Source: Paludibacteraceae bacterium | GTDB taxonomy: Bacteria > Bacteroidota > Bacteroidia > Bacteroidales > Paludibacteraceae | Length of the DNA: 64,000 nucleotides | NCBI GenBank assembly: GCA_017550335.1 | Contig: JAFZPM010000030.1 | Span: 1 to 64,000, forward strand | Reading direction: 5' to 3' | Part shown: piece after piece, positions 1 through 64,000 of the stretch | How the letters are laid out: the number at the start of each line of letters is the position of its first letter | Numbering within the stretch: position 1 is the first letter of the stretch | Translations under genes and position numbers: made by a program | Notes under the pieces: generated by a model | Databases searched by the model: none | Seen by the model: the letters and a program-made list of their open reading frames with translations, nothing else | What the model was told of the DNA's origin: nothing

Positions 1-311
1 AACAGGGGTTACCCCTTATTTATGATGTTGTCGCCCCTTTAGGGCTTAGGTATGCGCATTGTATGGAATATGCACGCCCATTGCAACACACGGGAACCCC
101 GATGGGGTGACCATAATACAGGCACGGGTGTTAACCCGTGTGTGCACAGCGTAAATACGGTCCAGAACCCCGAAGGGGTGGCACGAATCCATGGGCGCCC
201 ACACGTTCCCCCTTTGCACCATTTTCCTGACGTCAGGGAAATGGTTCCATCAGTGGGAAATCATCGATTGGGAATCGATTACAAGAATCTATTGGACAAT
301 CAAACAGGGTT
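1..311. repeat. Gene-free stretch with GC-rich palindromic repeats
   Basis: No convincing gene is seen here. The stretch carries two near-identical 16-mers, GAACCCCGATGGGGTG (94-109) and GAACCCCGAAGGGGTG (165-180), each an imperfect palindrome. A hairpin CACGGGT/ACCCGTG lies at 123-140. A 26-bp inverted repeat at 219-244 is built around the perfect core CCTGACGTCAGG. Blocks of this CCCCGA(A/T)GGGG type are, from general knowledge, common intergenic repeats in Bacteroidales. An 88-codon open frame crosses the region but has no recognisable protein features and overlaps the repeats, so I do not call it a gene. Confidence 0.5.
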
Positions 312-494
312 TTGCTGAATCTGACAGGCGATTATAATCTCAGACATTTGGCGACAGATGTTCGTCATTATTTCGAAAATTCACCATCATCACTTGAAGT
401 GCTTATTTTCAAGGGTAACAAAAAAATATCCATAACCCGCAACATTGCCGAAAGCAGCGGATTCCTAAAAATGTTACTAAAAGCATTCAGATAA
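312..494 (+). CDS. Small hypothetical protein, 60 aa, possibly a gene remnant
   Basis: Open frame of 60 residues starting MLNLTGDYNLRH and ending SSGFLKMLLKAFR, directly followed by a strong terminator hairpin. I recognise no domain. The start is an arbitrary in-frame codon just after a repeat-rich stretch, so it may be the 3' end of a decayed gene, for example a transposase tail. The clean terminator a base after the stop is the main reason to list it. It could also be chance coding. Confidence 0.3.
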   Translation: MLNLTGDYNLRHLATDVRHYFENSPSSLEVLIFKGNKKISITRNIAESSGFLKMLLKAFR

Positions 495-526
495 AAAGCC
501 ACAACTGAAACGTTGTGGCTTTTTTA
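495..526. terminator. Bidirectional rho-independent terminator
   Basis: Perfect 8-bp stem GCCACAAC (499-506) with GTTGTGGC (513-520), A-run on the left and T-run on the right, so it can end transcripts from both sides. On the plus strand it follows the 60-aa frame. On the minus strand it would end the candidate small RNA that starts near 594. Confidence 0.85.
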
Positions 527-594
527 TATTGGGTAGTGACGTATACGGCTTGCCCTCACGGGATTCTGCCCGGATAGCCAGGGCTCTCACCCAG
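495..594 (-). ncRNA. Candidate structured small RNA (about 100 nt)
   Basis: The minus strand has a Bacteroidetes -7 box, TATATTTG (601-608), with a GTTG -33 element 20 nt upstream (629-632). Transcription from about 594 would end at the hairpin-plus-T-run terminator at 526-495. Between them lies a GC-rich, foldable sequence: a CGGG/CCCG hairpin nested in GCCC/GGGC, closed by GGGT/ACCC. No open frame of useful size exists. I do not recognise the family; it is not an obvious tRNA, tmRNA, RNase P or SRP RNA. Confidence 0.45.
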
Positions 595-600
595 ACATTG

Positions 601-632
601 CAAATATACATTCTTTAAATCTAAAAAACAAC
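601..632 (-). promoter_or_regulatory. Promoter of the candidate minus-strand small RNA
   Basis: Read on the minus strand: GTTG (632-629), 20 nt, TATATTTG (608-601). This fits the Bacteroidetes TTTG / TAnnTTTG pattern. It points into the structured region ending at the 526-495 terminator, with no minus-strand gene nearby. Confidence 0.5.
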
Positions 633-700
633 ATTCCAAGCGATGTCCGTGTAAATAAAAAAGTTCATCCTCTCCACCCCAAAATTCTCTCAAAAAATTT

Positions 701-708
701 TATATTTG
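701..708 (+). promoter_or_regulatory. -7 box TATATTTG
   Basis: TATATTTG followed by CA matches the Bacteroidetes TAnnTTTG element. No good -33 TTTG lies 19-20 nt upstream, so the promoter is only partly supported. It would drive the hairpin unit at 715-780 and, by read-through, the long leader of the methyltransferase/McrBC operon. Confidence 0.45.
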
Positions 709-714
709 CATCTG

Positions 715-780
715 CCGTGTGTGCCTTCGTTGGTACCCACGGCACTACATACTAAAAGGCGTTACTAACGCTTTGTTTTT
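715..780 (+). ncRNA. Short hairpin unit: small RNA or first attenuator of the restriction leader
   Basis: Two consecutive hairpins follow the 701-708 box. The first pairs TGCCGTG (713-719) with CACGGCA (738-744), with an inner GTGCC/GGTAC extension. The second pairs GCGTT (759-763) with AACGC (767-771), extended by A-T pairs and followed by GTTTTT (775-780), a terminator shape. It may be a free 65-nt RNA or an early terminator controlling the leader downstream. No known RNA family is recognised. Confidence 0.4.
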
Positions 781-1148
781 GGAGTTTCGAAACTACCACA
801 AATCGAATATACAGACAAAAACAAAAGCAGAGGTATGCCACGGGAGTGTCGTTTTGATACATTCCGCTGTGTGCAGAGGGCATGTTGTGCCCTTATGCAC
901 ACTATGCGGTTGTGCTTAATTATACCACTCCATACGTGGATGCATTCTGTTCCGTATTTCTGTATAAGGTTGTGGTAGACCTCGAAATTCAGACGGGCAG
1001 AAGTTAAGCATCCACGTTCTTTTTTTATGTAAGTAAGGGGAAAAGAATGACCAATCATTTGGATGCTTAATGGTGTAATATAAACTTAAAAACTATAAAA
1101 AACAGAACTAATAGACTTGTAAATACGAAACTCATTTCGCTTCTCTGA
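781..1148 (+). promoter_or_regulatory. Structured leader with terminator/antiterminator-like alternative pairing
   Basis: No gene. A 16-bp hairpin lies at 864-909 (CCGC, TGTGCA, AGGGCA arms). An extended stem-loop at 935-1016 has arms CGTGGATGC, TTCTG, CCGT, ATTTC and AGGT, each with its complement in order, and is followed by TTCTTTTTTT (1017-1026), the form of an intrinsic terminator. The 3' arm TTAAGCATCC (1004-1013) is also perfectly complementary to GGATGCTTAA at 1061-1070, and TTAAGC pairs with GCTTAA (914-919). These pairings exclude each other, as in attenuators and riboswitches. Confidence 0.45.
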
Positions 1149-1308
1149 CAACATAGAACTGGAAATCCTTATTACGCTAGAAGCAGAAAAGACAAATGAC
1201 TTCGCATACTATGCGTAGGGGATTTGTCATGCTTTTTCTGCAGCGTTTCCAGTCGCTTATGTTGTAAGCACGACAGCCCCTACGTTTCTTCCCAAGTGTA
1301 GGGGCTGT
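1149..1308 (+). promoter_or_regulatory. Long hairpin plus start-proximal attenuator hairpin
   Basis: The extended hairpin 1149-1264 pairs CAACATA, ACTGGAAA, CGCT, GCAGAAAA, GACAAAT and CGCAT with their complements in order, about 39 bp in all. Next comes a perfect 11-bp stem, ACAGCCCCTAC (1273-1283) with GTAGGGGCTGT (1298-1308), ending 15 nt before the methyltransferase ATG. The heptamer GTAGGGG occurs twice (1215-1221 and 1298-1304) and either copy can pair with the single CCCCTAC (1277-1283). A switch controlling translation or read-through is therefore possible. Confidence 0.45.
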
Positions 1309-1322
1309 TGAGTAAAAATGGA

Positions 1323-2339
1323 ATGAAACTAAGAGTATTTGAAGGATTTGCAGGATATGGTGGTGGCTCATTCGGTTTGAAACGTTTGAAAGAAAAAATG
1401 CCAGAAATCGAATATGAAGTTGTTGGCTATTCCGAGTTTGATAAATATGCATCAGCTCTTTTTGATGCAAATCATAAAGACAAAGACGGGAATCCTCTAA
1501 AGAACTGGGGGGATATCACAAAAATTGACCCCAATGAATTGCCAGATTTTGACATGTTCATGGGAGGATTTCCATGTCAACCATTTTCATCGGCTGGCAT
1601 GCAGATGGGAACTGAAGACCCCTATGGAAGAGGCGCAATGCTAGGACACATCATCCGTATATGCAAGGTGAAGAAACCCAAATACTTGTTTTTAGAAAAT
1701 GTCAAAGGGTTCACACATGGTAAATTTCAACCTATTCACGACCAACTCATTAAAGATTTAAGAGTAATGGGATATGGTGAAGAACCTCTAGCAAAAGCAG
1801 TCCTAAACTCAAAAGATTATGGCATTCCTCAAAACAGAGAAAGATTATGGATGTTTGCCCAAATGGGTGGTTTGCCAGAAGGATTCAATCTAAATCCCAC
1901 AAAAATAGAAACTGACGTAAGGATTGGCGACTTTTTAGATTATAATCCAGAACCCAGTTTGTATCTATCTCAAGCTCAGATAGAGCATCTAAAAGTAAAG
2001 CATAATATAGACTCCTTTATCGTCGAAACCCCCTTATGCTTTGATGTTTATAATAAGAAAATTAAACGAGATGGATTCTGCATAACCATTACTCAACCTG
2101 AGCATAATAGTCTTCGTGTAGTGGAAGTTCCAAAAATAAACAAACAAGAAATTGTCAGAAAATTATCCGTACATGAGCAATTCCGATTGATGGGGTTTCG
2201 AATTTCCAGAGACCTATCAGAATGTGAGATTGATTTTAATGGGCAATCATACTCTCAATTGTCTAAACGTGCCGGCAATGGTTGGGATGTAAATTTAGTC
2301 GGCATTTTGTTAAATCATATTTTCAGTCAGTTACTATGA
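1323..2339 (+). CDS. DNA (cytosine-5-)-methyltransferase
   Basis: C5-cytosine DNA methyltransferase of 338 residues, transferring a methyl group from S-adenosylmethionine to cytosine in a specific site. Motifs appear in the usual order: FAGYGGGSFG (motif I), FPCQPFSSAG with the catalytic Cys at residue 85 (IV), ENVKGF (VI), QNRERLW (VIII), a short target-recognition stretch, then LSVHEQFRLMGF (IX) and AGNGWDVNLVG (X). I chose ATG 1323 because the frame opened at TTG 1308 falls inside a hairpin and adds only five residues before the conserved start. Its stop overlaps the next gene's ATG (ATGA), so it is co-translated with the McrB-like subunit. It likely protects host sites from that nuclease. 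Codon use is AT-rich compared with later genes, suggesting transfer. Confidence 0.93.
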   Translation: MKLRVFEGFAGYGGGSFGLKRLKEKMPEIEYEVVGYSEFDKYASALFDANHKDKDGNPLKNWGDITKIDPNELPDFDMFMGGFPCQPFSSAGMQMGTEDPYGRGAMLGHIIRICKVKKPKYLFLENVKGFTHGKFQPIHDQLIKDLRVMGYGEEPLAKAVLNSKDYGIPQNRERLWMFAQMGGLPEGFNLNPTKIETDVRIGDFLDYNPEPSLYLSQAQIEHLKVKHNIDSFIVETPLCFDVYNKKIKRDGFCITITQPEHNSLRVVEVPKINKQEIVRKLSVHEQFRLMGFRISRDLSECEIDFNGQSYSQLSKRAGNGWDVNLVGILLNHIFSQLL

Positions 2340-4444
2340 TACTAAACTTGGGTTCTTTAGCATTTAACGCCAACATTGCAGCTGGAGGAGGAACCCCTGC
2401 ATGGGGTACAGAATTAGGGCAAGGAGAAGGTTATAAGTTTATGTTCGAAGACATGTCTGATTTCTTCACAGGAATGGTATATTCATCCGTTGCAGACATA
2501 GAAAACGTAACTTGTCCATTAGGCAAAGGAGGCAATGCAAGAAATGATTTTGAATTTGTCATAGCAAGCCATTTTAAGAAGATATACGTAAACAATCAGA
2601 ATGTTCCTAATGCACAATTCATTTTACTTGTCATAAAAAAACTTGTAGGAGATCATCATGTTGGAAGAAGGACGATCAAATACAATCCTCGAATGACCTA
2701 CCGAGGAAAAGAAATAAATGATGATTGTTACAAAAAGATAGCAAACACTCTTGGCTTAAATAATGATTCAGCATGGTTTGTTCATGAAATAAATATTCTC
2801 AACCAAGATGAATTACATTTCACCGCATACATGTTGGGGGAACAAACCATGACATATTCATCTACCGAAGAAAGGAAAAATGCTTTTTTAAGCAAACTTC
2901 CCAAAGATGGCAAGAAAATATATGTTGGAGAAAGCAACTCACATAAGGCATCTCTTCAGCAAATCTACTACGGCGCCCCTGGCACAGGCAAGAGCCACAC
3001 CATCAAAGACCAGACCGCTGAAGCCAACAAAAGTGGGCATGTCATCCGCACAACATTCCACCCAGACAGTGATTACTCTACATTCGTGGGATGTTACAAA
3101 CCGACAACTATAGAAGTTCCCATGCGAGATGTGACAGGGAAAGTAATCAGGGAAAATGGAGAAGATGTGACGGAAACCCGTATCGTCTACGAATTTGTGA
3201 GACAAGCCTTCCTTGAAGCATATGTCAATGCTTGGAAACTATATGCGGAGGCGCAAGAGGGAGAGCAGCCGCAAACTCAATACCTTATCATCGAGGAAAT
3301 CAACCGTGGCAACTGCGCCCAAATCTTCGGAGACCTTTTCCAACTCCTCGACCGCAACGGAACTGGCTTCTCGGATTATCCGATCAAGGCAGATAATGAC
3401 CTAAAGAAGCAACTGGCAAAGGCTTTCAAGGGATTGTCCATCATAAAGAAAGAAGAAATCAACGCCCAATATAACGGCAAAGATGTTGTCGAGAAAGTGC
3501 TTAACGGGGAAGAACTGTTGTTGCCAAACAACCTCTACATCTGGGCAACCATGAACACCAGCGACCAAAGCCTCTTTCCGATTGACAGCGCATTCAAGCG
3601 CCGTTGGGACTGGAAGTACGTGCCAATATCAAACGCTGAGAAGAACTGGAGTATCGAGGTCAACGGCAAACAATACGATTGGTGGGACTTCCTGGAAAAG
3701 ATTAACGAGAAGATAGGCGAAGCCACTAACTCAGAAGACAAAAAGCTCGGCTACTTCTTTTGCAAAGCCGACCCAGAAGGTATTATCAGCGCAGAGAAAT
3801 TTGCGGGCAAGGTTATCTTCTATCTTTGGAACGACGTGTTCAAAGATTTTATCGAAGAGGCAGGTGACATGTTCAACGATACAGATGGAGCAAAACTTTC
3901 CTTCCAAAAATTCTATACCGTTGTGGACAATGAAACCAAAGTTGTGGAAGCGAAGGTGGAAAAACTATTAACGAACCTTGGTGTTAACGTAGTAGGCGAC
4001 GGAACAAAGACGACAGAAGAAGAAACACCCATCTTAGACGAAGACGGAAATGACACAAACGCCACAAGTAAACGTAATTTCGATTACACTAAATATTCTG
4101 TCAATGGAGAAGGAAGATACCCTAAAACCACAGTCGCACAACATGCCATCCAAGAATATGTCTCCATGCACCCTAACATGAGTCCAGAAGATGTAGTAAA
4201 GACATGGACTGCATTAAATGTGGCAGTCTCCAATTTGGTTGAAACCGAACAAATGTATAGAGAGAGAACTTCAGGGTCAACAGATAAAAACCTCAGTACT
4301 AGATACAAAACAATTCAAATGTCAAATGGAGAAATCCTTTATGTGTCCAACCAATATAATGTGGGGAACATTACTGAACTCATGAACGAGGTTAATAAGC
4401 AAAATTGGGGCATTACGATTGAAAAGATTGACGAGCAAGCATGA
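2336..4444 (+). CDS. McrB-like AAA+ GTPase subunit of a restriction system
   Basis: 702 residues. The first ~200 residues are an unrecognised, probably DNA-recognition, domain. An AAA+ motor follows, with Walker A GAPGTGKS (213-220), acidic LIIEEINRG and the McrB-type MNTSDQS...FKRRWDW segment. In McrBC/LlaJI-type systems this subunit hydrolyses GTP to drive translocation and activates the McrC nuclease. The start at 2336 overlaps the methyltransferase stop; an upstream in-frame ATG at 2282 lies inside that gene. The stop overlaps the next gene by 4 nt. Base composition changes sharply near 2940, just before Walker A: AT-rich recognition part, GC-richer motor, then AT-rich again after about 4020. 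This suggests the recognition domain was exchanged together with the methyltransferase. Confidence 0.85.
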   Translation: MILNLGSLAFNANIAAGGGTPAWGTELGQGEGYKFMFEDMSDFFTGMVYSSVADIENVTCPLGKGGNARNDFEFVIASHFKKIYVNNQNVPNAQFILLVIKKLVGDHHVGRRTIKYNPRMTYRGKEINDDCYKKIANTLGLNNDSAWFVHEINILNQDELHFTAYMLGEQTMTYSSTEERKNAFLSKLPKDGKKIYVGESNSHKASLQQIYYGAPGTGKSHTIKDQTAEANKSGHVIRTTFHPDSDYSTFVGCYKPTTIEVPMRDVTGKVIRENGEDVTETRIVYEFVRQAFLEAYVNAWKLYAEAQEGEQPQTQYLIIEEINRGNCAQIFGDLFQLLDRNGTGFSDYPIKADNDLKKQLAKAFKGLSIIKKEEINAQYNGKDVVEKVLNGEELLLPNNLYIWATMNTSDQSLFPIDSAFKRRWDWKYVPISNAEKNWSIEVNGKQYDWWDFLEKINEKIGEATNSEDKKLGYFFCKADPEGIISAEKFAGKVIFYLWNDVFKDFIEEAGDMFNDTDGAKLSFQKFYTVVDNETKVVEAKVEKLLTNLGVNVVGDGTKTTEEETPILDEDGNDTNATSKRNFDYTKYSVNGEGRYPKTTVAQHAIQEYVSMHPNMSPEDVVKTWTALNVAVSNLVETEQMYRERTSGSTDKNLSTRYKTIQMSNGEILYVSNQYNVGNITELMNEVNKQNWGITIEKIDEQA

Positions 4445-6711
4445 GAATACTCATCGAAGAATATCAGTACGACGCCGCCAAAGTGAAAGACGTTTTGCAT
4501 GGCATTGACGCCTTGGAAAACGTAGAGGGGAAAGTATCCATTCACTATGTGGGGTATTATTACAATGCCCTATTAAAAGACTGCGTGTTTATTCTCCCGA
4601 AAGTATTGCTTAAAGATGTAAACAAAGATGTAAACAGGAAGGAACTGGCATTTGGCAAATATAAACCAGAAGAAATTGTCTGGATAGACAAGCCCTTGGA
4701 GAAAGGAATTCCCGAGAAAGATTTTCTATACAAATTTGCCGTTTGGATATACCGTGCCATCGTGGTCTACAAAAACGACAAGAGAAACCAGACCAGCATT
4801 GTCTATCACTCGAAGAAAGCAGAGATTGGCAAAGGGAATCGACGCATGAGCAACACCTACCTCGACATCCTGCTGCAACTGCTTCAATTCAACCACGACA
4901 ACCAGAACTTCTTTCTGTTCATCGTCAAAAACATGCACTCCGGTTATAACAAAATAAACTGGACACGCACCATCAGCCAAAAGAAAGCATTCATACAGAA
5001 CGGAGACCCGATTTACCTAAATCCAGTAAATAAGAAACGACAAATCAACTTCGACGAAGAACTATTGGTCATCTTCTTCTCCATTCTAAACTACATAGGC
5101 GATACGTATGGATTCCCCAAAGAGATCAGATTCCAGTTCCAACTTATTACAGGCGCACAGTTTAAAACATACATCAAGGGATATGGAGTGACCCGCCTGC
5201 GCCAAATCAAATACAAGTACTTTTCTGACAAGGCATTGGAGTTGTGGAACCTTTGCTACGCTTTCTTCGACGAAACCAGACAGGTATCCATCAATACCGA
5301 AAAGAAGGAATATCTGTTGGCAAAGAACTTCAATATCGTATTCGAAGCTATCATCGATGAGCTAATAGGTGACAAAATACTACCAGACAACATGAAAAAG
5401 GAACAGGAAGACGGTAAAATCATAGACCACCTGTTCACCGCCCAAAGCCTGATAGAAAACGAAAGCACACACAGACAAACCTACTACATCGGTGATTCGA
5501 AATATTATAAAATGGGACACGATATAGCCAAGGGATCCATTTACAAACAATATACCTACGCAAGAAACGTCATCCAATGGAATCTGGACATCTTCAACGA
5601 TGGGAAGAAGCCGACATCGGGGGTAAAACTACGAGACGACGTAACGGAAGGATATAATATCATTCCCAACTTTTTCCTCTCCGCAAAGATTGACGAAACT
5701 CTGAGTTATGAGAATGATGGCATCGAAAAGACCGACAGGAGTAAGAACCACCATCGCAAAGAACAGTTTAAAAATAGGCTTTTCGACAGAGACACGCTCT
5801 TGCTTTTCCATTACGATGTGAACTTCCTCTATGTTTTGTCCCTTTACGCAAGGAACAATGCATTGAAGAAAAAAGACTGGAAATGTAAAATAAGGGATAA
5901 ATTCCGCAATGAAATACAAGAATGGCTACAGAAGGATTTCGACTTCTATGCCATGACACCACGTGAAGGTGTTAATGCCGAAGAATTTCTGAAAAACAAT
6001 TTTCAACAGTTGTTGGGCAAGGTTTTCACCCCCTACAAAACGGAGGAACCGCAACCGTATTATTCGCTTGCTCTCGATAAAGGCGAAGAATTCACCAATG
6101 AGAACGAACTGCTGCTGACACTGTTGAAACCTGCATTTTACTGCAAGAAATGCGCCTTGGGGAAGAACCCTGCTGATCTACTGCCGAAAGTGGCTCAAAA
6201 CGCAGGAAAAGAGGAAATCTCCCCGTCTTTTTTCACAGTCCACCATATAGAGCGTTACCTGAACCAGCATTTCCTCATTGGTTGTTATCATTCAGAAGAA
6301 CAGTTGGAATGGATCATAGGTAAAAACGACAAAGGCACAAATCTATATAATGTACGTCTAAAACGGAGAGGTGCAGAAGAGCGTGATGGTGCGTTATCTC
6401 CTTCTTTCCTTGATGGAATAGATGTGAAGTTTGTCATCCTTTATAAGTTCGGAGAGGAAAGCAAAAACGACTATCGGGTTTTCCATGTTCACCACCATGC
6501 CACCATGAACGAGGAACGTATGCGTAAGTCTGGATACCCAAATCCTCAAGGCAACTATTTTTGCTTTGTATTTGATGAGGAGGTTCAACTCTCAAAAGGA
6601 ATCAACATCTCCAAAATCATATCCATCGCACAATCCACCAAAGACTATGTAAACGGAGAACCAATATTCCTGACCGGCAAAGAACTACTTGAAATACATT
6701 CGAACATTTAA
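4441..6711 (+). CDS. McrC/LlaJI-like restriction endonuclease subunit
   Basis: 756 residues, ATGA overlap with the McrB-like gene. The centre carries a PD-(D/E)XK-type nuclease signature: YYIGDSKYYK, with Asp352 and Lys354, preceded by conserved acidic positions. The long N-terminal part resembles DUF2357/McrC-family proteins that dock on the McrB ring. A CxxC pair (YCKKC) lies in the C-terminal part. The methyltransferase-McrB-McrC order resembles LlaJI, where a cognate C5 methyltransferase accompanies a GTP-dependent two-subunit nuclease, rather than the methyl-dependent E. coli McrBC. Restriction of unmodified foreign DNA is the likely role. The exact site is unknown. Confidence 0.8.
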   Translation: MRILIEEYQYDAAKVKDVLHGIDALENVEGKVSIHYVGYYYNALLKDCVFILPKVLLKDVNKDVNRKELAFGKYKPEEIVWIDKPLEKGIPEKDFLYKFAVWIYRAIVVYKNDKRNQTSIVYHSKKAEIGKGNRRMSNTYLDILLQLLQFNHDNQNFFLFIVKNMHSGYNKINWTRTISQKKAFIQNGDPIYLNPVNKKRQINFDEELLVIFFSILNYIGDTYGFPKEIRFQFQLITGAQFKTYIKGYGVTRLRQIKYKYFSDKALELWNLCYAFFDETRQVSINTEKKEYLLAKNFNIVFEAIIDELIGDKILPDNMKKEQEDGKIIDHLFTAQSLIENESTHRQTYYIGDSKYYKMGHDIAKGSIYKQYTYARNVIQWNLDIFNDGKKPTSGVKLRDDVTEGYNIIPNFFLSAKIDETLSYENDGIEKTDRSKNHHRKEQFKNRLFDRDTLLLFHYDVNFLYVLSLYARNNALKKKDWKCKIRDKFRNEIQEWLQKDFDFYAMTPREGVNAEEFLKNNFQQLLGKVFTPYKTEEPQPYYSLALDKGEEFTNENELLLTLLKPAFYCKKCALGKNPADLLPKVAQNAGKEEISPSFFTVHHIERYLNQHFLIGCYHSEEQLEWIIGKNDKGTNLYNVRLKRRGAEERDGALSPSFLDGIDVKFVILYKFGEESKNDYRVFHVHHHATMNEERMRKSGYPNPQGNYFCFVFDEEVQLSKGINISKIISIAQSTKDYVNGEPIFLTGKELLEIHSNI

Positions 6712-6741
6712 ACTCTGTGAAGGATTCTCCTAAACATTTCG

Positions 6742-6749
6742 TACCTTTG
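6742..6749 (+). promoter_or_regulatory. -7 box TACCTTTG upstream of the serine hydrolase
   Basis: TACCTTTG lies 43 nt before the ATG at 6793 and fits TAnnTTTG. The -33 element is poor. It separates this gene from the restriction operon, which ends 81 nt upstream without a visible terminator. Confidence 0.5.
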
Positions 6750-6792
6750 GCATATTCTTAACGAGCAGATTCACAAAACATAAATTAGATCT

Positions 6793-8139
6793 ATGAAGTA
6801 TAAATTGTTTTTACCCTTAATGGCTGCTGCCTTATGCGGTCAGATGTTCATTTCGTGCAGTAAGACGGGTCCTGTATCGACAGAACCAATCAAAGATTCC
6901 ACGATGACTAACCTTGACATCTACTTCGACTCCATCGCACCTCGCTGCATGGGTTCCATACTGATCACCCAAGGCGATTCCATGATTTACGAAAGGAGTA
7001 TGGGCTATGCCGATATCGAAACCCAAGCGCCTATCACAGACACTACCCTCTTCAAAATCGGTTCCATCACGAAATCATTCACCGCCTTGCTCTCGCTTAA
7101 GGCGGTCGAGGCGGGCAAACTCTCGCTGGACGACAAACTTAGCAAGTTCTTCCCGAACGTGAATATTCCCAACGCCGACAGCATCACCATCTTCCACCTG
7201 CTTCACCACAGAAGCGGTATCCAAGACTATATGAACGATACAGAAGGTGCTGTATTCGAATACATCTACCAACCACAGACAAAGGAGCAGATGCTGGAGA
7301 GATTCTCCCAACTCAAAACCAACTTTGAACCCAATAAGGCATTTAGATATTGCAACACCGGATATGTGTTGCTGGCTTACATCCTCGAACAAGTGAATGA
7401 CAAAAGCTATGCGGAACTGGTGAAGGAGCAGATCGCAGAGCCTCTCGGACTGACACATACATTCAGTCTGTCAGACTCCATCAGCACTCAATCATACAGA
7501 TACGATGGGAAATGGGAAACTGGACAATCATTCCAGCCATCGGTCTTTCTTGGCTCCGCAAATATCGTTTCTAATACGAGAGAGTTACGCAAATACGCTT
7601 ATGCGCTCGGTTCAGGATTCTTCGGGAAGGAGATCCTCGCACAAATGACCGATTTCATCGATGGATATGGAATGGGATTGTATGGCACACCAAGCAAAGA
7701 TGGTAAAATACGTTTTTCCCATGAAGGAGCAATAGAAGGATTCTACTCCTGTATGAAGTATGACGACGGACAGGTCACCGTCACCTTGTTCAACGGAACC
7801 GGCATCAACAATTCCACCATACAATGGTACATCAGTGCCATCCAAAAGGGAGAAGAGGTATCCATCCCCAGCCTGCATTTTATAACACTAGATAGCCTGC
7901 AGATAAACGAGTATGTCGGTGAATTTCTTTGCGACACGCTCCCATTAAACCTGACCAATAACGGTAAACATCTTATGACCGAATCGTTAGGCGGTCCGTG
8001 GCCGATAAAATTCGAAGCAAGTACCAAGGATTTCTTTCGGTGTCTTCAATTCGATATAGACATGACCTATAACGCCACCAGGGATTCGATCCGATTCCGC
8101 ATGGGGGGAGATAATATGGTTTTTGTGAAAAAGAAGTGA
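6793..8139 (+). CDS. Beta-lactamase-family serine hydrolase, lipoprotein
   Basis: 448-residue member of the Beta-lactamase/class C-like serine hydrolase family (PF00144 type). It starts with a signal peptide and lipobox ending FIS-Cys22, so it is probably a lipoprotein on the periplasmic or outer membrane. The catalytic SxxK is SITK (Ser91, Lys94). The second motif is YCN (Tyr186-Asn188). A later HEGAIEGF supplies the HxG-like third motif. Such proteins are D-alanyl-peptidases, esterases or peptidases as often as beta-lactamases. It stands alone between the restriction operon and a convergent operon. Confidence 0.85.
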   Translation: MKYKLFLPLMAAALCGQMFISCSKTGPVSTEPIKDSTMTNLDIYFDSIAPRCMGSILITQGDSMIYERSMGYADIETQAPITDTTLFKIGSITKSFTALLSLKAVEAGKLSLDDKLSKFFPNVNIPNADSITIFHLLHHRSGIQDYMNDTEGAVFEYIYQPQTKEQMLERFSQLKTNFEPNKAFRYCNTGYVLLAYILEQVNDKSYAELVKEQIAEPLGLTHTFSLSDSISTQSYRYDGKWETGQSFQPSVFLGSANIVSNTRELRKYAYALGSGFFGKEILAQMTDFIDGYGMGLYGTPSKDGKIRFSHEGAIEGFYSCMKYDDGQVTVTLFNGTGINNSTIQWYISAIQKGEEVSIPSLHFITLDSLQINEYVGEFLCDTLPLNLTNNGKHLMTESLGGPWPIKFEASTKDFFRCLQFDIDMTYNATRDSIRFRMGGDNMVFVKKK

Positions 8140-8183
8140 ACCCATCTAACCAAATGGTCCACGACGAGTGGAAAGGTTATCCC

Positions 8184-8597
8184 TCACCCCATCACCGTAG
8201 CCACCACCCGTCTAGCACCTCCATAGTTGCGGAACTCGCAGAGGTAGATGCCTTGCCACGTGCCGAGGTTCAGGTGGCCGTGCGTGATGGGGATGTTGAG
8301 GCTCACGCCGAACATGCTGCACTTGGCGTGCGCCGGCATGTCGTCCGCCCCTTCGAGCGTGTGGTCGTAGTAGGGGGCGTTCTCCGGAACCAGGTGGTTG
8401 AGGATCTGCTCCATGTCGCCCCGCACGTCCGGGTCGGCGTTCTCGTTGATCGAGAGGGCACATGACGTGTGCTTCACGAAGAGGTTCAGCAAACCCGTCT
8501 CAGGCAGATGTCCCGAAAGATGTTGCAACACCTCTTGGGTGATCAGATGACAGCCGCGACGCTTCTCCGACAATGTGAATTCAAATTGTTGTGTCAT
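8184..8597 (-). CDS. YjbQ/UPF0047 family protein
   Basis: 137 residues, full length for the YjbQ (UPF0047) family, a small beta-rich trimer linked to weak thiamine-phosphate synthase activity in E. coli. Family signatures are SINENADPDVRGDME and LGTWQGIYLCEFRNYGG. It is the last gene of a minus-strand set; its ATG overlaps the stop of the preceding 95-aa gene (TAATG), indicating translational coupling. It ends convergently with the serine hydrolase, 44 nt away. Confidence 0.9.
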   Translation of the reverse strand: MTQQFEFTLSEKRRGCHLITQEVLQHLSGHLPETGLLNLFVKHTSCALSINENADPDVRGDMEQILNHLVPENAPYYDHTLEGADDMPAHAKCSMFGVSLNIPITHGHLNLGTWQGIYLCEFRNYGGARRVVATVMG

Positions 8598-8884
8598 TAT
8601 TTTATTTCTTTTGCGAACATGTTATCAAGGGTGTTTTGCGGAAACGGACATGGTTCATGGCGTTCCTTGGCGAGTTGGAACTGCTTGCACGCATTCCGCA
8701 CCGAATCCTCCTCAAAACAGCGAAACAGCGTCTCCTTCAGGCTGTCGAGGTGCGGCACGTCAGTTTCCGCGAACTTGCCGTAGTGGCCATAACTGGTCGT
8801 TTTTTCGGGCAAAATGCCGTGGTAATAATACGACCATACGAGGAACCGCATACACACATCGGGAGTCATTACAATTTCGTCCAT
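8597..8884 (-). CDS. Conserved-looking small protein, 95 aa, unknown function
   Basis: 95 residues with no domain I recognise; rich in aromatic and Cys/His residues (FLVWSYYYHG, RHEPCPFP). It is translationally coupled to yjbQ (TAATG overlap) and follows the YjbR-like gene by 12 nt, so it is surely part of the same transcript. It could be a small cytosolic partner of YjbQ or YjbR. Nothing in the sequence fixes a role. Confidence 0.7.
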   Translation of the reverse strand: MDEIVMTPDVCMRFLVWSYYYHGILPEKTTSYGHYGKFAETDVPHLDSLKETLFRCFEEDSVRNACKQFQLAKERHEPCPFPQNTLDNMFAKEIK

Positions 8885-8896
8885 GGGAGACTGTTT

Positions 8897-9232
8897 TTAT
8901 TTTAACTTTTTCGGTAATTTTTTATATACTTCGTCGTAGGCATGGTCAACAAGAGAGCGAATGAGCGTGTCGTCAGCGTCTCGGTTGAACCAAACCTGAT
9001 TCCAGAATTTCTTGTTCCAGTGAAACGCACCTTCGATGCTGTTATATTGTTCCCGAAGTTCAATGGCTTTTTCCGGGTTGCACTTCATGGTGGCGAGGTC
9101 GGGTCTGTCCATTGCGACGCAGGCAAAAATCTTCCCGTGGAGTCGGAACACCAGCACGTTCTCGTCAAATGGCATGTCTTCGGTCACGTTGGGTAACGAT
9201 AGACAGTATTCCCGGAATTCTTCAATATTCAT
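8897..9232 (-). CDS. MmcQ/YjbR family protein
   Basis: 111 residues, full length for the MmcQ/YjbR (CyaY-like fold) family of small proteins, often annotated as DNA-binding on structural grounds. Typical segments are MNIEEFREYCLSLP, MPFDENVLVFRLHGKIFA and the C-terminal HAYDEVYKKLPKK. It lies 14 nt after the cell-wall hydrolase and 12 nt before the 95-aa gene in a four-gene minus-strand operon. Confidence 0.88.
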   Translation of the reverse strand: MNIEEFREYCLSLPNVTEDMPFDENVLVFRLHGKIFACVAMDRPDLATMKCNPEKAIELREQYNSIEGAFHWNKKFWNQVWFNRDADDTLIRSLVDHAYDEVYKKLPKKLK

Positions 9233-9246
9233 AATCTATATCTTAT

Positions 9247-10218
9247 TCATTTGAGCCGTAGCTTCGCACCCGTGCGGAACGTCACCTTCCTGTTCATCTT
9301 CTTCAAATCACCCACCCGAATGCCATACTTCTGGGAGATGGAGTGCCACGTGTCCCCCTTCGCGACCTGATGCACCGAGGTCTTGGAGGAGACCTTCTTC
9401 TTCGGCTGGAAGAAAACATACTCGCCCGGTTTCAAGACATAATTGGAAGGGAAATCATTATACGACTTCAGTTTGTCCACTGAGACCCCCGCCCGTTTGG
9501 AGAGGCCATAGAAGGTGTCGCCCTGCTTCACGCGGACGCATTTCAAGCCGTTTATACGCTCGAAACCGCCATCCGCCGAGGGTTTATCCGGCCCCTTCGG
9601 AGAAACGTCCTTAGAGGGCTTCTTTTCGGGTTGCTTGCGCGGCTCGGTTTTCTTCTTTGTCGGGGAATCGTTCCGCATCTCATCGAGGGAGAGGAACCGC
9701 TCCGGGTTACGGTCGTAGATATCCAGATAGTTCTGTTCGATGACCTCGATCAACAGGGCCGGGTATTTGGGGTTCGTCGCATACCCCGCCTTCTTGAGGC
9801 CTTTTGCCCAACCCTTGTAGTCGGTGATCCTCAACTTGAAGAGGTCCGCATAGTGGGGCCGTTGGAGGAAGAGGGAATGGTCGCGGAAAGACTGCTCGGG
9901 GTTCGCGTAGACACGGAAGCACTCATGCCTACGGTCATCGTCCTGATGATACTTCTTCCCCTTGTAATCATCCGTGCACTTGATGCCGAAATGGTTATTG
10001 GCGGAGACGGCCAAGGGGCTCCGACCGCTACCCGACTCCAAGATGCCCTGCGCCAAGGTGATGCTCGCCGGGATCTGATAGAGATACATTTCCCGGATGG
10101 CTGTCTTATGGAACCGTTCGATGTACTCGATGGTTTCCGCGGAGCGATAAGAGACCTGGGCGGGAAGCGAGATACCGCAGCAGAGGAAAAGGATAGTGAT
10201 CAAGAAACGGCCATTCAT
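9247..10218 (-). CDS. Secreted glucosaminidase with two LysM domains
   Basis: 323 residues. A signal peptide (about 1-20, ending LPAQ) precedes a glucosaminidase/FlgJ-type domain with the catalytic-type Glu61 in GILESGSGRS and the conserved NNHFGIKC. A Pro/Lys-rich linker near 180-220 leads to two LysM modules (about 225-272, VRVKQGDTFYGLSKRAGV; about 280-323, HQVAKGDTWHSISQKYGI). The enzyme would cut glycan strands of peptidoglycan in the periplasm, with the LysM modules holding it to the wall. It heads the minus-strand set leading into yjbR, the 95-aa gene and yjbQ. Confidence 0.9.
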   Translation of the reverse strand: MNGRFLITILFLCCGISLPAQVSYRSAETIEYIERFHKTAIREMYLYQIPASITLAQGILESGSGRSPLAVSANNHFGIKCTDDYKGKKYHQDDDRRHECFRVYANPEQSFRDHSLFLQRPHYADLFKLRITDYKGWAKGLKKAGYATNPKYPALLIEVIEQNYLDIYDRNPERFLSLDEMRNDSPTKKKTEPRKQPEKKPSKDVSPKGPDKPSADGGFERINGLKCVRVKQGDTFYGLSKRAGVSVDKLKSYNDFPSNYVLKPGEYVFFQPKKKVSSKTSVHQVAKGDTWHSISQKYGIRVGDLKKMNRKVTFRTGAKLRLK

Positions 10219-10244
10219 GAAAAGAAATCTTTAAAACAAACGAA

Positions 10245-10271
10245 GTGGAGACGTTCAGCGAGCGTCTCCAC
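10245..10271 (-). terminator. Probable terminator after the giant GH8 gene
   Basis: Perfect 9-bp stem GTGGAGACG (245-253) with CGTCTCCAC (263-271), in the 80-nt gap between the GH8/T9SS gene and the glucosaminidase. On the minus strand it is followed by a T-rich but interrupted run, so termination may be partial. Confidence 0.5.
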
Positions 10272-10298
10272 ATATATCATCGTGAAATACCACAATCA

Positions 10299-13200
10299 TC
10301 ACTTAGAGCGGATCAACGTGAAGTGTCCCGTGAACTGCTTCCGTAGCTCAGGCACATTGATCAGATACCAGTAGTCCGTCGAAGGGAGCGGGTGACCATT
10401 GTATGTACCATCCCAATCGGAGGTGTCGCCCTCCAAGACAGCCACCACCTTACCCGAACGGTCGTAGATGGTCACCTTGGTGTTAGGATAAGCGTCCATG
10501 ATGTTCGAGAGATCCCATGAGTCATTCACGCCATCGTCACTTGGTGAGAAATAGTCAGGGATGACAACCGGAGGAGCCATGACGACAAATACCGTCACGC
10601 CTTCGCAACCCAGTTCGTCACGCACCCACGCCGTGTGAGGATAGTCATACGTGAGGTTCTCATAAACATCCTGCATACTCCAGTCGTTGTTATCCAACTT
10701 GAACTCATATTGGCCAGAACGACCTACCGGCACGATCTTGCGCGAGTTGATGGACAAGGAGTCGATAAGGATCTCAGGAGTAGGAACGACAGTGACGTTC
10801 TGGGTAGCCACAGCGTCACCACAGAACTTGGAAGAAACCACGAAGGTATACTTGCCGGATTCAGGTTCCATCCTGATGGTCAGTTTCTGCGTATGGGCGA
10901 TCGTATCTCCCGTCGGGCTGATCCAATGGTAAGAGTCGATATCGTCCCCGCTGACCGTCGGAGCGAAGCTAATGCCATTGCCGCTACATACGACGATGTC
11001 ATCCTCCATCTCGATGGACGGGTTCTCCCTCACGGTGACAGGGATGCTATCCTTCTGCGGACAGAGACCATCCTGCGTGATGGTGAACGCATATTTGGTC
11101 GCCTCGGTAGGACGGACGGTCAAGGTGTTGCTCTTCGTGCCATCCTCCCAAGTCACCACAGCTTCAGGAGCATCCTCGACCTCCACGGAGAGCGTGACCT
11201 CCTCACCCGAACATGAAACGACATCGGAGGAAGTGGTATAATTGACCTTGGAGATAACAGAGACAGGGACCGTATCACTGTATGCCACCTGATCGCCATA
11301 GGTAACCATCGCGAAATAGGAGGTATTGGTTTCAGGATAATGGGTCAGCTCCATGCCCTTGATCTGAAGCGATCCACAGTTGCCGGACTCATCGCACGAA
11401 TACCATACAACCGAATATTTTTCAGGATGCAACAGATGTCCCGTGCCTGTCGTATCAGCCGTCAAAGAAGCGGCCTCGTTCAAACAGATCTTAGGGGTAG
11501 ACGTGGAGACGGAAACCATCACCTTGGCATCCACCACAAGCCTCAACTGCGTCTCACGATCGCAATAGCCTTCGGCGGAGACAGTCACGTCGAACAATTC
11601 ATCCGAGAACACCTGATCAATCAGGTAAGGGTTACCCTCACCCTCATTCTCGCTACCCTTCCAAGCTACCACAGCATCGGAAGGAACAAGGTCTTTCAAT
11701 TCGAGGGATGCGGAGCCACCGTTCGCGGCCACCACCTCGGTCGGCTCGGAGAAGGAGACAAACGGCTTCACCGTCAGGGTAGCGGAGGTGACACCATCCA
11801 AGCTCTTCGCCAGACAGATGCCATTGCTTACCTCGAAAGTGTATTCACCGCCATCCTGCGCCTTCACATTAGGAATCTCCAATGTGGCGAGTCCGGCATA
11901 TTCGGTCAATTCCTCTCCATTCTTGAACCACTTGATGTAAGAGCCCTCCATCTTTTCGTCATACCCGTTGAGGACGAGATGACCCGAAGCGGAGGTGTTC
12001 TCGCAGACAGCAGTATCCAGTTTAGCGAAGTCGGTGGACAACGACAACGGATAGATCTCCACCACCATCGTATCCGAGGTCTCACACTCGTTCACGAATG
12101 AGAGGATGTATGTCTTGGTCTGATCAGGGCGGACCGTCGTGGAGATATCCGACGCCAAGAGGTCCCCGTCATAGGTAGTCCACTTGAAGTCCTCGCCTTC
12201 GTGGGTGGCACCGAGTTTGATATCCTCATCGCCACAAGTGCGGTATCTCTTCGTCTCGACTCCGTTGGCGGTGAGCGAGCCCGTAAGCACACCCCTACCC
12301 ACCGTCACAGTCACGGTAGTGTCATACTCGCAAAGACCTGCGTTCATCACCAAGTCGAAAGAGTATACCTTGCCATATTCACCTGTTTCATCCTTCACCT
12401 TCAGGGTCGGTTCGTCGCTCGAAGCGTCGCCTCTCCAGAAGATATCGACCGCGCTGCCCTCACTCTTAGCGGAAGCCACCAACTCGGTCTCGCCATAAGG
12501 GCATATGCTTGGGGAAGCGACCAACTGGATGTCGGTGATCTGGTCTATCAGCACCTCCACCGAAGCGAAGTCCGCCGATTCACATTGGAGTCCGGCGGCA
12601 GGCTCATACGATGCCTTCGCATAGTAGATGCCAGACTTGTCGGCCATAGGTTTCGATCCGGAGATCAAATCCTTGTTGGAGTCATAGAAGCTATATGCCA
12701 CGGTCAATCCGTTGGATTCTTTGAACGCAGTGTTCAACTCATACGAAGCGTCGCACAACTTGATGCTTTGCGGTTCAGCCACCAACTGAGGCAGGTCGTA
12801 AACCTTCACCACGGCGACAGCCTTGCCGCCCTCGGTTCCCTGCTCATCGACCTGAGAGACGTAGTATTTCGTCTCGCCCGCCACAGAGACATCCGGCACA
12901 GGAGCACCGTTCAGTTTTCCGCCCTCGGCGTCATACCAAACCAGTGTCCAGTTCGTCGCGCTACCGTTGCTGCCCGGAGTCGCCTCAAGAGCCTTCACAT
13001 CCGTGGCATTCAAACAATAGGCGACATCCGCCACCGTAGGCATCGGGGAACCGCTCACCAGAACCGTCACCTCCTGCAATGCGGACTCACAGCCCTCGGC
13101 GTTCGTCGCCTTCACATAATAGGTGTAGGAGCCGTTGCCGCCACCTGCAGGCACGGCAGGGACAGGTTCGGAGGAGAGTTCCTTCTTATCCTCGTCATAC

Positions 13201-16200
13201 CAAGTGTATGTGATTCCGCTCTCCTTCTCCAGCACCGCCGCGTCATAAGCGGTCAGTGACTTATCGAAGACACCAGCGGCGGTCGTGTCGTTCACCAGGT
13301 AGGTGACTTTGAACGTACCATTCAACACCGGCGTAGGGGAAACCGTCACATTGATCTTACCCGAACCCGAGCAAGAGCCTTGGGTCACCTTCACCTCGTA
13401 CTCACCCGACTCGGTGACATTAAGAGTGGAAAGTGACGATCCGTCCGTCCATTCGTACGTATCGTAGCTGCTGGAAGCATCGAGCACCAATGGGAGGTCG
13501 CCCTCGCAGATGGTGGTGTCCGCACCCAAGTCCACCTTCAGTTCGTCCGCCACGGTGATGGTAGCGGAAGCCTTCGATTCACAACCATCCGGAGTGGTAA
13601 CCACCACGGAGTATTTGCCAGGCTGGTCGGTGACCAATTCGTTCTTAGAGGAACCATCGTTCCAGAGATATGTATACGTCAGGTCGGTACCAGCGGTCAA
13701 CGTGCCCGCCTGGCCCGAACAGATGGTAAGGTCAGAGAGTTTCACCACAGCGGTATCAGCCACCGTGTAGGTGAGGTGGAAGGTGTCGCTGACACAGCCA
13801 TCCTCCGAAGAGAGCACATATGCCTTATCGAAATCACCTACCGCATCCGTCGACACTTCAGGGAAGACGATAGGCACGCCACCGCGGTCACCAATCCAAT
13901 TATAGTTAACACCACTCGGTCTATTGTCGATGGTGGTTATCATCTCCGTGTATTTAGCGTTATCGGCCGGCAAGGTGCCGACACAGAGCGTGCCGAGAGG
14001 GAAGTCCTGACCCACCGGTCGTTCATTCACCGTCAAAGAGATCTTCTTGCTCTCCAGGAAGCAAGTAGGGTCAGACGGGCTGCTCACCTTCACATGGTAT
14101 TCACCAGCCTTCTTCACATAGATCTCTCCCTTATAGGAAGCCTTGCCCAGGGAAACATTATCCAAGAAGAACTCGTACATGAACCGTGAACCATCCTTGC
14201 CATCGTCACCATATCCCACGAGGAGAACCGAATCACCTTCGCATATCCTGTCAACACCGTCGTTAAATTCGATGCTTGCCCTGATGAGCTCGCATTCCTT
14301 GCCACACTCGATCGTGTTGAGCACCTTGAGGGTATCCTGTCCGAAGACAGTGGCGATACCCATATTGTTGATATACTTGCCACACGTGATCACCTTCGCA
14401 TCGAAAGTCTTGACGATGGAGTCGCCCGGTGCGAGCGCCGTAGACACGGAGGTAGCCTCAACCGGCCACTTGATCTCATGGTTGGAGGCGTTATATGTTC
14501 CACCACCCGAGATGGAGGAGATATCACCCAACTCAGACGGAAGCTTATCCGACAGTTCGATGTTGAATCCGTAATCCAAGTCGGTCGTGAAGGTGGTCAG
14601 CTGGGTATTGGAGTTTCCGTTGCTGTTCACATACATACCCCAATAACCAGGGCCCTTGGACGTCAATCCGGACCAGTCCTTCAAGACGTTCGTCCATTCG
14701 TCCTCGAAATCATTCACATACATGTAGAGGTGATCCCCCTCCAGCACGAACTTGAAAGTCGGAGATTCGCTATTGCCAGGGAACTGCGTGGCATCCGCCC
14801 AGGTGAGACCCTCGGACGCGATCATGTTGCCATCGTTGTAGAGGCGGTAGCCGAAGTTGTTCTTACCATCCTGGTTGACCAGCAACTGCATGCACACACC
14901 CTTGAATCCACTCTGGCCAGGCGTTCCGCTCACATAACGGAACACGATAAACAGGGACTGCGTGGACGAAGGGGAACCGCCGATGGTAGCGTATACGGAG
15001 CCATCCGTTCCGTAAGCGTATTCAGGAGCGAAGAAGTACGGAGTGCCGTTGCCGTTGGTGCTCAGCTTCAGACCGCTGGTACCCACAGCCGGGAGCGTTC
15101 CGTTCCCCAACTTGATCCACCCGTCGGTGGACTTGCAGGAGGACTCCAGATGCGTACCCTCCGTATTCACGAACTTCAACTGATAAGAGACCGTCTCGTC
15201 CTCTTCCACCCTCTTCCTGTCCGAAGTCTTGAAGAGAGAGGTCTGCGGCTCGATTTGTGGAGGCAGTTCCGTGCAAGTGGTCATCAGTTCCACTTGGCTG
15301 GAGTCAGGGGAATCCGTGTCGGACCAGATCCAAGCGACGTTCTCGTAATAAGCGTCATCCGCCGTAGGGCAACCCAAGTCACGGGCTTTGCAACGATAAA
15401 CCAGTTTATCGGCCTCGCCCACCAACATCTCAGGCACGGTCCAGTAGACAACACCCGTATATCCCTTGCCCTTCGGATCGGAGCAAGGCGTATATTTAGC
15501 TTTTATCTTCTCGCCAGCATCATTCTTCAATGCGGTACTGTCAATCCAGCCCACCCATTCCAACTCATACGGGATGGTATCAACCACCGTCACATTGTAA
15601 GCCTCTTTCCCTGGGAGAGGACCCGTACCTTGAATACGGCGCCATGTATAACCGTCGAACTCCTCCACGAGCACACGCTCGTAGTTCTTCACCTTTGTCG
15701 GGCTACATACGTGGCGGGCGTAATTGGTTATCTCATAGCCCGGTTTCTCATAATTAGCCCAACATGGGGAAATCAGCGTGAAGGTCGTACCCTGTCCGTC
15801 CAATGGTTCTCCGCCCACCTTCTCGTCGTACGACCAGTCGTCCGTCACACGGTTACTCAAGTCCTGGTTCGGGTTAGAAGCCAAACGGGCGCGGATAAAT
15901 CCAGGGCCCCACACACCCTTATGCAACAGGTATTGGGAATCCAACTTGTCATACACATGCGTGGAAGGAGCCATCAGGACATCCGCGAAACGGATCATCA
16001 GACGCTGGTTCCACTTACCGAACTGATCCTCACCCTGAGGAATCTTCTGGTAAGAGAACGTGATCGGACCCGTCGACGGATTATATCCATACTTGTCCAA
16101 GTCGTTCTGGTTGTCCACGACAAATGTCCAACCGGTCGTGTTCCTCGTCGCGTCATACAGACCGATGGCGGCCGCATCATACATGAAGTAGGAAACACGA

Positions 16201-18548
16201 TAGTTACCCATATTGATATACGACTCATAAGCGTCGTTCCAGAATCGGTACAAAGAATAGAACTGGTAGGTAGGGCTCGGGGAGTGCGTACCGTACGAAA
16301 TCCGCACATTGTCACGTCCACCATTCAGCCAAGAGCTCTCGCCCTCCGATTTGTTCTCGAACTCCACGGTGAAGGTAACCACGTCATTAGGGTTCAAAGC
16401 GTTCCTATTGGCGGTCTTCTTGATGGAGAGGGAACGATTGGCCAAGATATCCACGCAGTTGCGCTCCATCGTATAAGTGGCGTGGTTAGGGAACTCGTTG
16501 CTCTCCCACTCGTCACAGTTCGAAGCCGTCAGCTTGCTCGTCAGGCAGATTCTCGGATTCAGTGTATCCGCAACATTCACGGTGAACGCCACAGAGTCCA
16601 TCGTAGCCGCCAAGCCACCCGTCTTAAAGCCCTTGATGGAGCCGATGTTCCATGAGATCGAGTGGTCTGACGAATTATAGACACCGCCCTTGGTCGCACT
16701 GACGAACGTGTAGTTCGGGTCCAGCTTCGTGGTGATCTTCACCCCTTCCGCATCCAACGTACCGTAGTTACGGTATTGGACGCCGTACGTCACATTATCG
16801 CCCTGATAAGCGTATGTCTTATCCACCGACATATAGACCTTGGCGTTCGCGATCGGCTTCATGTCCTCAGGCGCCGCCAAGTTACCGGAGCACACCAGCA
16901 TACCCAATGTCCTGAACCAGCCATGGAAATATTTCGGGGTACTACCTATGTAACGCTCCTCAGGGTCCAACTTAGCCGCCGTGTTGTTACCGTCCCACAT
17001 GATCTCGCATTGGCGGTAGATATCAGCCACCAGCTCCAAGTCCTCGGAGATGACAGCCGCAGGCGAGCCGGCGCCCACAGAATAGTTCGTATGATAAGCC
17101 GACGTGATATCACCCGTCGGGGTCCACTGCTGCGGTATCTGGGAGACACCGAACCAGGAAGGCTGACCTGGGTCAGGTGAGGCACCCATCTTAGAGCAGA
17201 GGAGGGTTCCCGCCTTCGACGGGTTCTTCAGCAATTCCGCATGACGGACACCCATGTCGCGTTCGGAGGTGTTCGTCCCATCGATCACCTGGTGGGTTTT
17301 CGGGTCCCAATCATAGTCCGCATCCCCATGCCACAGATAGTCGATCAGATGTCTCCAAGCGTAACGGAAGTCCTCGCCATCCACGTAAACACCAAAGGTC
17401 GGCTGACCATCCGTTTGCATATCTACCCGACCGATCGAGGCATAAAGTCCCTGGTCGTAAGCCTGTTTATTCAGCCAGTTACCCGAGGCCGCCGCCCGTT
17501 TGAACTGATGGATCTCCCATTCCGCCCGGTCCTTGTTCTTCTCATCCGTACCGTCGCCGTTCTTCAACCAGCGCCAGAATTCCTCGAAGTAGGAAGGAGC
17601 GTCATAGTCTATATAGTTTCCACCATAGATTCCATACAGGTTCGGTCCGACGTTGTTCGGACCATTCACACCCGGATAGCGGGCATTCGCCTCGTCGGTG
17701 AAACGCCAGCGGGTAAGCTCACCCCAGGAATTACCCCTCTTCTCATAACCATCTATACCGATGACACCGCACAACATACCGGTCAGCGCGCCGCTTCCCT
17801 TGTCCCATTGTCCCAAGGTATCCACCAATGCGCCGATCACGCGTTGCGCCTCATATTTCAAGGAGATCGGATTGCCCTCGCTATCCTTGATCACCTGTCC
17901 GTCCTGCATCAACCACTCTCCCCACTGCTTGTAGGCGACCAGCATCGCCATGGCGATATCCACGTCACCATCCGTGGCGGAATGGCTATCCGAACCATAT
18001 GCCGCATCGAAGGTCTTATCCTTCCACGCAGCCAGATAAGGGCCCGCGAAATCATTAGCGTTCGTACCCCTTGTCCGTCCATCCCGGAAACGCTTCACGC
18101 CCGAGAAACGGATGTCATGCACCCACATGTAGAGACCGTTGAAGGTCTTTTGGTCGGCGAAGATAGCGGCCGCCAGCATAGCGTAGCCATCACCCTCCGA
18201 CACGAAGGTTCCGTAATTGCCCGCGACATCATCCCTATTGAATGATATATACTTGACACCACAATAGGTACCCTCATAGCGGCAACGGTGCATCATGATC
18301 TCATAAGCCTCGCGACCCGCCTTCTCCATATCGGCATGGGTCACACCCTCGGCATTGTACTTCGCCAAGGACTTTCCACCACCCTTGTATTCCAAGAACT
18401 GAGGATATGGATAATTCGGGTTTCCAGAGTTGATGTTTATGTCTATAAACACAGACGGGTCATAGGTGAGCGCCTGAGCGAACACACCCGATACACACCC
18501 GAACAATACGGCTAAAGCTGTAATAACTGGTCTAACTATATGTTTCAT
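10299..18548 (-). CDS. Giant secreted GH8 protein with Ig-like repeats and T9SS C-terminal domain
   Basis: 2749 residues. Signal peptide 1-24 (ending GVFAQ). A family 8 glycoside hydrolase domain (about 30-560) shows SEGDGYAM with Glu118 as probable proton donor and the GH8 signature ATDGDVDIAMAML with Asp193 and Asp195. DUF11-type repeats follow (about 570-690, again near 710 and 1120; e.g. YAYQGDNVTYGVQYRNYG). A long array of Ig/PKD-like modules follows, many opening with a Cys-rich 'VCSG' strand. The end is a CHU_C/gliding-motility domain (about 2655-2749; YFSPSDDGVNDSWDL, TIYDRSGKVV). GH8 enzymes cut beta-1,4 glucans, xylans or chitosan. The C-terminal domain predicts export by T9SS and surface attachment. 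It is monocistronic. An adhesin-like role is an alternative if the GH8 domain is inactive. Confidence 0.88.
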   Translation of the reverse strand: MKHIVRPVITALAVLFGCVSGVFAQALTYDPSVFIDININSGNPNYPYPQFLEYKGGGKSLAKYNAEGVTHADMEKAGREAYEIMMHRCRYEGTYCGVKYISFNRDDVAGNYGTFVSEGDGYAMLAAAIFADQKTFNGLYMWVHDIRFSGVKRFRDGRTRGTNANDFAGPYLAAWKDKTFDAAYGSDSHSATDGDVDIAMAMLVAYKQWGEWLMQDGQVIKDSEGNPISLKYEAQRVIGALVDTLGQWDKGSGALTGMLCGVIGIDGYEKRGNSWGELTRWRFTDEANARYPGVNGPNNVGPNLYGIYGGNYIDYDAPSYFEEFWRWLKNGDGTDEKNKDRAEWEIHQFKRAAASGNWLNKQAYDQGLYASIGRVDMQTDGQPTFGVYVDGEDFRYAWRHLIDYLWHGDADYDWDPKTHQVIDGTNTSERDMGVRHAELLKNPSKAGTLLCSKMGASPDPGQPSWFGVSQIPQQWTPTGDITSAYHTNYSVGAGSPAAVISEDLELVADIYRQCEIMWDGNNTAAKLDPEERYIGSTPKYFHGWFRTLGMLVCSGNLAAPEDMKPIANAKVYMSVDKTYAYQGDNVTYGVQYRNYGTLDAEGVKITTKLDPNYTFVSATKGGVYNSSDHSISWNIGSIKGFKTGGLAATMDSVAFTVNVADTLNPRICLTSKLTASNCDEWESNEFPNHATYTMERNCVDILANRSLSIKKTANRNALNPNDVVTFTVEFENKSEGESSWLNGGRDNVRISYGTHSPSPTYQFYSLYRFWNDAYESYINMGNYRVSYFMYDAAAIGLYDATRNTTGWTFVVDNQNDLDKYGYNPSTGPITFSYQKIPQGEDQFGKWNQRLMIRFADVLMAPSTHVYDKLDSQYLLHKGVWGPGFIRARLASNPNQDLSNRVTDDWSYDEKVGGEPLDGQGTTFTLISPCWANYEKPGYEITNYARHVCSPTKVKNYERVLVEEFDGYTWRRIQGTGPLPGKEAYNVTVVDTIPYELEWVGWIDSTALKNDAGEKIKAKYTPCSDPKGKGYTGVVYWTVPEMLVGEADKLVYRCKARDLGCPTADDAYYENVAWIWSDTDSPDSSQVELMTTCTELPPQIEPQTSLFKTSDRKRVEEDETVSYQLKFVNTEGTHLESSCKSTDGWIKLGNGTLPAVGTSGLKLSTNGNGTPYFFAPEYAYGTDGSVYATIGGSPSSTQSLFIVFRYVSGTPGQSGFKGVCMQLLVNQDGKNNFGYRLYNDGNMIASEGLTWADATQFPGNSESPTFKFVLEGDHLYMYVNDFEDEWTNVLKDWSGLTSKGPGYWGMYVNSNGNSNTQLTTFTTDLDYGFNIELSDKLPSELGDISSISGGGTYNASNHEIKWPVEATSVSTALAPGDSIVKTFDAKVITCGKYINNMGIATVFGQDTLKVLNTIECGKECELIRASIEFNDGVDRICEGDSVLLVGYGDDGKDGSRFMYEFFLDNVSLGKASYKGEIYVKKAGEYHVKVSSPSDPTCFLESKKISLTVNERPVGQDFPLGTLCVGTLPADNAKYTEMITTIDNRPSGVNYNWIGDRGGVPIVFPEVSTDAVGDFDKAYVLSSEDGCVSDTFHLTYTVADTAVVKLSDLTICSGQAGTLTAGTDLTYTYLWNDGSSKNELVTDQPGKYSVVVTTPDGCESKASATITVADELKVDLGADTTICEGDLPLVLDASSSYDTYEWTDGSSLSTLNVTESGEYEVKVTQGSCSGSGKINVTVSPTPVLNGTFKVTYLVNDTTAAGVFDKSLTAYDAAVLEKESGITYTWYDEDKKELSSEPVPAVPAGGGNGSYTYYVKATNAEGCESALQEVTVLVSGSPMPTVADVAYCLNATDVKALEATPGSNGSATNWTLVWYDAEGGKLNGAPVPDVSVAGETKYYVSQVDEQGTEGGKAVAVVKVYDLPQLVAEPQSIKLCDASYELNTAFKESNGLTVAYSFYDSNKDLISGSKPMADKSGIYYAKASYEPAAGLQCESADFASVEVLIDQITDIQLVASPSICPYGETELVASAKSEGSAVDIFWRGDASSDEPTLKVKDETGEYGKVYSFDLVMNAGLCEYDTTVTVTVGRGVLTGSLTANGVETKRYRTCGDEDIKLGATHEGEDFKWTTYDGDLLASDISTTVRPDQTKTYILSFVNECETSDTMVVEIYPLSLSTDFAKLDTAVCENTSASGHLVLNGYDEKMEGSYIKWFKNGEELTEYAGLATLEIPNVKAQDGGEYTFEVSNGICLAKSLDGVTSATLTVKPFVSFSEPTEVVAANGGSASLELKDLVPSDAVVAWKGSENEGEGNPYLIDQVFSDELFDVTVSAEGYCDRETQLRLVVDAKVMVSVSTSTPKICLNEAASLTADTTGTGHLLHPEKYSVVWYSCDESGNCGSLQIKGMELTHYPETNTSYFAMVTYGDQVAYSDTVPVSVISKVNYTTSSDVVSCSGEEVTLSVEVEDAPEAVVTWEDGTKSNTLTVRPTEATKYAFTITQDGLCPQKDSIPVTVRENPSIEMEDDIVVCSGNGISFAPTVSGDDIDSYHWISPTGDTIAHTQKLTIRMEPESGKYTFVVSSKFCGDAVATQNVTVVPTPEILIDSLSINSRKIVPVGRSGQYEFKLDNNDWSMQDVYENLTYDYPHTAWVRDELGCEGVTVFVVMAPPVVIPDYFSPSDDGVNDSWDLSNIMDAYPNTKVTIYDRSGKVVAVLEGDTSDWDGTYNGHPLPSTDYWYLINVPELRKQFTGHFTLIRSK

Positions 18549-18597
18549 AACCTAATATTTCTCTTTAGTGTAAATATACTATACCCAAAATAGCCCC

Positions 18598-18605
18598 CAA
18601 ATATA
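18598..18605 (-). promoter_or_regulatory. -7 box for the giant GH8 gene
   Basis: Minus-strand TATATTTG, 50 nt upstream of the ATG at 18548. A matching -33 TTTG at the usual 19-20 nt is not clear. The rest of the 405-nt gap holds the divergent promoter and leader described next; I see no gene in it. Confidence 0.45.
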
Positions 18606-18806
18606 CATAAAATTATCAAAAAGGTGCATATGGAAGGGGAGGAAAATGGATTTGGAGGAAAATTCCGGCTTTCATCGCGCTGACGTCAATTGACTCCCAT
18701 GCGCCATCGTCCCTTAACTTTTAACGCTCAACTCACAACCCAGTCCCTCCCCATGATTTTCACAAACATTAACGATAAAAAAAGAAAAAGTTCCTTGAAA
18801 AGATAT

Positions 18807-18953
18807 TATCTTTGCCAGATATACGGGCGGTTATACGCCTAAACAAAATTTGTGGTCATTGCGAAGAGGTGACTCTGGCAATGTAAGTATATGATTGATT
18901 GGAACATACAACAGTGTAAGATAGAGAAACATTAATTAATTTAATAACATAAG
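18807..18953 (+). promoter_or_regulatory. Promoter and structured leader of the first LRR lipoprotein
   Basis: TATCTTTG (807-814) fits the -7 consensus. The ~135-nt leader contains GGCG/CGCC around 18829-18840 and a nested hairpin CATTGC-AGAG-GTGA-CTCT-GCAATG near 18858-18883. These may affect mRNA stability or expression. No known riboswitch is recognised. Confidence 0.4.
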
Positions 18954-20138
18954 ATGGAAAGAAGTATTTTATTCAAAACGATGGTGGTAGCCACATTGGC
19001 GTTACCGACCATGATGGGTTCATGTAAGAAAGACGAAAAGGCGGATGCGCCAGCCAAGCCAGCCGTGAAGGTAGAGAGCTTGACATTGAACATTCACGAC
19101 ACGACTATTTTCGCGGGCGACAACTTCATGCTTACCGCTACGGTATTGCCAGCCAACGCAGTGCAGGACGTGGAATGGAGCAGCCTAGACGACACCATCG
19201 CCTCTGTCCTCTCCACGGGCAAGGTATACAGTGACCAGAATGCGGGCTCGACCTACATCTTCGCCACCTCAAAAGATGGCATCCACAAGGACTCTTGTAA
19301 GGTGACCGTCATCAAGAATATCGATTTCAAGGACGCTAAATTGTTGAACGTTTTGAAAAACAACACTAGCATCAACACGGACGGTGACGACGGCATCTCC
19401 CGCAAAGAGGCTGAATTGGTGAAATCATTGAAGATCGCCGACAAGGGCATCACCTCGTTCGACGAAATATATTATTTCTACAATGTGGAAGAACTTTTCT
19501 GCGACGACAACAATCTCACCAAACTTGATTTATCAAAATTGAAAAACCTCAAAAAATTATATTGTTCAAACAACCAACTTGCCAAGCTCGATATTTCTCA
19601 AAACACAGCGTTGACCACGCTTATTTGCAACAAAAATAGTATCGACACATTGGATATCAGGGGGAACAATAACCTCACGGATCTTTTCTGTGGAAATCAA
19701 GCAAACGGCAACTTGAAATTGGAGCTCACCATTGACCAATTCAACTCCGTATGGAAAGAAAACGGAACTGACTCAGACAACCAAAATGTTGATATGGTGA
19801 TGAACTTCTTTGAAGGCGCAACGATTAAATCCAGCAAATTAGACAAGGAGCTGAAGGATGGGGATTCAACATCATTTAAAGCATCTAAAGGAGAATTCAC
19901 ATTCCGTCTCTTCGACAGCGAAAATAATGAGTTGTCCTTCTACGACCCAAGTGTTTTGAGACAAATCGTTTGGACCAGCTCCAACGAGAGCGTGGCTACC
20001 ATCTCAGCAGAATACGAGGACGCAGAAAATGCGAACACTGCGATAATGACCGTAACGGCTGTCGCTGCTGGTAACACCGTCATCAAGGGTACCGTAAACG
20101 ACGAGTACACGATTTCCTTCAACTTGGAAGTGAAATAA
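18954..20138 (+). CDS. LRR/Ig-like surface lipoprotein (first of a tandem pair)
   Basis: 394 residues. A lipoprotein signal ends MMGS-Cys24. A Big_2-like Ig domain (about 38-120, with WSSLDDTIASV) follows, then an EF-hand/dockerin-like acidic loop NTDGDDGISRKEAE (about 141-155). Short leucine-rich repeats of the form LxxLxCxxNxLxxLDISxN run over about 160-250. A second Big_2-like domain (WTSSNESVATIS...) closes the protein. A surface or periplasmic binding role is likely; the ligand is unknown. The downstream gene is a clear paralogue with the same architecture. It is followed by its own terminator. Confidence 0.8.
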   Translation: MERSILFKTMVVATLALPTMMGSCKKDEKADAPAKPAVKVESLTLNIHDTTIFAGDNFMLTATVLPANAVQDVEWSSLDDTIASVLSTGKVYSDQNAGSTYIFATSKDGIHKDSCKVTVIKNIDFKDAKLLNVLKNNTSINTDGDDGISRKEAELVKSLKIADKGITSFDEIYYFYNVEELFCDDNNLTKLDLSKLKNLKKLYCSNNQLAKLDISQNTALTTLICNKNSIDTLDIRGNNNLTDLFCGNQANGNLKLELTIDQFNSVWKENGTDSDNQNVDMVMNFFEGATIKSSKLDKELKDGDSTSFKASKGEFTFRLFDSENNELSFYDPSVLRQIVWTSSNESVATISAEYEDAENANTAIMTVTAVAAGNTVIKGTVNDEYTISFNLEVK

Positions 20139-20156
20139 ATCATATCATTGATAATC

Positions 20157-20197
20157 AAAAATATCCCTCACTCACACAGATGAGGGATATTTTTTTT
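20157..20197 (+). terminator. Rho-independent terminator after the first LRR gene
   Basis: AATATCCCTCA pairs with TGAGGGATATT across a 10-nt loop and is followed by a run of T (20191-20197). Confidence 0.9.
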
Positions 20198-20215
20198 ACA
20201 CATTTCGACATGGTT

Positions 20216-20231
20216 TGGCATGGTTTTTGTA
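20216..20231 (+). promoter_or_regulatory. Sigma-54-like promoter of the second LRR gene
   Basis: TGGCATGGTTTTTGTA matches the -24/-12 consensus TGGCACG-N4-TTGCA at 9 of 11 fixed positions with exact GG-to-TG spacing. The predicted start is near 20243, giving a ~37-nt leader before the ATG at 20280. No TAnnTTTG box occurs in this 141-nt gap. The cognate sigma factor is not in the window. Confidence 0.45.
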
Positions 20232-20279
20232 GTAATATATTAATAATTAACATTCAAATAACAATTAATCAGTAAGAAA

Positions 20280-21455
20280 ATGAAAAGTACATTCTTGAAA
20301 GCCTTGTTTGCGCCAGCCTTGATTTTACCAGTGGTTTTCGTGGCATGCCATGATGAGGACAAGATAGAGGTGAGCGGAGTGAAACTAAACACAACGTACA
20401 ACACCATCAGTCTAGGAGATAACCTCACCCTAAAAGCCAACATATATCCGGAAAACGCTGACAACAAAAGCGTCAAATGGCAATGCGACGAGACTTACCT
20501 CCACAACAATGGTTCCGGCAACTTCCTCGGCATAAAAGCCGGAGTGACCACCATATACGTCATCACCAACGACGGCGGATTCAAAGACTCCTGCAAGGTC
20601 ATCATCACGGAACTCCCACTAGAGAATCCGACCAAGAACATCGACATCAAAGACGAAAAACTGAGGGAACTACTGGTCAACGACAGATCCATCAACACCG
20701 ATGGCGACGAGGGAATATCCCGTGCGGAAGCGACACTCGTAAAATCACTGGATATATCCGGACAAGGCATCTCCTCCTTCGATGAACTCAATAACTTCAT
20801 CTTCCTAGAGGAACTGAACTGCAGCAACAACTCCATCACCTCCCTCGATTTATCCAAACTAAAAAATCTCAGGGTGTTACGTTGCTCAAACACTCAGCTC
20901 ACCCAACTCGACATTTCCCAAAACACGGAGTTGAGCACTCTCGTCTGCAATAAAAACAGCATCGACACGCTGGATATCAGGAACAACAAAAAACTCGAGG
21001 ATCTCTTCTGTGGAAGCCAAACAAACACATTGAACCTGGAACTCACTGTCAACCAATTCAACACAGTATGGGAAAAGAACGGAAGCGATGCGGACAAAAA
21101 CAACGTGAAGATTTTAATGAACATCTTCGAGAACGCCAGCATCAAAACCGACATCCTCTCAGCCCCGCTGAAAAACGGAGGGTCAATGACAGTCAACCCG
21201 ACCAATACCCACTTCAACTTCAGCATCCTCGACAATGAGGGGAAGGAACTGTCCTTCTTCGACAAAACCATTCTCCAAAAAATCGTTTGGACCAGCTCCG
21301 ACGAGAGGGTGATCGCAATCCACACGCAAGAAGAACAGGAGGGTAACATGAACTCCTTATCGCTCAGCGCATGGATCAAAGCATACGGTACAGCCATCAT
21401 CAAAGGCACCTTCAACGACGAATATTCCATCTCATTCACTGTCAATGTGGAATAG
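20280..21455 (+). CDS. LRR/Ig-like surface lipoprotein (second of a tandem pair)
   Basis: 391 residues, paralogue of the preceding gene. Lipoprotein signal ending VVFVA-Cys22; Big_2-like domain; acidic loop NTDGDEGISRAEA; leucine-rich repeats with the shared phrases LDISQNTELSTLVCNKN and SIDTLDIR; C-terminal Big_2-like domain (WTSSDERVIAI). Similarity over the full length shows tandem duplication, with the LRR core best conserved. The upstream region is unlike the first copy and carries a sigma-54-like site, so the pair may be expressed under different conditions. Confidence 0.8.
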   Translation: MKSTFLKALFAPALILPVVFVACHDEDKIEVSGVKLNTTYNTISLGDNLTLKANIYPENADNKSVKWQCDETYLHNNGSGNFLGIKAGVTTIYVITNDGGFKDSCKVIITELPLENPTKNIDIKDEKLRELLVNDRSINTDGDEGISRAEATLVKSLDISGQGISSFDELNNFIFLEELNCSNNSITSLDLSKLKNLRVLRCSNTQLTQLDISQNTELSTLVCNKNSIDTLDIRNNKKLEDLFCGSQTNTLNLELTVNQFNTVWEKNGSDADKNNVKILMNIFENASIKTDILSAPLKNGGSMTVNPTNTHFNFSILDNEGKELSFFDKTILQKIVWTSSDERVIAIHTQEEQEGNMNSLSLSAWIKAYGTAIIKGTFNDEYSISFTVNVE

Positions 21456-21475
21456 ACGTGCTTCGCAAGCAACAG

Positions 21476-21509
21476 AAATCCCCCTCTCCATACGAAGAGG
21501 GGGATTTTT
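21476..21509 (+). terminator. Rho-independent terminator after the second LRR gene
   Basis: AAATCCCCCTCT (476-487) pairs perfectly with AGAGGGGGATTT (496-507), followed by T residues. The adjacent 21540-21578 has two direct copies of an AT-rich ATTCATAATTCTTA-like unit without obvious function. Confidence 0.9.
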
Positions 21510-21579
21510 CATATAACCCGCAATTGAATCCGTCGAGCTGACGTTTCAAAATTCATAATTCTTAATTCATAATTCTTAA

Positions 21580-22368
21580 TTAACTCCACCCTTCCGTGTC
21601 CGCATCTTCCGGTGCGAAATAGCCATCGATGCCGTAGTCGATACCCGCCTTATGGGCTTGGCTCAGCTGGTATTTCCGCTTGATGCGGTAGGTTCGACCG
21701 TCCTTCACGAAGTAAGCGCCGGTCTGGTGAAACCGGAAAGCCACCCGCTTCTCCACGCACTGACGTCTCAGGTCGAGCACCCAATCATAGTGACACGGAC
21801 GGGCATTCACACCCGATTCGCCCCCCACCGAGACCTCCTCGATCGACGGGTTCAGGTAGGGAGATAAATCAATCCGCTCCAGCAAAGGCGCCGCCGTGAT
21901 GATCCTATGCTTGATGGGGGCAGCGAGGAAGATGGGCAGACGGTAGTCCGCCATCGCCTGGTTCTCTACCGTGCAACCGATCAGCACATTATCGTAGCCG
22001 TCGCCCCAGTCGTCGGGAATGCACTCCGCAAAGCGGTCTATGCGTTTGGTGAAGAAATAGAACATGCAGTCGCTCCTCTCACGCATCATGCGCCAACAGT
22101 CTGGCCGCCATTCGTCAGCGTCCTTCAGGAAGAAGTCGGAGGTGAAACAGGTGAAGACCACCTTGCCCGGCGACAGTTTGTACGATTTGTCACGCTTACG
22201 CTTGACGGGGAAGTCGAACGCAGCCGTTTTCCGTGCGATATTGCTTCCTATCTCGCTCCCGTACATCTCGTCCTGCCGATAGACGTAGCAGAACTTACAG
22301 CCCGCACTGAGCTTCGTACAGCCGTGCCACGGGTTCCAGTCGGCATATGTGCTCCACGATTCAGACAC
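21580..22368 (-). CDS. DUF5131 (phage Gp37/Gp68-like) protein
   Basis: 262 residues of the DUF5131 family, first known from phage Gp37/Gp68, which carries a radical-SAM-like Cys cluster. The N-terminus WNPWHGCTKLSAGCKFCYV shows the C-x6-C-x2-C arrangement. Downstream ITAAPLLERIDL and VGGESG are also family features. Function is unknown. Its start overlaps the end of pnp by 8 nt, so it is translated with pnp at the end of the envelope run. Confidence 0.85.
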   Translation of the reverse strand: MSESWSTYADWNPWHGCTKLSAGCKFCYVYRQDEMYGSEIGSNIARKTAAFDFPVKRKRDKSYKLSPGKVVFTCFTSDFFLKDADEWRPDCWRMMRERSDCMFYFFTKRIDRFAECIPDDWGDGYDNVLIGCTVENQAMADYRLPIFLAAPIKHRIITAAPLLERIDLSPYLNPSIEEVSVGGESGVNARPCHYDWVLDLRRQCVEKRVAFRFHQTGAYFVKDGRTYRIKRKYQLSQAHKAGIDYGIDGYFAPEDADTEGWS

Positions 22369-23182
22369 ACTCCTTCACCATCTCGGTAAAAATGATGGCG
22401 AGGTTTTCCTGCGCCAGCAACGTGTTCCGTTGCACCTCCTCGTGCGTCACATTGCTCAGGTTCGCGTCGACACCCACATTGGAGATCACGGAAACGCCAA
22501 AGACGGACATGCCCGCATGGTTCGCCACGATGACCTCAGGGACGGTGGACATGCCACAGGAATCGCCCCCTATGATCCTGAAGTAGCGGTACTCGGCCAA
22601 GGTCTCGAATGTAGGTCCCTGCGTGCCCACATAGACACCGAACTTCAATGGGATGCCGAACTTCTTGCCAACCTTCTCCGCCTTTGCGAGCAACGCCTTG
22701 TCATACGCATTGCTCATGTCAGGGAAACGGGTGCCCAGCTCCTCGATGTTCGGTCCGTGCAACGGATGCTCCGGGAAGAGGTTGATGTGATCCTTGATGA
22801 TCATGATGTCGCCCGGCACGTATTCGGGATTCAACCCACCGGCGGCGTTGGAGACCATCAACGTCTTGATGCCGAACTCCTTCATCACACGCACAGGGAA
22901 AGTGATTTCCTGCATGGTGTAGCCCTCGTAGTAATGAAGCCGTCCCTGCATAGCCATCACGGGCACACCCGCCACATAGCCGAAAATCAGTTTGCCGGAA
23001 TGGCCCTGCACCGTACTCGTCTTAAAACCGGGGATATCGGAATAAGGGATCGTGTCCGTCACGACAATGCGCTCCGCGAAACTACCCAAACCCGTGCCCA
23101 ACACAATCGCTACCGTGGGACGCAAAGCGGTCCGCTTCCTCAAATAATCACCTGAGGCTTTTATCTCTTTCAACAAATCCAT
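22361..23182 (-). CDS. Purine-nucleoside phosphorylase
   Basis: 273 residues of trimeric PNP type. It phosphorolyses purine nucleosides to base and ribose-1-phosphate. Family segments: VAIVLGTGLGSFA near the N-terminus, phosphate/base-site residues in QGRLHYYEG, and SNAAGGLNPEY. I chose the ATG giving MDLLKEIK at 23182; the frame extends eight residues upstream but the conserved start is here. It lies 24 nt after lpxK and overlaps the DUF5131 gene by 8 nt. Salvage metabolism is its role; the envelope neighbours are probably incidental. Confidence 0.93.
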   Translation of the reverse strand: MDLLKEIKASGDYLRKRTALRPTVAIVLGTGLGSFAERIVVTDTIPYSDIPGFKTSTVQGHSGKLIFGYVAGVPVMAMQGRLHYYEGYTMQEITFPVRVMKEFGIKTLMVSNAAGGLNPEYVPGDIMIIKDHINLFPEHPLHGPNIEELGTRFPDMSNAYDKALLAKAEKVGKKFGIPLKFGVYVGTQGPTFETLAEYRYFRIIGGDSCGMSTVPEVIVANHAGMSVFGVSVISNVGVDANLSNVTHEEVQRNTLLAQENLAIIFTEMVKECV

Positions 23183-23206
23183 ATCATTCAAAAATAAAAT
23201 AAACAA

Positions 23207-24301
23207 TCAATTTTTCTTATGCAGCAAATCCATAAAGCTCTCCGCAAAAAGCGCGTCGTCCCCCCGCATGAAGTCGATGGAGAGCGGGAGGTAGTAGATC
23301 TTAGACTTCAGCGCATTCGGGAAATCAGGGTGGTCCATCAGGCGCACCGCATCCTTCTCCGTCGTGATGATATACCGTTTCTGGGACTCCAACGAATCGA
23401 ACTGCTTCTCTATCTTCTTCAGGTCGGACGCGGAGAACGCATGGTGGTCGCCGAACGAGCAGGCGGATACCTCGGAGACGTTGCTCTTCAGATACTCCAC
23501 GAAAGGCGTCGGGGAGGCGATGCCCGTAAGAGCCAGGACACCACCATCGGAAAGATCGGCGAGCGTCACGTTTTTCTTCGATTTGCCGGACTTTGAGGAG
23601 GGGAACAACGGTTGGAGTTCACCATAAGCCAATCGCGTGAAACAGAGCGTCTGATACGGGTATGGATTGAGGTGCTTGCGGAAAAGCCGCATATCCATCG
23701 GAGTGATGGAGTCAGGGCACTTGGTCACCACAATGATATCCGCACGTTTCATGGAACGTTTCGGCTCCCGCATCATGCCGACGGGGAGAAGATGGTCCTC
23801 CGCAATGTTGCGGTTATAATCAACCAGCAGGATAGAGACCTTCGGATGCACGTAGCGATGCTGGAACGCATCATCCAAGAGAATCAGTTCCGGAGATTCC
23901 CCCTCCATCTTCATGAGCGATTTGATGCCCCGCCTACGATCCGCGTCGACGGCGACCGTCACATCCGGGAACTTCCGTTTTATCTGGAAAGGCTCATCGC
24001 CTATCGTATCGGGCGTATCCTTCTCCTTGGCGATCCTGAACCCCGAGGTGCTACGTTTATATCCACGACTGAGGACACCCAAGCGGTACTGCTCTTTCAG
24101 CCGACGGATAAGGTACTCCGTGAAAGGAGTCTTCCCCGTGCCGCCCACCGTGATATTTCCAACGGAGACAATCGGCAGATCGAACTTCTCGGAAGTGAGG
24201 ATACCACGGTCGAAAAGCCAATTACGCACACACACGCATAGCCCGTAGACCATCGAGAATGGCCACAATAGGATTTTCAGTATGAGTGGTTTGTTTTTCA
24301 T
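23207..24301 (-). CDS. lpxK: Tetraacyldisaccharide 4'-kinase
   Basis: 364 residues. LpxK phosphorylates the 4' position of the lipid A disaccharide precursor at the inner membrane. An N-terminal hydrophobic segment (about 8-28) anchors it. The P-loop GNITVGGTGKTPF (about 48-60) and the following LSRGYKR and GDEPFQI are typical. The DADRRRGI and LLDDAFQHRYV segments hold catalytic acidic residues. It sits 53 nt after sppA within the minus-strand envelope run, consistent with co-expression with phospholipid synthesis. Confidence 0.95.
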   Translation of the reverse strand: MKNKPLILKILLWPFSMVYGLCVCVRNWLFDRGILTSEKFDLPIVSVGNITVGGTGKTPFTEYLIRRLKEQYRLGVLSRGYKRSTSGFRIAKEKDTPDTIGDEPFQIKRKFPDVTVAVDADRRRGIKSLMKMEGESPELILLDDAFQHRYVHPKVSILLVDYNRNIAEDHLLPVGMMREPKRSMKRADIIVVTKCPDSITPMDMRLFRKHLNPYPYQTLCFTRLAYGELQPLFPSSKSGKSKKNVTLADLSDGGVLALTGIASPTPFVEYLKSNVSEVSACSFGDHHAFSASDLKKIEKQFDSLESQKRYIITTEKDAVRLMDHPDFPNALKSKIYYLPLSIDFMRGDDALFAESFMDLLHKKN

Positions 24302-24354
24302 TGTGTACGTAATTTAAGGAGAAAAAGCCCTTCCGCACACAAATGGATTGGAAG

Positions 24355-26091
24355 CTATCTCAACTCAATGGTATATGGCATAATCGCTTGGAACCTTTCC
24401 AAGTTCCGTATTTTTTCAAAAATATATCTTTCTTTCGAAAAAACCTCGTTTTCTTTCAATTTTTCATAGCCAATAGAAGGTATTTCTTGCAATTTCTGGA
24501 AAAAATCTTTCTTTTCAGGGTATTCGACAACGGAATAGTCGGTCAACTTAGCCATTGCGGCAGCCGAATCGATGGCGCAGTGTAACCCGCCAGCATAGTC
24601 AACCAAACCAATTTTCAAGGCATCGACACCAGACCATACACGACCTTCGGCGTACTCTTTCACCTGTTCCACCTCCATGCCGCGGCCCTCGGCGCAACGT
24701 TGCAGGAACGTATCATAGAAATCATCGACGGAACGTTGCATGGCAGTCCGCTCGGCGGTAGTCAACGGACGGAAGATATTCTCCATGACATCCGCGTTCT
24801 TGTTGGTTTTAACAGTCTCATAGTGCACACCGATCTTGTTCGACAACTCCTGTGCGTTAGGCAAGAGGGCGATCACGCCGATGGAACCTGTGATAGTATT
24901 CTTATCCGAGAATATGCGCGATGCGTTGGAGGAGATGTAATAGCCTCCCGAAGCCGCATAATCACCCATGCTGGCGATGATAGGCTTGCTCTTCTTCGCC
25001 TCCATTATGGCATGGCAAATCTGGTCCGAACCATAAGCGCTGCCTCCAGGCGAATTAACGCGCAACACGATCGCCTTCACCGTGCTATCCTTCTTCAGTT
25101 TCTGCAACTGCTTCACCGTTTCGGAAGAACTGATACCATCGGTGTCACCATTGTCGATCTCTCCGCTTAGATACAAGACAGCCACCTTATCCGAAGTCAT
25201 TTCTTCCATCTTATTCGTCACAAGATCCGCCACATAGTCTTTGACCGAAACGGTAGGCAAATCCTCGGTCGAGTCAACGCCCATCTTTGTGCGGATGAGC
25301 GACTCGAACTGATCGTTGAAGAGGAGACCGTCGACGAATCCCTGCTCCAACACGAAAGAGGAGGAACGCAAAGGAATCATGCTATCCGCCAAGGCTAACA
25401 ACCTATCCTTCTCGATCGACCGGCTGATGGAAATAGAGTCCACGATACTGTTCCAAATAGAGGACAGCAATTCGTCCATTTGCTCACGGTTCTCGCTGCT
25501 CATCGAATCGTTGACATACGATTCAGCGTATGATTTGTAGGAGCCCGCCTTCACGACCTGCATCTCCACACCGATCTTCGTCAAGAAATCCTTGCAAAAG
25601 AGGGAAGAGGAGGATATGCCCGTGAAATCGAGTGATCCGCGAGGGTTCATGTAAAGGGAATCCGCCACGGACGCCACGTAGTAGGCGCCTTGCGTATACA
25701 AGCCAGAGTAGGCGTAAATGAATTTGCCACTGGATTTGAAGTCGACGAGTGCGTCGCGGATCTCCTCCAAGGTGGCGTACCCGGTTTGCAACACATTAGT
25801 CTTTAGGTATATGCCCTTGATTCGGTCGTCTTTCTTCGCCTCCTGGATCGCATAGCGGATATCACTCAGACCCGTTTGACCCGCTTGGGAAGGAAACAGG
25901 TTAACGTAGACATCATCATCATCCCTGTCTACGATCTCGCCATCAAGGGAAACAAGCAAAACAGAGGAGTCTTTAATTTCAGAGGAAGAGTCGGAGCACA
26001 CAGCTATCACGACAACAACCATGAACAGAAGGAAAAATGCCAGTATAACGCCCAGGCATGAGGCAAAGATAGTTTTTATGAATTTCTTCAT
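24355..26091 (-). CDS. sppA: Signal peptide peptidase SppA, 67K type
   Basis: 578 residues, double-length SppA. An N-terminal membrane segment (about 8-32) precedes two homologous S49 domains. By alignment with E. coli SppA, the general-base Lys is Lys186 in KAGSYKSYAE and the nucleophile is Ser381 in GDYAASGGYYIS; VNSPGGSAYGSDQI forms the oxyanion region. It cuts remnant signal peptides in the membrane. Its ATG overlaps the stop of pssA (ATGA), showing tight coupling to phospholipid genes. Confidence 0.93.
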   Translation of the reverse strand: MKKFIKTIFASCLGVILAFFLLFMVVVVIAVCSDSSSEIKDSSVLLVSLDGEIVDRDDDDVYVNLFPSQAGQTGLSDIRYAIQEAKKDDRIKGIYLKTNVLQTGYATLEEIRDALVDFKSSGKFIYAYSGLYTQGAYYVASVADSLYMNPRGSLDFTGISSSSLFCKDFLTKIGVEMQVVKAGSYKSYAESYVNDSMSSENREQMDELLSSIWNSIVDSISISRSIEKDRLLALADSMIPLRSSSFVLEQGFVDGLLFNDQFESLIRTKMGVDSTEDLPTVSVKDYVADLVTNKMEEMTSDKVAVLYLSGEIDNGDTDGISSSETVKQLQKLKKDSTVKAIVLRVNSPGGSAYGSDQICHAIMEAKKSKPIIASMGDYAASGGYYISSNASRIFSDKNTITGSIGVIALLPNAQELSNKIGVHYETVKTNKNADVMENIFRPLTTAERTAMQRSVDDFYDTFLQRCAEGRGMEVEQVKEYAEGRVWSGVDALKIGLVDYAGGLHCAIDSAAAMAKLTDYSVVEYPEKKDFFQKLQEIPSIGYEKLKENEVFSKERYIFEKIRNLERFQAIMPYTIELR

Positions 26092-26807
26092 TTTTTAACG
26101 AAAGCCGTATAGATAGACATCAATATAAACAGAATGATAATCAAAGGGATTGCAGCCATTTGGAAAATAGCGGCCAACACGACAGACGAAATAATCAAGA
26201 TGAAACGGATCTTGTTGTCCGCCCACTTCAGGTTCTTGAACTTCAAAGAGAACATCGGAAGCTCGCATACCAACAAGTAAGAGAACAAGAAGACCAAACA
26301 AATAATCACAACAGGAGAGGAGACGATGTCGTAAATGACCTCCATGTTGAACCAACCCGGAACGGGAGCGATCGGATCCGAAAGGGCCGCAAGCGAAGAC
26401 ATGAACATAGCATTCGCCGGCGTAGGGAGCCCAATGAACGAGGAGGTCTGACGCTCGTCGACATTGAACTTAGCCAACCTCAGGCCCGAGAAAATAGCCA
26501 ATAAGAAAGCCAGATATGGCAGATAAGAGGCATCCCCCATGATACTACGGAGCAGGTTATAAATGATAGCAGCCGGAGCCAAGCCGAAACTGACGGCATC
26601 GGACAGAGAGTCCAACTCCTTTCCAATATCGGATTTCACATTCAGAAGGCGAGCGACCATGCCATCGAAGAAATCAAACACAGCAGCCAACAGGATATAA
26701 ATCGCCGACCAAATAAAATTACCTTGGAACGCCATCACCACCGCAATGCACCCACAGGCCATATTCATGCATGTGATGGTATTGGGAATATGCTTCTTTA
26801 TACTCAT
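26088..26807 (-). CDS. pssA: CDP-diacylglycerol-serine O-phosphatidyltransferase
   Basis: 239 residues with several hydrophobic segments. The CDP-alcohol phosphotransferase motif is DGMVARLLN...GKELDSLSD, holding the DGxxAR...GxxxDxxxD residues. It makes phosphatidylserine from CDP-diacylglycerol and serine. It overlaps psd by 4 nt upstream and sppA by 4 nt downstream. With psd and cdsA it forms the complete route from phosphatidic acid to phosphatidylethanolamine. Confidence 0.95.
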   Translation of the reverse strand: MSIKKHIPNTITCMNMACGCIAVVMAFQGNFIWSAIYILLAAVFDFFDGMVARLLNVKSDIGKELDSLSDAVSFGLAPAAIIYNLLRSIMGDASYLPYLAFLLAIFSGLRLAKFNVDERQTSSFIGLPTPANAMFMSSLAALSDPIAPVPGWFNMEVIYDIVSSPVVIICLVFLFSYLLVCELPMFSLKFKNLKWADNKIRFILIISSVVLAAIFQMAAIPLIIILFILMSIYTAFVKK

Positions 26808-27475
26808 TTCGTATTCAATTTCGCGATAACCGTTTGGTTACCAACAACTTTTTGCTTTAAGTTCACTAAAATCTCAGCGTCCTTCGGCAGGAATATGTCC
26901 ACACGCGAGCCGAATTTGATGAAACCCATCTGCTGATTGATATGGCACTCATCACCCACCTTCGCATAAGTGACGATCCTACGCGCCAAAGCGCCCGCCA
27001 CCTGACGGAAAAGGACCTTCGTCTCATTCACCGTCTCCACGACAACCGTGGAGCGCTCGTTCTCCGTGCTCGACTTAGGAAGATTAGCCTTCCAGAACAG
27101 GCCATCGTTATGAGTGTAGTACAAAATCTTACCATTCACAGGATACCAATTCGCATGGACATTGAAGACGCTCATGAAGATGGATACTTGGATGCGTTCA
27201 TCCTTCAGATATTCACCCTCCACAGTAGGCTCGATAACCACTACGGTTCCGTCTGCCGGCGCCATTACTAACCCTGTGCTGTCCCCCTCGTAAACCCTGT
27301 TCGGGTTACGGAAAAAATTCAAGAAAAAAAGAAACACCAAAAGGCTAAATATGCAGAACCCTACCACAAACGTCGGATAGGAAGCGTAGCAACACCAGCC
27401 AACCACGGCATCCACCACTAAAATGACGGCCAGCAACTTTGTTAATATTCCCTTTCCCTCTTTATGTATTCTCAT
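26804..27475 (-). CDS. psd: Phosphatidylserine decarboxylase proenzyme
   Basis: 223 residues, short archaeal/Bacteroidetes-type Psd. The self-cleavage motif is the GS of IKFGSRVDIF near residue 190, which yields the pyruvoyl group. Two N-terminal hydrophobic segments (about 12-50) anchor it. It decarboxylates phosphatidylserine to phosphatidylethanolamine. It overlaps pssA by 4 nt and has its own -7 box upstream. Confidence 0.94.
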   Translation of the reverse strand: MRIHKEGKGILTKLLAVILVVDAVVGWCCYASYPTFVVGFCIFSLLVFLFFLNFFRNPNRVYEGDSTGLVMAPADGTVVVIEPTVEGEYLKDERIQVSIFMSVFNVHANWYPVNGKILYYTHNDGLFWKANLPKSSTENERSTVVVETVNETKVLFRQVAGALARRIVTYAKVGDECHINQQMGFIKFGSRVDIFLPKDAEILVNLKQKVVGNQTVIAKLNTK

Positions 27476-27497
27476 TTTAAAAATCGTAATTGCAATG

Positions 27498-27505
27498 CAA
27501 AGTTA
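27498..27505 (-). promoter_or_regulatory. Internal promoter ahead of psd
   Basis: Minus-strand TAACTTTG fits TAnnTTTG, 23 nt upstream of the psd start, with a TTG about 17 nt further upstream. It lies in the 70-nt cdsA-psd gap, the largest in the phospholipid cluster. Confidence 0.5.
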
Positions 27506-27545
27506 ATATTTTTTGTTTATTCCAATCATTTTAACACAAATATGA

Positions 27546-28361
27546 CTACAGAATTAGTGAAAAAATCACAAAAAGAACAGGAGCAGCCAACAATGCGCTA
27601 TCGAATCGGTCCAAAAGACCACCATGTCCCGGAATCAGATTGCCCGAATCCTTCACCTTCAGACTACGCTTGAACATGGACTCCACCAAATCGCCGAACA
27701 CGCCAAAGACGAAGACGCACACTGAAAGGGTAATCCACAGCCCGACATGCAGCGTAGGCACACTTTCCGTGTAATGGAATATCAGACCAGAAATGATGGC
27801 GAATAGTAATCCTCCGCAGAAGCCCTCCCATGTCTTCTTAGGCGATATACGCTCAAACATCTTATGCTTACCACACATGCGTCCCACCAAATACGCTCCC
27901 GTATCCGAAGCCCAAATGATCACGAAAAAGGCAAGCAGCAACACCTTCGAATGCTCGGACGCCCCCTCCACGATGCAGAACAAGGTAAACGGAAGGGCCA
28001 CATAGAAATGGCCAAGCACGGAGACCCCCAAATTCAGGATAGGATTACTCTTCTTCCTGAACAACTCGAACACAAAGATCGTGGCGACACACAAAATGTA
28101 GACAGAATACAAAGCGGGGGACTTATGGAGGAAGGTGACACAGAAAGCGATCACAAAAAGCAATGCGCCTCCTATGACAGACATCCATTTATCCACACAC
28201 ACGCCTTCACACTTGTCCGTCAGTGCATAAAATTCATGTAACGACAGAACGGTTATCAAGAGGAAAACCGCCCCAAAAACATACGATGACATCCATATCG
28301 ATGCAACCATGATCGCAACAAAAGCGATTCCTGAGATGAGTCTTAACACTAAATTATTCAC
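27546..28361 (-). CDS. cdsA: Phosphatidate cytidylyltransferase
   Basis: 271 residues, polytopic membrane protein with about eight hydrophobic segments. The C-terminal CTP-transferase signature is DLVESMFKRSLKVKDSG followed by LIPGHGGLLDRFDS. PKKTWEGFCGG is also family-typical. It makes CDP-diacylglycerol, the substrate for PssA. It lies 26 nt after the charged-helix gene. Confidence 0.95.
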   Translation of the reverse strand: MNNLVLRLISGIAFVAIMVASIWMSSYVFGAVFLLITVLSLHEFYALTDKCEGVCVDKWMSVIGGALLFVIAFCVTFLHKSPALYSVYILCVATIFVFELFRKKSNPILNLGVSVLGHFYVALPFTLFCIVEGASEHSKVLLLAFFVIIWASDTGAYLVGRMCGKHKMFERISPKKTWEGFCGGLLFAIISGLIFHYTESVPTLHVGLWITLSVCVFVFGVFGDLVESMFKRSLKVKDSGNLIPGHGGLLDRFDSALLAAPVLFVIFSLIL

Positions 28362-28387
28362 TTCCTTACACTTTTACTTGTTTACTA

Positions 28388-31300
28388 TCATTCACCATCG
28401 TTTTCCGATGTACTATCCTCTCCCTCCTCGGAAGATTTCCTCTTCCGTCGTGACCTTTTTTTCTTGGCAGGCTGCTCCTCCTCACTCACGGCATCCTGAT
28501 CCCCAGAAGCATCCGAGGCTTCCACCTTAGGTGTTTCGTTCTTTTCCGGAGCGGCGGACTCACTTGCCTGAGCGGCCGAATCTTCCGTCTCCTCAGCCTC
28601 CTTCGATTTGCGCCTCCTGCTTCGGCGGGACTCCTTCGGAGCCTCCACATTCTCCTCCGGCTGGACCTCAGGTTCTGTAGGGCTAGGAGCTGTCGCCTCC
28701 TGCTTCGGAGGAGTAGGCGACTCCGTCTTCTTCGGGGTTCCCGCATTCAAGTTGTCCAAAATAGATGGCCGAGACGATGATATCGGCACGGAAGGTGTGG
28801 ACAAAGACGATGGCTTCTTAACAGACTTGCCAGTCTTTCCATCCTTGCGTTGCGCCTCCAACATCTTGATGAACTTGCCTATGTCATTGAGCGACACAGG
28901 TTCTGACGGCGCGACAGGAAGCACCTCAGCCTTCGGCGCATCCGTCTCTTCCTCCGCCAACAGAGTCGAATCCGTCGCGGTGGAATCCGCCATGGCGTCA
29001 CCGAACAACATATCGTCCAACATCTGATGCAGGCTATCCTTCTCGGAGCCCTCCATCGCCAGCTCGTTCGTAAGCATCGCCAGACTGTCTTGGATACGTT
29101 GCAGGCTATCCTGTTCCAAAATCTTCGTACGGACAGCGTTCAAAGAATCCGCCAAATGCTTCTCCTGCATCTGCAGCGAATCCGGCTTAATCAGCAAGGA
29201 ATCATACTGCGAAGCATCCAATTCCTCGATGACCCTTCTACGGTTAGACGTGTAGAACTTGATGTTACCCAAGGAACCACCACCCTCGTCGTTGATCTTA
29301 GTAGGCAATATCTTCGACAATATCCTATCTTGTCTACGGTTCTTGTATTTAATCTTAATCTCACCCGTGGCCAAGTACTCAAGGTTCAGATCGGTGATCA
29401 CCGAATCCAGATACTCCACAACCGGATAGTTAGGCAAGAAGCCCGCAATCGAATCCGCCACCTTGTTGAAGTCCGTATGACGGTACTTGGACCTTCCGAC
29501 CAACTGCATCACATACTTGGCGACGATACGGGTCGAGTCGACCATGTCATAGAATTTCTTCTTATGGAAATACCTATGGTCGAAATAATGCAGGAAGAAG
29601 TCATACTCGTACCTGAACTCGAACTTATCCCTGACGTAGTACACATCATTCAGATAACGGCAGTTAGGGATCTTGATCTTGCGAAGGATGACATCACCCT
29701 TGCGGTTCTTGTTCTTCTCAAGTTCCTTGATATCCCGGACGTTCTGCAACTCCTCCTCCAATTCGGCGATCTGCTGCTGCAACAGCACGGAGTCGATCAT
29801 GGAAGTGACGAGGGTCGCCTCCTCTTCCTCATCCACAGCAAAGGAATCAATATTCGCCATGTAAGTGGAATCCAACTCACCGCTGGCGAAGGCGAAGGAG
29901 TTCTCGTCATCCAAGGCCACCTCTTCCTCCTTCTGCTTCGGTTCGACGCGTTCACGCACATCAGGCGGCAGATCCGAGTTATCACGTTTGCCCGTGGCGA
30001 TGTCGAAGTCTCCGTCCGCCAACAGCATCGAATCCCTCATATTCTGCTCCTCGAGTTTACGTTTCTTCTCCTGGATACGCTTCAAGGCCTTCTGTTGCTT
30101 CTTCGTCAACGCCACCGCCTCGTCTTGCGCATCCTCCTTGGCGAAACGCTCCAAGTCAGCATTCTCTTGTTCTGCCAACTTGGCCGAGTCACGCGCTATC
30201 TCGTTACGCATCTTCTCGCGCATCTTCTCCTCCTTGCGTCTCGCCTTGTCCTCCGCGTTCAGTTTCTTTTCCTTGGCGGCGACGATCTTCTTGGCGAGTT
30301 TCATCGTTTCTTTCTCGATCTTCTCGCGTTGGGCCTGGAGTTCCTTCTTCTTTTTCTCCTCCAGTTTATTCTCCCGTTCAAGGCGTTCCTGTTCCTCTTT
30401 CAGCTCCTGCTGTCTCTGCTGGTACTCCTTCAGTTTCTCCTCGTCGTTTCTCAACTGGTTCTTTTCGGACTCACGTTCACGCGCCTCCTTCTCCCGTGCG
30501 ATCTGGAGTTCCATCATCTCTTTCTTCTTCTCGCGCAAAGCTGCGGCACGTTCTTTCTCCGCCTGTTTCCGCTCCAACTCCTTCTGGCGTTGAGCCTGAC
30601 GCAGAGCGACCTGTTTCCGCTTCTCTTCCTGGCGCTTCTGCTTCATACGTTCAGCCAACGCCTTCTCCTTATTCTTGGTCAGCTCCTCACGCGCCTTCTC
30701 ACGTTCACGCATCTGCTGTATGAACTCGCGATGGCGTTGTTGGGCCTCACGTTCCCTCCGTTTCCGCTCGATCTCCTGCTGCTTAGCCTTTTCCTTGGCC
30801 GCGCGTTTACGCTCACGTTGCTGTCGTTGCTTCTCTTGTCTCTGTTCCTTCTGCTCACGCTGTTTCTGCATGCGCTCATCCTGCAGTTGTTTCTGTTTCT
30901 CCACCCACTGTTCATGCTCGGCGCGCTTCTGCATGGAAGCCTCCTGTCTTTTACGGACAGCCTCCTCACGTTTTGCGGCTTGTTCCTCACGGCGGCGGCG
31001 CATTTCTTCCTTTCTCGTCTCCTGTGCGATTCTTTCCCTCTCGCGCTCCTCTTGTTGCTTTTTAGCGCGCATTTGACGTTCCTCGGAAACGCGCTGCATC
31101 TCCGCCTCATGCTCCGCCTCGCGGCGCTTCCGTTCAGCCTCCGCCTGCTTGCGTTGCTCGTCCTGTTGCTGCTTATGCTGCGCCCACATCTCACGCTCGT
31201 TCTGCTTCTGCTGAGCCTCACGTTTGCGCTGTTCTTCACGGGTCTCACGCTGCTTGGCGATGATGGCCTCGTATTCCTTTTGCCTGCGCTCGTTCTCCTG

Positions 31301-32098
31301 TTTTTCCCGTTGCCGGGCCGCTTCGATCTCCGCCTTCTTCTTGTTCCACAGCTCCGTGTAGCGCTGCTTCATCTCGTTCTCCTGGCGGATACGCATTTCA
31401 CGCGCTTGGCGCTCCAACTCGACGGCCTGTAGGTAATCCGCCAAGCGGGCCTCCCTTTCCTCAGCCTCTTTGTCCTTATTTTGGGATAACTCGCTCTTTT
31501 TCTGTTGCCACTGCTGCATCTGCTGGTTTCTTCTTTCCGCATCCTTCTGTTTCTGGAGTTCCCGGCGAAGTTTTTCCCTCTCCGAAGCGGCCACATATTC
31601 CTGTTGACGTTTCTCGGCGGCAGCCTCGTCACGCTTGCGGGCGGCATCCAGTTCCTTCTGTTTCTCCGCCCAACGCTCCTTGTCGTGCTGTTTCATCTCC
31701 GCCTCACGACGAAGGCGCAACTCCCTCGCCTGCCTCTCTTGCTCGACTATCTGCTCATACTCCTTGAGTTTCTTCGCCTCGTTGGCCTTCTCCTCCGCCT
31801 TGCGGGCATCCACCTGTGCCTTGACTTTCTTCCACTCCTCCTTTTGGCGTTGCTTCTCTTCCCGCTCCGCCTGACGCTTCGCGGCTTGCTCCTCCTTCAC
31901 TCTCTCATTAGCCGCTTTTGCCTCTTCGAGACGTTTCTCCCTTTCATGCAACTCCTGTTGACGCCTCGCAGCTTGCTCCTCCTTCACCCTTTCGGCTCTG
32001 GCGCGTTGTTCCTCGCGAATGCGTTCCGAGTCTGTTTGAGCGTACATACTGACGGCTAAAACAGTCGAAGTTAACAATATGGCTAATAATCTCTTCAA
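28388..32098 (-). CDS. Giant charged-helix protein with 54-residue Trp/Tyr repeats
   Basis: 1236 residues. Signal peptide (about 1-20, ending SMYAQ) predicts export. Residues ~24-660 are almost pure Glu/Lys/Arg/Gln with Ala, the composition of a long single alpha-helix or coiled coil. Within it Trp recurs exactly every 54 residues (89, 143, 197, 251, 305) and Tyr sits 25 residues after each of the first four (114, 168, 222, 276). A folded-looking segment with many aromatics (about 800-930; CRYLNDVYYVRDKFEFRYEYDFF) follows. The tail is Ser/Pro/Lys-rich and ends in basic RSRRKRK and acidic stretches. I recognise no family. It has its own promoter and lies 26 nt before cdsA, so it may lead the envelope transcript. 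A periplasm-spanning spacer or scaffold is a guess. Confidence 0.8.
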   Translation of the reverse strand: MKRLLAILLTSTVLAVSMYAQTDSERIREEQRARAERVKEEQAARRQQELHEREKRLEEAKAANERVKEEQAAKRQAEREEKQRQKEEWKKVKAQVDARKAEEKANEAKKLKEYEQIVEQERQARELRLRREAEMKQHDKERWAEKQKELDAARKRDEAAAEKRQQEYVAASEREKLRRELQKQKDAERRNQQMQQWQQKKSELSQNKDKEAEEREARLADYLQAVELERQAREMRIRQENEMKQRYTELWNKKKAEIEAARQREKQENERRQKEYEAIIAKQRETREEQRKREAQQKQNEREMWAQHKQQQDEQRKQAEAERKRREAEHEAEMQRVSEERQMRAKKQQEERERERIAQETRKEEMRRRREEQAAKREEAVRKRQEASMQKRAEHEQWVEKQKQLQDERMQKQREQKEQRQEKQRQQRERKRAAKEKAKQQEIERKRREREAQQRHREFIQQMREREKAREELTKNKEKALAERMKQKRQEEKRKQVALRQAQRQKELERKQAEKERAAALREKKKEMMELQIAREKEARERESEKNQLRNDEEKLKEYQQRQQELKEEQERLERENKLEEKKKKELQAQREKIEKETMKLAKKIVAAKEKKLNAEDKARRKEEKMREKMRNEIARDSAKLAEQENADLERFAKEDAQDEAVALTKKQQKALKRIQEKKRKLEEQNMRDSMLLADGDFDIATGKRDNSDLPPDVRERVEPKQKEEEVALDDENSFAFASGELDSTYMANIDSFAVDEEEEATLVTSMIDSVLLQQQIAELEEELQNVRDIKELEKNKNRKGDVILRKIKIPNCRYLNDVYYVRDKFEFRYEYDFFLHYFDHRYFHKKKFYDMVDSTRIVAKYVMQLVGRSKYRHTDFNKVADSIAGFLPNYPVVEYLDSVITDLNLEYLATGEIKIKYKNRRQDRILSKILPTKINDEGGGSLGNIKFYTSNRRRVIEELDASQYDSLLIKPDSLQMQEKHLADSLNAVRTKILEQDSLQRIQDSLAMLTNELAMEGSEKDSLHQMLDDMLFGDAMADSTATDSTLLAEEETDAPKAEVLPVAPSEPVSLNDIGKFIKMLEAQRKDGKTGKSVKKPSSLSTPSVPISSSRPSILDNLNAGTPKKTESPTPPKQEATAPSPTEPEVQPEENVEAPKESRRSRRRKSKEAEETEDSAAQASESAAPEKNETPKVEASDASGDQDAVSEEEQPAKKKRSRRKRKSSEEGEDSTSENDGE
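31025..31834 (-). repeat. Five 162-bp coding repeats (54-residue units)
   Basis: Units begin at Trp89, 143, 197, 251 and 305 of the charged-helix protein. Each opens W-(x3-4 basic/polar)-K, has Tyr (His in unit 5) at position 26, and shares phrases such as ERQARE(L/M)R and ENEMKQ. Nucleotide copies have diverged, so the period is an amino-acid feature kept by selection or an old duplication. Confidence 0.85.
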
Positions 32099-32165
32099 AT
32101 CTTTCTATTCAATTGCACAAATATTCATCCAAGTCACTACTCAACAAAGCATACTTACGAATTTA

Positions 32166-32197
32166 CAAAGATATTAAAAAAAGAGTTGAATTTCAAA
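32166..32197 (-). promoter_or_regulatory. Promoter of the charged-helix/envelope transcript
   Basis: Minus strand: TTTG (197-194), 20 nt, TATCTTTG (173-166), ending ~68 nt before the ATG at 32098. This is a near-perfect Bacteroidetes promoter. It could drive the charged-helix gene and read on into cdsA and beyond. The remaining 32198-32396 has no gene or other clear signal. Confidence 0.7.
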
Positions 32198-32396
32198 AAG
32201 GATTTTTTGGGGCGAAAAAAGATGCACGAACTGCCAATAAATTAGGTTTTTAGCGAAGAATATACCCTAAAAAAGATAATACAAATCTATACATTCTTTT
32301 TGGATTCCACCCATAAAATGTCCGTTTTCATCAAGCATAATGCATATAACGCTCTATTTTAAACCATTAGAATTACCCAGACAATCAGAACAAGGC

Positions 32397-32430
32397 AAAA
32401 AAAACATGGCTGCCTTTCGACAGCCATGTC
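32397..32430 (-). terminator. Terminator of the efflux operon
   Basis: On the minus strand ACATGGCTG pairs perfectly with CAGCCATGT across an 8-nt loop and is followed by eight T. It lies 30 nt after the PII-like stop, marking that gene as the operon's last. Confidence 0.92.
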
Positions 32431-32459
32431 CATTCATGAAAAACAGCCACATTATTACA

Positions 32460-32753
32460 TCATATAGTCTGCTCGATATTCCATACGAATGCACGAACAC
32501 CCACCTCCTCGTTGCGGAGGTCCAGTTTGTGCACCGTCTCCAAGAGTGTCGGAACCTGCTCGTCATCCACAACCGTGATGATGGCAGAGTTCATCTCAGG
32601 CCAAGTGTGTGTGCCCCTACGAGGCTCACCGCTCTTGGATCCGCGCCCTTGCACCTGCTCGAAAAAGGTGAAGCCACGAATACCCAACTTATCCAACATA
32701 TATTCGACACGCTCCGTGTTCGCCTGATTGAATACTATCATTACAGATTTCAT
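32460..32753 (-). CDS. PII-like small protein in an RND efflux operon
   Basis: 97 residues resembling the PII/PII-like ferredoxin fold: MKSVMIVFNQANTERVEYML (strand-helix), GIRGFTFFEQVQGRGSKSGEPR (T-loop-like, Gly-rich), then SAIITVVDDEQVPTLLETV. It lies 16 nt after the RND pump gene and before a strong terminator, so it is expressed with the pump. PII-like proteins sense nucleotides or metal and bind transporters. Here it may gauge the pump or its substrate. It is not a classical GlnB: the uridylylation Tyr region is not conserved. Confidence 0.7.
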   Translation of the reverse strand: MKSVMIVFNQANTERVEYMLDKLGIRGFTFFEQVQGRGSKSGEPRRGTHTWPEMNSAIITVVDDEQVPTLLETVHKLDLRNEEVGVRAFVWNIEQTI

Positions 32754-32769
32754 ACTTCAGCCTTTTTAT

Positions 32770-35700
32770 TTAGTTATTATTTTCACCTTCAACTACCTCC
32801 ATTTTGCTTCCGTGCGTATTGATATCCATGAAGATATATTGCGAACGGATCTCAGCCTCCTTGTCTCGTTCCCCATGCTTGGACATGATACCGTACAAGA
32901 CAGGGACAACCACCAAGGTGACGACTGTGGAGACGATCAAACCACCGATCACGACAATACCCATCGGCACCCACATCTCCGAACCGTCGGAAGTGGCCAA
33001 CGCCATAGGCAACATACCCAAGATGGTGGTCAAGGCCGTCATCAACACAGGACGGAGACGAGACTGTCCGGAAAGGGCGATCGCCTCGTTCAACTCGTGG
33101 CCACGGTCGCGCATCAAGTTGATGTAGTCCACCAACACGATACCGTTCTTCACCACGATACCGACCAGCATGACACAACCCAACGCTCCGATCATATCCA
33201 AGGAGGTGCCGGTGATGAACAATGCCCAAATGACTCCCGAGAAGGCGAATGGCACCGCCATCATGATAATGAACGGCTTCGCATACGACTCGAACTGTGA
33301 GGCCATCACCACATACACGAGGATCACAATGATCAACAACAAAAGACCCATGTTCTGGAATGACTCCTGTTGGTCTTCGTATGAACCTCCGAGGATGACG
33401 GAGACTCCTGTTGGCTTCTCGATCTCAGGCAATACCCTTTCAACCTCGGCGGCCAACTCACCCAATGAGGTCTCGAACGGAGTCACCTCCACCTTCAAGT
33501 AACGTTGACGGCTCTTACGCGTGATCTCCGGCGGTCCCCAATATTCCTGAATGGAAACGAGCTCGCTCAACTTCACATTGCCACCTGCCGTAGGGATGGA
33601 CAAATCCTCGATGGCATCGATGGAGCTGCGGTTCTCCTCCTTCAAGCGGACGAGGATATTGTACTCGTCTCCATCCTCTTTCAGATAGCCACAAGCCATA
33701 CCGTTGACACGGTTGCGGACAAACGAAGCCACAGCGGAAGAGCTTAATCCATGGCGGGAGGCCTTCACCTTGTCCACCACGATCTTCAACTCCGGACGGT
33801 CATCGTCGCGGCTGATATCCACGTTACGTGCCGTAGGGATCTTCGACTCGATCAACTTCTTCACCTGTGCGGCATAAGCACTCGTCACGTCGAAGTCATA
33901 ACCATAGATCTCCACGTCAACCGTGCTCTGTCCGCCCATACCTCCTCCAGAGGACATGGCCACCTTGAAATCGGAGACCTCCGGATAGGAGGCGATCTCC
34001 TTACGAAGCACCTCGGCGATCTCCGTGATGGAACGCTTACGGGTATATTTCTTATCCGCATTGAAACGCATCTGGATCGTGTTATTTCTTGTGGATGAGA
34101 AGAGGGCGGAAAGACCGGCATCCTCATTGGAACCACAAGTCGTGGAGATGTTCTTCGTCTCCGGAACCAACTGGACGAATCGTCTCTCCAGCATACGGGC
34201 GAACTTAGCGGTCTCCTCCACACGGGTACCCTGCAACAGTTCCACATTGATGGTCAGACGACCATTATCCGGCGTAGCCATGAAGTCGGTTCCGATGTAG
34301 CCTGTCAACGCAGGAACAAGCGAGATAGCGAAGAACGCCACAATGCCCAGCATCGTCAGCTTCTTGTGAGTCAAACACCAACGCAACAAGTTCGCATAGG
34401 CGGCATCCAGCTTATCCAAGAATCTCACCACCGTATTTTCGTACGAAAGCTTCTTCGTATCCTTCTTCTCGACGATCAAGTTGCCATCTCTATCCACCTT
34501 AACGGTCTTCGCCTTCAGCAATTTGGAGCAGAGCATCGGCACAAGGGAGATTGCCACCAAAGTGGAGGTACAGCAGACGATCGTCACGATCCAACCCAAC
34601 TCCTTGAACAAGATACCGGCGATACCCGTCAACATGGTCAACGGCACGAACACGGCACAGATCACCAACGTCGTGGCGATCACGGACACCCACACCTCAT
34701 TCGTCGCATAGATAGCCGCCTCACGAGGATTGGACCCTCGCTCAATGTGCGTGGTGATGTTCTCCAAGACCACAATGGCATCGTCCACCACCATACCCAC
34801 GGCAATGGAGAGGGAACAGAGGGAGATGATGTTCAACGAACTGTCAACACCCAACAAGTAAAGGAAAGCGACCAACAGGGAGATCGGAATAGTCAATCCG
34901 ACGATTACACTGGCGCGCCACTTGCCCAGGAAGAAGAGCACCACGAGGACCACGAAGAAGACCGCATAGAGCACAGCCTCCTTCAAGGAGTCGATGGCAC
35001 TGACGATATCCGTGGAGGAGTCGTAGATCTCATTGATCTTCACATCCGCAGGAAGGGATGCCTTGATCTTATCCAACTCCTTATGAATGTCACGGCAAAT
35101 CTGCACCGTGTTTCCACCCGTCTGCTTCGAAATGATCAGACGGACAGCCTCCTGGCCGATATCACCGCCCCTGGAGGTCATCTTCTCATCCAGGCACAAG
35201 TCCTTGATGGTATCACGCACCGTCGCGATGTCACGCACGTAAATCTGCTTGCCATCCGGCATGGTAGCCACCACGATGTCCTTTATCTCGGAGCTTTCGA
35301 GGTATTCGCTACGCACCTGCAACGCATATTGCTCCTTCTTCATCTTCACGTTACCGGAAGAGAGGTTCAGGTTGTTAGCGGCAACCGCATTACCAACCGT
35401 CTCCAGCGAGATGCCATAAGCATCCAACTGTTTTTGGTCGATTTCAACGTAGACATAACGGTCCGGCTCACCGGACATCGTCACGTTACCCACACCGTCT
35501 ACACGGTTCAATTGAGGGATAACGATGTCGTTCATGATCTTCTCCAAGCCCGGATAACTCTCGCCCGCCTGCACGGCGAACTGGATAATCGGCATGGAAG
35601 AACTATTAAACTTGATAATCAAAGGGTTGGAACATCCGCTTGGCAGATTATCCTTCGTCATGTCCACATACGAACGGATATCATTGACGACGTCATCCAG

Positions 35701-36000
35701 CTCTTCGCCCCATTCAAACTCCAAAGCGACCAATGAAAGGTTATCCTTGGAGGTGGAGGTCAACTCATCCAGACCATCCACAGAGTTCAAACTATTCTCC
35801 AGGTACTTCGTCACGTTGGTCTCCACCTCACTGGCGTTGGCGCCCGGATAGGAGGTCATGACGGCGATATACGGAGGCTCGATCTCCGGGAACTGGTCGA
35901 TAGGCAACTTCAGATAGGCGAAGATACCCATCAACATGACGGCCACGAAAATCAGGATAGAGGTGACCGGTTTGTTAATCGCAGTTTTATATATACTCAT
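32770..36000 (-). CDS. RND efflux pump inner-membrane permease (AcrB/HAE1 type)
   Basis: 1076 residues, full length for an AcrB-like trimeric proton-driven exporter. It starts IYKTAINKPVTSILIFVAV (first membrane helix) and has the porter-domain phrase LKLPIDQFPEIEPPYIAV. The paired aspartates for proton transfer lie in AVGMVVDDAIVVLENI. The second half repeats the layout, with VVKNGIVLVDYIN. It extrudes hydrophobic compounds from the periplasm or membrane through the adaptor and TolC-like channel encoded just upstream. The 16-nt gap to the PII-like gene suggests shared control. Confidence 0.95.
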   Translation of the reverse strand: MSIYKTAINKPVTSILIFVAVMLMGIFAYLKLPIDQFPEIEPPYIAVMTSYPGANASEVETNVTKYLENSLNSVDGLDELTSTSKDNLSLVALEFEWGEELDDVVNDIRSYVDMTKDNLPSGCSNPLIIKFNSSSMPIIQFAVQAGESYPGLEKIMNDIVIPQLNRVDGVGNVTMSGEPDRYVYVEIDQKQLDAYGISLETVGNAVAANNLNLSSGNVKMKKEQYALQVRSEYLESSEIKDIVVATMPDGKQIYVRDIATVRDTIKDLCLDEKMTSRGGDIGQEAVRLIISKQTGGNTVQICRDIHKELDKIKASLPADVKINEIYDSSTDIVSAIDSLKEAVLYAVFFVVLVVLFFLGKWRASVIVGLTIPISLLVAFLYLLGVDSSLNIISLCSLSIAVGMVVDDAIVVLENITTHIERGSNPREAAIYATNEVWVSVIATTLVICAVFVPLTMLTGIAGILFKELGWIVTIVCCTSTLVAISLVPMLCSKLLKAKTVKVDRDGNLIVEKKDTKKLSYENTVVRFLDKLDAAYANLLRWCLTHKKLTMLGIVAFFAISLVPALTGYIGTDFMATPDNGRLTINVELLQGTRVEETAKFARMLERRFVQLVPETKNISTTCGSNEDAGLSALFSSTRNNTIQMRFNADKKYTRKRSITEIAEVLRKEIASYPEVSDFKVAMSSGGGMGGQSTVDVEIYGYDFDVTSAYAAQVKKLIESKIPTARNVDISRDDDRPELKIVVDKVKASRHGLSSSAVASFVRNRVNGMACGYLKEDGDEYNILVRLKEENRSSIDAIEDLSIPTAGGNVKLSELVSIQEYWGPPEITRKSRQRYLKVEVTPFETSLGELAAEVERVLPEIEKPTGVSVILGGSYEDQQESFQNMGLLLLIIVILVYVVMASQFESYAKPFIIMMAVPFAFSGVIWALFITGTSLDMIGALGCVMLVGIVVKNGIVLVDYINLMRDRGHELNEAIALSGQSRLRPVLMTALTTILGMLPMALATSDGSEMWVPMGIVVIGGLIVSTVVTLVVVPVLYGIMSKHGERDKEAEIRSQYIFMDINTHGSKMEVVEGENNN

Positions 36001-36041
36001 CTTTATTTTTTTTATTGGAATTCAATCTCTTATCGTCAACA

Positions 36042-37196
36042 TCACTTTGCCGGAGCAGTGGCAGGAGCAGCGGAGATAACCTTACTGCTATCAACCACCT
36101 CAGCTTCGCTTCCACCGTTTGATTTAATGGCAGCCTCCTCCTCGTAGTTGCCATCCATCACTTGCAACTCGATACCGTCGATCAGGCGGGCTTGACCTTG
36201 GGTCACAACCTGACCACCCTCCACAACTTCGTCGGAGATCACCTCAACAAAGCGGTTGAAACGTTGTCCAGCCTCTACCGTCACACGTTTCGCGAAACCG
36301 TTCTCGTTCAAGAAGAGATAACGCTCGTTGGAACCCGTCAGCTTCAAGACAGACTGGTAAGGAACGGCCAACACCTTCACCTTGCCCACATTGACAGCAG
36401 TATGCACATACATACCAGGACGGAGCTTCATGCTGCCGTTCGGAATCTTCACCTTGCACTGGAAAGTGTGGGTAGCCGCATCGACCGTAGGATAGATCGT
36501 CTCGATGACAGCAGGGAACTTCGTGTCAGGGTAGATGTCGGAAATGATGTTCAGCTTCATACCCGCCTTGATTTTAGGGAAGTAAGCCTCAGGCACATCG
36601 ATGATCGCCTTCAGCATATTCAGTTGCACCACCGTCAAAATCGGTCTTGCGCCATTGAAGAGCTCACCGCTCTCGTAGTTCCTTGCGGAAACGACGCCAG
36701 GGAAAGTAGCCTTGAAGAAGGTGTTGTTCTGCAAGAACTCCACCTGTTGCTTAGCCTGCTCGTAGCCCATCTTCGTCTTGTCATATGTTTGTTGGGTCAC
36801 GTTACCACCCGCCAGCAAAGCGTCCATACGCTTCATCTCGGTCTCGAGATTCGCGAGGTTCAGTTTCGCCTGGATCAACTGGTTCTGATCCATACGGACC
36901 AACAAATCGCCGGTAGAGACATGGTCGCCCACATCCTTGAAACGTTTTTCGATGATACCCGTCAACGAAGGAGAAACATTCATTGTCTCATACCCTTCGA
37001 GCACAGCGGTACACTCCACATCACGTTCGATTTCCTGTTTTACGACAGGCTCGACACGAACCTTTTCCACTCTCGGTCCCTCGGACTCAGTGGCCTCGCC
37101 CGCTTTCTTCTTGTCACTCTTGCCGCAACCAGCGGTCAAACCGACCAAAGCCAAAGCCATCACGGAGACCCAGCCCCATCTTACTACTTTCTTCAT
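36042..37196 (-). CDS. RND efflux periplasmic adaptor lipoprotein
   Basis: 384 residues, membrane-fusion protein family. A lipoprotein signal ends LTAG-Cys24. The lipoyl/hairpin part contains TGIIEKRFKDVGDHVSTGDLLVRMD and a coiled segment rich in Lys/Glu/Gln, then the beta-barrel (PAVIETIYPTVDAATHTF, KLRPGMYVH). It links the permease to the outer-membrane channel. It lies 30 nt after the tolC-like gene and 41 nt before the permease. Confidence 0.93.
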   Translation of the reverse strand: MKKVVRWGWVSVMALALVGLTAGCGKSDKKKAGEATESEGPRVEKVRVEPVVKQEIERDVECTAVLEGYETMNVSPSLTGIIEKRFKDVGDHVSTGDLLVRMDQNQLIQAKLNLANLETEMKRMDALLAGGNVTQQTYDKTKMGYEQAKQQVEFLQNNTFFKATFPGVVSARNYESGELFNGARPILTVVQLNMLKAIIDVPEAYFPKIKAGMKLNIISDIYPDTKFPAVIETIYPTVDAATHTFQCKVKIPNGSMKLRPGMYVHTAVNVGKVKVLAVPYQSVLKLTGSNERYLFLNENGFAKRVTVEAGQRFNRFVEVISDEVVEGGQVVTQGQARLIDGIELQVMDGNYEEEAAIKSNGGSEAEVVDSSKVISAAPATAPAK

Positions 37197-37226
37197 CTGT
37201 ATATTTGTTTTTAATTATTATCGTAA

Positions 37227-38564
37227 TTATCTATTCAAAAGATTCCTCAACTCCACGTGAGCGTTCACCATATCCAACAAAGCGTTGATGTAGGTGTTCT
37301 GCGCATTCACCAACTCCGTACTGGAGGTAGTCAACTGCATACTTGAGATCGTGCCATATTTGAACTTCTCCGTGTTGCTCTTGAAGACACGCTGCATCAC
37401 ACCGATATTGTTGGATTGGATCTCGAAGTTCTCATAGGCAGAGGTAAGGTTATATCTCAACTGTCTCGCCTGGATGCCGAGTTGTTGCTCCGTGTCCTCC
37501 ATTTCGTTCCGAGCCTTCTCGTAGTCCAATTTCGCGCTCTTCACATCCGCCCAACGGCTGCCGGAAGAGAAGATAGGCACATTCAGCTTAAAGCCCACCG
37601 TATGCGGAGGAACCATGTTCATACCTTTGTCACCAGGGAAGGCCTTGCTGGAGTAGTTGTAGAAAAGAGATAAGTTCGGCACGTAGGCCATCTTACTCAA
37701 TGTGACCTGTTTGTCAGACAATTCCAAGCTCTTCCATTTCAGTAAATAATCAAAGTTCCGGGAAAGCGACAGATCCTCACCCATCAAGGAGAGGATGGTC
37801 TCAGGATTCACCACATCGTCCAAGGTCTGCGTCAGGACAATCTCCGCATCAGGGCTCGCACCCGTCATCAAACGGATCGTATTGTACAAGACCTCGATGC
37901 CGCGGCTAGTCTGGTTCAAGGCACTGTTCATGGAAGAGACCTGCACCGCGATCTGGTCCGCGTCGTTCTGCTCAGCGGCACCCGCCTTCACAGCGTTCAT
38001 GGTCATCTTATGCAGATTATCCAAGTTCTCAAGGTTCCGGGTAAGAAGTTCCCTCGTCTTCTCCAATGCGAGGATATTCACGTACGACTTCTCCACGTTC
38101 GCCGTGACGACCTGATCCGTTTTACCCGTTCCGATCTGTGAAAGTTCCTCGGCGATTTTGGAGACCTTCACGCCAACGATCTGCGAACCACTCACCGTAG
38201 CCGTCGCCGTGATACCGAATTCGAAATAAGCGGGATTAGAAATCGGGAATTCCATCTCGCCACTTTTCATCGTACTTTTCTTGTCAAAGAAATAATTATA
38301 TCCCACATTCCCGCTCACCTGTGGCAACATGCTGGCGATCGCCTTCCAACGGGCCGCCTCCGCCTTTTGCACGTCGTATGAAGCGTTCTTTATCGATCTG
38401 TTATGCGCCAACGCATACTTCTTCGCCTCGTCCAAGGTGAACGACAACTTGGAGTCGTCTTGGATGACAGCCGACGAATCCGAGGACTGCGCGAATGCGG
38501 GAACGCCCAACGTCAAAGCCACTGCCAACAGGCACTCAACTTTACCAAAATTTCTTTTCATCAT
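37227..38564 (-). CDS. TolC-family outer-membrane efflux channel
   Basis: 445 residues. A signal peptide (ending VPAFAQ) is followed by two outer-membrane efflux repeats, beginning FTLDEAKKYALAHNRSIKNA and later DLSLSRNFDYLLKWKSLELSDKQV. Long amphipathic helices match the channel tunnel. It forms the exit duct for the pump. It lies 32 nt after tetR in the same operon. The ATG one codon later is an equally good start. Confidence 0.92.
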   Translation of the reverse strand: MMKRNFGKVECLLAVALTLGVPAFAQSSDSSAVIQDDSKLSFTLDEAKKYALAHNRSIKNASYDVQKAEAARWKAIASMLPQVSGNVGYNYFFDKKSTMKSGEMEFPISNPAYFEFGITATATVSGSQIVGVKVSKIAEELSQIGTGKTDQVVTANVEKSYVNILALEKTRELLTRNLENLDNLHKMTMNAVKAGAAEQNDADQIAVQVSSMNSALNQTSRGIEVLYNTIRLMTGASPDAEIVLTQTLDDVVNPETILSLMGEDLSLSRNFDYLLKWKSLELSDKQVTLSKMAYVPNLSLFYNYSSKAFPGDKGMNMVPPHTVGFKLNVPIFSSGSRWADVKSAKLDYEKARNEMEDTEQQLGIQARQLRYNLTSAYENFEIQSNNIGVMQRVFKSNTEKFKYGTISSMQLTTSSTELVNAQNTYINALLDMVNAHVELRNLLNR

Positions 38565-38596
38565 ATCTATGTTACATTAACTCATTATTCATTCTA

Positions 38597-39214
38597 TCAA
38601 ACCTCCTCATAACCACCCAGAAGATTCTTAATGATAGACAACCCGCTCTCCGTCGCGACGCCACGGAAATAGATGTTGCTGAGGATACGGAACACCTCCG
38701 TCGCAGGCGTAAGGGTGAAATCGTATGCGTCAGGATCCTGTATGGATTTCATCATCTCATAATAGACCTCCGCCAAAACCACCGGTGAGAAAGAGCTGTT
38801 GATATGGCCTTCCCGCTGTGACTTCTCTATCAGTTCCTGGAAATTGGCGGTCATCGACTTCTTGTTCATCTTCACCTCCTTGACAAGGTCAGGAAACATC
38901 GCCTTGGCATCGGAGAAGAAATTCGAATTGATGGTTCTGAACATTGAGACATTGTACCGGAACATCTCCAACAAATAGGAGAATGTGTTCTCCGTCGTCT
39001 GGCGAATCTCCTCCCGTTTTTTGTCATAATCCTCCTTGAAACATGCGAGGCAGTCAGAAACCAACGCCTCCTTGTCGGCGAAATGCTCGTATATCGTTCG
39101 CTTAGAAACGGACAATGAGGTGGCGATCTTATCCATCGTCACCGATTTAATTCCTTGTGCCTGAAATAATTTCAACGCACCACATATAATCTTGTCCCGG
39201 TTTTCCGTGTTCAT
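38597..39214 (-). CDS. TetR/AcrR-family regulator of the efflux operon
   Basis: 205 residues from ATG 39214 (MNTENRDKIIC); the frame extends four residues further upstream without support. The N-terminal helix-turn-helix is SVTMDKIATSLSVSKRTIYEHFADKEALV, the classic TetR pattern. The C-terminal ligand domain is all helical. As first gene of the operon it probably represses its own promoter until an efflux substrate binds. Confidence 0.92.
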   Translation of the reverse strand: MNTENRDKIICGALKLFQAQGIKSVTMDKIATSLSVSKRTIYEHFADKEALVSDCLACFKEDYDKKREEIRQTTENTFSYLLEMFRYNVSMFRTINSNFFSDAKAMFPDLVKEVKMNKKSMTANFQELIEKSQREGHINSSFSPVVLAEVYYEMMKSIQDPDAYDFTLTPATEVFRILSNIYFRGVATESGLSIIKNLLGGYEEV

Positions 39215-39276
39215 AATTAACAACATTTCTGGTAGGGCGCTTCACGCCTCGCATCAACGCTCTCAATATTCCGGCA

Positions 39277-39284
39277 CAAAATTA
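39277..39284 (-). promoter_or_regulatory. -7 box of the efflux operon
   Basis: Minus-strand TAATTTTG fits TAnnTTTG, 63 nt before the tetR start. The flanking 39290-39345 is very AT-rich with short inverted repeats and is the likely place for a TetR operator. Confidence 0.5.
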
Positions 39285-39442
39285 GTCGAAAACTTTTTAA
39301 ACGAAAATAGTTTTTTGGGTTTTTATATTATTTAACATATTTTTTAACACATGATACGATGCGGCACGCAGGGCGACACTTTTCACAAATTCATCTTTTC
39401 ATCGTACCCAACACAGCCCATAACGAGTCAACAGTATAATTT

Positions 39443-39901
39443 TTATAGATCCTCATGCTTCTCCGCCCATATCCTAGCGGCGGAAGCCACGATCTCCACG
39501 CAAGGACGCTTTGCGTAATAAGCGGCGGTGCGAGCCTCCGGTTGCGGGGTCTCCTTCAGGTTCTTGTCCAGTCCGAGCAGATCACGGCACTTCAGGAAGC
39601 CATTGGCCTGCTTGAAATCCTCCGCCAACTCCTGGACGATACGGTAGTTCTCCCCCTTCGCATCCGCATTCTTAGGGTCGGTCGAACCATACTTCAGTCC
39701 GGCCAAAAGGAAGATGCCGCAAGCCGCACCGCAAGTCTCGCGCATACGACCGATACCGCCACCGAAAGAGGCGGACACCTTCAATGCCTGCTCCTCCGTC
39801 AATCCATACAGATCGGCGAAAGCGGCCACCACAGACTGAGAACAATTGAAACCACTCTTAAAAAGCTCCTTCGCACGCGCGATTCTTTCTTCCTTATCCA
39901 T
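39443..39901 (-). CDS. C_GCAxxG_C_C family protein
   Basis: 152 residues of the C_GCAxxG_C_C family (PF09719), small proteins with conserved Cys thought to be redox or metal related. Signatures: FNCSQSVVAAFADLYG, SFGGGIGRMRETCGAACG, and the later CRDLLG and RPCVEIV Cys. It is monocistronic. The gap to the tRNA (39902-40160) shows no gene or clear promoter. Confidence 0.9.
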   Translation of the reverse strand: MDKEERIARAKELFKSGFNCSQSVVAAFADLYGLTEEQALKVSASFGGGIGRMRETCGAACGIFLLAGLKYGSTDPKNADAKGENYRIVQELAEDFKQANGFLKCRDLLGLDKNLKETPQPEARTAAYYAKRPCVEIVASAARIWAEKHEDL

Positions 39902-40160
39902 ATTCCTTTTATTTTATATAAAATCCGACATTAAAACCTAGGGGAAACCCTTTCCGGCGCTTATCTCTCCCGTCCATCGACACCCTAAAAAACGCTTCGG
40001 AAATCGGTGAAAATCAATCATCAAGAAAAATTTCGCCAAAATATTTTTTCATCGAAATACATCAAAAAGATACGCCCCAGTAAGGTTGTGGAAAAACTCC
40101 ACAGAGAGAAAAACATCGAGAGAAGACGGAATCATAAACATCTATCTCTCAATACATTAC

Positions 40161-40187
40161 GAAAAAAGGAGAAACCATGTTTCTCCT
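40161..40187 (-). terminator. Terminator of the tRNA gene
   Basis: Minus strand AGGAGAAA pairs with TTTCTCCT around a 5-nt loop, followed by a T run, 7 nt past the tRNA 3' end. Confidence 0.88.
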
Positions 40188-40193
40188 CGTCTG

Positions 40194-40268
40194 TGGACCC
40201 AACAGGGCTTGAACCTGTGACCCCCTGATTATGAGTCAGGTGCTACTAACCAACTGAGCTATGGGTCC
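40194..40268 (-). tRNA. tRNA-Met (CAT)
   Basis: 75-nt cloverleaf on the minus strand. The acceptor stem is GGACCCA/TGGGTCC with discriminator A; D-arm GCTC/GAGC-type; anticodon stem CTGA(C)/(A)TCAG with loop CTCATAA, giving CAT; the T-arm contains GGTTCAAGCC. No CCA is encoded. An elongator Met tRNA is most likely. A lysidine-modified Ile (CAT) tRNA is the alternative with the same anticodon. Confidence 0.93.
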
Positions 40269-40271
40269 TGC

Positions 40272-40300
40272 TTGCAATTAACCAAAAATTGTTACCTTTG
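40272..40300 (+). promoter_or_regulatory. Promoter of ribF
   Basis: TTG (272-274), 18 nt, TACCTTTG (293-300). It starts only four bases from the divergent tRNA gene, so the two promoters overlap. Confidence 0.7.
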
Positions 40301-40367
40301 CAAAACGAAGGCAAAAGTAGTATTTTGTCTCCAAAGTACAAAATATTCGAATAAAAAAAGAAGCAAG

Positions 40368-41294
40368 ATGGAATTGATAGAGGAGACGGGATTAGCAAGT
40401 AAGGAAGGGCTTGCGCTCACAATCGGATTCTTTGACGGAGTCCACCATGGACATCTGTTTTTAGCGAAGCAATTGGCCAAAGTAGCGAAAAGCGAAGGGC
40501 TAAAGTCTGCGATTCTGACCTTCTGGCCACATCCAAGGATCATCCTCCACGAGGCCTATCAGCCGAAATTGCTGAACACCCACGAGGAGAAGCTGGAATT
40601 GCTGAAGCAACTGCCTGTGGACTACTGCATCCAGATGGAATTCACCACGGAGGTCTCCAACCTCAGCGCCCACGACTTCATGGAGAAAGTGCTCAAGAAC
40701 CGTCTCAACGTGAAGCACCTCCTCATCGGATACGACCATCGCTTCGGAAAGAACAGGGAAGAAGGCTACGACGACTACTGCACATACGGGGAAGAACTCG
40801 GCATGAAGGTCACGAGAGCCGAACCTTACGAAGAGAACGATTTCACCATCAGCTCCTCCTTCATCCGCAACCTGCTTGGGGTAGGCGACATCGAGTTGGC
40901 CAACCGTTACCTCGGCTACAACTACAATATCTCGGGAACGGTCATCCACGGCAAGCAGAACGGCAGGAAACTGGGCTTCCCGACCGCCAACATCGAGCCG
41001 GAGATCGAGAACAAATGCATCCCTTGCTTCGGCGTCTTCGCCGTGAAGGTCACCGTGAGGGGTGAGACCCACAAGGGCGTGGCCTGCATCGGCACCCGAC
41101 CAACCTACGGGGGAGGTGAGGTATCCATCGAGGTCAACATATTCGACTTTGACGAAGACATCTACGGAGAGCGCATCAACATGCAGTTCCTCCACAAAAT
41201 ACGCGCACAGAACAAATTCTGCACGGAGGACGACCTACGCGCCGCCATCGGTGAAGACCGGATAAAGGCGGAGCAAATGATGGCGAACGAATAA
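40368..41294 (+). CDS. ribF: Bifunctional riboflavin kinase/FAD synthetase
   Basis: 308 residues from ATG 40368. The frame is open 32 codons upstream, but those cover the promoter. The N-terminal nucleotidyltransferase domain begins ALTIGFFDGVHHGHLFLAKQL and includes ISSSFIRNLLGVGD. The C-terminal flavokinase domain has GTVIHGKQNGRKLGFPTANIEP and VEVNIFDFDEDIYGERI. It converts riboflavin to FMN and FAD. Confidence 0.95.
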   Translation: MELIEETGLASKEGLALTIGFFDGVHHGHLFLAKQLAKVAKSEGLKSAILTFWPHPRIILHEAYQPKLLNTHEEKLELLKQLPVDYCIQMEFTTEVSNLSAHDFMEKVLKNRLNVKHLLIGYDHRFGKNREEGYDDYCTYGEELGMKVTRAEPYEENDFTISSSFIRNLLGVGDIELANRYLGYNYNISGTVIHGKQNGRKLGFPTANIEPEIENKCIPCFGVFAVKVTVRGETHKGVACIGTRPTYGGGEVSIEVNIFDFDEDIYGERINMQFLHKIRAQNKFCTEDDLRAAIGEDRIKAEQMMANE

Positions 41295-41364
41295 CCCGAC
41301 CATACAATAATCCGGGGGACACTCCGTTCCCCTCATAGAAGTATCATCAACAGAAAAGGAGATT

Positions 41365-42804
41365 ATGGTCGTCACTTTCATCGTACCGCCCGCATTGGAC
41401 GGGGAAATGCCCGCCGAGCGTACCGCCGGCTGCACACACCTCGTCTACCCGATGCCCAACATTTACGAGCTCATCGTCGCGGCCGTATTGGAAAGAGACG
41501 GGCACGACGTGCGGCGTGAGGACTTCGTGATGGAAGAGAAGGGCGAAAAAGAGCTGTCCGACTTCCTACGGAACGACCGCAGCGACATCTACGCTTTTTG
41601 GTGCGTGAACCTATCCCTAGAGACAGACCGGAGGTGCATCCAAATGATCAGGGAGAACCATCCCGACGCTTGGGTCATCACCATGGGTCCCGGCGTGACC
41701 TACTACACGGACAAACTGCTCTTGGACGACCATGTCATCATCGTCCGCGGAGAGCCCGAGCTGACGACCTCCGAGGCGGTGCGGACCATCGAACAAGGAG
41801 GCGACCTCTCGCAGGTGAATGGTCTCACGTGGCTGCAAGACGGCAAGGTGACGCACAACCCGACGCGCGAGTTGCTACGGGACCTGGACGAGTTGCCATT
41901 CCCCGCACGGCACTTCATCGAGCAATATACCTTCACCAACCCGAAGCTGAAGAAGCACCCCTACACGACGGTGCTCACCAGCCGCAACTGCCCTTTCCAT
42001 TGCATCTACTGCGTGCCTAGCTCGCTGACCTTCGCAAGGGAAATAGAGAACAAACGGGTGACGGGGAAGAAACCATTCATATCCTTCCGTTCCGTCGAGA
42101 ACGTCATCGAGGAGATCGAAATGCTCGTCAGCCAAGGCTACAAGGCCATCTGCTTCATCGACGACAACTTCATCACGACAGCCAAGCGGCTGCGCCCTAT
42201 CTGCGAATGTCTGAAGAAGCACCAACTCAGTTGGGGATGCCAAGCGCGCGTGGACGCCATCACGGAGGAAACAGCGCAACTCCTGGCGGAGGCCCAGTGC
42301 CAATTCGTCGACCTCGGCGTGGAAAGCTTCAACGACGATATCCTCCAATACATCAAGAAGGGGATCACCTCCCAACAGATTTACGAAGGCATTCAGCTCC
42401 TGAAGAAATACGATGTGCCGGTGAAACTGAACATCCTCATCGGCACGAGTCCGCTCGAGACGAAGAAGACCATCAAGGAGACGCTCAAGAAGGCCAAAGA
42501 ACTGAAGGTATCCCAAGTGATGTTCAACATCGTGGCGCCTTTCCCGGGCACCGAATTCTACGAACTGGCGAAACAAAACAACTGGATCAAGGGGGGAGAG
42601 TACGTCCCGACCGACGTGCAGCACAAATCCATCATCAACTACCCTAACCTATCCAGCGAGGAGATGGAGAAGATGTTGTTCTGGAACAACGTGAAGTTCT
42701 TCATCCGTCCATCCTTCATATTCAATCACATAAAGAAATTCAACTCCTGGTCGGACTTCCGCATCGCAGCCACCGCACTAAGGAGAAAATTATTCCACAA
42801 ATGA
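41365..42804 (+). CDS. B12-binding radical SAM protein
   Basis: 479 residues. The N-terminal half resembles a cobalamin-binding Rossmann domain (VYPMPNIYELIVAAVLERDGHDV; ITMGPGVTYY; VIIVRGEPE). The radical SAM cluster motif is NCPFHCIYC near residue 212-219. Downstream FIDDNFI, GVESFNDDIL and LNILIGTSPLET are typical of the family. Such enzymes often methylate or rearrange lipids, sugars or antibiotics. It is followed by a glycosyltransferase with ATGA overlap, so a cell-surface lipid or glycan substrate is a reasonable guess. Confidence 0.88.
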   Translation: MVVTFIVPPALDGEMPAERTAGCTHLVYPMPNIYELIVAAVLERDGHDVRREDFVMEEKGEKELSDFLRNDRSDIYAFWCVNLSLETDRRCIQMIRENHPDAWVITMGPGVTYYTDKLLLDDHVIIVRGEPELTTSEAVRTIEQGGDLSQVNGLTWLQDGKVTHNPTRELLRDLDELPFPARHFIEQYTFTNPKLKKHPYTTVLTSRNCPFHCIYCVPSSLTFAREIENKRVTGKKPFISFRSVENVIEEIEMLVSQGYKAICFIDDNFITTAKRLRPICECLKKHQLSWGCQARVDAITEETAQLLAEAQCQFVDLGVESFNDDILQYIKKGITSQQIYEGIQLLKKYDVPVKLNILIGTSPLETKKTIKETLKKAKELKVSQVMFNIVAPFPGTEFYELAKQNNWIKGGEYVPTDVQHKSIINYPNLSSEEMEKMLFWNNVKFFIRPSFIFNHIKKFNSWSDFRIAATALRRKLFHK

Positions 42805-43601
42805 CCCAAAAATCACTCTCCGTCATACTCCTGACATGGAACTCGGAAAAAGATGTCGAGCCATGCATCGCATCCATACTGGAAGCCACGAAGGAGATCC
42901 AGACCGAAATCATCGTAGTGGACAACGGTTCGCAAGACAACACCCTCCAACTACTCGACTCATTCAAGGGAAGCATCACAATCCACCCTTTGCCGGAGAA
43001 TAAAGGGGTCGCACCCGCACGTAACATAGGGATGATGCTATCCCACAATGACGTCATCTGGATCCTGGACATCGACACCATCGTGAACAAAGAGGCGGCG
43101 GAAGGAATGTTCAACTATATCACGGAGCACGACGAGTGCGGACTCTGCGCCTGCAAACTGACCGACGTGAACGGAATACCCCAAGAGAGCTGCAGAAAAC
43201 TCCCTTGGCCGAAATACAAACTGATGAACATCCTCGCGACAAGGAAATTCCTACCCAAAGGGCTCGGGGAATGGATCAACGAGAAAAACGAGCAACAATT
43301 CTACCACAAGGAATTGTCGATGGAATCGCCCTTTTCCGTGGAATACACCATCGGGGCTTGCCAGATGTTCAGAAGGGAAATCCTCGATGAAATCGGCTAT
43401 TTGGACGAAAAGATATTCTACGGGCCGGAAGATGCGGACTTCTGCCAAAGAATCGCACGGGTCGGAAAAGAAATCACCATCCTACCCCAGTTCCGGATCA
43501 TCCATCATTACAACCGAGCATCCCAAAAGAAGCTCCTCTCCGCGGCGACCTACAAACACGTCAAAGGTTTGATCCATTATTACGTCAAACAGATAGGATA
43601 A
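42801..43601 (+). CDS. Family 2 glycosyltransferase
   Basis: 266 residues. GT-A fold with SVILLTWNSEKDVEPCIASI, VVDNGSQDN and the DxD-like LDIDTIV (about 92-98); later GACQMFRREILDEIGYLDEKIFYGPEDADFC is typical of rhamnosyl-type GT2. It transfers a sugar from a nucleotide donor, presumably in surface polysaccharide or glycolipid synthesis. Co-translated with the radical SAM gene. Confidence 0.9.
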   Translation: MTQKSLSVILLTWNSEKDVEPCIASILEATKEIQTEIIVVDNGSQDNTLQLLDSFKGSITIHPLPENKGVAPARNIGMMLSHNDVIWILDIDTIVNKEAAEGMFNYITEHDECGLCACKLTDVNGIPQESCRKLPWPKYKLMNILATRKFLPKGLGEWINEKNEQQFYHKELSMESPFSVEYTIGACQMFRREILDEIGYLDEKIFYGPEDADFCQRIARVGKEITILPQFRIIHHYNRASQKKLLSAATYKHVKGLIHYYVKQIG

Positions 43602-43762
43602 TCCAAAAATTCACCCATTCCGCCACAAAAAGTGAGTTGACATACCCCGAGGAACCCAAGGAAATTGGGGCATTCAATCGCCTATAAGCCAACAACATAG
43701 ATGAAACTTTATATATAACAGAAAAATTGAATAATAATAATAAATGAATTTCAGTGGATTTT

Positions 43763-43807
43763 TTCCACAAGAATATTTGCACAGTCTGTGGAATTATTCT
43801 ACATTTG
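43763..43807 (+). promoter_or_regulatory. Promoter with overlapping inverted repeat, candidate sRNA A
   Basis: TTTG (776-779), 20 nt, TACATTTG (800-807). An inverted repeat TTCCACA (763-769) / TGTGGAA (787-793) straddles the -33 element, the usual place for a repressor operator. Confidence 0.6.
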
Positions 43808-43813
43808 CAACGT

Positions 43814-43975
43814 GTTAAGGGAATAAATGATTTGGGGAAAAGTATAATGGTTTTCAAACACAAAAGCAAATAACAAAAAAGACTTCAATATTCAATCATA
43901 TACACATCATATACATAAGATTATAAAAGTTAATAGTAGAGTTCCATTCGTCGTGAGATGAGTGGAATTTTTTTT
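43814..43975 (+). ncRNA. Candidate small RNA A (~160 nt)
   Basis: It is bounded by the promoter ending at 43807 and a terminator: TTCCATTC (942-949) with GAGTGGAA (960-967), then T-run 968-975. No frame exceeds a handful of codons (one is 8 codons, ATGGTTTTCAAACAC...). The body is AT-rich with little other structure. It could be a regulatory RNA or the transcript of a lost gene. Confidence 0.5.
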
Positions 43976-44254
43976 GCACTTAGGCAAGCGCCCCTCCCGC
44001 ATCAACGTATTGTCTTTCAATGAGGAAGCATACGAGAGTCATACGGTATGACACCCGATTCGCCGACAACGAGGAGCCGTCGCACACTTGGGGAGAGCAC
44101 AGCAACAGCATCTCCCATGGAACGTCCCCCACGTCAAGCCGTCTTTGAAGGAAACCGATTTCCCACCCCATACGGTTATGATTTATAATCAAATACAATA
44201 TTTAATAACAAGAAATAAGATTTCTACAGACACATGTATTTTACCATATGAAAA

Positions 44255-44371
44255 TTTGCAATTAAAATATTATTTAGTACCTTTGTGTTACTGATAGATA
44301 TTTAAATAACTTTAAGAAAAACCACGAAACGAATGCGACACGTTGGGAAACGAGTCGCATTCATTTTTTTT
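44255..44371 (+). ncRNA. Candidate small RNA B (~80 nt) with its promoter
   Basis: A perfect consensus promoter, TTTG (255-258), 19 nt, TACCTTTG (278-285), predicts a start near 44292. A 9-bp terminator GAATGCGAC (331-339) / GTCGCATTC (354-362) with T-run follows at once, giving a ~75-80-nt transcript. No coding capacity. The rest of 43976-44621 shows no gene or other clear element. Confidence 0.55.
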
Positions 44372-44621
44372 ATCCGTTCACATACACAGACGCCTAAGAA
44401 TTCCAAGGAGAGGACGGTGCGCAAACGGCCGGAAATAACCGGGACATCCACCTCCGAAACAGGGAATGAGAGCTAGCGGAAGGGTTTCGCGCATACAAGC
44501 AGACGCCACAGCCCTCCTTTTAAAAAGATTTCAAGCATTGTGAACGGAAAATATCGAAAATATATAGTATATTCGTAGTCCCATTTTAGGGAAGCAGGGA
44601 AAACAATATTCGAAACTGAAA

Positions 44622-45374
44622 ATGGCAAACATCTCAGCGGTCATCATCACTCGGAACGAAGAGAAGAAAATCGAACGTTGCATACGCTCAATTGGGGCGA
44701 TTGCCGACGAGACGATCGTTGTGGACTCCTTCTCCACCGATAGGACGGAGGAGATCTGCAGGGGATTGGGCTGCAAGTTCGTGCAGCACGAGTTCTCCGG
44801 CTACGGTCCGCAGAAACGTTTCGCCGTCAGTCTCGCCAGCCACGACTGGATCCTCAGTCTCGATGCGGACGAGGAGCTATCGCCCGAGCTCGCCGAAGCG
44901 ATTCTTGCGCTGAAGCAGGAGGGTCTCGGGGAAGCCACCACCGCCTACGCCCTGAAAAGGAGGAACTACTACTGCAAGAAACTGATCCGTTTCTACGAAG
45001 GAGGATATGAGAGCAAAGTACGCCTCTTCAACCGCACCCGCGCCAACTGGAGCGAAAAACTGGTGCACGAGGAGATCGACTGCCAGTCGCTCAACCGCAT
45101 CATACGCATCAACGGCGACCTGAAGCACCACACCTACGACAGTGTGGAACAACATGTCAAAAAAACGGAGGAGTACGGTAAATTGGGCGCCTTGGAGGTG
45201 AAGATGAGCGGCAAACGCTATAGCAAACCCGTCATCATACTCAAAGCCATCTACCGTTTCTTCATCAACTACATCATCAAGCTGGGATTCCTGGATGGCT
45301 ATTACGGCTTCAAACTATGCCAGATGGGTGCCTGGTATGTTTACCTAAAATACATGGGAGGAAGGGAGAAATGA
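44622..45374 (+). CDS. Family 2 glycosyltransferase (LPS core type)
   Basis: 250 residues. Starts SAVIITRNEEKKIERCIRSI with DETIVVDSFSTDRT and LSLDADEEL; like WaaE/KdtX-type core glucosyltransferases, which have the RNYYCKK...GGYESKVRLFNR segment and a C-terminal hydrophobic region. It overlaps the following kinase (ATGA), which supports LPS core assembly as the job. First gene of a four-gene operon. Confidence 0.9.
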   Translation: MANISAVIITRNEEKKIERCIRSIGAIADETIVVDSFSTDRTEEICRGLGCKFVQHEFSGYGPQKRFAVSLASHDWILSLDADEELSPELAEAILALKQEGLGEATTAYALKRRNYYCKKLIRFYEGGYESKVRLFNRTRANWSEKLVHEEIDCQSLNRIIRINGDLKHHTYDSVEQHVKKTEEYGKLGALEVKMSGKRYSKPVIILKAIYRFFINYIIKLGFLDGYYGFKLCQMGAWYVYLKYMGGREK

Positions 45375-46147
45375 AGCTTGTCCTCAACGACAAATACGCT
45401 CACTTACGAACCTTCATCGAGAGTCTGCCCGACATCTTCGACGAGGAGGGCGAATCGATCTTCCTGGCAAGGAACGAAATCAAATTATACGAGGTGGAGG
45501 GCCTCACCCTGAACGTCAAATCATACAAGGTGCCGATTCTCATCAACCGCATCGCCTACACCTTTTTCAGACCATCCAAGGCCTCCCGCGCCTACGAGCA
45601 TGCGCTCACCCTCCTTTCGAAGGGGTTCCAGACGCCGGATCCCGTCGCCTACATCGAGACGAAAAAGAACGGTCTGCTCCACAGAAGCTTCTTCATCAGC
45701 CTGCATACCCCCATGGACGGTCACATGAGGCTCTTCAACGACGAGGACAAGGATAATGTGGGGAAGGAGGATCTGATCAAGGCTTTCGCGGAATTCACCG
45801 CCCGACTTCACGAAGCGGACATCCTGCATTGCGATTATTCTCCGGGAAACATATTGCGCGAAAAAGTCGATGAAATGGGGAAAATATCTTATCATTTCTC
45901 CCTCGTGGACATCAACCGGATGCAGTTCCGCCCAGTCAGCGTCGAGATGGGCTGCAAGAACTTCAGTAGGATGCGCGGCAACGACGAGTTCTTCCGCCTA
46001 TGCGCCACCTACTATGCGAAGGAACGCGGAGCGGACGTGGAGCAATGCGTCGAGGCCTTCCTACGGCACAAATACGAGGACAGAGAGAAACGCACGCGCA
46101 AAGAGAAATTCAAGAAGTTCACCCGAAAGATCTTCAACCGCAAATAA
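45371..46147 (+). CDS. LPS kinase-like (Kdo/WaaP family) protein
   Basis: 258 residues from ATG 45371, overlapping the previous stop; the frame is open 18 codons upstream but those lie inside the glycosyltransferase. It has protein-kinase-like motifs: HCDYSPGNIL (catalytic Asp and Asn) and LVDINRM (metal-binding Asp). WaaP/KdkA relatives phosphorylate core heptose or Kdo. The substrate here is unknown but the coupling to a core-type glycosyltransferase fits. It lies 14 nt before sbcD. Confidence 0.85.
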   Translation: MKLVLNDKYAHLRTFIESLPDIFDEEGESIFLARNEIKLYEVEGLTLNVKSYKVPILINRIAYTFFRPSKASRAYEHALTLLSKGFQTPDPVAYIETKKNGLLHRSFFISLHTPMDGHMRLFNDEDKDNVGKEDLIKAFAEFTARLHEADILHCDYSPGNILREKVDEMGKISYHFSLVDINRMQFRPVSVEMGCKNFSRMRGNDEFFRLCATYYAKERGADVEQCVEAFLRHKYEDREKRTRKEKFKKFTRKIFNRK

Positions 46148-46161
46148 GAGGCGCAACCCGC

Positions 46162-47346
46162 ATGAAGTTCATCCACACATCGGACTGGCATATCGGGCAG
46201 GATTTCTACCGATATGACCGTGAGGAGGAGCACCGCAGCTTCTTCCAACAATTGTGTGCCATCGTGGAGAGGGAGCAACCCGACGCACTGCTGGTCAGCG
46301 GAGACATCTACCACACCGCCGTCCCTTCCGCCGCGGCGCAGAAACTCTACACCGACAGCATGGTGGCCATCCACAAAGCGTGCCCATCCATGTCCATCAT
46401 CGTCACCGCCGGCAACCATGACAGCTACTCCCGACTGGAGTCGGCCGACGAGCTCTGGCAACTGGCGAACGTGAAGGTGATCGGTCATGCAGAGAAAGAT
46501 GAAAACAACGAATCCATCGAAAAAAAACATATCATTCCCATCCAAGGGAAAGGCGGAGCAACCATCGCCTACGTCATCGCCATCCCCCATATCAGGGAGA
46601 GCCAAATGGGACTGTTCAACACGACGCAGGAAATCGTCCGAGAAAAGAACAAACAGGATGTGCCTGTCATCATGATGGGGCACCTCACCCTCTGCGGGGC
46701 GGACACCAGAGGGCACGACGAGCAATCGGTGGGTGGCATGGATTACGTGGAGATCAACACGCTAGGGGATTACTACGATTACTTCGCCTTGGGACATATC
46801 CACCACCCGCAATTCATCAAAGGGGATGAGAAGGCGAGGTACAGCGGTAGCCCGATCCAAGTCAACTTCGACGAGATGTACCCGCACTCGGTCTCCGTGG
46901 TGGAGATCAACCGACACGGCGAGAAGGCTTCCGTCAAGGAGGTCACCATCCAGAACGACCATCGGTTTTTAACGATTCCATCGGAACCTTTGCCCTTCGA
47001 GGAGGCGTTCAAGGCCTTCGCCGAAACCCCTGTCGACCCCTCTTCCTACGTCTGCCTCAACGTGGAGGTGGAGGAGTATGTGCCTTCGGACGCGGAGACG
47101 AGGATAGAGCAACTGCTCCAACTGAAAAAGTGCCGGTTCTGCAAGATAAAGACAACAAGGAAGGCAAGGAAACACCCGTCAGCCGCCCACATCATCGACT
47201 CCTACGAAATCACAAGCATGGAGCCCGCCGAACTCGCCAACACCTACTACCAGGAGGTCTACGGCAGGGAGTTGGACGAAGAGATGACGACGATGATCCG
47301 GGAGATCACGGAGGGACTCCGTAGAAAGGAGCGGGAGGAGGCATGA
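46162..47346 (+). CDS. sbcD: Exonuclease subunit SbcD
   Basis: 394 residues from ATG 46162. A Mre11-like phosphoesterase with HTSDWHIGQ, LLVSGDIYHT, VTAGNHDSYSR, MMGHLTL and ALGHIHH metal-binding motifs in order. With SbcC it cuts hairpins and processes DNA ends. The stop overlaps sbcC by 4 nt. The frame opens earlier inside the kinase gene, but that part is not SbcD-like. Confidence 0.95.
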   Translation: MKFIHTSDWHIGQDFYRYDREEEHRSFFQQLCAIVEREQPDALLVSGDIYHTAVPSAAAQKLYTDSMVAIHKACPSMSIIVTAGNHDSYSRLESADELWQLANVKVIGHAEKDENNESIEKKHIIPIQGKGGATIAYVIAIPHIRESQMGLFNTTQEIVREKNKQDVPVIMMGHLTLCGADTRGHDEQSVGGMDYVEINTLGDYYDYFALGHIHHPQFIKGDEKARYSGSPIQVNFDEMYPHSVSVVEINRHGEKASVKEVTIQNDHRFLTIPSEPLPFEEAFKAFAETPVDPSSYVCLNVEVEEYVPSDAETRIEQLLQLKKCRFCKIKTTRKARKHPSAAHIIDSYEITSMEPAELANTYYQEVYGRELDEEMTTMIREITEGLRRKEREEA

Positions 47347-50300
47347 AGTACCTATCGTTACATATAAAAAACATCGCATCCATCGAGAAAGCGGACATCT
47401 ATTTCGACCGGGAGCCCTTCTCGGGAAACCCTATATTCCTCATCTGCGGAGAGACAGGTTCCGGCAAGAGCACGATACTGGACGCCATCTGTCTGGCCCT
47501 CTACGCCAACACGCCAAGGATCAACAACAGCGCGACCGTCAAAGAGAAGGAGGAGAACGAGGTGATGGGCTTCAAGGACATCAGACAGATGATGCGACGG
47601 GGAGCAAAAGAGGGCTCCGCCGAACTACACTTCATCGGAAACGATGAACAGACCTACACCGCACTTTGGACGGTACGGCAGAAAAGAACCGGCAATGTGG
47701 AGGACAGCCGTAGCCTGGAATGTCCGGTGAAAGGACTATATTTGACAAAAAAGAGGGAGATCGACGCCGAAATCGAACGATGCGTGGGAATGAAGTACGA
47801 ACAGTTCTGCCGCACCTCCCTACTGGCCCAAGGCGAGTTCACCAAGTTCCTCTCCAGCAACGAGAAGGAGAAGTCCGATATATTGGAAAAACTGACAGGC
47901 ACGGAGATCTACTCCCAAGTAGGCATCGCCATCTTCGAGAAAGCGAAGGCGGTCAAGGAGGCTTGCGCCAACGAGGAGAAGAAGATAGAGGGGTTCGAGA
48001 TCCTCACAGAGGAGGAGACCCGCCAAAAGAAAGAGGAACTGAAGATCCTGAACGACCGTCAAGCGATGGTCCAAAAAGGGAAACGCCAAGCGGAAGGGAT
48101 TAGAGAGTGGTTGACGACGGAGAAGAAGCTGCAACAGGATCTCGCCACCGCCACCCAAAACCGCCAACAACTGGAGGAAGAGATAAAAAAGCCCGATTTC
48201 ATCCGACAAAAAAGGAATATCGAAGAGTGGAGCGCCACCATCGAAGTGCGCAACGAAATGCTCAACCTGAAGAACCGTGAGGCGGAGAGAATCACCCTGT
48301 CGGAGAAGGAGGCGAACATCCGAAAAGAGTTCCGAAGGATCAGCGGCGGCATCACCTGGGCGAAGGAGAGACTCAACGAGAAGAGGATCCTCGACCAAAA
48401 ACTGACAAAGGAGTTGGAAGGGCAGAAAGAGGAGGCGGAGATGTATGAGGCCTTCCCTTCCATCCAAGAGAACCTGAACGGATACCTGAGCGAACGGAAA
48501 GAGGCGGAGAAGTCCCGCAGCGAAGCGAAGAGGATCGAGACGGAGGAGTTGCCCAATATCCAGAAAAAAATCGATGAAATCGCAAAAATAAAACAGGAGT
48601 GCGACGAAAAAGAGCAGCAGAAGCAAGCCGAACTGACCGCCAAACAGGATGAGTTGAAAGGCAAAGACCTCAACCTGCTGAACGAGGAGATCACCCGTCT
48701 GCAACAACTCGACAACGAATGGAGACTCCAACAGAAGGAGGAGACGCGGCTCAACGCACAACAGGAGAAGCTGACCGTCCTGACCGGAGAGGAAAAGAGT
48801 CTCACCCAAAGAGTACCCGACGAGAAGAAGAAGTACGAGGATTGGAAGGAGGAAGAGCAGAAACACGCCAAGAGCCTGCAAACCCTACGATTGGCCGTGG
48901 GAGACGCCATCAAGGAGATACGCCACTCGCTGAAGGTCGGGGACGAATGCCCGATATGCGGGAAAAAGATCGATTCCATCGTGAAAGAGAGTGAACTGGA
49001 AGCCGCCATCGCCCCTTACGAAAAGGAGCTGGAGGAGATCCGCAAATCCAAGGAAAATGCGTTGAAATCACTGACCGACTGCGAAAAGCGGATCGAGCTG
49101 ATCCTCCAGGAGAAGAAGAACCTCACAGAGGAGATCCGCAAAATCGAGGAGGAGACAAAGCAAAGAGGGGCAACGATACAGCAATTGTGCCAGAGCCTGT
49201 CTATTCCCCAAGATAAACTAAAAATCGGCGAATCCATCGCAGAAAAGAAGAGGATAAAAGAGCAAGAGCGGGAGGCCATCCTCAACACGCAAAAGGTCAT
49301 CGGCGAGCTGCAGAAGGAGAAGGACACCATCGTCCAATCCCGCAACAAAGCCCAAGAGGCGCTCAACGAGGCGGAGAAGCGGGCAAGCGTCGCCAAAGAG
49401 CGGATCACAGAGAGCCTAAGCATCGCTAAAACCCACGATGAAAACGCTAAAAAAAGATACGAAACCGCCGCGAAGAAGATCAAGCGGGAGGATTGGGGAA
49501 CGGACATCCCAGCCTTCCTCGTCTCCTTGGAGCAGGAGGTGAAAGCATACAAGGAACGTTGCCAGACAAAGGAGCGGCTCATCCTTGAGATCAGCCAATG
49601 GGAGAATGCCCTCGACACCATCGAAGAAGACCAGAAATGGATCCTGCAGACATTCCCCGATTGGGAGAGCGATGGCGTCTCCACCCGAATCGATCAACTC
49701 ACCCAGCTCACCTCCCAGTTGGCGAAAGAGTGTTCATCGCTCCAAAGCGACCTGAGGAAAAACCAGGAGGAGAGAAACCAGTTGACACAAAAAATAGACG
49801 ATTTCATCCGAGAAAACAGCACCTTCACGCAGGAGCGCCTCACCGAATTGCAGCAGATCACCAAGGAGAGATTTGAGGAGGAGAAGCGGGCAATCGAGGA
49901 GAAGGGAAGGCAAATCGACATGGCGGAGGGTGAGATCAAGAGCCTCAACAAAAGAATCGAGGAGACGAAGGCGGAAAAACCCGAAGGGATAACGTCCGAG
50001 ACCACCCTTGCATCCGTTACGGAGAAAATCGGGCAGGCTGATGCGGAGATGAAGGAAATCATCGAATCCATCGCAAAAATAGAGCTCGACTTCAAGCGGA
50101 GCGAGGAGAACATACGGAAGGTGGCGGAGGTCAGGAAGAACGTCGAAAAACTCCGGGAGGAGTGGAGCAAATGGGACATCCTCAACCAGCACTTCGGAAG
50201 CAGTGACGGAAAGGCCTTCCGCCTCATCGCGCAAAGCTACGTGCTCCGCCAACTGCTGAACAACGCCAACGCCTTCCTGATGAAACTGAACGACCGCTAC

Positions 50301-50672
50301 GAACTGAGCTGCAACAGCCGAAGCCTCGGCATTTGGGTGCGCGACCTCTACATGGGCGGCAACGTGCGCCCCTGCAACACGCTGTCGGGAGGCGAGAGCT
50401 TCATCATCTCCCTCGCCCTGGCCTTAGGCCTCTCCACGCTCAACAAAAGCAGGCTGACCACCGACATCATCTTCATCGACGAGGGATTCGGCACCCTCAG
50501 CGCAGACTACCTGGACGCCGTGATGAACATGCTGGAGAAGCTCCATAACCTCGGTGGCAAGAAGGTCGGCATCATCTCGCACGTGGAGATCCTGAAGGAG
50601 CGCATACCGACCCAGATACGGGTCAGCAAGAGAGGGATCAATGGGTGCAGCGAGGTTCAGGTGAAAGGATAA
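47343..50672 (+). CDS. sbcC: Exonuclease subunit SbcC
   Basis: 1109 residues, Rad50-like SMC ATPase. Walker A ICGETGSGKSTILDA (about 36-50); Q-loop region FCRTSLLAQGEFTKFL; long coiled coils; zinc hook ECPICGKK with Cys536 and Cys539; ABC signature LSGGESFIISLALALGLS; Walker B IIFIDEGFGTLS. It works with SbcD. A ~100-bp divergent copy of its codons ~698-732 is present at 62852-62953, fused to an ATPase tail. Confidence 0.95.
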   Translation: MKYLSLHIKNIASIEKADIYFDREPFSGNPIFLICGETGSGKSTILDAICLALYANTPRINNSATVKEKEENEVMGFKDIRQMMRRGAKEGSAELHFIGNDEQTYTALWTVRQKRTGNVEDSRSLECPVKGLYLTKKREIDAEIERCVGMKYEQFCRTSLLAQGEFTKFLSSNEKEKSDILEKLTGTEIYSQVGIAIFEKAKAVKEACANEEKKIEGFEILTEEETRQKKEELKILNDRQAMVQKGKRQAEGIREWLTTEKKLQQDLATATQNRQQLEEEIKKPDFIRQKRNIEEWSATIEVRNEMLNLKNREAERITLSEKEANIRKEFRRISGGITWAKERLNEKRILDQKLTKELEGQKEEAEMYEAFPSIQENLNGYLSERKEAEKSRSEAKRIETEELPNIQKKIDEIAKIKQECDEKEQQKQAELTAKQDELKGKDLNLLNEEITRLQQLDNEWRLQQKEETRLNAQQEKLTVLTGEEKSLTQRVPDEKKKYEDWKEEEQKHAKSLQTLRLAVGDAIKEIRHSLKVGDECPICGKKIDSIVKESELEAAIAPYEKELEEIRKSKENALKSLTDCEKRIELILQEKKNLTEEIRKIEEETKQRGATIQQLCQSLSIPQDKLKIGESIAEKKRIKEQEREAILNTQKVIGELQKEKDTIVQSRNKAQEALNEAEKRASVAKERITESLSIAKTHDENAKKRYETAAKKIKREDWGTDIPAFLVSLEQEVKAYKERCQTKERLILEISQWENALDTIEEDQKWILQTFPDWESDGVSTRIDQLTQLTSQLAKECSSLQSDLRKNQEERNQLTQKIDDFIRENSTFTQERLTELQQITKERFEEEKRAIEEKGRQIDMAEGEIKSLNKRIEETKAEKPEGITSETTLASVTEKIGQADAEMKEIIESIAKIELDFKRSEENIRKVAEVRKNVEKLREEWSKWDILNQHFGSSDGKAFRLIAQSYVLRQLLNNANAFLMKLNDRYELSCNSRSLGIWVRDLYMGGNVRPCNTLSGGESFIISLALALGLSTLNKSRLTTDIIFIDEGFGTLSADYLDAVMNMLEKLHNLGGKKVGIISHVEILKERIPTQIRVSKRGINGCSEVQVKG

Positions 50673-50755
50673 CACATCAAATCCATCCAACCAATCTTTT
50701 CGTCCCTTTTCCCGGCCATATCAGGCAAGGGGAACAGTAATTTTCATCGACCCAT

Positions 50756-50880
50756 TGAAGGAATTTACGTTAATTCGTTCAATGCAACTGAAGGAATTTA
50801 CGTTAATTCGTTCAGTGAGACTGAAGGAATTTACATTAATTCGTTCAATGCAACTGAATGAATTTACATTTTATTTGGAT
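50756..50880 (+). repeat. 33-bp tandem palindromic repeats (operator-like)
   Basis: Three full 33-bp copies start at 50756, 50789 and 50822, with a degenerate fourth from 50855. Each holds an imperfect palindrome TGAAGGAATT-N6-AATTCGTTCA (arms match at 9 of 10). The last copy runs into the TTTG -33 element of the next gene. The 33-bp period is about three DNA turns, so sites lie on one face. Not a CRISPR: copies are contiguous, with no spacers. The gap 50673-50755 has nothing else. Confidence 0.85.
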
Positions 50881-50905
50881 AACACGCTAATTATCTTTAT
50901 ATTTG
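50874..50905 (+). promoter_or_regulatory. Promoter of the first DUF4143 ATPase
   Basis: TTTG (874-877), 20 nt, TATATTTG (898-905). The -33 box lies in the degenerate fourth copy of the 33-bp palindromic repeat, so a protein on the array should block transcription. Confidence 0.75.
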
Positions 50906-50932
50906 CAGGTAAATCGTAACAACGGGGAAAGT

Positions 50933-52072
50933 ATGGCAATAGAAAGAACACTAAAACATCAAATAGCAGCAAGGATCAAGCCACAAAAAGTGATGCTAAT
51001 ATTTGGGGCTCGGCGTGTTGGGAAGACGCTGCTGCTACGCGAGATCCTTGACGAGTTCAAGGGGAAGAAACTTCTATTGAATGGAGAAAGCGCCGACACG
51101 GCACGTATGATCGCGGACAAATCCATAAGCAACTACAAACGTTTGTTTGCGGGAATAGACTTGTTGGCAATCGACGAGGCGCAACATATCCCCGACATTG
51201 GGATGAAACTAAAATTAATGGTTGATGAAATACCAGGCTTGGCGATAATCGCGACGGGGTCCTCCTCATTTGACCTTCAGAATCAAGCGGGAGAACCATT
51301 AGTTGGACGATGCACACGTTTTTTCCTGACCCCGTTTTCTTTCAAAGAGTTGAGCGACCATCATTCCGTATTTGAGACCGTATCGAACATAGACAGACAC
51401 TTAATATACGGATGTTATCCGGAACTAATCAGCATAGAGTCGTCAAAAGAGCAAGCTCGTTATCTTACGGAGATTGTGGACTCCTATCTATTACGGGACA
51501 TTCTCGCCGTCGATGGAATAAAGAACGCACAGAAGATGCACGATCTATTGCGATTGATAGCATATCAAGTCGGCAGTGAAGTATCCATTGACGAACTGGG
51601 CAAACAGTTGGGCATTAGCCGCAACACAACTGAGCGTTATCTCGATCTGTTGCAGAAAGTGTTCGTGTTGTACCGATTGGGAGGATATTCCAATAATCTC
51701 CGCAAAGAGGTCACCAAATCATCCAAATGGTATTTTCAAGACAACGGCATCCGCAACGCTGTGTTGAATGATTTCCGCCCGCTCGCCGACAGATCGAGCG
51801 AAGAGAGAGGCGCATTGTGGGAAAATTTCATCATCAGTGAGCGGATGAAGATGAAACACAACAACTTAGCGAGCACCAACATGTTTTTCTGGCGAACATA
51901 CGACCAGCAGGAGATTGACCTGATAGAAGAGAATAACAACAACCTTACCGCATTCGAAATGAAAGCCGGGAAGAAGAACCCTAAGGCTCCCAAAGCGTTT
52001 GCAGACGCATATCCTAACGCGAAATTCAACGTGGTGAACAAGGAGAATTTTTGGGAGTATTTGGGGGTATGA
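50933..52072 (+). CDS. AAA ATPase with DUF4143 domain (copy 1)
   Basis: 379 residues from ATG 50933 (MAIERTLK). P-loop IFGARRVGKT at about 23-32; Walker B LLAIDEAQHI; sensor-like IIATGSSSFDL; C-terminal DUF4143 with nuclease-like ending (WRTYDQQEIDLIEENNN...FEMKAG: D-x-IEE...E-x-K). A winged-helix-like middle (LGISRNTTERYLDLLQ) is present. The family is common and variable in Bacteroidales; function is unknown, and links to defence or toxin-antitoxin activity are inferred. It is transcribed alone behind an iterated operator. Confidence 0.88.
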   Translation: MAIERTLKHQIAARIKPQKVMLIFGARRVGKTLLLREILDEFKGKKLLLNGESADTARMIADKSISNYKRLFAGIDLLAIDEAQHIPDIGMKLKLMVDEIPGLAIIATGSSSFDLQNQAGEPLVGRCTRFFLTPFSFKELSDHHSVFETVSNIDRHLIYGCYPELISIESSKEQARYLTEIVDSYLLRDILAVDGIKNAQKMHDLLRLIAYQVGSEVSIDELGKQLGISRNTTERYLDLLQKVFVLYRLGGYSNNLRKEVTKSSKWYFQDNGIRNAVLNDFRPLADRSSEERGALWENFIISERMKMKHNNLASTNMFFWRTYDQQEIDLIEENNNNLTAFEMKAGKKNPKAPKAFADAYPNAKFNVVNKENFWEYLGV

Positions 52073-52116
52073 ATGCGAATGATTGAACGGCGCATGGCGG
52101 GTGTCATACGATTCAT
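52073..52116 (-). pseudogene. Fragment of an antitoxin-like gene
   Basis: On the minus strand the frame reads MTPAMRRSIIRIHT, matching ITPAMRRSINKAR of the antitoxin-like gene at 54151-54363. The shared DNA, GAACGGCGCATGGCGGG with flanks, occurs at 52085-52101 and 54242-54258. The fragment abuts the ATPase stop and runs into the 638-aa gene's end, so it marks an old recombination point. Confidence 0.55.
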
Positions 52117-54033
52117 TTAATCATCAGCCTTCCCCGCATATATGTTCATGAGTTCAGCAACAATTGCCTTAGTGCGACACTCTTGGGTGTTCCCCTTTGC
52201 AAGTTCGATAAAATTAATGAAATCGGACTCTTTCGTGACCACACAACATCCAATAAGCATTCCATCCTCGGAAATGGCATGGAACTGACGGAACGGGCCA
52301 CAGTATTCCGACCATGTACCGTCATTGTAATTATTCACTCGGTCTGTTATTTTGCCGTCTTCAACCACACAATAAAGCTTGTATATGTTTATTGGGGTGT
52401 TCTCCTTGATATTCGTGATTTCACAAGGCTTGAGAGCCGCCTCGTTTTTCATCTTTGAGGATCTCAACTTGCCATCCGCAAAGCTATACGCAAAGTAGAT
52501 GTTTTTTTTATTGCAATCGAACTGACCGTTCCATCCTCTGCTAAGTCTGAGAGAGATACCATCGGGGAAAAATGTTCCGCATTTCCCCAAAGTGATATGG
52601 TTTATTATCTGTCCTTCCTCCGGGATGTCCAGCACATCGGCAAATTCCTTATGCGTCTCGTCGTCAAGATCTTGCTCGGGCACAAATCTCTGCGCATTGT
52701 TGAAGTCGATCATCAGCTCCTCATCCTTCAACTCGCCCTTAAATAATACATCCATATCATAGGGCTTGTCTGAGATCGCGTCCCATTTAAGCAACGGTTC
52801 TTCCGAACATTGACCGGACGGCAGGTCCCGCAAATGGTCAATGAAGGCGTAGCCGGCAAACTCAACATCCATGTCCATCGGATATTTCTCCGAGGGGCAT
52901 ATCTCTTTCCATTTACCTTCAAAACTTATCCATGCCACTCTACTCTGTTCCACATCGATGAACATCTTACACGTACATTCTTCTCCCGAGTACGCTCCCT
53001 GTATGTATGAATTCTTCTTCCACCCCAAAGTCGCTCCGCACATCAGTTTGAACGATGCTGGATCCTTACCGGTATCCATAGGTTTGTCAAGGAAGAAATG
53101 AAGTATTCTTTCGTGAGAAAAATAGCAACGTGAATAGGCATCAAAGTTGACGGCAACCGTATTATGGTCTGTCAGGTACAGAAAAAACCTTGTGAATTCG
53201 CAGAATGCTTTCTCCGACTGGTTTTTAGCGATTCCATAACCTGACGGGCAAATGAATTCTGAGTCTCTGTCGCTCCATACGCAGAAGCGTTTGTCGAAAG
53301 CAGTCAGATATTCCAGATTCAGATGGCTCCGCATCAGGAGGGCAGGCAGCGTAAGCTCACAATCGAAGGCGGCCAAATCCTCTTTGTCGCTAAGTTCCTC
53401 CAATATTTCCAAAAATCTGTACGGTATGCCAAAAACATTGTTTTTTATACGCCAGTCGCAGAACACATCCACTTTGCGTTTTAGTCCCGTTTTCGAATGG
53501 ACGATAACCGGGAAAGTCGGGGTGTCGTTGTCCTTCTCAATGCTATTGGGGACATCCGTCGGGAGCGAACCGACCATGTATAGTTGGCAATAATTTGTGC
53601 GTCTTGCAAATGGCTGTATACGCGAAAGCCGTGCCGCAATCCCATCGAACATCTCCTTGTTGTAATAGCAATCGCCCGATATAACAATCACATTACAGCC
53701 TTTGATCTTCCACATCGCCGAGAGGAACTGGTCTGCCGTGCCCTTTTGGTCAGGGGATACACTTACGACACTCACGGGGATTTTGTGCTTTTTATTGACA
53801 CGAGCCAAATTTACCTTCTTTTCATCGCGATGAACGACGACAACCGCCTCTCTGCAACCAGCTTCCGCGGCGAACATAATCGAATAATCCATCAGCAACG
53901 ACTTCTCGGAACCGATCGGATACCAAGCTCTTTCCCGGCAGTGGGAGGTCAATATCAACAGAACGGTGTCTATATATGCGGAGGGCGTTTCTTCGGATTC
54001 CTTTCTATTGGGACATGCTATCGGTTTAAACAT
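52117..54033 (-). CDS. Unknown protein, 638 aa, N-terminal nucleotidyltransferase-like
   Basis: The first ~200 residues resemble a sugar-nucleotidyltransferase (GCD1-like) fold: TVLLILTSHCRERAWYPIGSEKSLLMDYSI (strand, phosphate-loop, helix), AGCREAVVVVH, DQKGTADQFLSAMW and VIVISGDCYY. The usual GxGTRxxP loop is replaced by SHCRERAWYP, so catalysis is uncertain. Residues 200-638 match nothing I know. The start MFKPIACPNRK uses an ATG that lies out of frame inside a decayed ATPase start, so the first ~10 residues are probably recent. A later start would remove the first beta strand. Single gene with palindromic operator upstream. Confidence 0.6.
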   Translation of the reverse strand: MFKPIACPNRKESEETPSAYIDTVLLILTSHCRERAWYPIGSEKSLLMDYSIMFAAEAGCREAVVVVHRDEKKVNLARVNKKHKIPVSVVSVSPDQKGTADQFLSAMWKIKGCNVIVISGDCYYNKEMFDGIAARLSRIQPFARRTNYCQLYMVGSLPTDVPNSIEKDNDTPTFPVIVHSKTGLKRKVDVFCDWRIKNNVFGIPYRFLEILEELSDKEDLAAFDCELTLPALLMRSHLNLEYLTAFDKRFCVWSDRDSEFICPSGYGIAKNQSEKAFCEFTRFFLYLTDHNTVAVNFDAYSRCYFSHERILHFFLDKPMDTGKDPASFKLMCGATLGWKKNSYIQGAYSGEECTCKMFIDVEQSRVAWISFEGKWKEICPSEKYPMDMDVEFAGYAFIDHLRDLPSGQCSEEPLLKWDAISDKPYDMDVLFKGELKDEELMIDFNNAQRFVPEQDLDDETHKEFADVLDIPEEGQIINHITLGKCGTFFPDGISLRLSRGWNGQFDCNKKNIYFAYSFADGKLRSSKMKNEAALKPCEITNIKENTPINIYKLYCVVEDGKITDRVNNYNDGTWSEYCGPFRQFHAISEDGMLIGCCVVTKESDFINFIELAKGNTQECRTKAIVAELMNIYAGKADD

Positions 54034-54061
54034 CTTTTATTCACAGAATTCTTTCTATCAT
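54016..54061 (-). pseudogene. Remnant of a DUF4143 ATPase 5' end
   Basis: From ATG 54061 the minus strand reads MIERIL, stop, IKDV, stop, TDSMSQ, stop. The intact ATPase at 62719 starts MIERILKIEDVQTDS. DNA identity is about 85% over the 47 nt, and it continues upstream through the promoter and operator. The ATG of the 638-aa gene lies within this remnant in another frame. Confidence 0.75.
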
Positions 54062-54086
54062 TGTACATGGAGTTATTTCAATATTG

Positions 54087-54135
54087 CAAACATAGTGATT
54101 TTACAAGATAATCTAAAGTATAACTTTAGTTTATC
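54087..54135 (-). promoter_or_regulatory. Promoter and palindromic operator of the 638-aa gene
   Basis: -7 box TATGTTTG (54094-54087). The 29-bp palindrome 54107-54135 has arms GATAA-N3-AAAGT / ACTTT-N3-TTATC and covers the -33 region. The same architecture occurs twice upstream of the ATPase at 62719. Confidence 0.75.
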
Positions 54136-54150
54136 ATACAACTGTGTACA

Positions 54151-54363
54151 TCATAGACTATCGAAATAGCGTTGCATCTCTTCGGGAGAGCTACATGAAA
54201 TGGTCTCACCATTAGCATACTCGCGACGAGCCTTATTGATCGAACGGCGCATGGCGGGCGTAATGGTCTTATCATCATTGAGGGTGGCCACCCGTACCGA
54301 GGTCACACCACGTATCAGCTTCAAAGCCTTTTTGATGTCGGCTATGAGTGCATCGTCTTCCAA
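54151..54363 (-). CDS. Antitoxin-like small protein (possibly 5'-truncated)
   Basis: 70 residues: ALIADIKKALKLIRGVTSVRVATLN, then TPAMRRSINKARREYANGETISC and SSPEEMQRYFDSL. The layout (helix, beta strand, helix, acidic-aromatic tail) resembles short RelB/ParD-like antitoxins common in Bacteroidales. The only start is TTG at 54363; an in-frame stop lies just upstream, so it may be a truncated gene. No toxin gene follows; the next element is the 638-aa gene's operator. Confidence 0.5.
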   Translation of the reverse strand: MEDDALIADIKKALKLIRGVTSVRVATLNDDKTITPAMRRSINKARREYANGETISCSSPEEMQRYFDSL

Positions 54364-54420
54364 AGTGAACTATGACCAATTTTCCATCCACCACCACTAA
54401 AAATTATGCAATTCTTTTAT

Positions 54421-54858
54421 TAAATTTGCAAGGCATCATGCGCCCTTCAAAAAGGGGAACATGGTTGTGACATAGTAAAATTCAATTAATAGCGTCGCTA
54501 TTTATTCTGGAAACGCTTCAAAGCTTGGCCGCATAGAAGATTGAGAACAGAATGATAAACAGCAACGCCCGCGGTTTGCGTGGGTGATGCATTATCTGTT
54601 CTCATGGGTCTGGCCAAGCACCCGAAGCGTAGGTAAGCATTTGCCCACGCATCGTGTGTTTAATCAGACCCTTTTCGTTTGCACGACTTAATAGACGTAC
54701 GCTCTAACCCCCATCAGGGGAAAGAGCACAATAAGCAATTGAATCTGGTATTATCTTCTCCGTAAAATCTTTACGGCAGTGTGGGGATGGTGTGTCTTCA
54801 CGTCAATGCCAGTGGTATGGATGGAATGCTCTTCTTCCTGATGCAAAAGAGCATTTTT
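54421..54858 (+). promoter_or_regulatory. -7 box and structured leader of the ISP restriction enzyme
   Basis: TAAATTTG (421-428) without a clear -33. The ~425-nt leader has no gene and many helices: AATAGCG/CGCTATT (488-502); a large hairpin 514-629 (CGCTTC, GCTTGGCC, GAGAACAGA arms); GCTCT..CCCC/GGGG..AGAGC (701-727); CCGTAAA/TTTACGG (760-776). Loop TGCGTGGG (577-584) can pair with CCCACGCA (644-651) as a pseudoknot, and GGGTCTG (606-612) with CAGACCC (665-671). A terminator-shaped hairpin ATGCTCTT/AAGAGCAT (826-854) with TTTT ends directly at the ATG. Confidence 0.5.
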
Positions 54859-57800
54859 ATGAGCATTCATGACATCCTCGCAAAATTCAGACAGGAGACT
54901 GTCACTGAGCGCCAAAAAGGCGATGTTTTTGAAAAACTAATGCAGCGTTGGCTGCTATCTGATCCTTCTTATTCCAATTTGTTTACAAAAGTTTGGATGT
55001 GGAAAGATTCTCCATGTACTGAGAGTTTAGGAAAACAAGATTTGGGTATCGATTTAGTTGCATTAGACGACAATGGTGGTTACTGGGCTATACAATGCAA
55101 ATGCTATGACGATAAAACAGTTATTCAGAAAGCGGCAGTAGATTCCTTTTTAGCTAATAGTTCACGTCAATTCAATATAGACAATCAAACATATTCATTC
55201 GCTGGTAGACTTTGGATTTCTACTACAAATAAATTTGGGAAAAATGCAGAGCAATCTTTAGAGAATCAAAACCCGCCAGTCAACAAAGTAAGTCTAAACA
55301 CTTTAAATGATTCACAAGTGGATTGGGAGTTGTTGTTGAATGGAAAGAACGGAACCGATGCACTTCGTAAAAAGGCCACACCCAGGGATTATCAATTGCC
55401 TATCATTGATGCTGCACTAGATCATTTCAGTCAGAACGAGAGAGGAACATTAGTAATGGCATGCGGAACAGGAAAAACTCTAACCTCAATGTTTATAGCT
55501 CAACAAATGCTTAAAAACAAGGGGTTGGTTTTGTTTTTGGCTCCATCAATAGCATTGGTTGCACAATCTCTCAATAGTTGGTTCGCAAATTCGGAGAAAC
55601 CTATCAAAGCAGTTTGTGTATGCTCAGACAGTAGTGCTGGGTCTATTGAGTATAATGAAGAGGAAGACCACATGGTAGAATCCTTAACAGACTTGCCAAT
55701 ACGTTCATGCACTAATCCTAAGGCAATCATAGATGAAATCGAGAGATATAAGAATCATGATGGTTTACTTATTTGTTTCTCCACTTACCAGAGTATTGAT
55801 GTCGTAAAAACAGCGCAAAGCACGTTGATGGAGAAAAGCGGAGGGGAATTTGGAGAATTTGATCTAATCATCTGTGACGAGGCTCATAGAACTGCGTCTG
55901 TAAAAATAAGCGGGAAAAATGAGACAGATTTCACAAAAGTACATAATGGAAATTATGTCAAAGCCAAGCATAGAATGTATATGACCGCTACTCCGAAGAT
56001 ATACAACGAAGCAAGTAAAAACAAAGCAGACTTGAACGATGATCTTCTTTTCTCCATGGATAAGGAGGAGTATTTTGGAAAGCATTTCTATAATCTTGAT
56101 TTCGGCACAGCTGTAGATAAAGGGCTACTGACTGATTATAAGGTTTTAGTCCTTACCATAGATGAAAAAAATGCCAATTCTGAGTTTCTTAATGCTTATA
56201 AGAGATATGTGGATCAACATAATCAAGAAACTCCCGATAAAGAACATATACATCATATAACTCCAGAACAGCAAGCGATGATTATAGGTTCAGTAAGTGC
56301 TATGAGTAAGCAATTGCTGTACGCCAACAAGGATGACTTTGCTGAAGATGAAAATATAGGCAAACCAATGCATACAGCCATTGCCTTCTGCGATAACGTA
56401 AGACGCTATAAAAAAACAAAAGAAGGGGTTTATGTGGCGGAAGAAATATCACAGGCTTTTGAGGATGTTACTGCTGTTTACAAAAAAGTTTTTGAGGGGG
56501 ATGAGGATTCAAAAGAATTCTTGGAGAAGCTTGTTGATGTGAAATCCACTATGGTAAGCGGTGATATGCCGACTAATGAAAGGAACGAAAACTTGAACAT
56601 ACTTCGTGAATCTTTTGATCCTTATGAGAAGCGCAGTAACATCGTGTGCAATGTTAACTGTCTTAGTGAGGGTGTGGATGTCCCTGCTCTGGATGCCGCA
56701 ATTTTCTTGGCTTCTAAGAAGTCCATGATAACCATTGTCCAATCCGTAGGGCGTGTCATGCGAAAATTCGAGGGCAAAAAGTACGGATATATCATAGTTC
56801 CTGTGGTGATTCCTATAGGTGCCGACCCTGTCAAGGAGATGGACAAAAACGAGCGTTACAAGTTAGTGTGGAACATCTTGAATGCGATGCGCTCTCATGA
56901 CGAACGTTTGGCGGCAGAACTTAGCAACCACAATTACACTCATGTGAAAATCGTATCGCCTCGTCCCCCAAGAGGAGGAAATAGTGGAACTGGCGGTGGC
57001 AGACCTACTGGAGGCGGAGGAAAAACTGAGGGACCAATCCTCTTCCCTGAAGAGTTAGAGTTCGTTGATAAACTTTACGCCCGTATGGTGGATAAGGTAG
57101 GTGATCGTCTTTATTGGGATAAGTGGTCTACAAAAGTTGGAGACATCGCCCAAAACTTTATCGCCAGACTTAATGAGTTGGTGGAGAACGGCAAATATGT
57201 TAAAGAGGTTGATCATTTTGTATCTGACTTACAGAAAAACATCAACCCTTCAATTGACAGAGAACAAGCCATCACGTTCCTTGCCCAGCAATTGATTACG
57301 AAACCAGTGTTCGATGCGTTATTCCCAGATTATCAATTCGCTAAGAACAATACAGTCAGCAAGAGTATCCAAAGTGTCTTGGATGTGATTCAAGACGAAG
57401 CCTTCGTATCGGATAGGAATGTGTTGGAAACTTTCTACAACAATGTTTCCCAAGTTTGTGGAACATTACGAACTATCGATGAGAAGCAAGATACAATTAA
57501 AACGTTGTATGAGAAGTTCTTTAAGAAAGCCTTTCCTCGGATTGTAGAACAATTGGGAATAATATATACGCCCGTCGATTGTGTCAACTTTATCATCAAG
57601 AGCGTAGATGATGTTTTGAAAAAAGAATTCAAAGTGTCACTAAAAGACAGAGGGGTGAATATTCTTGATCCATTTACTGGAACTGGTACATTTATCACCC
57701 AAACATTGAACTATCTGAAAAATCATGGCATAACTGACGAAGATTTAAGATATAAGTACCTCAACGAGATACACTGTAACGAAATCGTCCTGCTCTCTTA

Positions 57801-60531
57801 TTACATCGCCGATGTGAATATTGAAAGCGTATACAATGACATCGTTTCTGAAAAAGGGTATCTTCCGTACAACAACATTTGCTTGACTGACACATTCCAA
57901 TTAACTGAAAGTAAACAATATAAATTCAAAGGTGAAGGTTATTATTTCATCGAGAACACGAAACAAATAGAACAACAAAAAAAGACTCCGATTAAGGTTA
58001 TCATAGCCAATCCTCCATATTCAATAGGGCAAAAATCTGCCGATGACATGGCTGCGAACTTACATTACGAGGATTTGGAGAGTAGGATTGAGCAAACCTA
58101 TGCCAAGAGATCCTCCGCTAATCTCCAAAAGTCCATCTATGATAGTTACATCAAAGCTTTCAGATGGGCTTCTGACCGTATTCATGAGAATGGAGAAACG
58201 GGAGGTGTTGTGGCATTCATAAGTAATGGTTCTTGGCTAGATGGTAATGCATTGGATGGTTTTAGAAAGTGTATCGAGGAAGAGTTCAGCGATATATATG
58301 TGTTCAATCTTCGAGGCAATCAGAGAACAAGCGGCGAATTGAGTCGTAAAGAGGGAGGTAAAATATTCGGAAGCGGAAGTAGGACTCCTGTTTCCATTAC
58401 CATTCTTGTCGATAACCCACATAAGTCTCCAGAAAGATTTGCTGTTTGGAAGAAGCTTAAAGATGCAGAGATAGAATTCAAACAATGTATTTTAACGGAT
58501 GAAGAGAAAAAGTTGATGAAAGCTGATATCCATTATCTTGATATTGGCGATTATCTGACGCAACAACAGAAACTTGATAAAATCAAGAAGATTGGATCCG
58601 TTCTATCAAAAGACTTTGGAAAAGGAAGAATCTCTCCAAACGAACATGGAGATTGGATTTCCATGAGAAATGATGCGTTCAAAGAACTAATTCCGATTAA
58701 TCCAGAGAAAAACTTTGAAGAAAAGTCGAAAACATTCTTTACATCTCAAGCCATTGGAGTAGCTACCAATCGAGATGCGTGGACATACAATTACTCCAAA
58801 GATGCATTGAAACAGGGAATAGACAAATTCATTGCTTTCTATGATAATCAGAGGAAGAATTATGCTTTAAAATCAAAAACCAATCCAACACTTAAAGTTG
58901 AAGATTTTATTGATACCGACAAGACTCAGATATCTTGGACTGTAAATATGAAGAAGTATTGTGAAAAGAACATAGAACTGTCTTATAGCAATACTGATTT
59001 TATTGAAGGATCATATCGTCCTTTCCAAAAAATGAGCCTATGTTACAATCAGTATATGATAGAACGTCCAGGACAATGGGGAAAACTCTTTCCGACTCCA
59101 AACCATGGAAATGTGGCAATTATTTTAAGCGGCATATCTGCTTCAAAACCATTTGCATGTTTAGCCACAAATCATATACCATGCCTTGATTCTATTGAAA
59201 AAGGTCAGTGTTTCCCTCTTTATTGGTATGAATCAACGGAGGATTTCAATAAACGTACTAAGAAGAAGGAAAATCCAGGAATGAAATCATTATTTGATGA
59301 TGACGATATGTATGATTATAAAAGAATAGGCTTCGATGAGTATGGATATCTTCGTCATGATGGAATCTCTGATTATATTCTCAAAGAATTCAGAACTCGT
59401 TACGGTTTAAGTGCTAAATCTACGGACATTACCAAGGAAGATATATTCTACTATGTGTATGGACTTCTTCATAGTGAGGATTATAGGACAACTTTTGAAG
59501 CTGATTTGAAGAAAATGTTGCCAAGGATTCCGATTGTCGAAAGTGCAAAAGAGTTCAAAGCATTTATGGAAGCAGGACGAAAACTAGCTGAATTACATCT
59601 GAATTATGAGGAGGTGGAACCATGCCCGGGCGTGACCGTCGAAGAGAGTGGCACCAAGCAAGACGAATATGCATATTACACTGTGGAAAAGATGCGTTTC
59701 CCATCAGGCGTGAAGGCCAAAGAGAAACCAAGCACCATACATTACAACGGACACATCGTGGTGAGAGGCATTCCACAGGTGGCTTACGACTACGTGGTGA
59801 ACGGCAAGTCGGCCATCGAATGGATCATGGAGCGCTATCAAGTCACTATCGACAAAGATAGCCAGATAAAGAACGACCCGAACGACTGGAGCCGAGAGCA
59901 CAATAAACCTCGCTACATCCTCGACCTGCTACTGAGCGTCATCAACGTGAGTGTGCAGACGGTGGCAATCGTGAAGAGCCTGCCATCGCTCAACTTAGGC
60001 GTAGCACAGAGCACCGCCACGCAACCAGCAACAGAGGCACCAGCAATGACAGAAATTTTGGAAGATGTAGCAGAAGAAGATAAATTTGTACAATTCTTGC
60101 CATTCTACAACCTGAAGGCAGCCTGCGGTGCGTTCGAAGCAAACGAGTTGCCAACGCAGACTGGTTGGATAGACATCTCAACAAGCGGAGTCCACCCAAG
60201 GGGAGACAAGAACTATTTCATTTGCCAAGCCAAAGGCAACTCCATGCAACCGAGAATCGAGGATGGCGATTGGGTCATCTGCCGCTTCTACACACCAGAC
60301 AACGGAGGTAGCCGTAACGGTAAGATGGTGATTGCGCAAATCAGCGAATATGACGGTGACTATGATGGCAAATACACCCTCAAAGAGTATCACAGCGAAA
60401 AGAACGCTGACGGCAGCCGCAAATCCATCACCCTCCGTCCGCTCAACAAAGCCTACTCCCCTATTGAACTACACGAAGAGGACGATGTGAAGGTGGTGGC
60501 TGTGGTAGAGGCGGTAATGAGAGGAATTTAA
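54859..60531 (+). CDS. Type ISP restriction-modification enzyme fused to a LexA/UmuD-like S24 peptidase
   Basis: 1890 residues from ATG 54859 (MSIHDILAKF); a GTG 26 codons upstream is open but lies in the leader hairpin. Order: Mrr-like nuclease (GIDLV Asp65; QCK Gln79, Lys81); SF2 helicase (Walker A ACGTGKT 201-207; DEAH 340-343); Gly-rich linker (~710-730); gamma-type adenine methyltransferase (DPFTGTGTF ~937; NPPYS 1051); target-recognition and ISP C-terminal part (AIEWIMERYQV). Residues ~1745-1890 resemble UmuD/LexA: cleavage-like Ala-Cys1756-Gly1757, then KGNSMQPRIEDGDW with Ser1795, and TLKEY with Lys1842. One polypeptide recognises, methylates, translocates and cuts DNA. Self-cleavage would release a ~134-residue tail. 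DNA turns GC-richer from ~59630. Confidence 0.88.
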   Translation: MSIHDILAKFRQETVTERQKGDVFEKLMQRWLLSDPSYSNLFTKVWMWKDSPCTESLGKQDLGIDLVALDDNGGYWAIQCKCYDDKTVIQKAAVDSFLANSSRQFNIDNQTYSFAGRLWISTTNKFGKNAEQSLENQNPPVNKVSLNTLNDSQVDWELLLNGKNGTDALRKKATPRDYQLPIIDAALDHFSQNERGTLVMACGTGKTLTSMFIAQQMLKNKGLVLFLAPSIALVAQSLNSWFANSEKPIKAVCVCSDSSAGSIEYNEEEDHMVESLTDLPIRSCTNPKAIIDEIERYKNHDGLLICFSTYQSIDVVKTAQSTLMEKSGGEFGEFDLIICDEAHRTASVKISGKNETDFTKVHNGNYVKAKHRMYMTATPKIYNEASKNKADLNDDLLFSMDKEEYFGKHFYNLDFGTAVDKGLLTDYKVLVLTIDEKNANSEFLNAYKRYVDQHNQETPDKEHIHHITPEQQAMIIGSVSAMSKQLLYANKDDFAEDENIGKPMHTAIAFCDNVRRYKKTKEGVYVAEEISQAFEDVTAVYKKVFEGDEDSKEFLEKLVDVKSTMVSGDMPTNERNENLNILRESFDPYEKRSNIVCNVNCLSEGVDVPALDAAIFLASKKSMITIVQSVGRVMRKFEGKKYGYIIVPVVIPIGADPVKEMDKNERYKLVWNILNAMRSHDERLAAELSNHNYTHVKIVSPRPPRGGNSGTGGGRPTGGGGKTEGPILFPEELEFVDKLYARMVDKVGDRLYWDKWSTKVGDIAQNFIARLNELVENGKYVKEVDHFVSDLQKNINPSIDREQAITFLAQQLITKPVFDALFPDYQFAKNNTVSKSIQSVLDVIQDEAFVSDRNVLETFYNNVSQVCGTLRTIDEKQDTIKTLYEKFFKKAFPRIVEQLGIIYTPVDCVNFIIKSVDDVLKKEFKVSLKDRGVNILDPFTGTGTFITQTLNYLKNHGITDEDLRYKYLNEIHCNEIVLLSYYIADVNIESVYNDIVSEKGYLPYNNICLTDTFQLTESKQYKFKGEGYYFIENTKQIEQQKKTPIKVIIANPPYSIGQKSADDMAANLHYEDLESRIEQTYAKRSSANLQKSIYDSYIKAFRWASDRIHENGETGGVVAFISNGSWLDGNALDGFRKCIEEEFSDIYVFNLRGNQRTSGELSRKEGGKIFGSGSRTPVSITILVDNPHKSPERFAVWKKLKDAEIEFKQCILTDEEKKLMKADIHYLDIGDYLTQQQKLDKIKKIGSVLSKDFGKGRISPNEHGDWISMRNDAFKELIPINPEKNFEEKSKTFFTSQAIGVATNRDAWTYNYSKDALKQGIDKFIAFYDNQRKNYALKSKTNPTLKVEDFIDTDKTQISWTVNMKKYCEKNIELSYSNTDFIEGSYRPFQKMSLCYNQYMIERPGQWGKLFPTPNHGNVAIILSGISASKPFACLATNHIPCLDSIEKGQCFPLYWYESTEDFNKRTKKKENPGMKSLFDDDDMYDYKRIGFDEYGYLRHDGISDYILKEFRTRYGLSAKSTDITKEDIFYYVYGLLHSEDYRTTFEADLKKMLPRIPIVESAKEFKAFMEAGRKLAELHLNYEEVEPCPGVTVEESGTKQDEYAYYTVEKMRFPSGVKAKEKPSTIHYNGHIVVRGIPQVAYDYVVNGKSAIEWIMERYQVTIDKDSQIKNDPNDWSREHNKPRYILDLLLSVINVSVQTVAIVKSLPSLNLGVAQSTATQPATEAPAMTEILEDVAEEDKFVQFLPFYNLKAACGAFEANELPTQTGWIDISTSGVHPRGDKNYFICQAKGNSMQPRIEDGDWVICRFYTPDNGGSRNGKMVIAQISEYDGDYDGKYTLKEYHSEKNADGSRKSITLRPLNKAYSPIELHEEDDVKVVAVVEAVMRGI

Positions 60532-60564
60532 AGGCAGGCCGAATGGGGGCCATCACCAGCAAAA

Positions 60565-60969
60565 TCAGACCGCAACTACATCAAGGCGGGAAATCACGAA
60601 GTAGACATAAGACCCGACCACCCTATCGTCATGGGTCAGGGCTCCCAAATCAAGGCGGAGGTCTCCGCAATCAACGACCACCGGATTGACGCCTATGACC
60701 TTCCCATAGCAACAATAGGAAGTTCTATCGTTGACCATAGGAACCAACTTCTGCTCCTCATCCCTATTGTATGAGAACATCGTTTCGAATGTAATATCCT
60801 CAATATAAACAAAATCAATACCGACACATGCCGCCTCCCCTTCCGCGAAATCGCAAGGATGACAGAATGCCCAATAACTACCCTTCCCCACCTCAAAGCA
60901 CACATCCGCCTCTCGGGTCTCCTGGTCCAACCAGTCGATTCGCTTGATGATTACCGGTATCCTTTCCAT
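60565..60969 (-). CDS. Hypothetical protein, 134 aa, in an immunity-like pair
   Basis: 134 residues, beta-rich, with a Cys/Tyr-rich centre (DRTSYCCYGKVIGVNP). No family recognised. It lies 29 nt after the SUKH-like gene and shares its promoter. As neighbour of an immunity protein it could be another immunity protein. It converges on the restriction gene, 33 nt away. Confidence 0.6.
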   Translation of the reverse strand: MERIPVIIKRIDWLDQETREADVCFEVGKGSYWAFCHPCDFAEGEAACVGIDFVYIEDITFETMFSYNRDEEQKLVPMVNDRTSYCCYGKVIGVNPVVVDCGDLRLDLGALTHDDRVVGSYVYFVISRLDVVAV

Positions 60970-60998
60970 TCGCTTGTCGAGTCAGATTACAATGCGGT

Positions 60999-61454
60999 TT
61001 AATTGGATTGTGACTTCCAAAATTCGCTGCGTTCATCGCGCTTCTCGTTTCCAGCAAGAAGATATTCGCCCAAAGAATCCGCAAGGAATTCCAGCTCTTC
61101 ATATCCTTCCGCGAACTGATATACTTTCCCATCAGATTTCTGCACTGCGACCGCGTCATCTATTCCGAGATTTTCAATCACATAACAATCCTTTGGGAAA
61201 TTGGGATATAGTTCACGCATCTCTTGCGTCTGGTCTACCGTAGAGCAATTCCATTCATCGTCTATGCCACATAACTCCATGCTACCCACAGATATCGAGC
61301 CAAACTTTTGAGTGTATTCCACGAAATCCTTTGCGAATTTAACACCCAACGTCTCCGCAGCTTCAACAATCTTTGAAGGGTCAACCTCTCCCACGGAATA
61401 TAATTCGTCATTTTCGCCTAACGAATTAATCACATCAATGATATTCTGTTTCAT
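60999..61454 (-). CDS. SMI1/KNR4 (SUKH) family protein
   Basis: 151 residues. SUKH-like phrases: EAAETLGVKFAKDFVEYTQKFGSISVG, CYVIENLGIDDAVAVQKSDGKVYQFA and the C-terminal SLGEYLL. In bacteria SUKH proteins commonly neutralise polymorphic nuclease toxins. No toxin gene is present in the window, so this is an orphan immunity gene or a regulatory SUKH protein. Confidence 0.8.
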   Translation of the reverse strand: MKQNIIDVINSLGENDELYSVGEVDPSKIVEAAETLGVKFAKDFVEYTQKFGSISVGSMELCGIDDEWNCSTVDQTQEMRELYPNFPKDCYVIENLGIDDAVAVQKSDGKVYQFAEGYEELEFLADSLGEYLLAGNEKRDERSEFWKSQSN

Positions 61455-61489
61455 CTTGTTGATTGTTTAATATTATATCACTATTATCA

Positions 61490-61520
61490 CAAATATATGA
61501 ACAGATTTCGACACTTCAAA
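61490..61520 (-). promoter_or_regulatory. Promoter of the SUKH/hypothetical pair
   Basis: Minus strand TTTG (520-517), exactly 19 nt, TATATTTG (497-490). A full-consensus Bacteroidetes promoter 36 nt from the SUKH start. Confidence 0.8.
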
Positions 61521-61561
61521 ATTCTTCCAGATGGGCGTTTCACAACCATCCCATCCTAAGC

Positions 61562-62719
61562 CTAAAACAACTCCCCGGCCCATAAGGCTTTCAGGAAATC
61601 GGTGGCATATAAAACGCTGATGCCGTCTTCTGTCGCACGACTGATTTTATCAAGTCCCACGACAATTAGCTTCGCGTCGGGATATTCGTCCCGAAAACTT
61701 CGCAACCCCTTTAGATGTCTGTTCTGTATTTCCTCGGACGATTTAATCTCTATGGCGAACAATATATCTGATGAGTATTCATCTGAAACGACAACATCCA
61801 CCTCAATGCCCGATGCGGTGCGCCAATAGCTGAGTACGACATGTTTTTGCCTATAATCAACGTATGCCACAAGTTCCTGAACGATAAAGTGTTCGAACGC
61901 ATGACCGAAGTCAGCGGAACCAGGAAGGAGATTCCCCCTATGCGTGAGATAATTGACGATACCCACATCGAAATAATAGAACTTGGGAGCCTTTATGACT
62001 CTACGCTGCCGAACCTTGGTATACGCAGGGAGCATGAATCCGACAAGCGTCTCCTCCAATATCGAAAAATATTCCTTGACCGTCACAGCGCTCACTCCGC
62101 AGTCTGACGCAATGTTGTTATAATTCACCATCTCACCATCGGACAAGGCGGCAACCTCGAGAAAACGGGTGAATGAGGACAAATTGCGGCTCAATGCCTC
62201 GGCCATGATCTCCTGTTGCAGGTAATCGCCAACGTATGCCTGTAACCTCTTGGTGGCATTCTCCGTCAGATAATGGCGGGGAAGCATACCGTTATTGCAG
62301 GCCTTGATCAGATTGAAATCAGGGATTTCTGCGCTAACCAATGGCAAGAGCCTGCATCGCAACGCCCTGCCACCCAGCAGATTTGTTCCGTAACGCTTGA
62401 GTTTCCTTGCGCTGGAACCACTGAGAATGAAATGGATATCCTTCCTGACGATAAGCCACTGCACCTCATTGAGTAAATCCGGGAGTTTCTGCACCTCGTC
62501 TATGATAACAATGTCGCCGGGCTGTTTGCTTTGCAGGTCTTCCCGCAAAAGGGAAGGATTACGCCGCAACCGCTCAAAAGTGTCGAGACGCAGCAAATCA
62601 ATGTACGTCGCATCAGGGAAAAGATTGACAAGCAAAGTACTTTTCCCTGTTTGTCTGGCACCCCATAGGAACACGCTATCGGTTTGAACATCCTCTATTT
62701 TCAGAATCCTTTCTATCAT
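61562..62719 (-). CDS. AAA ATPase with DUF4143 domain (copy 2)
   Basis: 385 residues. P-loop LWGARQTGKST (~18-28); Walker B IVIIDEVQKL; sensor ILSGSSARKLK; winged-helix-like SDCGVSAVTVKEYFSILEE; C-terminal DUF4143 nuclease-like part (TASGIEVDVVVSD...FAIEIKSSEE: D-x-V and E-x-K). The same family as the ATPase at 50933 but quite diverged. Transcribed alone from a promoter carrying two palindromic operators. Role unknown. Confidence 0.88.
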   Translation of the reverse strand: MIERILKIEDVQTDSVFLWGARQTGKSTLLVNLFPDATYIDLLRLDTFERLRRNPSLLREDLQSKQPGDIVIIDEVQKLPDLLNEVQWLIVRKDIHFILSGSSARKLKRYGTNLLGGRALRCRLLPLVSAEIPDFNLIKACNNGMLPRHYLTENATKRLQAYVGDYLQQEIMAEALSRNLSSFTRFLEVAALSDGEMVNYNNIASDCGVSAVTVKEYFSILEETLVGFMLPAYTKVRQRRVIKAPKFYYFDVGIVNYLTHRGNLLPGSADFGHAFEHFIVQELVAYVDYRQKHVVLSYWRTASGIEVDVVVSDEYSSDILFAIEIKSSEEIQNRHLKGLRSFRDEYPDAKLIVVGLDKISRATEDGISVLYATDFLKALWAGELF

Positions 62720-62744
62720 TGCTCATAACGTTATTTCAACATTG

Positions 62745-62824
62745 CAAACATAGTAATTTTTTATGATAATCCAAAGTGCAACTTTATTTTATCATGATAA
62801 TCTAAAGTACAAGTTTACTTTATC
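62745..62824 (-). promoter_or_regulatory. Promoter and twin palindromic operators of ATPase copy 2
   Basis: Minus strand TTTG (775-772), 19 nt, TATGTTTG (752-745): full consensus. Two 29-bp palindromes, 765-793 and 796-824, spaced 31 bp, each with arms GATAA-N3-AAAGT / ACTTT-N3-TTATC. The proximal palindrome contains the -33 box, so a bound protein would block RNA polymerase. Confidence 0.82.
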
Positions 62825-62851
62825 ATGCTTTTTACCTACTATAAAACATTT

Positions 62852-63028
62852 CACGATGGAAACGCCCCAAAAGACACGAAATCACCGCAAAGAAGATCAA
62901 ACGGGAGCAGTGGGAGACGGACATACCCGCTTTCCTCGATTCCCTGGAGCAGGGTTTGCCATCGCATATCCCAACGCGAAATTCAACGTGATGAACAAGG
63001 AGAATTTTGGGGAATATGTTGGGGTGCC
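62852..63028 (+). pseudogene. Deletion scar: sbcC fragment fused to an ATPase tail
   Basis: 62852-62953 matches sbcC 49434-49536 at roughly 80% (AKKIKRE-W-TDIPAFL-SLEQ conserved, one base deleted). From 62954 on, it matches the last ~70 bp of the ATPase ending at 52072 (AYPNAKFNV-NKENF-EY-GV). The order equals the intact sbcC-ATPase locus with about 2.5 kb removed between. No function is expected. Confidence 0.8.
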
Positions 63029-63030
63029 AT

Positions 63031-63056
63031 AGAGACGCACGGCCGTGCGTCTCTAC
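63031..63056. repeat. 26-bp perfect palindrome (REP-like)
   Basis: TAGAGACGCACGG followed by its exact complement. Sequences of the GTAGAGACGC...GCGTCTCTAC kind recur between genes in many bacteria (general knowledge). Without a T-run it is not a classic terminator, though it could stall transcription. Confidence 0.75.
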
Positions 63057-63096
63057 AAACCTCCTATAAACCTTAACATTTCGCTCTTTTTTTACT

Positions 63097-63104
63097 ATAT
63101 TTGC
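63097..63104 (+). promoter_or_regulatory. -7 box of the DUF853 gene
   Basis: TATATTTG, 29 nt before the ATG at 63133. No clear -33 at 19-20 nt. Confidence 0.55.
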
Positions 63105-63132
63105 GGAAAACAAAGAATAAAAACGACATACT

Positions 63133-64000
63133 ATGTTAGATAACGAAAACCGCTTATACATAGCGCATTCGGACCATCCGCTCTACATCGAGCCTAAGAT
63201 GGCGAACAGACACGGCCTCATCGCAGGCGCAACCGGAACAGGAAAGACAGTTTCCCTCCAAGTATTGGCAGAATCATTCAGTGATTTGGGTGTCCCTTGC
63301 TTCATGGCCGACATGAAGGGCGACCTCTCGGGCGTCTACAAAGAGGGTACCCTGACCAAGTTCATCGAGAAGAGACAAAACGAGTTCGGCGTCACGTTCG
63401 ACTTCCAACCCTACCCTGTCCAGTTCTTCGACGTCTACGGGGAGCAAGGTGTGCCGATGAGGGTGACCATCAAGAACTTCGGCGTACTGCTATTCTCCCG
63501 CATCATGTCGCTCACCGACACGCAGGAGGGCGTGCTGGCCGCTGTCTTCCGCATCTGCGAGGATAGGAACATGCCGCTGGACGACCTGAAGGACCTCCGC
63601 GCCGCGCTCAACTACATAGGGCAGAACGCCAAGGAGTTCCAAACGGAATACGGAAACATATCCTCCATCTCCGTGGGCGCCATCCAACGAAACCTGTTGG
63701 CGCTGGAGGAGCAGGGCGGCGACCTCTTCTTCGGTCTTCCTGAATTCAAGATCGAGGACTTCTTTGTCACAGAGAGAATGCACGACACCAAGAAGGGTAT
63801 GCTCAACATCCTCGCGGCGGATAAGCTCTACCACAACCCAAGGCTCTACTCCGCCTTCCTGATGTGGCTCCTGACCTCCATCTACAACGAGTTGCCTGAG
63901 GTGGGAGACCTGGACAAGCCTAAGTTCATCTTCTTCTTCGACGAGGCGCACCTGCTGTTCGACGACGCCTCCAAGGCATTGCTGACGCAGATAGAGAAGA
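63133..64000 (+). CDS. DUF853/HerA-like ATPase, partial at window end
   Basis: 289 codons are visible; the gene continues past the window. Starts MLDNENRLYIAHSD. P-loop LIAGATGTGKTVSLQ (~31-45), ADMKGDLSG, and Walker B FIFFFDEAHLLF, the pattern of DUF853 (helicase HerA C-terminal-like) ATPases. These are hexameric DNA-translocase-like proteins of unclear role. It begins after the scar and palindrome and marks the return to ordinary chromosomal composition. Confidence 0.92.
   Translation, partial: MLDNENRLYIAHSDHPLYIEPKMANRHGLIAGATGTGKTVSLQVLAESFSDLGVPCFMADMKGDLSGVYKEGTLTKFIEKRQNEFGVTFDFQPYPVQFFDVYGEQGVPMRVTIKNFGVLLFSRIMSLTDTQEGVLAAVFRICEDRNMPLDDLKDLRAALNYIGQNAKEFQTEYGNISSISVGAIQRNLLALEEQGGDLFFGLPEFKIEDFFVTERMHDTKKGMLNILAADKLYHNPRLYSAFLMWLLTSIYNELPEVGDLDKPKFIFFFDEAHLLFDDASKALLTQIEK

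Follow-up and report, generated by a model that had tools for sequence, protein, structure and literature searches.

TolA-type periplasmic rods carry a charged helical spacer followed by a C-terminal domain in the periplasm, as does the protein described here; unlike them, it has no inner-membrane anchor evident beyond its putative signal peptide, and it matched nothing in Pfam or NCBIfam. A second resemblance is to non-heptad coiled coils (18/5, 29/8), which have whole turns per 18 or 29 residues and a near-straight stripe; 29/8 is an accessible coiled-coil periodicity, and SF-assemblin has a 29-residue repeat. Compared with the coiled coil of SbcC, however, the present protein has about half the apolar content. 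Single alpha-helix (SAH, or ER/K) domains are likewise long, free of Pro and Gly and at least half charged, with opposite charges at i+3/i+4, whereas the present protein has in addition an exact 18/54 repeat, an aromatic ladder, an apolar stripe in its first half and apparent export. Perilipin 4, in the accessible part of PMC8064757, forms a giant amphipathic helix that is similarly very long, repetitive and weakly apolar, with a conserved repeat length, but its repeat has 33 residues, is made of small residues with few or no bulky aromatics, and serves eukaryotic lipid droplets. Charged non-heptad helical rods as such are already known. Little work has been done on long exported helices in Bacteroidota, and knowledge of envelope tethers in this phylum is poor; our literature search on periplasmic single alpha-helix or coiled-coil proteins of Bacteroidetes found none.

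The gene lies in the window (the whole 64,000-nucleotide stretch of DNA analysed) with the following features, where g1 is the genus of the window:

28388..32098, minus strand: whole gene, TTG start, 1236 aa
32036..32098, minus strand: putative signal peptide, residues 1-21, a hydrophobic N-terminus ending AQ-TD and kept across g1, with a presumed cleavage site
30014..32035, minus strand: charged helical region, residues 22-695, free of Pro and Gly, with AF2-predicted helices at 23-199, 211-536 and 548-694
31025..31834, minus strand: residues 89-358, five units of 54 residues that begin at Trp89, each of 3 x 18 residues
31466..31504, minus strand: predicted hinge 1, residues 199-211 (AF2 break, indel, antiparallel charge-matching centre 202.5)
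30455..30493, minus strand: predicted hinge 2, residues 536-548 (AF2 break, indels of relatives at 540-541 and after 549)
29174..29836, minus strand: conserved C-terminal domain, residues 755-975, common to all five genera
28388..29173, minus strand: variable tail, residues 976-1236, with D-S/T-hydrophobic motifs and basic clusters
27546..28361, minus strand: cdsA (CTP_transf_1), 26 bp downstream of the rod gene
26804..27475, minus strand: psd, phosphatidylserine decarboxylase (annotation, synteny)
26088..26807, minus strand: pssA-like CDP-alcohol phosphatidyltransferase (annotation, synteny)
24355..26091, minus strand: sppA-like S49 peptidase (annotation, synteny)
23207..24301, minus strand: lpxK (annotation, synteny)

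Fifteen species of g1 share a homologous frame, and where it starts the alignment has Leu (TTG) or the window's own TTG. Homologues were found in 36 of 358 Paludibacteraceae genomes, spread over five genera (g1, g4, g5, g6 and g20) of gut bacteria of ruminants and horses, and among 393 genomes of the order none but its own had the gene. Scans of the whole protein against Pfam, NCBIfam and PHROGs gave no match; within these searches the protein is an orphan, restricted to a single family of Bacteroidales. Hydrophobic, signal-peptide-like leaders in all five genera point to export, as the earlier note had proposed. The linkage to lipid-synthesis genes claimed there holds in part: the gene lies upstream of cdsA-psd-pssA in three of the five genera (g1, g4, g6), but not in g5 and g20 (0 of 3 loci examined). 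Carriers were not separated from non-carriers either by SprA of the type 9 secretion system (T9SS; 60 of 61 genomes) or by MreB (over cut-off in 61 of 61). In genome G018 the best MreB match (E 1.5e-19) falls well short of most others in strength and might represent a different actin-like protein.

Within the 1236-residue protein, Trp recurs at 89, 143, 197, 251 and 305, a spacing of exactly 54, and Tyr follows the first four by 25 residues (114, 168, 222 and 276), both as first described; a sixth Trp at 398 and a further Tyr at 247 stand off the ladder. The Trp ladder is not due to chance: in 200,000 trials that put six Trp at random into the 679-residue coil, five in arithmetic progression never arose, and four did in a fraction of 9e-5. 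All five are kept in 15 of 15 g1 species (75 of 75 alignment cells, with Tyr at +25 in about 84%), with steps of 54-54-54-54 in 11 and of 54-54-55-54 in the other 4, the same species in which Tyr168 is Asn. The 54-residue units are mutually only 26-33% alike, and the invariant fraction is 0.50 at unit positions 22-53 plus 0-7, and 0.25 at linker positions 8-21. Homologue L093 has near-identical 55-residue copies, which were rejected as evidence of an ancient period and ascribed to recent duplication.

In a self-similarity analysis of residues 61-345, offsets 54, 108 and 162 topped all 179 offsets, and with every Trp and Tyr masked offset 54 still gave z 3.6 and offset 108 z 5.5; the repeat is therefore one of the whole sequence and not of the aromatic pattern alone. 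In residues 29-345, period 18 reached z 11.6 and period 54 z 12.7, against z -1.5 for period 7 and z -0.3 for period 11, and the canonical heptad is indeed lacking there; in residues 346-690 period 29 reached z 5.7 and period 7 only 0.3. A charge repeat of 18 residues, or five turns, underlies the 54-residue spacing, which is its third harmonic, so that the basic unit is 18 residues and not 54 as originally put forward. The period test took 19 sequences (4 of 15 from g1, all 4 from g4, 1 from g6, 5 of 8 from g20 and 5 from g5). Homologues were expected to share the period: the Trp/Tyr ladder is confined to g1, no homologue outside that genus having the Trp series, but the 18-residue base period is present in most of them. 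Genus g6 also has a 54-residue period, in unrelated sequence and with the aromatic ladder absent, which would mean selection on the period itself rather than on residues.

As coiled-coil controls, SMC gave no match over the cut-off in 31 genomes, and 10 coil pieces from the SMC search were used in its place together with SbcC from the window. Period 7 ranked first in 6 of these 10 same-order pieces, and the coiled coil of SbcC (551-900) has its own, weaker 18-residue signal (z 3.8), which weakens the claim that an 18-residue period excludes coiled coils. The argument that 54, not being a multiple of 7, speaks against a coiled coil is not supported as stated either, since 54 is 3 x 18 and 18 is 7+11, a recognised non-heptad periodicity, 18/5 being named among those of coiled coils in the accessible part of PMC4786415.

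The charge spectrum peaks at 3.59-3.62 residues per turn in 33 of 33 homologues examined from five genera, 14 of which beat all 200 of their own shuffles and 2 of which tie. These homologues stand for 33 of the 36 carrier genomes (G340, G349/L097 and G361/L089 were dropped as truncated or odd); L051 and L090 lie on one contig, and only L051 entered the composition, spectral and period tests. Apolar residues of 29-345 form a stripe peaking at 3.59 residues per turn (correlation 0.48, against 0.43 and 0.55 for the SbcC stripes), and this half has both the stripe and the period of an 18/5 non-heptad coiled coil; residues 346-690 do not, an apolar stripe near 3.6 being absent there. The charge moment lies at most about 80 degrees from the Trp direction in 25 of 25 sliding 54-residue segments, and bins 0 to 60 degrees around Trp contain 42-67% Lys/Arg and few acidic residues, with acidic, Ala and Gln residues filling most of 80-180 degrees and acidic bins at 320-340 degrees adjoining the aromatic stripe. 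Within 29-345 alone, the separate autocorrelations of Lys/Arg and Asp/Glu are weak (0.15 and 0.05).

We read the product, tentatively and at somewhat less than even odds, as an exported envelope scaffold or tether with an 18-residue helical repeat, aromatic contact points, a favoured antiparallel hairpin, a C-terminal domain and a tail. The first rival is a stable single alpha-helix acting as a monomeric spacer that distances the C-terminal domain, the Trp and Tyr being weakly stabilising or left over from tandem duplication. Composition speaks for it, as the coil is 53-67% charged and 11-16% apolar in five genera, opposite charges are in excess and like charges in deficit at i+3 and i+4, and residues 346-690 are without an apolar stripe. 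On the other hand, the window protein (55% charged) is 13.7% apolar, above the roughly 9.6% given for myosin SAHs in the accessible part of PMC5378345, the stripe of 29-345 is coherent, Trp is kept in five diverged units across 15 species, and acidic residues four positions ahead of a basic one are modestly over-represented (z 1.8). We hold a lone helix to be rather unlikely.

A non-heptad parallel coiled-coil dimer or filament (18/5, 29/8), with Trp and Tyr as core positions paired across strands, would fit the 18- and 29-residue periods, both of them accessible, as well as the 18-residue signal of SbcC itself. Its apolar residues are few, however, and parallel staggers of 18, 36, 54 and 72 juxtapose like charges (z about -7 to -8, a test confounded by the within-helix pattern), and we consider it unlikely. 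A myosin-like assembly with a 54-residue parallel stagger was disfavoured by charge, in a test with the same confounder. Lastly, an interfacial amphipathic helix on the inner or outer membrane surface, its aromatics and Lys/Arg facing anionic lipid, would account for the basic face and for the adjoining phospholipid genes in g1, g4 and g6, and has a precedent as a giant weakly apolar repetitive helix in Plin4 (accessible part of PMC8064757), but is improbable given the low apolar moment, the acidic bins beside the aromatic stripe and the two genera lacking the linkage.

The proposed scaffold or tether differs from the rod first envisaged. The region free of Pro and Gly spans about 670 residues and reaches residue 695, which would give about 100 nm, not about 80 nm, were it one helix. 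AF2 predicts helix, as had been supposed, but in three pieces with breaks at 199-211 and 536-548. Of an uninterrupted exported rod with its aromatics on one face, helix and probable export are supported, while continuity and the single face, as stated, are not. The single face requires exactly 3.60 residues per turn; an undistorted helix has 3.63 (accessible part of PMC4786415), at which by our arithmetic 54 residues make 14.88 turns and Trp drifts by about 45 degrees per repeat. Moreover, a one-residue insertion after residue 205 in 4 of 15 g1 species would, in a continuous helix, rotate the Trp beyond it by 100 degrees relative to those before it. The g1 alignment has indels at three sites only, all of which coincide with the predicted breaks, although breaks and indels are not independent because AF2 used the same gapped alignment. 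The monomer prediction of the coil had a pTM of 0.21, and the arrangement of the helices is therefore not predicted.

When helix 1 was set antiparallel to helix 2, charges matched best at i+j = 405 in the clade average (z 3.8) and, counting one tie, in four of the five clades; the observed maximum of the window protein was reached by 1 of 400 block shuffles. With symmetric 140-residue arms, only the window protein and L030 had this centre in first place; L027 ranked it third, and in L028 and L032 it was outside the top five; with 90-residue arms it was third in the window protein, and matching in other genera gave no common centre. Since the matching peaks at the first break, helix-helix packing along the aromatic stripe, perhaps as a hairpin, is favoured. 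A second hairpin of helix 3 on helix 2 (177 + 147 = 324 against 326 residues) found no charge support. A PDB sequence search with the coil returned nothing at E 0.001 and Foldseek with its model zero matches; for the spectrin repeat, a three-helix unit of about 106 residues, there was no Pfam match at E 0.1, and the AF2 breaks amount to two hinges only.

We infer the following arrangement. The signal peptide would direct the protein to the periplasm. The five-turn repeat keeps Lys/Arg concentrated on one helical face, joined in g1 by the sparse apolar residues; on this stripe every third 18-residue unit in g1 carries Trp, and Tyr 25 residues on, which would give evenly spaced contacts (about 8 nm) for side-by-side packing. 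In the favoured hairpin, 23-199 would lie on roughly 206-382 with the turn at 199-211, shortening and stiffening a rod that would position the C-terminal domain and then the tail in the envelope. A packed coiled coil would nevertheless be expected to hold more apolar residues than 13.7% (SbcC has 23-25%). That this is an envelope rod of a new kind, with two near-straight antiparallel helices in an 18-residue register, the Trp and Tyr of both strands interleaved every 11-15 residues, two fixed hinges and a length set by repeat number, seems distinctly doubtful; arithmetic by itself yields even interleaving in 8 of 54 registers. With an 18- rather than 7-residue repeat and aromatics fixed genus-wide, the family offers a clean natural test of what charge stripes and sparse aromatics contribute to the pairing and straightness of long helices, and it gives access to an otherwise unknown part of the envelope in rumen bacteria.

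Searches with the C-terminal domain gave nothing significant in PDB sequences (best E 1.2) and no Foldseek match at E 0.001. Its AF2 model, predicted from 14 sequences, has a mean pLDDT of 59, and at this low confidence VIA-align listed candidate winged helices of about 70 residues at residues 850-920 (model 96-166; Z up to 8.3, rmsd 2.7, 67 aligned). Residues 691-1236 contain 15 D-S/T-[AILVMT] motifs, against 2.2 expected and at most 7 in 2000 shuffles. This is the O-glycosylation motif of Bacteroidota in the accessible part of PMC12871550, and by sequence the presumably exported protein is a candidate O-glycoprotein; the flexible tail is probably O-glycosylated. No T9SS C-terminal sorting domain was matched in the protein by Pfam or NCBIfam. 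The same genome has SprA, and the window encodes a CHU_C protein.

The 54-residue repeat lies in a long charged helix, whose gene and putative export signal are as follows.

32098..28388, minus strand: charged-helix gene, an open frame of 1236 residues starting at TTG
Residues 1-21 of its product: signal-peptide-like segment ending in AQ

The residue positions given in the earlier note were exact: Trp at 89, 143, 197, 251 and 305, and Tyr at 114, 168, 222 and 276. One further Trp, at 398, and one further Tyr, at 247, do not fit this ladder. When six Trp were placed at random, five in arithmetic progression never occurred in 200,000 trials. Among the 179 offsets compared for self-similarity of residues 61-345, the top ones were 162, 108 and 54, with 26-33% identity; after masking of Trp and Tyr, offsets 54, 108 and 162 retained z values of 3.6, 5.5 and 5.5. 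Because random Trp placement fails and the self-similarity persists under masking, the 54-residue pattern is a genuine, old, internal repeat. When the window's own genome was searched, the repeat region occurred only once. The position aligned with the TTG start at 32098 is Leu in the other 14 species of the genus, consistent with a conserved TTG start. Inside the gene, an antisense Leu-rich open frame of 801 residues (29027-31432, plus strand) is most likely a by-product of the Lys/Glu/Arg helix codon pattern.

All periods from 5 to 59 were scored on five residue classes (K/R, D/E, apolar, Ala, other). Residues 29-345 gave z of 12.7 for period 54 and 11.6 for period 18, with no signal at period 7 (z -1.5) or 11 (z -0.3), and residues 346-690 gave period 29 (z 5.7). 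Period 18 ranked first or second in all 10 homologues tested from genera g4, g6 and g20; in the five from g5 the top period was 29 in three, 18 in one and neither in one. Period 7 was top in 6/10 coiled-coil control pieces from the same order. Over the longest Pro/Gly-free run, the charge spectrum peaked at 3.59-3.62 residues per turn in 33/33 homologues, a peak exceeding all 200 of the protein's own shuffles in only 14, the window protein not among them. In the latter, all sliding windows between residues 35 and 736 had a charge-moment phase on the side of the Trp. On the basis of period tests, charge spectrum and phase, the 54-residue period is made of three units of five turns each, every third unit carrying the aromatics.

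With the C-terminal domain as query, the gene was found, in single copy, in 36/358 genomes belonging to the window's taxonomic family (5/33 genera); among 393 genomes sampled from the order, the window's own was the single carrier. Within its own genus (g1) it is present in 15/16 genomes, the remaining one being 89% complete in 310 contigs. The relatives (13 records) are labelled Paludibacteraceae or Bacteroidales, mostly from rumen or horse faeces where a source is stated. The whole protein matched nothing in Pfam, NCBIfam or PHROG and thus forms an orphan family. All five ladder Trp are retained in 15/15 g1 species, so that the Trp register is Trp in 75/75 cells, and position +25 is Tyr in about 84%. 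Every Trp step is 54 in 11 species; four others (loci L031-L034) have a third step of 55 and lack the Tyr that follows the second Trp. Seven species (L028-L034) have a fifth Tyr at Trp+25. No homologue outside g1 carries the Trp/Tyr ladder. The g6 protein (L036) has a 54-residue repeat of its own, unrelated in sequence and without a Trp ladder (score 166 vs a shuffled maximum of 120). The original observation is stronger than was claimed, since beneath it lies an 18-residue repeat that most members of the orphan family have in common. In the g5 homologue L093, a 55-residue piece of the charged helical region is duplicated nearly unchanged, a recent length change by whole-unit duplication.

The earlier note's reading, a single straight rod whose aromatics all share one face, oversimplifies. 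An AF2 model of residues 22-700 (13 sequences) gave three helices, 23-199, 211-536 and 548-694 (mean pLDDT 74.7, pTM 0.21). In the alignment of 15 species, indels within this stretch of the protein occur only at 205/206, 540-541 and 549/550, coinciding with the two breaks; this is agreement rather than proof, because the AF2 input included most of the aligned sequences. Opposite-charge matching of helices 1 and 2, set antiparallel, was best at i+j = 405 when averaged over clades (z 3.8, the highest among 364 offsets), corresponding to a turn centred at 202.5, within the first break. This register was best in 4/5 clades, one of them tied, and in the window protein the observed value was attained by 1/400 shuffles of 18-residue blocks. 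Symmetric 140-residue arms put this centre first for the window protein and for L030 and third for L027, but below the five best for L028 and L032; 90-residue arms put it third for the window protein. Charge matching gave no common hairpin centre in other genera. At i+j = 405, aromatics from one strand interleave with those from the other at spacings of 11-15 residues, but 8/54 registers would give this equally well. A second hairpin found no support from charge matching.

At 3.63 residues per turn, the value given for an undistorted alpha-helix (PMC4786415), the Trp would shift by about 45 degrees with each repeat. They align only if 3.60 is taken for the stripe, as with a helix packed on a partner, so that the exact 18/54 spacing weakly favours packing over a free helix. 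In coherence, the apolar stripe of residues 29-345 matches those of SbcC, a known coiled coil of the same window, at about half their density. SbcC and an SbcD-like phosphoesterase form a pair at 46000-50672 (plus strand), and one SbcC arm has an 18-residue period.

Pro and Gly are both absent from residues 22-695, and residues 29-690 are 55% charged and 13.7% apolar. The C-terminal domain at 755-975 is conserved in all homologues (61/242 alignment columns invariant; 15 sequences, five genera) and is modelled without a confident fold (pLDDT 59). The tail is variable, and residues 691-1236 hold 15 D-S/T-[AILVMT] motifs against 2.2 expected. Since this O-glycosylation motif is described for exported Bacteroidota proteins (PMC12871550), export of the protein from the cytoplasm is very probable. 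We tentatively favour a hinged helical scaffold in the envelope, its helices packed side by side; a plain single-helix spacer is a possible alternative.

Downstream, cdsA begins after 26 bp, followed by psd, pssA, sppA and lpxK. It follows the gene at 14/14 other g1 loci and at the single g4 and g6 loci, and at none of the g5 (0/1) and g20 (0/2) loci examined; because of this distribution, the linkage is old but not obligatory. G018, a g4 genome, may lack MreB: its best MreB-family match reached just E 1.5e-19, in contrast to almost every other genome. The window also encodes a T9SS cargo of 2749 residues with CHU_C, DUF11 and Ig-like domains (10299-18548, minus strand), and a single-chain Type ISP restriction-modification enzyme of 1916 residues (54781-60531, plus strand) whose C-terminal domain, at residues 1780-1909, is a Peptidase_S24 (LexA/CI-like) domain, a fusion that looks unusual.

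Follow-up and report, generated by a model that had tools for sequence, protein, structure and literature searches.

Type ISP restriction-modification enzymes such as LlaBIII and LlaGI carry an Mrr nuclease, an SF2 translocase, a coupler, a gamma-type methyltransferase (MTase) and a specificity domain (TRD) in a single chain, and the general account of the architecture stops at the TRD (PMC3874165). Control of restriction by proteolysis is known from a different system. In E. coli restriction alleviation, ClpXP removes HsdR when the host DNA is damaged or contains unmodified sites (PMC12707154). EcoKI has no known self-protease tail, and a ClpXP degron in HsdR has been sought but not found (PMC4231737). 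LexA-like proteins, including E. coli LexA and Streptococcus IrvR, keep a ClpXP C-degron buried where they cut themselves, and in LexA, IrvR and HdiR self-cleavage bares the degron on the N-terminal fragment (PMC5742171). These proteins are transcription repressors, however, and IrvR is cleaved without RecA (PMC7101444).

The locus described here, from a Paludibacteraceae bacterium, joins a Type ISP enzyme to a LexA/UmuD-type tail in one polypeptide. Positions refer to the window, the whole stretch of 64,000 nucleotides that was analysed.

Domain architecture and the catalytic residues of the tail

An uninterrupted frame runs from an ATG at 54859 to a stop at 60531 (Table 1), and it is nearly certain that its 1890-residue product is a Type ISP restriction-modification enzyme with a C-terminal S24 domain. 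All five ISP parts are present in the expected order in one chain, every Pfam domain scores above its cut-off, and the best PDB matches to the whole protein are LlaBIII (4xqk, E 4e-290) and LlaGI (5ffj, E 2e-283), which bears out the assignment to Type ISP made in an earlier, sequence-only reading of this DNA. The translocase part consists of ResIII (residues 174–380) and Helicase_C (residues 552–635). The catalytic motifs are intact in the translation: IQCKCY (Q-x-K nuclease), ACGTGKT (Walker A), CDEAHRT (DEAH), DPFTGTGTF and NPPY. From this domain content, ATP-dependent translocation and collision cleavage of unmodified DNA, the usual Type ISP activity, would be expected. The difference from LlaBIII and LlaGI lies in the roughly 200 residues beyond the TRD, which form a linker and an S24 protease domain.

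Table 1. Features of the fused gene, in window coordinates.
Feature	Position	Strand	Basis
Type ISP restriction-modification enzyme + S24 tail, one polypeptide, 1890 aa	54859..60531	+	ORF; Pfam/PADLOC/PDB matches
Mrr-family nuclease domain, residues 34–163	54958..55347	+	Mrr_cat_2, E 5e-43 (Pfam)
SF2 helicase-like translocase, residues 174–635	55378..56763	+	ResIII E 1e-23; Helicase_C E 3.5e-10
ISP coupler domain, residues 752–868	57112..57462	+	ISP_coupler E 2e-36
N6-adenine methyltransferase domain, residues 876–1073	57484..58077	+	N6_Mtase E 3e-7; DPFTGTGTF and NPPY in translation
Type ISP C-terminal specificity domain (TRD), residues 1293–1690	58735..59928	+	Type_ISP_C E 3e-110, reaches profile end
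C-terminal cassette (TRD end + tail), about residues 1575–1890, swapped between ISP lineages	59581..60528	+	L014 vs L015 DNA identity
Variable linker between TRD and tail, residues 1691–1745	59929..60093	+	Fast-evolving among homologues, dN/dS 0.05–0.32
Peptidase_S24 (LexA/UmuD-type) tail, residues 1746–1890	60094..60528	+	PF00717; UmuD/LexA the only PDB molecules matching the tail profile; dN/dS 0.01–0.12
Predicted scissile bond Cys1756-Gly1757	60124..60129	+	Ala/Cys-Gly in 55/55 tails; aligns with UmuD Cys24-Gly25
Predicted nucleophile Ser1795 (GNSM)	60241..60243	+	Ser in 55/55 tails; aligns with UmuD Ser60
Predicted general base Lys1842 (YTLKEY)	60382..60384	+	Lys in 55/55 tails; aligns with UmuD Lys97

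The UmuD/LexA-like character first proposed for the tail was recovered by profile search, in which Peptidase_S24 matched residues 1754–1883 (E 1.4e-14, 54.2 bits against a curated cut-off of 23.3); UmuD and LexA are also the relatives of the tail in the PDB. The likeness comprises the S24 domain itself and an Ala/Cys-Gly pair, Ser and Lys that align with the known active site. The tail differs from LexA and UmuD in its surroundings. Pfam matched no HTH family in the 1890-residue protein, in which all sequence N-terminal to the tail belongs to a restriction-modification enzyme of about 1750 residues, and the S24 domain lies inside this large protein rather than in a small stand-alone one beside a umuC partner. 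An assembly chimera was ruled out, since the fusion is present in several independently assembled genomes.

Cys1756-Gly1757, Ser1795 (39 residues later) and Lys1842 are placed exactly as the sequence-only reading had them, and the profile alignment pairs them with Cys24-Gly25, Ser60 and Lys97 of UmuD. The Ser-Lys spacing is 47 here and 37 in UmuD, with an insertion before the Lys in the present tail. The scissile pair and the Ser/Lys dyad are retained in every intact homologue. Among 55 tails (selected by a pattern containing G.SM, a step at which zero tails were dropped), 14 of 141 alignment columns are invariant, including Ala1755, Gly1757, Ser1795 and Lys1842, and the residue preceding the scissile bond (P1) is exclusively Ala or Cys. 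The Ser/Lys pair and the upstream Ala/Cys-Gly are likewise conserved in a 24-sequence alignment; in a looser set of 37 tails, two short or partial matches fail to align at the Ser. Residues P3–P1 in the 55 tails read AAC, AAA, VAA, IAA or IAC, which appears close to the end of the LexA degron. AlphaFold models had a pLDDT of only about 40, both for the tail (7 sequences) and for TRD plus tail (5 sequences), the alignments being too shallow, and a Foldseek search with such a poor model ranked LexA first at a non-significant E of 0.18. Taken from its residues, the tail is a putative latent S24 self-protease.

Spread of the S24 tail among ISP enzymes and other proteins

A scan for the tail in 84,980 species genomes found four independently assembled Paludibacteraceae contigs on which the protein aligns over its full length (49–95% identity). 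Among 358 Paludibacteraceae genomes, the tail is present in 39 and sits on an ISP enzyme in eight, in one of which the gene is divided between two contigs. Most of the genomes are metagenome-assembled. The architecture, for which a search across Bacteroidales had been suggested, thus recurs in other members of the Paludibacteraceae. In the same family, five ISP relatives have no tail at all (L022, L023, L025, L026 and L027), and in L021 and L089 (L089:1414-6723) the S24 domain is replaced by a different, ASCH-like tail (ASCH 17.7 bits, below the cut-off of 21.2). Thus, the S24 tail is accessory, and the C-terminal end of ISP enzymes seems to serve as an attachment site for such extra domains.

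Where present, the tail is under strong purifying selection, with dN/dS values as low as those of the MTase and helicase; the linker and the variable TRD (0.24–0.48) mostly evolve faster. It is also mobile between enzymes. DNA identity between L014 and L015 changes sharply near residue 1575, from about 50–70% before this point (and only about 52% in the nuclease and helicase) to about 95% over the last 315 or so residues, indicating that the tail and the last part of the TRD move together as a cassette. Since the tails are 95–99% alike on enzymes whose bodies diverge (43% in the helicase), two separate gains among ISP lineages were considered but set aside: one gain followed by recombination is simpler, because all tailed ISP enzymes group together in the MTase tree (support 83/81) and form one ISP clade in the tail tree. 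Both trees are compatible with a single S24 acquisition by Paludibacteraceae ISP enzymes and subsequent cassette exchanges.

Beyond the ISP enzymes, the nearest relatives of the tail are the tails of other DNA-processing proteins, rather than LexA or UmuD. The earlier idea that SOS repressors and UmuD are the normal place for S24 domains fails for this subfamily, most members of which are attached to restriction enzymes or helicases. The carriers include Schlafen-group-3 (SLFN-g3) helicases, only some of which have a GIY-YIG nuclease at the N-terminus, and SauUSI-like Type IV enzymes (PLD-helicase-DUF3427; PADLOC mREase_IV, 814 bits), all with the S24 domain at the C-terminus. Several families of Type I HsdR also carry it, with T1RH-like, EcoR124-like and EcoEI-like C-termini and in an HSDR_N-SWI2/SNF2 form. 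Finally, the tail occurs on Methylase_S specificity subunits adjoining 683-residue REase-MTases (PADLOC IIG, 753 bits), around which no HsdR was recognised; the 683-residue proteins are labelled Type II-like, with a nuclease domain that is assigned from the PADLOC family and is not seen by Pfam. The carriers are unrelated to each other, but share the same S24 subfamily and its invariant residues. Where Pfam was used to type Type I loci with an S24-bearing HsdR, the adjoining HsdM and/or HsdS lack S24, and so does the 683-residue REase-MTase at both of the Type II-like loci that were typed; in the loci examined, there is one S24 carrier per restriction system.

In a tree of the 55 tails, the carrier type changes eight times, where the possible minimum is four and the mean for shuffled tips is 30, and well-supported branches alone require at least three changes for HsdR, three for SLFN helicases and two for specificity subunits. 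Hence, the S24 module has been passed several times between unrelated proteins. The tail was found in neither viral contigs nor phages, and a plasmid search gave one match, in Halomonas sp. PA16-9 (L051:2983-5453), where an SLFN-g3 type helicase has the tail in another frame. This gene is either frameshifted or contains a sequencing error, and it is the sole tail seen outside Bacteroidota. At four loci with an S24-bearing specificity subunit next to a 683-residue REase-MTase (L121, L123, L124 and L125), the start codon of the specificity gene may be internal. Some S24-tailed copies have an in-frame stop and are apparently decaying, namely two HsdR-S24 genes (L118 and L119) and G365:C7:69316-69606.

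The host genome and the surroundings of the gene

The host genome (3.47 Mb, 99% complete) contains no S24 domain other than the tail. The host thus has no canonical LexA or UmuD, and a classical SOS context cannot be assumed. RecA and ClpX are both encoded. Residues Gly229 and Arg243 of RecA matter for coprotease function, and the host RecA retains their equivalents. The single Y-family polymerase gene found is on a different contig.

The ISP gene is flanked by an SbcC/RAD50-type gene and a HerA-type helicase gene, both here (47343-50672 and 63133-64000) and in L014/L084. Relative to L084, the window has extra genes between these flanks, encoding a DUF4143 ATPase, a 638-residue protein without a Pfam match and a SUKH protein. 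The short ORF at 62965-63025 ends in AYPNAKFNVMNKENF, which resembles the C-terminus of the upstream DUF4143/AAA_14 ATPase (50903-52072), and is probably the remnant of a second gene of this kind. Another DUF4143 ATPase is encoded at 61562-62719. A perfect 22-bp palindrome, GAGACGCACGGCCGTGCGTCTC, lies at 63032-63053 and occurs once in the window. Scans for direct repeats, promoters and terminators around the gene gave nothing notable above chance.

Possible functions of the tail

Why would a restriction enzyme carry a latent self-protease? The reading we prefer, which we regard as about evenly poised between right and wrong, is that the tail is a portable protease that cuts itself on a damage cue and thereby exposes a LexA-like C-terminal degron, shutting restriction off. 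In the resting state the tail would be uncut, and the enzyme would restrict and modify as usual. Breakage of host DNA, by the enzyme itself or by other damage, would provide the cue, most likely in the form of RecA filaments on single-stranded DNA, as for LexA and UmuD. The cue would drive the Cys1756-Gly1757 loop into the Ser1795/Lys1842 site, where the chain would cut itself between these two residues. The restriction polypeptide would then end in ...LKAAC, at the place where LexA has its buried C-degron (...VAA), and the truncated polypeptide would go to ClpXP, leaving restriction off until repair and re-modification were complete. By analogy, RecA is the likely natural trigger.

In favor of this reading are the full ISP and S24 architecture, the full-length homologues, the invariant residues, P3–P1 residues close to the LexA degron end, the purifying selection, the repeated recruitment, the single carrier per system in the Type I loci typed and the presence of RecA and ClpX in the host. 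Self-cleavage, trigger and consequence are inferred from these parts, from their conservation and from the kinds of proteins that have recruited them. A shut-off after damage fits the way in which the tail recurs among restriction enzymes as well as the known alleviation by ClpXP. It would resemble EcoKI alleviation as a temporary proteolytic loss of restriction when the host DNA is damaged or unmodified, with the difference that the switch would lie within the enzyme. On the other hand, the cut end here would be AAC and not AA, so that degron function is uncertain. Since the tail is the only S24 domain of the genome, the host has no SOS response run by LexA that could vouch for RecA coprotease activity, and a RecA trigger also has the RecA-independent cleavage of IrvR against it. 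In the Type II-like systems the tail is on the specificity subunit, and its destruction would therefore affect methylation as well. Furthermore, E. coli EcoKI manages alleviation without any such tail. The release of a signalling fragment, also proposed in the sequence-only reading, was dropped, as there was no evidence to support it.

Because IrvR is cleaved without RecA and the host has no second S24 protein, a trigger within the translocase must be taken as a serious alternative, even if we consider it unlikely. Self-cleavage would still shut off restriction, but in response to a translocase event (stalling, long-lived translocation or collision) or some other stress, independently of RecA. 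Every carrier of the tail is, or belongs to, a helicase/translocase or restriction machine, and ClpXP targets EcoKI via a long-lived translocation state (PMC4231737). Against this, most studied S24 self-proteases do need RecA, and no separate motor gene was detected beside the Type II-like carriers.

The same conserved catalytic parts could also work in the opposite direction, which we think rather improbable. S24 domains of LexA and UmuD dimerize, and an uncut tail might restrain the enzyme, for example through such dimerization, until damage during phage infection led to self-cleavage and freed an active nuclease. Protease-activated nuclease proenzymes exist in phage defense (PMC12799240). 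However, the tail-less ISP relatives in the Paludibacteraceae are complete and presumably active, and a restriction-modification enzyme has to restrict before any damage arises. Moreover, the module is found on the R subunit in Type I systems and on S in the Type II-like ones, and is therefore not tied to one autoinhibited interface.

UmuD acts mostly through protein contacts. The tail might similarly serve as a docking domain that binds RecA, a clamp or a polymerase, or that dimerizes two enzymes, with cleavage being secondary or vestigial; Type ISP cleavage requires two converging enzymes (PMC7049714). The chances of this are low, since a vestigial protease should lose its catalytic residues, whereas Ser, Lys and Ala/Cys-Gly are invariant across five architectures. 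That the tail is a functionless passenger picked up by recombination is very improbable indeed, for although the cassette recombines between lineages and some ISP enzymes do without it, the tail has dN/dS values of 0.01–0.12 and invariant catalytic residues, and has been fused repeatedly to restriction and helicase proteins.

The S24 fusion gives a new form of Type ISP enzyme, and its wider importance lies in its being one case of a protease module that recurs among restriction systems. No description of S24 on restriction enzymes or helicases was found in the open-access literature, which is weak evidence of absence, and domain databases may already list S24-restriction architectures without comment. 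The preferred reading, a self-cleaving tail that shuts off restriction after damage, may be extended to all carriers: a single LexA/UmuD-type protease module would have been recruited several times, one copy per system, to serve as a damage-triggered self-destruct switch in Type I, ISP, II-like and IV restriction enzymes and in Schlafen-type helicases, in effect a general, built-in form of restriction alleviation. This extension is more tentative, and perhaps slightly likelier to fail than to hold. It has long been asked how restriction systems spare a host whose DNA has been damaged or lacks modification; a self-protease on the restriction enzyme would, if the reading is true, answer this for the systems concerned in a direct and genetically simple way. 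LexA/UmuD chemistry would then reach beyond gene regulation to the direct control of a nuclease, in a lineage whose genome has this as its one S24 protein, and the S24 tail would be a marker for finding regulated restriction systems.
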